Virus record (IMG/VR): IMGVR_UViG_3300046713_000024
Coordinates: 1 to 24,419 of that record
Reading direction: 5' to 3' (one strand)
From: a virus
Length of the DNA: 24,419 nt
Position 1 is the stretch's first letter, and each line of letters begins with the position of its first letter. This document shows, piece by piece, positions 1 to 24,419 of the stretch. A model generated the notes under the pieces. The model was not told the DNA's origin. It saw nothing but the letters and a program-made list of their open reading frames with translations, and did not search any database. The position numbers and the translations under genes are program-made.

Positions 1-43
1 TTCTTTTCGAGACATAGCCGATCTGGCTTCGTCCTGGGTGTAA
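1..43 (+). CDS. 3' end of an upstream gene (partial)
   Basis: An open frame enters from the left edge in phase with base 2 and ends at a TAA at 41-43. Its last residues read SFRDIADLASSWV. Thirteen residues are too few to assign a family. The stop codon is joined to the AAGGA Shine-Dalgarno sequence (42-46) of the next gene, the same tight packing seen in the rest of the module. That spacing supports this being a real gene end and not a chance frame. No function can be stated. Confidence 0.6.
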   Translation, partial: SFRDIADLASSWV

Positions 44-52
44 GGAACATAG

Positions 53-517
53 ATGGTAACAGCTTCGTTCGAACACGAAGGCAATACCGGCCTACTCAAG
101 GTCGTTACGCACTTCAACATTACTCGCGACATTTCTTGTATCAAGAATGATGGCGAGTCTTTTCGTCTTGGTGGAACCGCCATCAATGAAGTCATGGTTT
201 ACGAAGGCGTTATCCTGAATCTTCCACTCAGTCTTTTTCGAGCTTATCAATCTCCAAGCTCTACTATCGAAGGACGAGGCATATTGTCTCCCGAAGACTG
301 GAATGAATCTGATCTACACTGCTATGTGCATGAGCATTATCCATTAGATATGGAAGGCAAACCAACACAATGGTTCATAGCTAGTCGTCCATTACAGAAT
401 GCCCACCACATCTTCATAAATCTTGATGTATTAGATGGTGGCGGCAACATTCTCAAGAGATACCGAGTCTCTCCATTCACTGGTGATCATATTGTGCTGG
501 AGATGATCCATGGTTAA
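53..517 (+). CDS. hypothetical protein in the virion module, 154 aa
   Basis: I do not recognise the family. The start at 53 is supported by an AAGGA sequence (42-46) six bases upstream. The 154-residue product has no signal peptide or membrane segment. It alternates hydrophobic and polar residues in a way that suggests beta strands, for example around residues 108-125, where IFINLDVLDGGG can be read. It ends eight bases inside the start of the giant LamG-like adhesin gene, so the two are probably translationally coupled. By position it may be a small tail, baseplate or fibre-attachment component, but that is inference from context only. Confidence 0.75.
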   Translation: MVTASFEHEGNTGLLKVVTHFNITRDISCIKNDGESFRLGGTAINEVMVYEGVILNLPLSLFRAYQSPSSTIEGRGILSPEDWNESDLHCYVHEHYPLDMEGKPTQWFIASRPLQNAHHIFINLDVLDGGGNILKRYRVSPFTGDHIVLEMIHG

Positions 518-3500
518 CTTTCTAAATGATGGTTCGCTAATTGGATTCTGGCCATTGAATGAGCCCAGCGGGGCGTCAATGTTCTTGAACTATTCGCCAG
601 CACGTTATCGTCGCCCAAGCGGTATTTCATTTGACTTCCAAGTAGCACAAGCTGAAGCACAAAATTCTCAACAATCTAAGTCTCCTTGGCCGGGCACTAC
701 CAGTATCTTCAATCCAGAATCTGGCGTTACATACAATGGCTATATGGTGCAGGGCTATTGGAAGCTTGGGGCAGACTCTTCTCCATTTAGCAAGTATCTT
801 ATTCTTGGTGATGGATGTTCACAAGTACGCGAACAGACTCTTGCTCCCAACGTAGCCAATAGTGGCTTTACGGTTGGTATGTGGGCCTACCCCAATAGTA
901 ATGGCTATATTGATTTCAGGGGAGATGCTCTTCCTGCAACATACAACCTAGAAACGGAATGTGCAAGAGCACACTCTCTATTGTCTCAAAAGCAATTTGC
1001 TTCTCTCGGCGGATGGCACATGGGGGTTTCTGGTGCCCTGAATAATGCCGCACAATTTGCTGGTACTGTAAGTAATAGTGGACTTCATGCATTCGTTAGC
1101 TTTGAAAGAACGAATACTACATCGCCGTCTACTCTAAGAACGCCAATTGAATCGGGCTGCTTTACTCACCTGACATTCTCGTTCCGTTACGTTGATGGCA
1201 CAAACGATCAAGTCGTTCTATACAAGAACGGTCGCGTTGCCGCCAGTGGAACATATAGCACAGGTGCTGGTGGTGCCAGTGCAAGTACATTGGCCAATAC
1301 AACTCTTGTTGGTAGACCACTTGCGATAGGTGGTGGCGATCAAGGCTCGGCTGGTACGAATACATTTAGTGGTACGTGTGGATGGAATCATCTTGTGTCT
1401 GGAGTCTATTTCTTCAGACGTGTTCTCAATGAAGCCGAAGTGTTAGACCTTCACAATGGTTCAACGCTTCAGCCGCTTGAAAGCAATAAGTTGGCCACCG
1501 TAGAAGTTAGCATTACAGATCCACAATTACTTGCATATTATCCATTCAGATCTATTGGATGGCCTGATGCTTCCAAGAATCATAGACCACTGGCCGGTCC
1601 TCGTGACGAGGGTCCCGTTGGAACATACATACCAGTTCCAGGCCCATTTGTGGGTGGTGGCATGTTGCAGAATGGTGCTTCTGCATCAGATGCCGTTGTT
1701 GCAACTAGTGGTCTAATATATGATATGATTAGTGCTCGTAGCTGGACAATCGGCATTCTTGCCGGTCCTGTCACCGGCTTGGGTCGTGACGATAACATGA
1801 TCTTCTCTATGGGATCTATTTCAACCGCAACAGCCGGTACTGGTCCCACAGCTATCAGTGCCGCCACATTTGGCATGGCACTCACAGAATGGAGTACGCC
1901 AAATCGTATACGTTTCTCTGCATATCCACTTGGTGATATCACGGCCTCTGTATTCAACATTGATACTGCAACCAGTGGATACTTCATTGGTGCTATGCAT
2001 CACTATGCAGTAGCATATGATGATTCTACAAAAGGCATAGCATTCTATCTTGATGGTACATTACAAGGAAGCGGCACACTAGCACATTCTTTGACATCAC
2101 AACTTTCGCGTTTGGCAGGAAGTGGTTACCCATTGATGTTCACGAATGGTGTAACAGATGCTACCATGCACACCGTTTTAGCTGCCGGTGGATCTGACCT
2201 GTATGTTGGCCCAATCACAATCATGGGACGTGCCCTTCTTCCCGAAGAAATCAGATACATAGCACAGAGTGGCATCAATACAGTGCCACTTTGGTTGACA
2301 ACATACGATCCTAGATTAATCGGATATTGGCCATGCTCTGATTACAAACTAGACGATGTTATCGTAGAAGATCGTGCTAGAGTATGGGAATTTTTCCCAG
2401 GCAATCTAACAAGGGGCGATACAGAAACCAAATGGGAAGCTTGGCAATTAAGTCCAAAATTCAATCAGTTTGGTACACGCACAACACCGCCAGAGCTTGC
2501 CAGTTATGGTGTTCTTGGCATTACATCTGGAATCTTCGGCGTTCAAGGATTAAGCCCTGCCGATTCTGCACTGTTAAATGCAGCCGCCGTACGTAGTGCC
2601 ATTGCCAATTTGTCGAATAGATACAAGCCAGTTAATGAACAAAACAATCTCATTTCTCAGAATATCCTTGGTGATTTCGTTATGGGATTTGAGGTTACGC
2701 CGAGTGGAACAATTCAGGCTGATCCACTTGGATTGACTGCAAATGCAACTAAGTTTGAATTCAATTCAACTCTAGCACTATATGGAAATCTTGGTGCCGG
2801 TAGCACTGGTGGCGAACTACGTGCGTTTTTGACTACTGTAGATGCCGGAGAAGGATCCGGTGTAACAATCGTATTTGCTTCACGCACTGGAACATTCTCG
2901 GCTGCCAACTATGTTCCACTTGTGTCAGGAACATTGCCATATGGCGTACCCTCCAAGGTTCTTTTTCATAGCAAGTTTGATAATCCATACAATGTCACTG
3001 GGGAAACTACAGGACAGGCCCCATTGGGCGTTAGCCTATGGATCAATGGAGTGCGTGTGCAACGTAGATCTCTTACTGCTGCCACGGCTAAAATATGGGT
3101 TAATGGTGCCGTTGATGCTGCTGGCGATAATCTATTATTGCAATTTGGTGGCGAAGCTAGCAACAACACGTATTCAACTGTTATATCTCGCGATGGTGGA
3201 TTAGGCGACATATACATGCGTGAGATGTTCTTGATGCGTGGCATTTTTACCAAGGGAGAAATGGCGGCATTGGCTGCCAGCGGTATTCAATTACCAATTA
3301 TTGCTGGCTATACACCAACATTACCAAAGACACAAGTTACAATAGCCGATGCCGCATTGAAAGGTTATTGGAGATTCAATGGTCTAGATGGTGGAGGCTC
3401 TGGAACAAAAGACCTGAGCTTCAATATGAATCATTTGACGCCAATATCTGAACAGAAGAATCGTCAAGTTGGTGGATCTAACGCTTCATCTAGAGCACTC

Positions 3501-5315
3501 AAATTCTTCCCTGGCCCATTGAAAAATTCTGATCTTGGAGTTCAATGTAGTGGTATTGGATATGCCGGTACGGCAATAGCTTCTCCATTCTCGCCAGCAT
3601 TTGCTGTTTCTGGCCAAGCATTTGATTCACCACAAAATGGTTTCTCTGTTGGATTCCTTATGGCGGCAAGAGCAGTAGTCGGTGGTACTACCGCAGCCAC
3701 ATTGCTTGCATATGGTATTGTTGGGAATAATGCTAGCAATACCGCTATTGATTTCAATAAGTCATGGGCCATTGTTGTTGATGCAACATTTGACATAAAA
3801 ATGGTTATGTCTGTTGGTGGCAATGGTTACTATGCCGAATTGTCTACGTCGGCAAATTCAGGACAAATGGTATGTGGTGCTCGTGACGCTGGTACTGTAG
3901 CTAATCAAACTGATGCCAATCGTTATAACAGTTTCATATATGGTAATCAAAAACCACCACACTTGAATTTTTGGAATCATTATTGCTGGACATATCTACC
4001 AACAGAAAAAGAACTTGTATGTTATGTAAATGGTCAAGAAGTTGATCGTCGTTCTGCACCTATAAGTATTGATCCACTAAATGGTGGGCCTGCTTCTGGA
4101 CTGAAGCCTATAGTTCCAGTCAATCCTGCAACACGAATGATAACGTTCCTTCAACATCAAAATGCCGCACCATGGGATTTCACATCTACATTAAGTCACG
4201 TTGAAGATCAACAAATTACTGATGTGTTCTATTTCAATCGTGCTCTGACACAAAATGAAGTTAGATACATTTCTCAAAATGGTATTGATAGTGCTACTGG
4301 TACATCTACGAGCGGAACCCTGGGTGGATTCATCACTGGTGCCAACCAATCTTCTGGCATCATTGGCGGTTACAATCGTGGTCAAGATACTGCTTCTGGT
4401 ATAATCGGCGGATGGAATTTCGGTGCATTTCAAGCTTCCGGAATGATTGGTGGTTATGTTTCCGGAATATCATTCTTTGCTGCTGCACCATCTGGTTATC
4501 TAGGTGGTTACATCCATGGCATGGATATTCCATCAGGAATCATTGGTGGCTATATCAATGGTGCGGGTCCGGCCAGCGGCATTATAGGTGGTTTCATATT
4601 GGGCGGATTGCTTGCCCAGATGCAATTTGATGGTGGCTTCGTTGTACAAGCTGTTACAGCCAAGGATTTCGACGCCCAGATAACACTTCGCAAGAACACC
4701 ACATCAGATTTCGATGCCAAGCTTGTTATTTTCCAAGCAGAGATCGGACCTGATGTAGATATCCTAGTGCCTGATGGCACTCTCAATGTTGCCTCTGCCC
4801 CATTCAATCAATATCTTGTGGGATTAGCATCTGGCACACAGGGCAAGACTATAGTTCAAACACGCTGGACATTTGGTGATCTATCATCTGCTGTTAGCGT
4901 GGCAGAGAGTGGTGCCGGACTATATCCGACTCAGCATCACTATGCCGCAAGTGGCTTCTACATCGCCAAGTTTGAGGCCATAGATTCGAATGGCATCCAT
5001 GGTTCTGCAACCAGAATCATCAATGCGGCTTCTGGAATCGATCCAGTGATAGTTAGCTTGTCTGGAGTACCGCGTTCTGGCACCGCCGCTTTGACGGTGG
5101 ACTTCGCTACTGCGATTGACATTCTACCTCCTGGCGTGTCTTTGACTGCTAAGCTACTAAACTTCGACGATGGACAATCTTCTATCACGCTCAATCCAAC
5201 TCACGTATACACGGAACCCGGCGTTTACAAGCCGATCTTGATTGTACGTGACTCTCGTGGGGTTATTTGGTGTGACAGCATGGAAGCTGGTAATGATCTC
5301 TTGAAGGGACTATAA
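510..5315 (+). CDS. giant adhesin-like virion protein with four LamG-like domains, 14-residue repeats and two PKD domains
   Basis: This 1601-residue protein starts at an ATG with GGAG seven bases upstream (499-502). Four concanavalin/LamG-like units follow each other, at about residues 7-320, 336-594, 600-925 and 945-1260. Each opens with a variant of D..L.GYWP and ends with a variant of R.L...E...I...GI (RALLPEEIRYIAQSGIN, RALTQNEVRYISQNGID). Residues 1268-1369 are seven Gly-rich SGxIGGY units and residues 1372-1413 are three xFDA units. Two PKD-like domains close the protein: WTFGD with HHYAASGFY near 1450-1490, and LNFDDG with HVYTEPGVY near 1550-1580. LamG and PKD folds commonly bind glycans or act as extracellular spacers, so a tail fibre or receptor-binding role on the virion is likely. 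The next gene begins one base after the stop. The domain calls come from motif reading; the role is inferred. Confidence 0.85.
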   Translation: MVNFLNDGSLIGFWPLNEPSGASMFLNYSPARYRRPSGISFDFQVAQAEAQNSQQSKSPWPGTTSIFNPESGVTYNGYMVQGYWKLGADSSPFSKYLILGDGCSQVREQTLAPNVANSGFTVGMWAYPNSNGYIDFRGDALPATYNLETECARAHSLLSQKQFASLGGWHMGVSGALNNAAQFAGTVSNSGLHAFVSFERTNTTSPSTLRTPIESGCFTHLTFSFRYVDGTNDQVVLYKNGRVAASGTYSTGAGGASASTLANTTLVGRPLAIGGGDQGSAGTNTFSGTCGWNHLVSGVYFFRRVLNEAEVLDLHNGSTLQPLESNKLATVEVSITDPQLLAYYPFRSIGWPDASKNHRPLAGPRDEGPVGTYIPVPGPFVGGGMLQNGASASDAVVATSGLIYDMISARSWTIGILAGPVTGLGRDDNMIFSMGSISTATAGTGPTAISAATFGMALTEWSTPNRIRFSAYPLGDITASVFNIDTATSGYFIGAMHHYAVAYDDSTKGIAFYLDGTLQGSGTLAHSLTSQLSRLAGSGYPLMFTNGVTDATMHTVLAAGGSDLYVGPITIMGRALLPEEIRYIAQSGINTVPLWLTTYDPRLIGYWPCSDYKLDDVIVEDRARVWEFFPGNLTRGDTETKWEAWQLSPKFNQFGTRTTPPELASYGVLGITSGIFGVQGLSPADSALLNAAAVRSAIANLSNRYKPVNEQNNLISQNILGDFVMGFEVTPSGTIQADPLGLTANATKFEFNSTLALYGNLGAGSTGGELRAFLTTVDAGEGSGVTIVFASRTGTFSAANYVPLVSGTLPYGVPSKVLFHSKFDNPYNVTGETTGQAPLGVSLWINGVRVQRRSLTAATAKIWVNGAVDAAGDNLLLQFGGEASNNTYSTVISRDGGLGDIYMREMFLMRGIFTKGEMAALAASGIQLPIIAGYTPTLPKTQVTIADAALKGYWRFNGLDGGGSGTKDLSFNMNHLTPISEQKNRQVGGSNASSRALKFFPGPLKNSDLGVQCSGIGYAGTAIASPFSPAFAVSGQAFDSPQNGFSVGFLMAARAVVGGTTAATLLAYGIVGNNASNTAIDFNKSWAIVVDATFDIKMVMSVGGNGYYAELSTSANSGQMVCGARDAGTVANQTDANRYNSFIYGNQKPPHLNFWNHYCWTYLPTEKELVCYVNGQEVDRRSAPISIDPLNGGPASGLKPIVPVNPATRMITFLQHQNAAPWDFTSTLSHVEDQQITDVFYFNRALTQNEVRYISQNGIDSATGTSTSGTLGGFITGANQSSGIIGGYNRGQDTASGIIGGWNFGAFQASGMIGGYVSGISFFAAAPSGYLGGYIHGMDIPSGIIGGYINGAGPASGIIGGFILGGLLAQMQFDGGFVVQAVTAKDFDAQITLRKNTTSDFDAKLVIFQAEIGPDVDILVPDGTLNVASAPFNQYLVGLASGTQGKTIVQTRWTFGDLSSAVSVAESGAGLYPTQHHYAASGFYIAKFEAIDSNGIHGSATRIINAASGIDPVIVSLSGVPRSGTAALTVDFATAIDILPPGVSLTAKLLNFDDGQSSITLNPTHVYTEPGVYKPILIVRDSRGVIWCDSMEAGNDLLKGL
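525..4290 (+). repeat. four diverged tandem LamG-like units within the adhesin gene
   Basis: The unit boundaries are visible as repeated openings (IGFWPLNEP, LAYYPFRS, IGYWPCSD, KGYWRFNG) near bases 530, 1525, 2310 and 3355. The repeated closings (RVLNEAEVLDLHNGS, RALLPEEIRYIAQSGIN, the third unit's GEMAALAASGIQ, RALTQNEVRYISQNGID) lie near 1420, 2230, 3260 and 4240. The units are homologous in protein but clearly diverged in DNA, which points to old internal duplication. Confidence 0.7.
4311..4616 (+). repeat. seven in-frame Gly-rich 14-residue repeats (SGxIGGYxxGxxxx)
   Basis: Units begin at 4311, 4353, 4395, 4437, 4491, 4533 and 4575. All are 14 residues long except the fourth, which is 18. 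Cores are SGTLGGF, SGIIGGY, SGIIGGW, SGMIGGY, SGYLGGY, SGIIGGY and SGIIGGF. The Ser codon varies (AGC, TCT, TCC, TCA) and the Gly codons vary too, so the repeat is conserved at the protein level and is not a recent DNA duplication. Confidence 0.9.
4623..4748 (+). repeat. three in-frame 14-residue xFDA repeats
   Basis: Units begin at 4623, 4665 and 4707 and read QFDGGFVVQAVTAK, DFDAQITLRKNTTS and DFDAKLVIFQAEIG. They keep the 14-residue period of the preceding Gly-rich array after a two-residue offset, but with a different motif. They link the Gly-rich array to the C-terminal PKD-like domains. Confidence 0.7.
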
Positions 5316-5316
5316 G

Positions 5317-8300
5317 ATGGCTGGTGGAATCATAGTATCAAACGGCATTGTTGTTAGCGGCGTAGGCGTGCCGTTGAACGGCATTGCTTGGCCTTCTGGT
5401 CAATTTGCATCTGGTGTACCCGGATGGCAACTAAGTGCATTTTTGTCTTCTGCCAATGCCACCTTTGGCTTCAACGTAACTCCCCATAATCTTCAAACAG
5501 AATGGGTTCCTACTGGAGACCCTGACAGCTTCCATGGTGCTAGCGGACAATTGCCGGATATCGGCCACTCGATGGAAATCTTCATTGGTGACTTTTACTT
5601 CCGTGGCAGTGTTGTACATTCGGACTATACAACCAGTACCGGAGGAACAATTGTCAATGTTGGACTTGAAGACGATCGTCGTCGTCTTCGTAGTGTCAAG
5701 ATACATACTGAAGACCTGGGACAGCAAGTACCTAGTGGCATTGTATCTGTTGCAAGAGCATTCCGCATTTTGAACGGACTCTTTGACATTGATGGCAATC
5801 CTTCTGAGCCGCTTGTAAAGGAATATGACAGAATCCTACAGTTCGGTGGCACTTACGCACAGATCTTGGCAGCCATCGATCTATGCTTCAATGAGGGAAA
5901 CTGCTCTATACCAACGACAATTCTGCCAACGGTAGAACAGATCGAGAAAAACATTGGCGGAACCGTATCCGCAATTCGTTTCCAGTTCAATCTGGATACA
6001 CTTGATGAAGTGATCTCGCGTGTGCTTCTAGATACCGGCTATGACTGGTATTGGAACATGGATTCTCAACAAGTCAATCTTGTCAACAAGAAGAAGCAAT
6101 TCGACATAAGCGAAGCTGACATCCTTGATCTAGTATCGCAATTTGGCAGTGCTTCTGGCCTGAATGATACGAAGCAGCTTGGTTTCGGTCAAGACGTTGT
6201 GCCCGACCCAACACGTTTCCGCGTGCTCGGTGGACACATGGAAGGTTTCATCAATTCTGAACTTCTAAGCCCTATTGATGGATTGGACACATCAGGACTT
6301 GATGGCAATGTTGTCTTCACGAAGATCTGGAACAAGCTCAGCGTCGGCTTCTATGACGCTGGTGGATTCTTCCGCACATACATACCAACAGAGAAAGAAC
6401 TCCAGCTTTCACTGGCGGGTATTGAACAATGGTCGTATTACAAACTCTATCAGATAGCAAGTGGCACTGCAAATCCTCCGGGCTATGGCCTTCCTCCCGA
6501 TGCTGGATCGATCGCCGCACAAGACTCTTCGTTTCAAAGCCGATTAGATCCCAATATGCCATTGGCTGGCATTGCTACTGGGGCAGCCGAATCTGGCCTT
6601 CGCGTCATCAGTAACCGCAGAGACCAGGATCAGAATTGGGTCATAGCCTTCTACAACAGAATTCGCGACCACGCCTCTCGTCATTATGGACGCTCATACA
6701 TCATTCAGGGTCTATTGTACAATCAGGCGTCTGGTCTTTTCCAAGTCGTTGATGCAGCGTGGGCCAACGTAGAAAATCAAGTACAGGGATTCTCCGTCTC
6801 ATCTTCTGGAACTATTAGCACTAGTGGCGTGTTCGTAGAGGACTATGAAATCAATCGTTCTCTTGGTCCAGTAAGTCCATTCGTAACAGAAGACTTCCGC
6901 ATCAAAGCCTATGTTGTTCTTCCCAAAGATACCGTTTACGGACCATTGGGAGACGACAATCCCGCCAGCTTCGCCAACTGGACTGAAGATGCACCGCCAT
7001 TTAATCCAAGCGGTGATGGTCGCCATTATGTGCCAGTGACACTACAGGATGTTGGTGAGCGTGTTATTGACCCGCATGCCAATGCAGATCTGTATGCCTT
7101 TGAAAGCTATCCAAAGGGAACGTTGCTATGCCAGTTGCCTATCAATGCAGGACCATCTGGCGGCATTGTGAATGATGGTGTCATCTTTAATCTTGCAACT
7201 ATGTTGACCACGATTACCAAGCTAACTGGGTCTGGTCTTCTAGATATCATCAATCCCGCCCAAGTGCTGAATGTATATGACTCTCTGTCTGGTGTAGCCA
7301 TTCCAGTCCAGTCTCGTTTGCGTTACGGCCAAGATTATCCTTCTCAATGGGTACTTGGTGAATTGCACTATGAAAGACACGAAGACGTTCAGGTTGACGA
7401 TCAGTTCGTTCCATGGGCATTCTCACCAGAAGGCAATCAGACATCGCTACAGGTCATGACTGACCGTGCTATTCGTCGCGTGGAGGGCAAGATAGTTCCC
7501 AAGAGTTCTTCACGCTATGCAGATTTCCAGCAAGTTGGACTACCCTTACTATCGTTTGACTCATTTGCCGAACAGAACATAGGACCATCTGGTCTTTATG
7601 GTGAAATCTCACACGGCGTAAGCGAACTGAACATTAGCTTTGGTATCGACGGATTCACAACACGCTACAAGATACAGTCCTACTATCCTAAGTTCGGCAA
7701 AGAGGCTCCTCTTGGTGAACGTGTACGTGCCCAATTGAATGGCATCTTGAATCCAATCGATTTCGTCGATCTAGAGCTTTTGAATCCTATTCCCGGTCCA
7801 CCGAATAATTCGGCACTGCCGGGTGATATCTTTGCACCGCCCATCTGGTTTGATGGCGAACAAAGTGCCGTGCGTGTAACAATATCTGAAGTCAACAATA
7901 TCTTCACGCTTTCAAGCATACCAGGAACGGCTGTTGATGAACGTTATCGTGGCATTGATCAGCATCAATATTTGAAACCACCTCTAGCCCTAAGTTCATC
8001 TAACATTGATTTCCGTGAAGGTGCTATCTGCATTGATGGTTTCTTGAATATTAATGACAAGGCAGTTTATCACACCGACAATTTCCAGTTACCAAATGGC
8101 AATCGTATTCTTCGTTACTTTACACAAGGTCGTCCATTTGCAAATGGAACAATTGTTCAAATTGAACGTGTTAATCCAATCAATGATGCAAACTATGACG
8201 TAACCATTGTTGGTGGAACGGGATCAAGAGCCATTTTCGATCTGCCTATTTTGAATGGTACCGTTGCTATTGGCGATAAGACAACGCTTGCCGCACAGGG

Positions 8301-8652
8301 CAATGCCAAGATTACTCCTGGTAATAGCGATGGAACTATCTATCTCAATGGAACAACCGGTACAGCCGCCGCTGGCGTGACGCCGGTAGAGATTGTTTCT
8401 ATGACAAATCAAGGTAGTCCGAACGCACTTGCTGTTTGTCAAGAACTTGGCATTGGATCGGATGGCCACTATAGTATTGCGTCTGGTGCAACGTACTTTA
8501 ACGTTGTTCCGATTCCATTTAGAGAAATGGCAGCATCTGGAGACAGAGGATTTTTGACTACGCCCGATAGCGTGCCTAGTGGTGGCTTTGGACAAACTGC
8601 TACCATTAGCTTCGTAGAAATCATCACGACGGCTCTAAGGAGATTCGCATAA
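5317..8652 (+). CDS. phage tail or baseplate-like structural protein, 1111 aa
   Basis: The start at 5317 has AAGGGA seven bases upstream and lies one base after the preceding stop. Residues 1-160 look beta-rich and contain MEIFIGDFYFRGSV, which resembles the small beta domains of tail hub proteins. Residues around 230-262 (LDTGYDWYWNMDSQQVNLV) are also hub-like. Residues about 770-810 carry an FGIDGFTTRYKIQSYYPKFG pattern, of a kind I associate with large-phage virion proteins. The dipeptide SG appears about 20 times. There are no transmembrane segments. The stop overlaps the next start as TAATG. The precise role is uncertain: baseplate hub, tail spike base or fibre connector are all possible. 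The assignment to the virion is the firmer part, based on context and composition. Confidence 0.7.
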   Translation: MAGGIIVSNGIVVSGVGVPLNGIAWPSGQFASGVPGWQLSAFLSSANATFGFNVTPHNLQTEWVPTGDPDSFHGASGQLPDIGHSMEIFIGDFYFRGSVVHSDYTTSTGGTIVNVGLEDDRRRLRSVKIHTEDLGQQVPSGIVSVARAFRILNGLFDIDGNPSEPLVKEYDRILQFGGTYAQILAAIDLCFNEGNCSIPTTILPTVEQIEKNIGGTVSAIRFQFNLDTLDEVISRVLLDTGYDWYWNMDSQQVNLVNKKKQFDISEADILDLVSQFGSASGLNDTKQLGFGQDVVPDPTRFRVLGGHMEGFINSELLSPIDGLDTSGLDGNVVFTKIWNKLSVGFYDAGGFFRTYIPTEKELQLSLAGIEQWSYYKLYQIASGTANPPGYGLPPDAGSIAAQDSSFQSRLDPNMPLAGIATGAAESGLRVISNRRDQDQNWVIAFYNRIRDHASRHYGRSYIIQGLLYNQASGLFQVVDAAWANVENQVQGFSVSSSGTISTSGVFVEDYEINRSLGPVSPFVTEDFRIKAYVVLPKDTVYGPLGDDNPASFANWTEDAPPFNPSGDGRHYVPVTLQDVGERVIDPHANADLYAFESYPKGTLLCQLPINAGPSGGIVNDGVIFNLATMLTTITKLTGSGLLDIINPAQVLNVYDSLSGVAIPVQSRLRYGQDYPSQWVLGELHYERHEDVQVDDQFVPWAFSPEGNQTSLQVMTDRAIRRVEGKIVPKSSSRYADFQQVGLPLLSFDSFAEQNIGPSGLYGEISHGVSELNISFGIDGFTTRYKIQSYYPKFGKEAPLGERVRAQLNGILNPIDFVDLELLNPIPGPPNNSALPGDIFAPPIWFDGEQSAVRVTISEVNNIFTLSSIPGTAVDERYRGIDQHQYLKPPLALSSSNIDFREGAICIDGFLNINDKAVYHTDNFQLPNGNRILRYFTQGRPFANGTIVQIERVNPINDANYDVTIVGGTGSRAIFDLPILNGTVAIGDKTTLAAQGNAKITPGNSDGTIYLNGTTGTAAAGVTPVEIVSMTNQGSPNALAVCQELGIGSDGHYSIASGATYFNVVPIPFREMAASGDRGFLTTPDSVPSGGFGQTATISFVEIITTALRRFA

Positions 8653-10829
8653 TGGTAGTTGCTTCTGGGCAGCTTCCGTATATGTATGACGGAGACTTGC
8701 CCGTTCATCAGAAACGTGGTGGATGGCCTGGGGTAGAAGTACCCAATATTGGCCCGTCTGGAGATCTGTTTGAACAAGGCATGTTTGTTCTGAATGCAGA
8801 ACAGAGAAAATGGCACCTGCTGAATCTTGGTACACAAACGTATCTTGCATTTTGGAATCCCAACATTCCCGCAGGCTCAGGTTTTGAACCCAAGATGAAT
8901 GGCGAAACGTTCATTGGACATGTTGGAAGACCGGCACTTCTTGCAATCGACAACATCATTCAGATGAGAGATAATGTAGACACTCTTTTCAGCAGATATG
9001 CCGATGATACCAATTACACTTCATCACAATTCATGGAATCATGGCTATCCAATGCTTATCCGGAAAGCCCAAGTGGACATCGTGAGTTTGTCTATGATTC
9101 AATAAATGATCTCTATTTCATACAAGACGCAATTTGGTTAAGACCATCATTAGATGATTTCACTGCTGGTGATTTCATGCTAGATATGGATATACACTGG
9201 CTTGGAGGATCTGGAACATTATTCGATGTTGACTATGGTGAAGTTCTATTCAATCCATTCCCATTTCCACGAAAAGCATTCTTTTTTGCACCAGCATCAC
9301 AAACGACTTCTTTATCATTTGGTCCACTATATCCATTGCTACAAACAACAGCAGGAACATTGCCATCAGTATTAGCGTCTAGATATGCATCGGACATTGC
9401 CGCTGGCACATTTAAGGCAGAAACCAATTTTGAAGCAATTCAATCTGGATATTTGCAGCTAGATGGTTATGCTATTTTTCCAGGCACTTTGATCAGATTG
9501 ACGACAGGCAATAATTCCAATTTCTATAGCGACATTGGAGTAGCGTCTGATTTTACATTCTTTGGTTCTGGTGCTAGAAAAGTTCATGATGGAGATGGTT
9601 ATGCAGATGGCAGTGCTCGCGTCTACATATCACCAACTCCACAATCTAGTGGAATGTATAGACTGTCTTTGGCGAATGTCAAATCGAATGTACCATTTTC
9701 ATCTATTCCATCTGGTTATGTAAGCTTCTTTCCAGGTGGAGATTTGTGGCCTGCTGCCATTAGTGATAATGTAATGATGGATAGAAGCATTGCTATTACA
9801 AGCGATGGCGGATTGAAGATTACTCCAGCGGCATCTAAAGGATATCATGTAATGGATGATGCTCTATGGATTACTGGTCCAAATGCATCAGCATTGAGTG
9901 GCAACTTCAATACAAAAGGACTATACATTGTATCTCCACATACAGGAGAATGTATTTGGTACCGTCCAGCAGAACGTATTGTGGCAACATCTGGAAATAA
10001 GCCGGGTGGAACGGCACCGCTTGGATCGCCAGGAATTTTTGGTGTCCATGTAGGAATGGAAAATTTTGGTGCAAACTTCATGCGTATCAGTCGTGTTTGG
10101 CAAGAAAACATAACTGCTGGTTCGCCAAACATTTTCGACAACACAATCTATTTCCAGAAATACAGTCAGCCAGATCTGAACTATTCAGAACAGTCTGTGT
10201 CTTGGACCATAAGCAATAATGCTGGTGGAATTGGAAATAGTATTGATGGTATGAATTTTGATGGAACAAATTACTGGATTTGGTATGAGGGTGGAACCGT
10301 TCATCGTTTCAATGGATCATTGGTTTATACTGGCTCATTCACTGGTAATATTGCTCGTCGTAGACATTATGCTAATGGTCAAAAATTGTATACCATTGCT
10401 GGCAATGTTACAGTTGGCGATCCTATTTTAGCTATGTCTCCCGCTGGCGGATCTATTAGCGGTATTGGAGTTTGGTCAATATCATCTGAGCCAGCTAATA
10501 TTTTGACTGATGTTGGAACTTATAGTCATGATTCGGCAAAACGCTTAAGAGCAGAAACACATTTTGGCGATAGATCTACTGCTGTCATTCATGCCATTAG
10601 AGATGTTTCTGGATCAACTCATGTTCCTAATGGTGTATGGATGATTATTCAATTCAACAATTTGATACCATTTAATCCAGATGAACTTTTCCTTTGCAAA
10701 ATTAGAGAAGATGCAACCGAATGGGTTGTAGAGAAATCATTCAATCTTCGCATTATTCCAGGAATATTGTCATTGCCAGCCGTGCCTACAGATTTCCCAT
10801 ATGAGTTTATTTTACACGACATCGATTAG
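8652..10829 (+). CDS. tail or fibre-like structural protein, 725 aa, family not recognised
   Basis: AAGGAG (8637-8642) lies nine bases upstream of the ATG, which overlaps the preceding stop as TAATG. Residues 1-90 include GMFVLNAEQRKWHLLNLGTQ, which could be an attachment segment. The rest is rich in Gly, Ser and aromatic residues with strand-like alternation. Around residues 530-570 it reads IDGMNFDGTNYWIWYEGG and then VHRFNGSLVYTG, a blade-like rhythm seen in beta-propellers. No enzyme motif is visible. The 3' half favours A/T-ending codons (GGA, CCA, ATT) more than its neighbours. A receptor-binding or tail-tip role is inferred from its position after the tail-like gene and before the transcription terminator. 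Confidence 0.65.
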   Translation: MVVASGQLPYMYDGDLPVHQKRGGWPGVEVPNIGPSGDLFEQGMFVLNAEQRKWHLLNLGTQTYLAFWNPNIPAGSGFEPKMNGETFIGHVGRPALLAIDNIIQMRDNVDTLFSRYADDTNYTSSQFMESWLSNAYPESPSGHREFVYDSINDLYFIQDAIWLRPSLDDFTAGDFMLDMDIHWLGGSGTLFDVDYGEVLFNPFPFPRKAFFFAPASQTTSLSFGPLYPLLQTTAGTLPSVLASRYASDIAAGTFKAETNFEAIQSGYLQLDGYAIFPGTLIRLTTGNNSNFYSDIGVASDFTFFGSGARKVHDGDGYADGSARVYISPTPQSSGMYRLSLANVKSNVPFSSIPSGYVSFFPGGDLWPAAISDNVMMDRSIAITSDGGLKITPAASKGYHVMDDALWITGPNASALSGNFNTKGLYIVSPHTGECIWYRPAERIVATSGNKPGGTAPLGSPGIFGVHVGMENFGANFMRISRVWQENITAGSPNIFDNTIYFQKYSQPDLNYSEQSVSWTISNNAGGIGNSIDGMNFDGTNYWIWYEGGTVHRFNGSLVYTGSFTGNIARRRHYANGQKLYTIAGNVTVGDPILAMSPAGGSISGIGVWSISSEPANILTDVGTYSHDSAKRLRAETHFGDRSTAVIHAIRDVSGSTHVPNGVWMIIQFNNLIPFNPDELFLCKIREDATEWVVEKSFNLRIIPGILSLPAVPTDFPYEFILHDID

Positions 10830-10880
10830 TGTACTATCTTAAGCATTGGTATGTGCCATAGCCGTAATGGGTTAGACGTT

Positions 10881-10912
10881 CTCTATTCGAGATAGTTGCC
10901 CGTCGAATAGAG
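10881..10912 (+). promoter_or_regulatory. 10-bp perfect hairpin overlapping the Shine-Dalgarno sequence of the 219-aa gene
   Basis: CTCTATTCGA (10881-10890) and TCGAATAGAG (10903-10912) are perfect reverse complements around a 12-base loop. The last two bases of the right arm (AG, 10911-10912) are the first two of the AGGAG Shine-Dalgarno sequence (10911-10915), which sits six bases before the ATG at 10922. No T-run follows, so it is not an intrinsic terminator. It may stabilise the transcript 5' end, mark a processing site or tune translation. The surrounding 92-base gap (10830-10921) holds no convincing promoter that I can see. Confidence 0.6.
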
Positions 10913-10921
10913 GAGCAAGTC

Positions 10922-11581
10922 ATGGTATCGGGAATCAGATTTTTTGCATGTTCAGGAGCCATGGGTGGAACACCAACTACTCGTGCAACTCCCAATCTAG
11001 AGATTTTCAATTTTGAAGCCGGGGCCACCAACAACCCTAATCGTATGGGCTTCTTCGGTTCCGCTGGTGCCCCCAATAGTGCGGTTATCATTGGTCAGTA
11101 TCAGGACCGTACACATCGTTGCGATGAAAATGGCACCGATCTTGGTACCATGATCAATGTCAAATTCACTGGTGCTAGTTTGGCTTCCGTTTCTGGCGTT
11201 GCATTCTCTGCTGGCTTGACAAACATTCCTCAGAACTCTGGAACATTGCTATGCAGATTCACTGAACCGAATGGCACGGCCGTTCTGACTCAGAATGCGG
11301 TCTTCAGTGCTATCAATCTCACTGCTGGATCTGGTGCTCCTAACGTGAGCGATCTAGTAAACACTGGCATTACTATCAAGGCCGCTCAGCTTGCTGACAC
11401 TCAAGGCTTTGCTGGCAATGCATCTTGGCAGAATATTGACAGTACCGGTTCTGCATTGGCTTTGAATGGTCAAATTGGTACGGCCAGCGTTCACGACTTC
11501 CACTTGATCATCAGTGGTACTCCAACTGCTGCCGGTCGCAAGATCAACTTTGCCTACTACATGCAGCTTGAATATCTCTGA
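10922..11581 (+). CDS. probable abundant virion protein, 219 aa, family not recognised
   Basis: The start is set by AGGAG (10911-10915) six bases upstream. The product is rich in Gly, Ala, Ser, Thr and Asn. Short beta-like stretches such as VKFTGASLASVSGVAF and FHLIISG, and a terminal INFAYYMQLEYL, suggest a compact beta fold. The N-terminal segment has Cys at residue 9 but no lipobox or signal peptide. It is the only gene in the module with its own leader hairpin, and it is followed directly by a strong terminator. That arrangement suits a separately expressed or highly expressed component, such as a decoration, fibre or tail-tip protein. It shares frequent SG dipeptides with the three preceding structural proteins. 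The function is inferred from context. Confidence 0.7.
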   Translation: MVSGIRFFACSGAMGGTPTTRATPNLEIFNFEAGATNNPNRMGFFGSAGAPNSAVIIGQYQDRTHRCDENGTDLGTMINVKFTGASLASVSGVAFSAGLTNIPQNSGTLLCRFTEPNGTAVLTQNAVFSAINLTAGSGAPNVSDLVNTGITIKAAQLADTQGFAGNASWQNIDSTGSALALNGQIGTASVHDFHLIISGTPTAAGRKINFAYYMQLEYL

Positions 11582-11601
11582 TAGTATTTGTTAGAGACTA
11601 T

Positions 11602-11632
11602 CAAGGGCGGCTTATGCCGCCCTTGCTTTTTT
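11602..11632 (+). terminator. strong Rho-independent terminator closing the virion module
   Basis: A perfect 10-bp stem, CAAGGGCGGC (11602-11611) paired with GCCGCCCTTG (11616-11625), encloses a TTAT loop. It is followed by C and then six T (11627-11632). It lies 20 bases after the stop of the 219-residue gene. On the opposite strand no T-run follows the stem, so it should act only on rightward transcription. Confidence 0.93.
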
Positions 11633-11652
11633 CCGCCACAGTCGATCATGCC

Positions 11653-11661
11653 TGTCATAAT
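11653..11661 (+). promoter_or_regulatory. candidate extended -10 promoter for the replication operon
   Basis: TGTCATAAT matches the bacterial extended -10 pattern TGnTATAAT with one mismatch. It lies between the terminator and the first gene of the next transcription unit (11708), about where a promoter is expected. No good -35 box is present 17 bases upstream. The rest of the 126-base gap (11582-11707) shows nothing else clear. A phage-specific promoter type would be missed by eye. Confidence 0.25.
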
Positions 11662-11707
11662 GAATTGTCAACCACTGTGCTGGTATCACCTGTGGATCTG
11701 ATAAAGT

Positions 11708-12163
11708 ATGACGTTAGCCTTTAGCTCGAAACATCCCTTTGTTCCTAACCCGTCCAAGGATCCGAATGCGTGTCGTTGGATCGCTTCTTTGTCTGACGGA
11801 ACGACAGTGTTCGAGGATATAACGCCCGGAGAGCGTTCGGCCTGGATTCGTCTTGGTGAATATATCACCGTTCACAAATTGTTGATCACGAACCTACGTC
11901 TTGAAGCATATGGCCACAAGGTCATGCTTATGCCATATCGAGACGAGTTTGGCAATGCCCAGATCAATGGCTATTGGCATTCCAAGAAGTTCGGTGCAAT
12001 TCTGAACGCTGGTCCCATAGGTCAAATTGCCTGGAGCGGCATAGGCATTATCAAGGGACGCGACATTCACATCACCTGGATAGATCATAACGGCAACGTT
12101 AGTTACGAAATCAAACCCTATGTTGATGACAACTTGGCCTGTATCGTGAATGATGCAGTATGA
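11708..12163 (+). CDS. hypothetical protein, first gene of the replication operon, 151 aa
   Basis: I do not recognise the family. The start at 11708 has only a weak purine stretch upstream (GATAAAG), but no better start fits. It ends as ATGA overlapping the next start. The product has well-mixed hydrophobic and charged residues, with GERSAWIRLGEY at about residues 41-52 and strand-like segments such as HKVMLMPYRDEFG and GRDIHITWIDHNG. It has no membrane segment and no Cys pair. Being first after the terminator it may be expressed early, but nothing in the sequence gives its activity. Confidence 0.75.
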   Translation: MTLAFSSKHPFVPNPSKDPNACRWIASLSDGTTVFEDITPGERSAWIRLGEYITVHKLLITNLRLEAYGHKVMLMPYRDEFGNAQINGYWHSKKFGAILNAGPIGQIAWSGIGIIKGRDIHITWIDHNGNVSYEIKPYVDDNLACIVNDAV

Positions 12164-12597
12164 AGTACCGTTCAATCACCACTCCCGATATTGATCATGA
12201 CGAAGCCAATATTCTGGCTGAAATGATCTGGCTGAACAGAGATCTAGCCACGGACATCTTCCCATGGCGTGGCGAGAATGGCAAAGAATGGGGTCGCCTA
12301 GTCTCTGCTTTTAAGCGGCTCATGGGGCCGTCATTTGGTCTATCGGCAGAACAGCTTGCCTTCTACGTTTTCAAGTGTCGTCCACAGCAGATCAATCCAA
12401 CCGAGTTTGCTAAGATGGCTGTCGTGGCACGCAAACTGTTTAGACGATATCAGATCGAAGAAGTTTGCATGCTGTATGTACACAAGCGTATCGAGGCTAT
12501 GAAGCCCGGCCTTGAAAAGGCACCGTACAAACAAGAGAAACCCAAGACATTACTATCATTCCTGAGGGAGCTAGAACGTGGCGAAATCAAAGACTAA
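12160..12597 (+). CDS. hypothetical basic protein upstream of recA, 145 aa
   Basis: It starts within the ATGA that ends the previous gene, so coupled translation is likely. It is largely helical in appearance, with Lys- and Arg-rich segments (VVARKLFRRYQIEE near residues 89-102, and VHKRIEAMK). Its 3' end overlaps the recombinase start by 20 bases. No known fold is apparent. A replication or recombination accessory protein, for example a loader or mediator, would fit its place before the recombinase and helicase genes, but that is position-based guessing. Confidence 0.7.
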   Translation: MKYRSITTPDIDHDEANILAEMIWLNRDLATDIFPWRGENGKEWGRLVSAFKRLMGPSFGLSAEQLAFYVFKCRPQQINPTEFAKMAVVARKLFRRYQIEEVCMLYVHKRIEAMKPGLEKAPYKQEKPKTLLSFLRELERGEIKD

Positions 12598-13762
12598 CAA
12601 AGAAGAAGTGGCAGAAGAAACCAAGTCTGTAGAATCGGCAACGTTTGGCTTCTTTAGCCAAGCGATTAACGATGTCGAAAAGGGACTGCGTTGTATTGCT
12701 GGCTCCGACATGATCGACCCCGATCCCAATAAGTCGGGCTCTTACTCTCTTGACTATGATCTAGTTGTTCCTTTTCCAGAGGGACGCATCACTGAAGTCT
12801 ATGGCGAGGAAGGTACATGCAAGACAACACTTACTCTTGAAGTGGCCGGTGGTGCGATTGGCAGGGGCAAAACCGTACTATACGTCAACATGGAGAAGAA
12901 CCTGAACCTCTCTCTCATGAAGACCATTCGCTCTCTACGTCCCTTCATTGAAGAAGCTGTCGAACGCACCAAGGGCAAGAAGACAGACTGTCCTCTGTGG
13001 ATTGTCAATGCAGCCAATGGCGAGCAAGCACTTGAAACGATGCGTAAGTTCGCTTCTATGGTTCCTGGTGGCGTTGCGATTCTTGATTCGATCGATGCCG
13101 CTCAGCCCGATGCCGTTCTATCTGGTGAGATTGGCGAGAACAAGATGGGCAACCTGGGTAAGTTGATGTCAGACGCCATGCGTAAGCTTGTGGGGGTCGC
13201 AGAAGCCAATAAGGTGTCTCTGATCTTTGTGAATCAACTACGTGACAAGATCACGATGTATGGCGATCCATCCGAGACTCCTGGTGGCAAGGCCGTTCGA
13301 TTCTATGCATCACAGCGTATTCGCCTTAAGAAACCTCGTAAGGCAGACATGATTATGAATGCACAAGGAGAAAAGCTTGGATTGGTAATCAACTATGTTG
13401 TAATCAAGAATAAGTTTGCACCAGATGGCAATGAAGGTGCCTTCCCCATCCTTTTCAAGAATGGTATCTTCCGCGAACAAGAGCTAGTAACGCAGTGCTG
13501 CAATTTCGGTATCCTACGACTTGGAGGCAAGGGGGGACAGCAAACGTATCTACCGAAGCTAGACAGAGTTACTGGTGAGTTCATGAAGAAATCAGATGGA
13601 GAACTAGATGGAACGTGGATGAAGCAGTTTGATGCGGCACGCAGACTACTACTTGATCCCGCCCTGGTTACAAAGCTGGACGGCCAGCTTTCTGAAATCT
13701 TGAAGGTCAATCGTCAAGATGCAGTGGATACCATGATCGATGAAGTTCAAGACCCTGAATAA
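12578..13762 (+). CDS. recA: RecA-family recombinase, 394 aa, with non-canonical Walker A
   Basis: The GTG start at 12578 has GAGGGAG seven bases upstream and begins MAKSKTNKEE. RecA binds single-stranded DNA and drives ATP-dependent strand exchange. The whole RecA core is readable: Walker A GEEGTCKTT (76-84), the conserved Glu in NMEKN (106), Walker B VAILDS (166-171), GEIGENKMG (183-191), VNQLRDKI (218-225) and GGKAVRFYASQRIRLK (236-251). These match bacterial RecA more closely than T4 UvsX. The residue before the catalytic Lys is Cys81 where RecA normally has Gly. The C-terminal tail is acidic, as is common in RecA. Its neighbours are a resolvase-like nuclease, which overlaps by 23 bases, and the helicase, which suits recombination-dependent replication. 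Confidence 0.95.
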   Translation: MAKSKTNKEEVAEETKSVESATFGFFSQAINDVEKGLRCIAGSDMIDPDPNKSGSYSLDYDLVVPFPEGRITEVYGEEGTCKTTLTLEVAGGAIGRGKTVLYVNMEKNLNLSLMKTIRSLRPFIEEAVERTKGKKTDCPLWIVNAANGEQALETMRKFASMVPGGVAILDSIDAAQPDAVLSGEIGENKMGNLGKLMSDAMRKLVGVAEANKVSLIFVNQLRDKITMYGDPSETPGGKAVRFYASQRIRLKKPRKADMIMNAQGEKLGLVINYVVIKNKFAPDGNEGAFPILFKNGIFREQELVTQCCNFGILRLGGKGGQQTYLPKLDRVTGEFMKKSDGELDGTWMKQFDAARRLLLDPALVTKLDGQLSEILKVNRQDAVDTMIDEVQDPE

Positions 13763-14162
13763 TCGAGAAGTGAGACTGGAGATCTCTCCCAGTCACTATC
13801 CGATGCGGTCTAGATCGCAGTCGAAGTCTGCCGGGCAGTTCGCCCTCGGACGTACATTGCGATCCATCTATGGCATGCAGACGATCATCCTTGAGGAATT
13901 TGGCATTCCGGAAGAAAGACTCTTCCTAGACTTCTACATGCCACACCATTCGCTAGCATTCGAATATCAGGGTCCTCAGCACAGTGAATTCAACAGCTTC
14001 TTTCATGGAGATAAGAAAGGCTTTGAAAATTCTAAGGCACGCGATAAGCGTAAACTTGATTGGTGCATTCTAAATGGAATTTCACTAGTTGAAGTCAATG
14101 GCAATGTGACAGCAGAAGACCTGAAAGAGTTCATTCAAAAGGTCAAGAATAACAATGAGTAA
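13740..14162 (+). CDS. Vsr/DUF559-like PD-(D/E)XK endonuclease, possible junction resolvase, 140 aa
   Basis: The core reads LFLDFYMPHHSLAFEYQGPQH (residues 61-81, written here as D64, E75, Q77 and H81), followed by KARDKRKLDWCILNGISLVEV-type residues, with D102 and K105 prominent. This D-x10-E-x-Q pattern, with a following R-D-x-x-K helix and a final strand, is typical of small Vsr/DUF559-type restriction-fold nucleases. It overlaps the end of recA by 23 bases and the helicase start by eight. No good Shine-Dalgarno sequence precedes the ATG at 13740; a later start at 13803 (Met22) cannot be excluded. Holliday-junction or branched-DNA cleavage would fit its partner RecA, but a homing or mismatch endonuclease of the same fold is possible. 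Confidence 0.75.
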   Translation: MKFKTLNNREVRLEISPSHYPMRSRSQSKSAGQFALGRTLRSIYGMQTIILEEFGIPEERLFLDFYMPHHSLAFEYQGPQHSEFNSFFHGDKKGFENSKARDKRKLDWCILNGISLVEVNGNVTAEDLKEFIQKVKNNNE

Positions 14163-15633
14163 TGTAGCAGCCGAAAAAGTCTTTCTTGCGGGTGTCATTC
14201 ATAACCCGCAAAAGCTATTCGACTATCTAGACTATATGTCCGAAGAGGACTTTAGTCATGCCGCTACCAAACTTACATTCGAGGCATTGCGTTCTTTGGT
14301 TCTGAATAAAGAATCACAATCCATTACCAAGTCCAAGCTTGTTGCTGAGGCCAAAGCACTTGGGCATCAGAACTATCTATCTACTACTCGTGATGGAGCA
14401 TGGATTGATGAGCTTCTCAAAGAGTCTGTCAATGATCAGGAGATCACCGAGCAGTTCTTGGAGATCAAGCGTCAATCTCTCAAGTCAAAGTATGTAGAGG
14501 CTTTTGATGCATGCCGCGATTATCTTGCCAGTACATCTGATCCTCTCTCGACTATGATTGGCACAGTCGAAGATAAGGTTGTCAGTCAGGTACAATCGCT
14601 TGATCGTGGCCAGAATGCTCCCGTTCTATTGGTAAAGGGCATTTGGGAATTCATTGATGATTTGGCATCTGATCCTGGTAATCTTGGTGTAGATCTTGGT
14701 TATCCAGTATGGCAAGATCGCATTGGTCAATTGAGAAATGGTTCGCTTACATTAGTTGTGGCTACAGCCAAGGCTGGCAAGTCTCAATTTGCTTTGCGTG
14801 CAGCACTCAATACCGCTCGTCGCGGCCTTCCGGTTTTGTTGCTAGATAGCGAATTGAACAAAAATGATCAGATGATTCGTCTTGCCGCCATGATGGCTCG
14901 CGTTCCATTCCAGTATATCGAAAGTGGATTCTGGCGTATGAGTGCGGCAGAGCTAAGATCTCATGGCGTTGATGATGAACAGGTCATCTTGAGCATTCTT
15001 GAGTGTGGACGAAGATTGCGTGATCCAGAATTGCGTGAACGTGTAAAGTCACTACCAATCACCTATCAATCAATCTCTGGCATGGATGTGCCAGAAGTTA
15101 TTCCCCACATTCGTCGTTGGCTTCTCAAAGATGTGAAACCTAATAGAGAAACCAATACAGCACAATGCTTGGTGGTATATGACTATATCAAGCTTGCAAC
15201 ACTGATCGATTTGAAGTCCAACAAGAACGTTGCAGAATGGCAAATGCATGGCATCAATGTTGCCGCACTGCACAATCTTATGAAGCAGTACAACATTGCT
15301 GGTCTAGCCTTTGGACAGACCAATAATGAAGTCGATGATGGTATTCAATGTGTAGCTGGTGGCAAACGTATTAGTGAGAACGTAACTTCCGTAAGCTATC
15401 TGAAAAGGAAATCAGATGATGAAAGAGCCTTCGACGGGGTGGGTAGCCACTTTATACGTGTTTTTGTTACTCGTTATGGAGCGGGCACTCCGGTTGGCCA
15501 AATTAATCTTGAAGCTGATTTGAGTTGCGGTGACTTCAAAGAGATTGGTATCAGTACAGTGAACTTCAACGAAGAACGTCAGAAGAGACTCGATGAGTTC
15601 AAAAAGAATCGCAAACATGACAAGGATGACTGA
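14155..15633 (+). CDS. dnaB: replicative DNA helicase, DnaB family, 492 aa
   Basis: DnaB-type hexameric helicases unwind the replication fork 5' to 3' and recruit primase. The N-terminal region (residues 5-50: AAEKVFLAGVI, then EEDFSHAATKLTFEAL) matches the DnaB N-domain. The RecA-like motor has Walker A ATAKAGKS (203-210), the catalytic Glu in DSELN (E233), Walker B VVYDYIKL (340-347), sensor GQTNN (387-391) and a VTRYGAG segment (438-444) that should carry the arginine finger. The length is close to E. coli DnaB (about 470). Its start overlaps the nuclease stop by eight bases, and its end overlaps the primase. No helicase loader is recognisable in the window, unless one of the two unknown proteins at 11708-12597 is one. 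Confidence 0.93.
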   Translation: MSNVAAEKVFLAGVIHNPQKLFDYLDYMSEEDFSHAATKLTFEALRSLVLNKESQSITKSKLVAEAKALGHQNYLSTTRDGAWIDELLKESVNDQEITEQFLEIKRQSLKSKYVEAFDACRDYLASTSDPLSTMIGTVEDKVVSQVQSLDRGQNAPVLLVKGIWEFIDDLASDPGNLGVDLGYPVWQDRIGQLRNGSLTLVVATAKAGKSQFALRAALNTARRGLPVLLLDSELNKNDQMIRLAAMMARVPFQYIESGFWRMSAAELRSHGVDDEQVILSILECGRRLRDPELRERVKSLPITYQSISGMDVPEVIPHIRRWLLKDVKPNRETNTAQCLVVYDYIKLATLIDLKSNKNVAEWQMHGINVAALHNLMKQYNIAGLAFGQTNNEVDDGIQCVAGGKRISENVTSVSYLKRKSDDERAFDGVGSHFIRVFVTRYGAGTPVGQINLEADLSCGDFKEIGISTVNFNEERQKRLDEFKKNRKHDKDD

Positions 15634-16690
15634 CGAAGAAAAAAACGCCTTGCGTAATCACGCAAGTCGTAACATGGCTTATCTGATGGATAAGCTAGGA
15701 GTTCGTTATTCTGATCGTGGCGACGGTCTCATACAAGCGTGCTGTCCCATGAAACAGCATGGCGGCGACCGCAATAATCCTACGGCCCTTAGCTGGCGTC
15801 CAGACATTAGCCGTTGGATATGCTGGACACACCACTGCGAAGAGACTCGTGGCAACGATGTATTTGGTTTCGTACAGGGCATTCTCGGCATCAATTTCAA
15901 GGATGCATCCGAATGGATTCATGCACGTCTCAAGGAAAAAGATATCAATATTGAATCTGTGCCGATAACGCCAGAGAACATTTACAGGGGTACCAGCCTT
16001 CACACGCATGAACCACTAAAGGAAGATGCGTTGCGTTTCTTGAAGCTAGATCCCGAGTATCTGCTTGGTCGTGGCTTCAGTCAGGAGATTCTGCGTAGCT
16101 ATCAAGTTGGACTTTGGCAGCGTCCTGGAACATATATGCATGATCGTGTCGTATTCCCGATTAGAGATCATGAAGGCTTTTTGGTTGGCTATACTGGCCG
16201 CACCATCCATCCCGAATCATACTTTGTGGAAAGAGGGATCAAGTTCCGCAAATGGACCCATGGTCGTCACTTCAATCTATGGCCCATGTCCGGCGACATT
16301 CTCATTAGTTCGCTACTATTCAATCTCAATCGTTCAAAGCTCACTGTCAGAGAATCCAAGAAGATGATCATTGTGGAGGGTCCTCTCGATGGAATGAAGC
16401 TTGAGATGGCCGGTATTCACAATTGGGTCGCTACACTTGGAACGAGCTTCTGTTCAAATCACCGCACACTTCTAGTTAAGTATGGCATAACCGATCTATA
16501 TGTTGCCTATGACAATGATGAAGAGCGTGGCCCCGGAAAGCGTAAAGCTGGCGAAGACGGACTCAAAAGACTACAAAGGATTGTTGGTGACATCTTCAAT
16601 GTTCACAAAGTAGAAATTCCAGACGCTCACGACTGTGGGGAACTTTCAGTCGAGCAACTACAAACCCTTTTCAAGGGAATAGGATGCTAA
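15593..16690 (+). CDS. dnaG: DNA primase, DnaG family with TOPRIM domain, 365 aa
   Basis: It makes RNA primers for the replisome. An N-terminal zinc-binding region has C51, H56, C77 and C82 (ACCPMKQHGG and then WICWTHHCEE). The TOPRIM core shows the conserved Glu in IIVEGPLDG (E262) and the DxD in VAYDNDEE (D307, D309). A basic RNA-polymerase-type region with GRGFSQEIL and FPIRDHEGFLVGYTGR lies between. At 365 residues it is shorter than E. coli DnaG (581) and lacks a large C-terminal helicase-binding domain. The start is uncertain: 15593 has an AGAAG-like site upstream, but the ATG at 15626 would give the eight-base overlap (ATGACTGA) seen at two other junctions here, and all the zinc residues lie after it. 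Confidence 0.92.
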   Translation: MSSKRIANMTRMTDEEKNALRNHASRNMAYLMDKLGVRYSDRGDGLIQACCPMKQHGGDRNNPTALSWRPDISRWICWTHHCEETRGNDVFGFVQGILGINFKDASEWIHARLKEKDINIESVPITPENIYRGTSLHTHEPLKEDALRFLKLDPEYLLGRGFSQEILRSYQVGLWQRPGTYMHDRVVFPIRDHEGFLVGYTGRTIHPESYFVERGIKFRKWTHGRHFNLWPMSGDILISSLLFNLNRSKLTVRESKKMIIVEGPLDGMKLEMAGIHNWVATLGTSFCSNHRTLLVKYGITDLYVAYDNDEERGPGKRKAGEDGLKRLQRIVGDIFNVHKVEIPDAHDCGELSVEQLQTLFKGIGC

Positions 16691-17658
16691 TACTCAATTC
16701 AGTCTCCCCTTCACGTATCAAGACGTTTGATATGTGTAAGTTCAAATACTGGCTCACGTATCATTGCCCGAACGTTAAGCTCAAGTCCAATTGGGGTGCT
16801 GCCCATGGTTCTTTATTGCATGATGTTCTAGAGAATCTATCAAATGGTACAGATGCGGATTGGATGAATCGTCTCTATAGAGGATATGCCGGGACGCTAT
16901 CAACATTGGATAGATATGGCAAACCAGAGATCATGCAAACACCATTGGTATGGGCCAAGGAAAAGGAATTCCAAGACAAGAAACCATATTGTGATTCATG
17001 TCCTTATAAACAAAAGGAAACTGGCACATGCAAGATCTCTGGCGAAGCTCTTGATGCACTAACTGGCTGTCCTCGTATGCTGTTTGATGGCTCAGTCTCA
17101 ATGCTAGAGAAGACAATCAAACGCTATCAGAATGGCGTCTGGCAGAAGATTCTACGCGACAACAATGGCGTCCCAATTGGTACAGAATATCCATTCTCTA
17201 TCAAGATTTCTGGCAGTAACGTGCCTATCAATGGTATCATGGACTTAGTGATTGTAGAAGATAGCGACACCATTCACGTCATGGACTACAAGTCAGGAGC
17301 GTGGGTACAAAACTATGCCGAGTGTTATGAAGATATTCAAGTCAGAATCTATTCGCTAGCATGTCGTAAAGAGTTCATTGAAGATCAAAATGGCAGGGGA
17401 CATAAATTCAAGAACGTAATCCTGACATTCGATTACTTCACGGCCAATCCTATTACTCTTGCTTTTACAGCCGAAGAGGATGCCAAAACAGAGAAATGGA
17501 CAGCAGATAAGATCAAAGAGATCGAAACAACCAACTGGATCGATCGTATAGTCAAAAGCAATGAAGATTTTGCTCAGAAGCGGGCATGGAAGTGCAGATC
17601 TCTATGCGATACTGAAGTTTGTGCTTCTAAATGGAAGGGAAGGTTTGAAGTAAAATGA
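16684..17658 (+). CDS. RecB/Cas4-like PD-(D/E)XK nuclease with probable Fe-S cluster, 324 aa
   Basis: The fold motifs are GSLLHDVLE (H46), GIMDLVIVE (D187), VMDYKSG (D201, K203) and EDIQVRIYSLA (Q219), the order seen in Cas4, AddB and RecB nucleases. Cys18 near the N-terminus and Cys304, Cys308 and Cys313 at the C-terminus are placed like the four ligands of the 4Fe-4S cluster in Cas4 and AddB. A second group (Cys103, Cys106, Cys116, Cys129) could bind zinc. AAGGGA lies about five bases upstream of the ATG. Phage nucleases of this type trim or degrade DNA ends during recombination. No cas genes or CRISPR array accompany it, so a CRISPR role is not suggested. Confidence 0.88.
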   Translation: MLILNSVSPSRIKTFDMCKFKYWLTYHCPNVKLKSNWGAAHGSLLHDVLENLSNGTDADWMNRLYRGYAGTLSTLDRYGKPEIMQTPLVWAKEKEFQDKKPYCDSCPYKQKETGTCKISGEALDALTGCPRMLFDGSVSMLEKTIKRYQNGVWQKILRDNNGVPIGTEYPFSIKISGSNVPINGIMDLVIVEDSDTIHVMDYKSGAWVQNYAECYEDIQVRIYSLACRKEFIEDQNGRGHKFKNVILTFDYFTANPITLAFTAEEDAKTEKWTADKIKEIETTNWIDRIVKSNEDFAQKRAWKCRSLCDTEVCASKWKGRFEVK

Positions 17659-18233
17659 TGACACGTATTTCTAAAGACTGGGTTGATGCTTACTTTGAAT
17701 ATGGTGTTGATGTTGCCAATCGAAGAGTATTCTTGTTTGACGATGTAGACGCAAACAGCATCGGTGCCGTCATCAAAGGACTCTATCTCATGGAGTCTAA
17801 TGATTCCACAAAGCCCGTTGAGCTTTTCGTAGGATCCTTTGGTGGATCTGAATACGATATGTTTGCTCTATATGATGTATGCCGCACTCTAGTAAGTCCG
17901 ATTCATACGATCGCTATTGGTAAGTGCATGTCTGCCGCCCCGCTACTAGTTGCCGGTGGACGCAAGGGTGAACGCTATGCTACTCCCAATACATTCTTCA
18001 TGGTTCATGAAGCCTGGGAAGATTTTGGTGCGAAGCGTATGGATGAACTCAAGCGTGACCTTGCCCACTATAGTGCCATGGGACAGCGTTGGGGAGAGCT
18101 TATGGAAAAGCACAGCAAAAAGCCAGCCAAGTTTTGGCATGGTCTATGTAAGGACCCTGGCGACAAATACTTCAATGCTGATCAAGCTCTAGAATGGGGA
18201 CTGATCGATCACATCTGGGACGAGAAGGAATAG
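17655..18233 (+). CDS. clpP: ClpP-type serine protease, 192 aa
   Basis: The catalytic triad of the ClpP family is in place: Ser93 in GKCMSAAPLLVAGG, His118 in FMVHEAW, and Asp170 in PGDKYFNADQALEWGLID. The oxyanion GG occurs in FVGSFGGSEYD (60-68). The length (192) matches bacterial ClpP (about 200). ClpP-type enzymes in phages often act as prohead proteases next to capsid genes, but here the gene overlaps the nuclease stop as ATGA in the replication operon. It has no ClpX- or ClpA-like ATPase partner in the window. It may join host Clp ATPases or cut a specific phage substrate. The family is clear; the target is not. Confidence 0.9.
   Translation: MMTRISKDWVDAYFEYGVDVANRRVFLFDDVDANSIGAVIKGLYLMESNDSTKPVELFVGSFGGSEYDMFALYDVCRTLVSPIHTIAIGKCMSAAPLLVAGGRKGERYATPNTFFMVHEAWEDFGAKRMDELKRDLAHYSAMGQRWGELMEKHSKKPAKFWHGLCKDPGDKYFNADQALEWGLIDHIWDEKE
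18225..18229 (+). promoter_or_regulatory. Shine-Dalgarno AAGGA that sets the start of the zinc-ribbon-type gene
   Basis: AAGGA lies six bases before the ATG at 18236, just inside the end of clpP. The earlier ATG at 18194 in the same frame has no comparable site and would overlap clpP by 40 bases, so 18236 is chosen as the start. Confidence 0.7.
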
Positions 18234-18235
18234 AC

Positions 18236-18907
18236 ATGGCCAAGCACTCTGTTCGTGTGATCTGTTGGGAGCGTTCTCATATGACAGAACTGATCCTAAC
18301 TGACATTCAAGAAAAGAAGCTCGAATCAGATATACCCAAACTCAAGAAGGTATGTCCTGATTGCAAGCCCGACAATCGTGCCATTGCGATAGTTAGCGGC
18401 AACACCATCTTCCTTTCTTGCAAGCCGTACCGTTGCGAGAATGGTCACTTGAGCCTAATTTCTCCGATGGCAACGACCCTACACGTTAAGTTTGGTCCTG
18501 ACTCAATTGATTATGTCAATATCGAAGGAAAGATAGATGAGTTGCCGAATCTGATTGACGCGAAGGAGATTGCTTGTAATCATGTTGTAGACGGAAAACC
18601 ATGTGATTGTAGGTTAACGGCACTTGATGATACCAATCTCTCTTATCCCTCTTCACCAGCAATCAAGACACGTCTGCGACTTGGTGATCTATGGGATCGC
18701 CACGGTGTTGAACCAGTTCGCGGAGGCAAGTATACGAACGAAGGCGATTACAAGGAAAGCCGTTCACAGCAATCTAACAAACAGCGTCTATCTCGCATGC
18801 AGCGTGATCGTCTAATTTCAGAAGACCGTCACCCAGGCAAGAGAATCAATCGGGCCACCAATACAGACTATGGCCATAGAGACAAGTCATCTCTAAATCC
18901 AGACTAA
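18236..18907 (+). CDS. zinc-ribbon-type protein of unknown role, 223 aa
   Basis: The start is set by AAGGA (18225-18229). Cysteines come in pairs: C40 and C43 (VCPDCKP), C62 and C67 with H71 (SCKPYRCENGH), then C114, H116, C123 and C125 (IACNHVVDGKPCDC). The first two pairs form a C-x2-C...C-x4-C zinc-ribbon pattern. The second set may be another metal site. The last 70 residues are rich in Lys, Arg and Ser (for example KESRSQQSNKQRLSRMQRDR), probably disordered and able to bind nucleic acid. The gene sits between clpP and the polymerase gene, with two bases after the clpP stop. A replication or transcription accessory role is inferred. Confidence 0.8.
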   Translation: MAKHSVRVICWERSHMTELILTDIQEKKLESDIPKLKKVCPDCKPDNRAIAIVSGNTIFLSCKPYRCENGHLSLISPMATTLHVKFGPDSIDYVNIEGKIDELPNLIDAKEIACNHVVDGKPCDCRLTALDDTNLSYPSSPAIKTRLRLGDLWDRHGVEPVRGGKYTNEGDYKESRSQQSNKQRLSRMQRDRLISEDRHPGKRINRATNTDYGHRDKSSLNPD

Positions 18908-18908
18908 C

Positions 18909-21900
18909 ATGAACTTCACGCATTTAAGCGTACACTCCAAAGCGTCCATGCTCTATGGGTCAGCCGATGTCAAGGACATCGTGACTAGAGTAAAGGAGCT
19001 TGGTCAAACGTCGATTGCACTCACAGACTACTGCAACCTATACAATGCTATTGAGTTCTATAGACAGGCCAAGGCCGCTGGAGTAAAACCAATCCTTGGC
19101 GTTGATCTTTTGTTCTGTGAAGATTGTGAGCAGTTACGTATCCAGAAGGTGCGTCATGTCTCCCATATCATTCTTCTGGCCGAGAATGACATTGGATGGC
19201 GTAACATCACAAGGCTAGTGTCGGAATCCAGCAACGAAGATAACTACTACTACAATCCTCGTGTCGATTTCAAGCTGCTTGAAAAGTACAAAGAGGGTGT
19301 AATCTGTCTGACTGGCGGAAGCATTGATGGCGTTATCTCTAAGCATCTGTATGATAAGCAGTCAGAAGATGGACAGGATGTAGAACCCGCAGCAATCTTC
19401 AAGGCCGAAGGATTGGTACGTAGATTCTTGAAGATATACGATACTAGCCACTTCTACCTGGAGGTTCAGTCTACTGGCCTTACAGAACAGGAGCAGATCA
19501 ATACAAGACTGCGTTCCATTGGATTGAAGTACGGCCTATCGCTTGTAGCGACCGGGAATGTTCACTATGTGAATCAGCATGATGCCGAATCTCACAAGAC
19601 ATTGCTGGCCATGAGCGAGAATAGCTATAGCAAGTCTACATTCACAAATTTTGCACACGAAGAATTCTACATCAAGTCGCGTGAACAACTCCTGGAGTCG
19701 GGCTTTCAAGAGTCTGAGCTTGATACAAGTCTAGAGATCGCCGCCAGATGCAATGTGGATATCGATATCAACAAGAGACGCCTACCACGATATGCATTTG
19801 TTCCAAGCGGTAAATCAGCCCAGGAATATCTGTTTGAGCTTGCGAATGATGGTCTTTTGCGTATCCCAAAATCTGGTGGTACTCCTCAGGATTATCAGGC
19901 CCGTCTTGATCGCGAACTGAACGATATCCACGAGATGGGATTTGATGATTACTTCCTCATCGTGCATGATGTTGTTTCATGGATTCATAACCAGGGCATC
20001 TTGTTGGGGCGTGGACGCGGTTCTGCTGGCGGTAGTTTGGTGAGCTATTGTCTTGGCATTACAGATATTGATCCATTGCAATATGGTCTGATCTGGGAAC
20101 GCTTCCTCAATAAAGGCCGTGGTGGTCTACCCGACATTGATACTGACGTGCCTCGTTCCAAGAGACAAAAGGTATTGGACTACATTCGTACCCGATTTGG
20201 TGCCCGCAATGTTGCCCAGCTTGTTACCTTCAATGGCTTACAGGCCAGAGCGGTTCTCAAAGAAGTTTTCCGCGTATACGACATGCCGTTCGATGAGGCC
20301 AATAAGATCACGGCATTGGTTCCGGCCAAGAATGATGAGCACGTTGCAATCTCATTGGACGAAGCTATTAATTCAGTCAAAGAATTGAAGGAATACTCAG
20401 AGAAATACAAGCCGTGGTTTACTATCGCCCGTGCTCTTGAGGGCAGTTACAAGTCTACCGGCATCCATGCCGCTGCCGTAGTTATCTCAGACGTGCCATT
20501 CGATGAGAGTGCATATCCGCTAGCACGGTCTAAGGATGGAGATCCCATCTTTGGATGGGACATGAATACAGTGGATACTCTGAGTCTTTTGAAGCTAGAC
20601 ATTCTGGGGCTCAATACGCTAGATGATATCCAAATGACTATGGATCTAGTGCGTGAGCGTCGCAATATCGAAGTCTCGCGTGCCACCATTCCTCTGGATG
20701 ACCCAGTGACATATGCCATGATTGGCAATGGCTTTACGGTTGGCGTTTTCCAGATTGAAAAGCAGTTGGGTAAGACATGGAGCAAGAATCTCAAGCCCGA
20801 GAACATTGAACAACTTAGCGACTTGGTAAGCCTCATTCGTCCTGGTCCGATGGAGAGTAACATGCATACTCAATATCGCGACGTAAAGAATGGCAGTGAG
20901 CCACTTTACATCCATCCCTCCCTAGAGCCAGTTCTGAACAATACCTATTCGGCTCTTCTGTACCAAGAACAGGTTATCGATATTTGTCGTCTTCTTGCTG
21001 GTATGTCTTTGATTGATGCTGACAAAGTACGCAAGGCGATGGGCAAGAAGAAGCCAGAGGAAATGAAGAAATGGCAAGAGGTCTTTACTTCTGGCTGTAG
21101 CAAGAACGGCATTGATTACGATATCTCAATAGCCATCTGGGGCTACATCGAGAAATTTGCTGGCTATGGATTCAATAAGTCTCACGGCATCGGCTATGCA
21201 TTGATGGCTTATGAGACGGCCTACTTGAAGGCCAATTATCCAATCGAATTCTTGTGTGCCAAACTTACCAACTCTGATGGAGACGCAGAGAAGTTGAGTG
21301 GCCTGATCTATGATGCCAAGATTTTCGACATTGAAGTTACTCCTCCTCGTGTTAGACAGGGCAACAAGAATTTTGCTGTTGTCAATGATAAGCAAATCGC
21401 ATTTGGTCTTACTGCCCTCAAGGGAGTTGGCGTGGCAGCGATTTCTGACATGCTCAAGTTGGCAAATGGACTCAATACATTTGATGAGATTTTGTGGCAG
21501 TGGGTCATGACAAAGAGCAAAGTCAATAGTGCTACCATGGCCTCTCTCATCAAGGGCGGTGCTTTCGATGACGTACTTGAGAATCGTGTGCGTGGAGTTG
21601 CAAAGCTCAAGCTCATTTCTGAAATGACCGAGAAAGAGACTGAGTGCATTAAGACATTGATGCAGGCAGAACCAGAGATTCTAGACTGGGTTAGATTTAT
21701 CAAGGCCGTAGCGGATGATGCTCGTTGTGTAGAGATCAAAACCAAGTACAATGTCGCCATTCCCAATGTACGTCGTCGTGAAACAATACGAGACCTATTG
21801 AAGGAATATGATGCAGGAGAATTGTTTGACTCCAAATCACAGAGAATTGTGTGGGAGCAGTTCTATCTTGGCATCTCTCTAAGTGGTAGTGAGGCGGATG

Positions 21901-22193
21901 TCTATAAGGCACGTCATAAGTGTGTAGATCTTGTCAAGAATTCGTCAGCAGATATGCGATTCGAGATCGCGGTCTGTGTGGATGGAGTACGAGAGATTGT
22001 CACCAAGAAGGGTGATCCCATGGCGTTTGTTACTGCACGCGACAATACCTATCAAATGGATAACATCGTTGTGTTTCCAAAAACGTTTGCTCTCTGCAAG
22101 GGGCTACTTGAATCTGGAAACGTCATTAGAATTAGGGGCAAGGTAGATGATCGTGGATCATTGATTGCCGACATTGTGGAGAGACTGAAATGA
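18909..22193 (+). CDS. dnaE: DNA polymerase III alpha subunit, DnaE type, 1094 aa
   Basis: This is the replicative polymerase of the operon. Order: PHP domain (residues 1-290), palm and fingers (290-800), HhH segment around GLTALKGVGVAAI (about 838-850), C-terminal OB-fold (about 1010-1094: KKGDPMAFVTARD and VIRIRGKVDDRGSL). Catalytic residues are D409 and D411 in LPDIDTDVP and D564 in LKLDILGL; GRGRGSAGGSLVSY (368-380) and IRPGPMESNM are also typical. It lacks the exonuclease insert of PolC. The PHP metal site is degraded: HLSVHS has Ser7 in place of the first His of HxH, ALTDY has Tyr41 for His, and ATGNVHY has Asn for Asp. Host clamp binding is unclear; an AGELF segment near residue 970 is a weak candidate. 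No Shine-Dalgarno sequence is visible before the ATG, one base after the previous stop. Confidence 0.95.
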   Translation: MNFTHLSVHSKASMLYGSADVKDIVTRVKELGQTSIALTDYCNLYNAIEFYRQAKAAGVKPILGVDLLFCEDCEQLRIQKVRHVSHIILLAENDIGWRNITRLVSESSNEDNYYYNPRVDFKLLEKYKEGVICLTGGSIDGVISKHLYDKQSEDGQDVEPAAIFKAEGLVRRFLKIYDTSHFYLEVQSTGLTEQEQINTRLRSIGLKYGLSLVATGNVHYVNQHDAESHKTLLAMSENSYSKSTFTNFAHEEFYIKSREQLLESGFQESELDTSLEIAARCNVDIDINKRRLPRYAFVPSGKSAQEYLFELANDGLLRIPKSGGTPQDYQARLDRELNDIHEMGFDDYFLIVHDVVSWIHNQGILLGRGRGSAGGSLVSYCLGITDIDPLQYGLIWERFLNKGRGGLPDIDTDVPRSKRQKVLDYIRTRFGARNVAQLVTFNGLQARAVLKEVFRVYDMPFDEANKITALVPAKNDEHVAISLDEAINSVKELKEYSEKYKPWFTIARALEGSYKSTGIHAAAVVISDVPFDESAYPLARSKDGDPIFGWDMNTVDTLSLLKLDILGLNTLDDIQMTMDLVRERRNIEVSRATIPLDDPVTYAMIGNGFTVGVFQIEKQLGKTWSKNLKPENIEQLSDLVSLIRPGPMESNMHTQYRDVKNGSEPLYIHPSLEPVLNNTYSALLYQEQVIDICRLLAGMSLIDADKVRKAMGKKKPEEMKKWQEVFTSGCSKNGIDYDISIAIWGYIEKFAGYGFNKSHGIGYALMAYETAYLKANYPIEFLCAKLTNSDGDAEKLSGLIYDAKIFDIEVTPPRVRQGNKNFAVVNDKQIAFGLTALKGVGVAAISDMLKLANGLNTFDEILWQWVMTKSKVNSATMASLIKGGAFDDVLENRVRGVAKLKLISEMTEKETECIKTLMQAEPEILDWVRFIKAVADDARCVEIKTKYNVAIPNVRRRETIRDLLKEYDAGELFDSKSQRIVWEQFYLGISLSGSEADVYKARHKCVDLVKNSSADMRFEIAVCVDGVREIVTKKGDPMAFVTARDNTYQMDNIVVFPKTFALCKGLLESGNVIRIRGKVDDRGSLIADIVERLK

Positions 22194-22417
22194 TATACGA
22201 ATACGACTTTCAAGACATTGGGCTAGACGAAGAGCAGAAGAAACTGGTCGAGCTTGGAATGGCAAACATTGAAAATCTCAATGCCAAAATCAAGGACATC
22301 CTCAACAAGCGTGGTTGCGATGGTTGGGAACCGCTCTATCCTTTTTCAGTTCCTTTGCTTTGGTTTAGACGACAAACTACTGTTCTAGCAGTGTCGCAAA
22401 AGAAAAGAAAGAATTGA
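22190..22417 (+). CDS. small DUF4177-like protein, 75 aa
   Basis: The gene is coupled to dnaE by an ATGA overlap, with GGAGAG (22178-22183) six bases upstream. The MIYEYDFQDIG opening and the LNKRGCDGWEPLYPFSVPLLWFRR segment (residues 38-61) follow the DUF4177 pattern, which pairs an N-terminal YEY strand with a helix ending in a GWE motif and a final strand with F.RR. Proteins of this type are small and of unknown role. Nothing in the sequence says what this one does; its position suggests expression with the replication genes. Confidence 0.7.
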   Translation: MIYEYDFQDIGLDEEQKKLVELGMANIENLNAKIKDILNKRGCDGWEPLYPFSVPLLWFRRQTTVLAVSQKKRKN

Positions 22418-23079
22418 TGAACGATCTATCCGACGAAGCACTGACCTATGTGCTTGAGCAGTATCATCCACTGGTCAAACACATAGCTAAGCAGGCTTGC
22501 TATTCCTCGCATGCACTTGATATCAACGATCTTTATCAGGTCGGAGACATCGCGGTGTTGCGTGCCATTAAAGCCTATGATCCATCGTCTGGAAAAAACA
22601 TCAAGTCTTTTGTTGCAAATTCTGTTCGTAACGCCATCTTCAATGAGGCTGCACGCTTTCTTGGAATCATCACGGTTGACTTTAGAACAACCAATCAGGC
22701 ATCACTAGTAAACAAGCTGTCCAATGGTGGCAAGACGGATGATGAGATAGCCATCATATTGACAGAAAAGTATGGTAGAAACTTTGACAAGGATCATGTA
22801 CGAGATTTGCGTGTAGTATATACCCGCAGGAATTTTGACACCATTCAAGAAGACTTGCCTACTAAGGAAGAATTTTCTGAACAGGATACAACCATTCACG
22901 ACATCCTAGAGAGTGTAATTAAGGACGACATTGATCGAATGATTCTTGAGAGAAGAATACTCGCTTCTGCTTCTGCCGACGAAATAGCTAGTGCATTGAA
23001 GATCACTAAGAAGGCGATGTATGAGCGTGAGATTCTTCTAAAGAACAGAATTAAGCGAGCAATTGAGGAGACGGTATGA
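22414..23079 (+). CDS. sigma-70-family RNA polymerase sigma factor, 221 aa
   Basis: Residues 14-85 match sigma region 2: YHPLVKHIAKQACY, then INDLYQVGDIAVLRAIKAYD, then KSFVANSVRNAIFNEAARF. This is the core-binding and -10 recognition region. Residues about 171-215 (DRMILERRILASASADEI, then ALKITKKAMYERE) look like a helix-turn-helix in the place of region 4. The start overlaps the previous stop as ATGA, and a second ATG follows directly. It would direct host RNA polymerase to a phage promoter class, possibly the late genes on the left. A diverged transcription factor with other specificity is the main alternative. No recognition site can be deduced. Confidence 0.85.
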   Translation: MMNDLSDEALTYVLEQYHPLVKHIAKQACYSSHALDINDLYQVGDIAVLRAIKAYDPSSGKNIKSFVANSVRNAIFNEAARFLGIITVDFRTTNQASLVNKLSNGGKTDDEIAIILTEKYGRNFDKDHVRDLRVVYTRRNFDTIQEDLPTKEEFSEQDTTIHDILESVIKDDIDRMILERRILASASADEIASALKITKKAMYEREILLKNRIKRAIEETV

Positions 23080-24419
23080 CGCAGAAAAAGAGAATCCTGT
23101 TTGTTGGAGAGGCCAGTTTTTTGAACACTGGATTTTCAACCTACTATCGCGAACTTTTGCCACGATTGGTGGCGACCGGCAAATACGAGATTGCCGAGCT
23201 TGGTTCCTATGCCCGTCCTGACGATCCGCGTATTGCAGAGTTTATTCGTGGTCGCTGGAAGTTCTATGGTGTCATGCCCACCAATGAAGAAGAGGTTCGC
23301 ATCTTTCAGCAAGCATCTCCACACCCTCGTGCCCGTGGCCAGAACACGAATCAGTTTGGCGAATACAAGTTTGCCGGTGCGGTAGCAGATTTCAAGCCGG
23401 ATATCGTCGTTGACATTCGTGACTGGTGGATGCTTGAGTTTCAAGAACGTAGCATCTTCCGTCCATGGTACAAATGGATTGTCATGCCTACGGTTGATGC
23501 CGAGCCTCAACTAGAGGAATGGATTCAGACGTATGAGAATGCCAACATCGTCTTGGCCTACTCTGACTACGGCATTCACACACTACGCCAGCAATCATCA
23601 CTCGCTCCAAACGGCAAGCGTAGCATGAAGATCTTCCCCAAGCCAATGCGTCCAGGAGTTGATATCTCCGCTTTCAAGCCCATGAACAGGGCGGAAGTTA
23701 GAGAGCACTGGAACCTCGCATCTGATGTTCCTATCATTGGAACGGTTATGCGTAATCAAAGCCGCAAGCTATATCCAGATTTGATTGATGCATTCGCCCT
23801 AATGAAGAACAAGTTCAAGGGCGATCCACAAGTTGACAAGGCCGTATTGTTGCTGCACACATGCTGGCCAGACAATGCCTTTTCGTATGATTACCCACGT
23901 CACGTTTATCGCCTTGAGGCATACAATTGGATGCCCAATCACAAAAAGGGCATTCGTGGCGATATCTTGCAGTCATTGTTTTGTTATGCCTGCAAACAGA
24001 CATCCGTTACGTTTGCCATGAATCTTCATGGTCGTCCAGTTCAGGATGGCCGCATCAAGATGCCGTGCTCATATTGCGGCAAGGTAGAAGCTTCTCCTCC
24101 CAATACAAGCATAGGATTTGGTCGTGAAGATTTGGCCAAGCTGTACAACTTGATGGACCTGTACATTCAATGCTCAATCTGTGAAGGAGATGGCATGCCG
24201 ATTCAAGAAGCCAAGGCTTGTGGCGTGCCCACCCTAGTCACAGACTATACAGCCATGCGTGAGAAGGGACGCTTCCCCGCCAGCTATTCCCACTTCAAGG
24301 AATCAGACATCACCGAAAAGAACTATACCTGTCACAAGGGCGGCGATGTCATTGATGTTGGTCGCTATTACTATGAGCCAGAAACGTCTTGCAAACGTGC
24401 TCTTCCAAGCATTGAAGAT
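23076..24419 (+). CDS. GT4-type glycosyltransferase with zinc-ribbon insertion (partial, 3' end missing)
   Basis: The ATG overlaps the sigma stop as ATGA and has GAGGAG five bases upstream. The frame stays open for 448 codons to the window edge. The start RILFVGEASFLNTGFSTYY is typical of the N-terminal GT-B domain. ICEGDGMPIQEAKACGVPT (368-386) has the EX7E motif (E370, E378) of the donor-binding domain of GT4-type enzymes. Between them, C303, C306, C331 and C334 (LFCYACKQ and MPCSYCGK) form a CxxC-x24-CxxC zinc-ribbon-like insert. Retaining GT-B enzymes move a sugar from a nucleotide donor. The acceptor could be DNA bases, virion proteins or host glycans; the sequence does not decide. Confidence 0.85.
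   Translation, partial: MTQKKRILFVGEASFLNTGFSTYYRELLPRLVATGKYEIAELGSYARPDDPRIAEFIRGRWKFYGVMPTNEEEVRIFQQASPHPRARGQNTNQFGEYKFAGAVADFKPDIVVDIRDWWMLEFQERSIFRPWYKWIVMPTVDAEPQLEEWIQTYENANIVLAYSDYGIHTLRQQSSLAPNGKRSMKIFPKPMRPGVDISAFKPMNRAEVREHWNLASDVPIIGTVMRNQSRKLYPDLIDAFALMKNKFKGDPQVDKAVLLLHTCWPDNAFSYDYPRHVYRLEAYNWMPNHKKGIRGDILQSLFCYACKQTSVTFAMNLHGRPVQDGRIKMPCSYCGKVEASPPNTSIGFGREDLAKLYNLMDLYIQCSICEGDGMPIQEAKACGVPTLVTDYTAMREKGRFPASYSHFKESDITEKNYTCHKGGDVIDVGRYYYEPETSCKRALPSIED
23982..24077 (+). other. zinc-ribbon-like insert inside the glycosyltransferase
   Basis: Two CxxC pairs (Cys303/Cys306 and Cys331/Cys334 of the product) are separated by 24 residues and flanked by GT-B sequence on both sides. 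The spacing is that of a rubredoxin-like zinc knuckle. It lies upstream of the EX7E donor motif, so it probably projects from the C-terminal Rossmann domain. Confidence 0.7.

Follow-up and report, generated by a model that had tools for sequence, protein, structure and literature searches.

Large clusters of lipopolysaccharide (LPS) and other glycan genes are known from cyanophages (PMC3037559) and also from jumbo phages (PMC7824862), and superinfection exclusion has been proposed as their role. In mycobacteriophage Che8, phage-encoded glycosyltransferases (GTs) decorate capsid and tail proteins of the virion, as cited in PMC11256854 and PMC12619734; these sources speak of C-terminal glycans and of two predicted GTs in Maravista. 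Chloroviruses also encode GTs, and B736L of chlorovirus NY2A (PDB 3oy2) best bound GDP-D-mannose (PMC4691112). Large phage LPS clusters, mycobacteriophage virion glycans and chlorovirus GTs are therefore already known; literature searches returned no description of a GT bearing a zinc ribbon, of a fixed place for such a gene after that of DnaE, or of a constraint on Ser-Gly. The locus analysed here resembles the cyanophage and jumbo-phage clusters in being an array of GT and nucleotide-sugar genes in a large phage. Those clusters are reported as sporadic, whereas the present one is anchored to DnaE at every locus with enough sequence and, unlike them, includes a zinc-ribbon GT and is linked to conserved Ser-Gly dipeptides in tail-type proteins. 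With the mycobacteriophage system it shares phage-encoded GTs, here accompanied by sugar-nucleotide genes and predicted to decorate virion proteins; in contrast to the C-terminal glycans and the two predicted GTs of Maravista, the cluster is far larger and the motif dispersed.

The window (the whole stretch of DNA analysed, 24,419 nucleotides) is a 24.4-kb viral fragment that ends one gene into a GT cluster. This last gene (23076–24419, + strand) starts with an ATG overlapping the stop codon of a sigma-factor gene as ATGA (23076–23079). Its product, of which 448 residues are visible, lacks its 3′-encoded part at the contig end; since homologues are ∼600 aa long (range about 540–625 aa), ∼150 residues are missing, including the C-terminal DUF4214 domain present in homologues of its own clade. 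The earlier note had called it a GT4-type enzyme with an EX7E motif, which was confirmed by a Pfam match to Glycos_transf_1 (E = 4 × 10–10), by homologues, by the catalytic motif EGDGMPIQE (E370-x7-E378; 24183–24209, + strand) and by the GT-B model of a homologue described below. Another motif, MRNQxRKLYPDL (23748–23783, + strand), is near-invariant across the GT family, and its Arg and Lys residues would likely bind the donor phosphate; RNQxRK is retained also by cyanophage GTs that have no ribbon. Homologues were sampled in 39 IMG/VR loci in a first scan and at least 580 stretches in a second, and conservation counts were taken over 89 distinct GT homologues. Three queries, the window GT and two relatives, were run against annotated phage records and retrieved only distant, ribbon-less cyanophage GTs. 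GT loci also turned up in MAGs of bacteria and archaea (among them Hydrogenophaga, SAR202 and Lokiarchaeota); these may be mis-binned phage contigs, and no host is therefore claimed.

The donor domain of the window GT contains an insert, the core of which (residues 303–334, CYAC-x24-CSYC; 23982–24077, + strand) has exactly the CxxC-x24-CxxC spacing that had been noticed earlier in the donor-binding half (C303, C306, C331 and C334). That observation proved sound well beyond the window: the four-Cys pattern is kept in 66 of the 89 distinct homologues, down to ∼30% identity, and the four Cys are the sole invariant columns among 56 aligned ribbon segments. Such retention across diverse homologues indicates that the pattern is no chance occurrence. 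The spacing between the two pairs varies between homologues, and the first knuckle is CxxxxC in five of them (L020, L022, L027, L071 and L087). The Zn_ribbon_8 model matched 31 of the 56 segments (best E = 3.5 × 10–6), the window's own segment weakly, while others matched TFIIS, LapB, rubredoxin-like or adenylate-kinase-lid models. An AlphaFold2 prediction of the window's ribbon segment (pLDDT 90.8) gave a strand-knuckle-strand layout; Foldseek with the ribbon alone returned weak matches (best E = 1.2), the RNA polymerase subunit P ribbon ranking first.

On a GT tree computed after removing the ribbon columns, the Cys states required two changes. In a clade of 21 rows three of the four Cys are gone while the insert is retained (ICGQTGKPF...SPFTGK), and a single further sequence (L084) has lost one Cys. 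Non-conservation of the Cys in homologues, named in the earlier note as refuting its proposal, thus occurs inside one derived clade only. The joint loss of three Cys from an insert that is itself kept argues for a single metal site. Judged by its sequence, the insert is probably a genuine zinc-binding-type ribbon, with zinc as its predicted ligand; the literature search did not recognise a zinc ribbon in a phage GT as a described feature. A third CxxC (C366/C369, before EX7E) was considered as a metal site and rejected, being variable outside the window's clade. The lid of adenylate kinase, also a nucleotide-binding enzyme, is likewise an insert with a zinc-ribbon-like Cys4, which some lineages have lost while retaining the lid. 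Adenylate kinase is nevertheless a different enzyme, and the Pfam model ADK_lid matched 5 of the 56 ribbon segments, weakly (best E = 2 × 10–4).

For the fold, a homologue (L034) that shares 84% identity with the visible part of the window protein was modelled using 26 sequences. The model (pLDDT 82.8) has GT-B architecture, and its top PDB match in Foldseek was the chlorovirus NY2A GT (3oy2; E = 3 × 10–15, TMt 0.77), followed by MshA, sucrose-phosphate synthase and BshA; B736L, MshA and BshA share the GT-B fold and the EX7E region with the phage GT. The GTs of cyanophages S-EIV1 and S-CBS4 (the latter encoded between portal and head-protease genes) have a short loop at the ribbon site and, unlike the window GT, no insert there; compared with them, the ribbon sits as a clean insert after the strand VLFTY and ahead of the helix that runs into EX7E. 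In GT4 enzymes the loop at this site lies near the base of the donor nucleotide, and from this general knowledge a lid-like role is proposed for the ribbon, which would stand beside the donor site, at a distance estimated from sequence order.

Upstream of the GT, the window carries the gene for its conserved neighbour, a DnaE-type DNA polymerase III alpha (18909–22193, + strand), and that for a sigma-70-family factor (22414–23079, + strand; Sigma70_r2, E = 5.6 × 10–11). DnaE was found no more than six genes upstream of the GT in all 84 loci with enough sequence, while SSB was recognised near the GT in 53 of the 89 loci and a sigma factor in only 29. The coupling of the GT to replication genes is real and old, and the linkage to DnaE and SSB is stronger than that to virion genes. 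Of the two links first suggested from the window alone, the one to a replication operon therefore stands, while the one to a sigma factor is recognisable in a minority of loci.

Gene content was examined in 19 related phage records of 120–183 kb. The ribbon GT stands first in a long cluster of genes for making sugars: a second GT4 gene lies downstream of it in 76 of 79 loci, and each of the 19 phages has 3–7 Glycos_transf_1 (GT4) and 1–6 Glycos_transf_2 (GT2) matches. GDP-mannose-dehydratase-family genes are present in 18 of these records. On the GDP-sugar side the clusters hold a GDP-mannose dehydratase and a GDP-fucose-synthase-like epimerase, and they also contain a TylF methyltransferase, one or more sugar nucleotidyltransferases, a cytidylyltransferase and a DAHP/KDO8P-synthase-family gene. 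Individual clusters hold further genes. In L134, a GT29 sialyltransferase-like gene (13181–13810, E = 2 × 10–21) stands near DAHP/KDO8P-synthase-family and cytidylyltransferase genes, and a sulfotransferase-family gene (17171–18031) also lies within the glycan cluster; in L132 there is an IMP dehydrogenase/GMP reductase-family (IMPDH) gene (4594–5736), which perhaps feeds GDP-sugar synthesis.

As acceptors of the sugar, phage DNA bases or a replication protein had been thought conceivable; neither idea was upheld. Glycosylation of DNA bases by the GT would fit the invariant linkage to DnaE, often with SSB, and DNA-glycosylating phage enzymes exist (Pyle et al. 2024, as cited in PMC12619734). 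It is nevertheless very improbable, since a base hydroxymethylase of the thymidylate-synthase family was found in none of the 19 phage records (the control being positive in 9 genomes), and the glycan genes, with many GTs per phage and GDP-mannose dehydratases in nearly every record, are far too numerous and too varied for base modification. Tet/JBP dioxygenases were likewise found in 0 of the 19 records, in a search in which no control scored either. The same wealth of GT and GDP-mannose-dehydratase-family genes speaks against a replication protein as acceptor, as does the ribbon, which has no near-invariant basic residue and a median net charge of +2. These ribbon properties also count against a docking role, in which the ribbon would bring in a partner from replication or transcription and so tie glycosylation to the replisome. 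Binding of proteins or nucleic acids is common among zinc ribbons, and the synteny with DnaE, SSB and sigma would suit such docking; however, the clade without zinc ligands keeps the same DnaE-SSB neighbourhood, and this role is very unlikely.

An alternative of greater weight, although still an unlikely one, is that, during infection, the cluster alters the polysaccharide on the host surface (LPS or capsule) and thereby blocks rival phages or recognition. Precedents exist in the large LPS clusters of cyanophages (PMC3037559) and of jumbo phages (PMC7824862), and genes of the GDP-Fuc type, of the DAHP/KDO8P-synthase family and of sialyltransferase-like kind suit surface glycans. Yet the polyprenyl-phosphate starters PF02397 (WbaP-type) and PF00953 (WecA/MraY-type) and the Wzx flippase (PF01943) were each found in 0 of the 19 records, with positive controls, and no ORF in the clusters has four or more TM-like segments; surface remodelling would also leave the Ser-Gly conservation reported below unexplained. 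Host enzymes could supply the lipid steps, which is why this alternative retains some weight. Where lipid-linked starters and flippases are missing, the likely acceptor is a cytoplasmic protein, and for a phage, soluble assembly on a cytoplasmic acceptor points to virion proteins.

Candidate acceptors of this kind are encoded at the other end of the window, where four large ORFs (510–11581), all on the + strand, together contain 78 Ser-Gly dipeptides versus 36 expected (∼2-fold). The products are putative tail/virion proteins, the first with LamG-3 and PKD domains (510–5315; 39 Ser-Gly versus 17 expected), the others encoded at 5317–8652 (20 versus 9), 8652–10829 (13 versus 7) and 10922–11581 (6 versus 2). 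Their virion identity was assigned by tape-measure adjacency and the LamG/PKD domains; a PHROG scan of these proteins matched no family. In virion proteins of control phages the Ser-Gly excess averaged 1.35 times, with some single proteins at ∼1.9 times or above, and no clear conservation effect was seen either between T4 and Cronobacter phage S13 (11/28 versus 108/319, P = 0.54) or between lambda J and KS9. It is therefore conservation, not count, that carries the argument. When the three largest proteins were compared post hoc with those of relatives G004 and G007, Ser was kept at 108 of 140 Ser-Gly sites versus 160 of 434 other Ser positions (P = 5 × 10–17), and among 62 dipeptide types Ser-Gly ranked first in conservation (0.74, against a median of 0.32). 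Thr-Gly was not conserved in these proteins (7/29), and Ser residues lost from Ser-Gly showed no special replacement by Thr. In non-virion proteins of the same phages, Ser-Gly serines were kept at 13 of 39 sites versus 171 of 435 for other Ser (P = 0.5). The luminal tape-measure proteins were not enriched (4 versus 10.5 expected in G004; 15 versus 20.6), and in G004 the excess was restricted to tail-type modules. In a second clade Ser-Gly was enriched and its conservation weaker (significant in 2 of 4 comparisons). The homologues involved in the enrichment and conservation are those of G004, G001 and G007 (L137, L136 and L138). A codon or DNA-motif cause of the excess was rejected, the Ser-Gly codons being diverse. 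The pattern suggests that exposed virion proteins are under a sequence-specific constraint. Given the GT cluster, glycosylation is the obvious candidate for its cause, the link being correlative, and Ser-Gly is a possible modification motif.

Taken with the gene content, these data somewhat favour the idea that the phage assembles a soluble glycan on its own tail proteins, with the ribbon GT as the first and most constant enzyme. For this scheme we infer the fold details of the complete window enzyme, as well as zinc, donor, acceptor and order of action. The protein would be a retaining enzyme of GT-B fold (GT4-type), and the loop joining a donor-domain strand to the pre-EX7E helix would hold a zinc ribbon with a structural role. 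The cluster would build a cytoplasmic oligosaccharide from nucleotide sugars, probably GDP-sugars, which would be attached to phage tail proteins, plausibly O-linked at the Ser of Ser-Gly. The ribbon would most likely shape or stabilise the nucleotide side of the donor pocket, much as the zinc-ribbon lid does in adenylate kinase, or dock a partner enzyme, and would not act as a nucleic-acid reader. A wider proposal, offered tentatively, is that a widespread uncultured lineage of 120–180 kb phages might perform autonomous Ser-Gly-directed O-glycosylation of exposed tail proteins: these phages would synthesise their own sugar nucleotides, use a zinc-ribbon GT4 as the core or initiating enzyme and have Ser-Gly as a phage sequon. 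If so, a large group of uncultured phages would make and attach complex glycans without host envelope machinery, as chloroviruses do; concrete modification sites (Ser-Gly) would be predicted, there would be an explanation for long GT arrays in phages that are otherwise read as LPS genes or stuffer, and a toolkit for cytoplasmic protein glycosylation would be on offer. Among GT4 enzymes, a zinc ribbon inserted into the donor domain would be unusual.

Several GT genes are interrupted by intein/LAGLIDADG-type insertions, seen in L037 (3489–6398) and L038 (3549–6452), both with Pfam support, and in L065; in L071 (a 955-aa ORF from ∼4001) an intein-type insertion was recognised by sequence only. 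The GT, an unusual host protein for inteins, carries them in three different conserved motifs, in one case immediately ahead of EX7E. Because inteins tend to survive at conserved positions in important proteins, the enzyme is probably of importance to the phage. In the window, a small ORF between RecA-like and DnaB-like genes (13740–14162) gave a partial match to HNH/homing-endonuclease PHROGs (phrog_559, E = 6 × 10–15). The replication operon contains a ClpP-like protease gene, identified by sequence (17655–18233), and its homologue in L121 occupies the corresponding position. In the second clade (L028, L031 and relatives), DnaE is apparently encoded by two ORFs around an exonuclease-like ORF.
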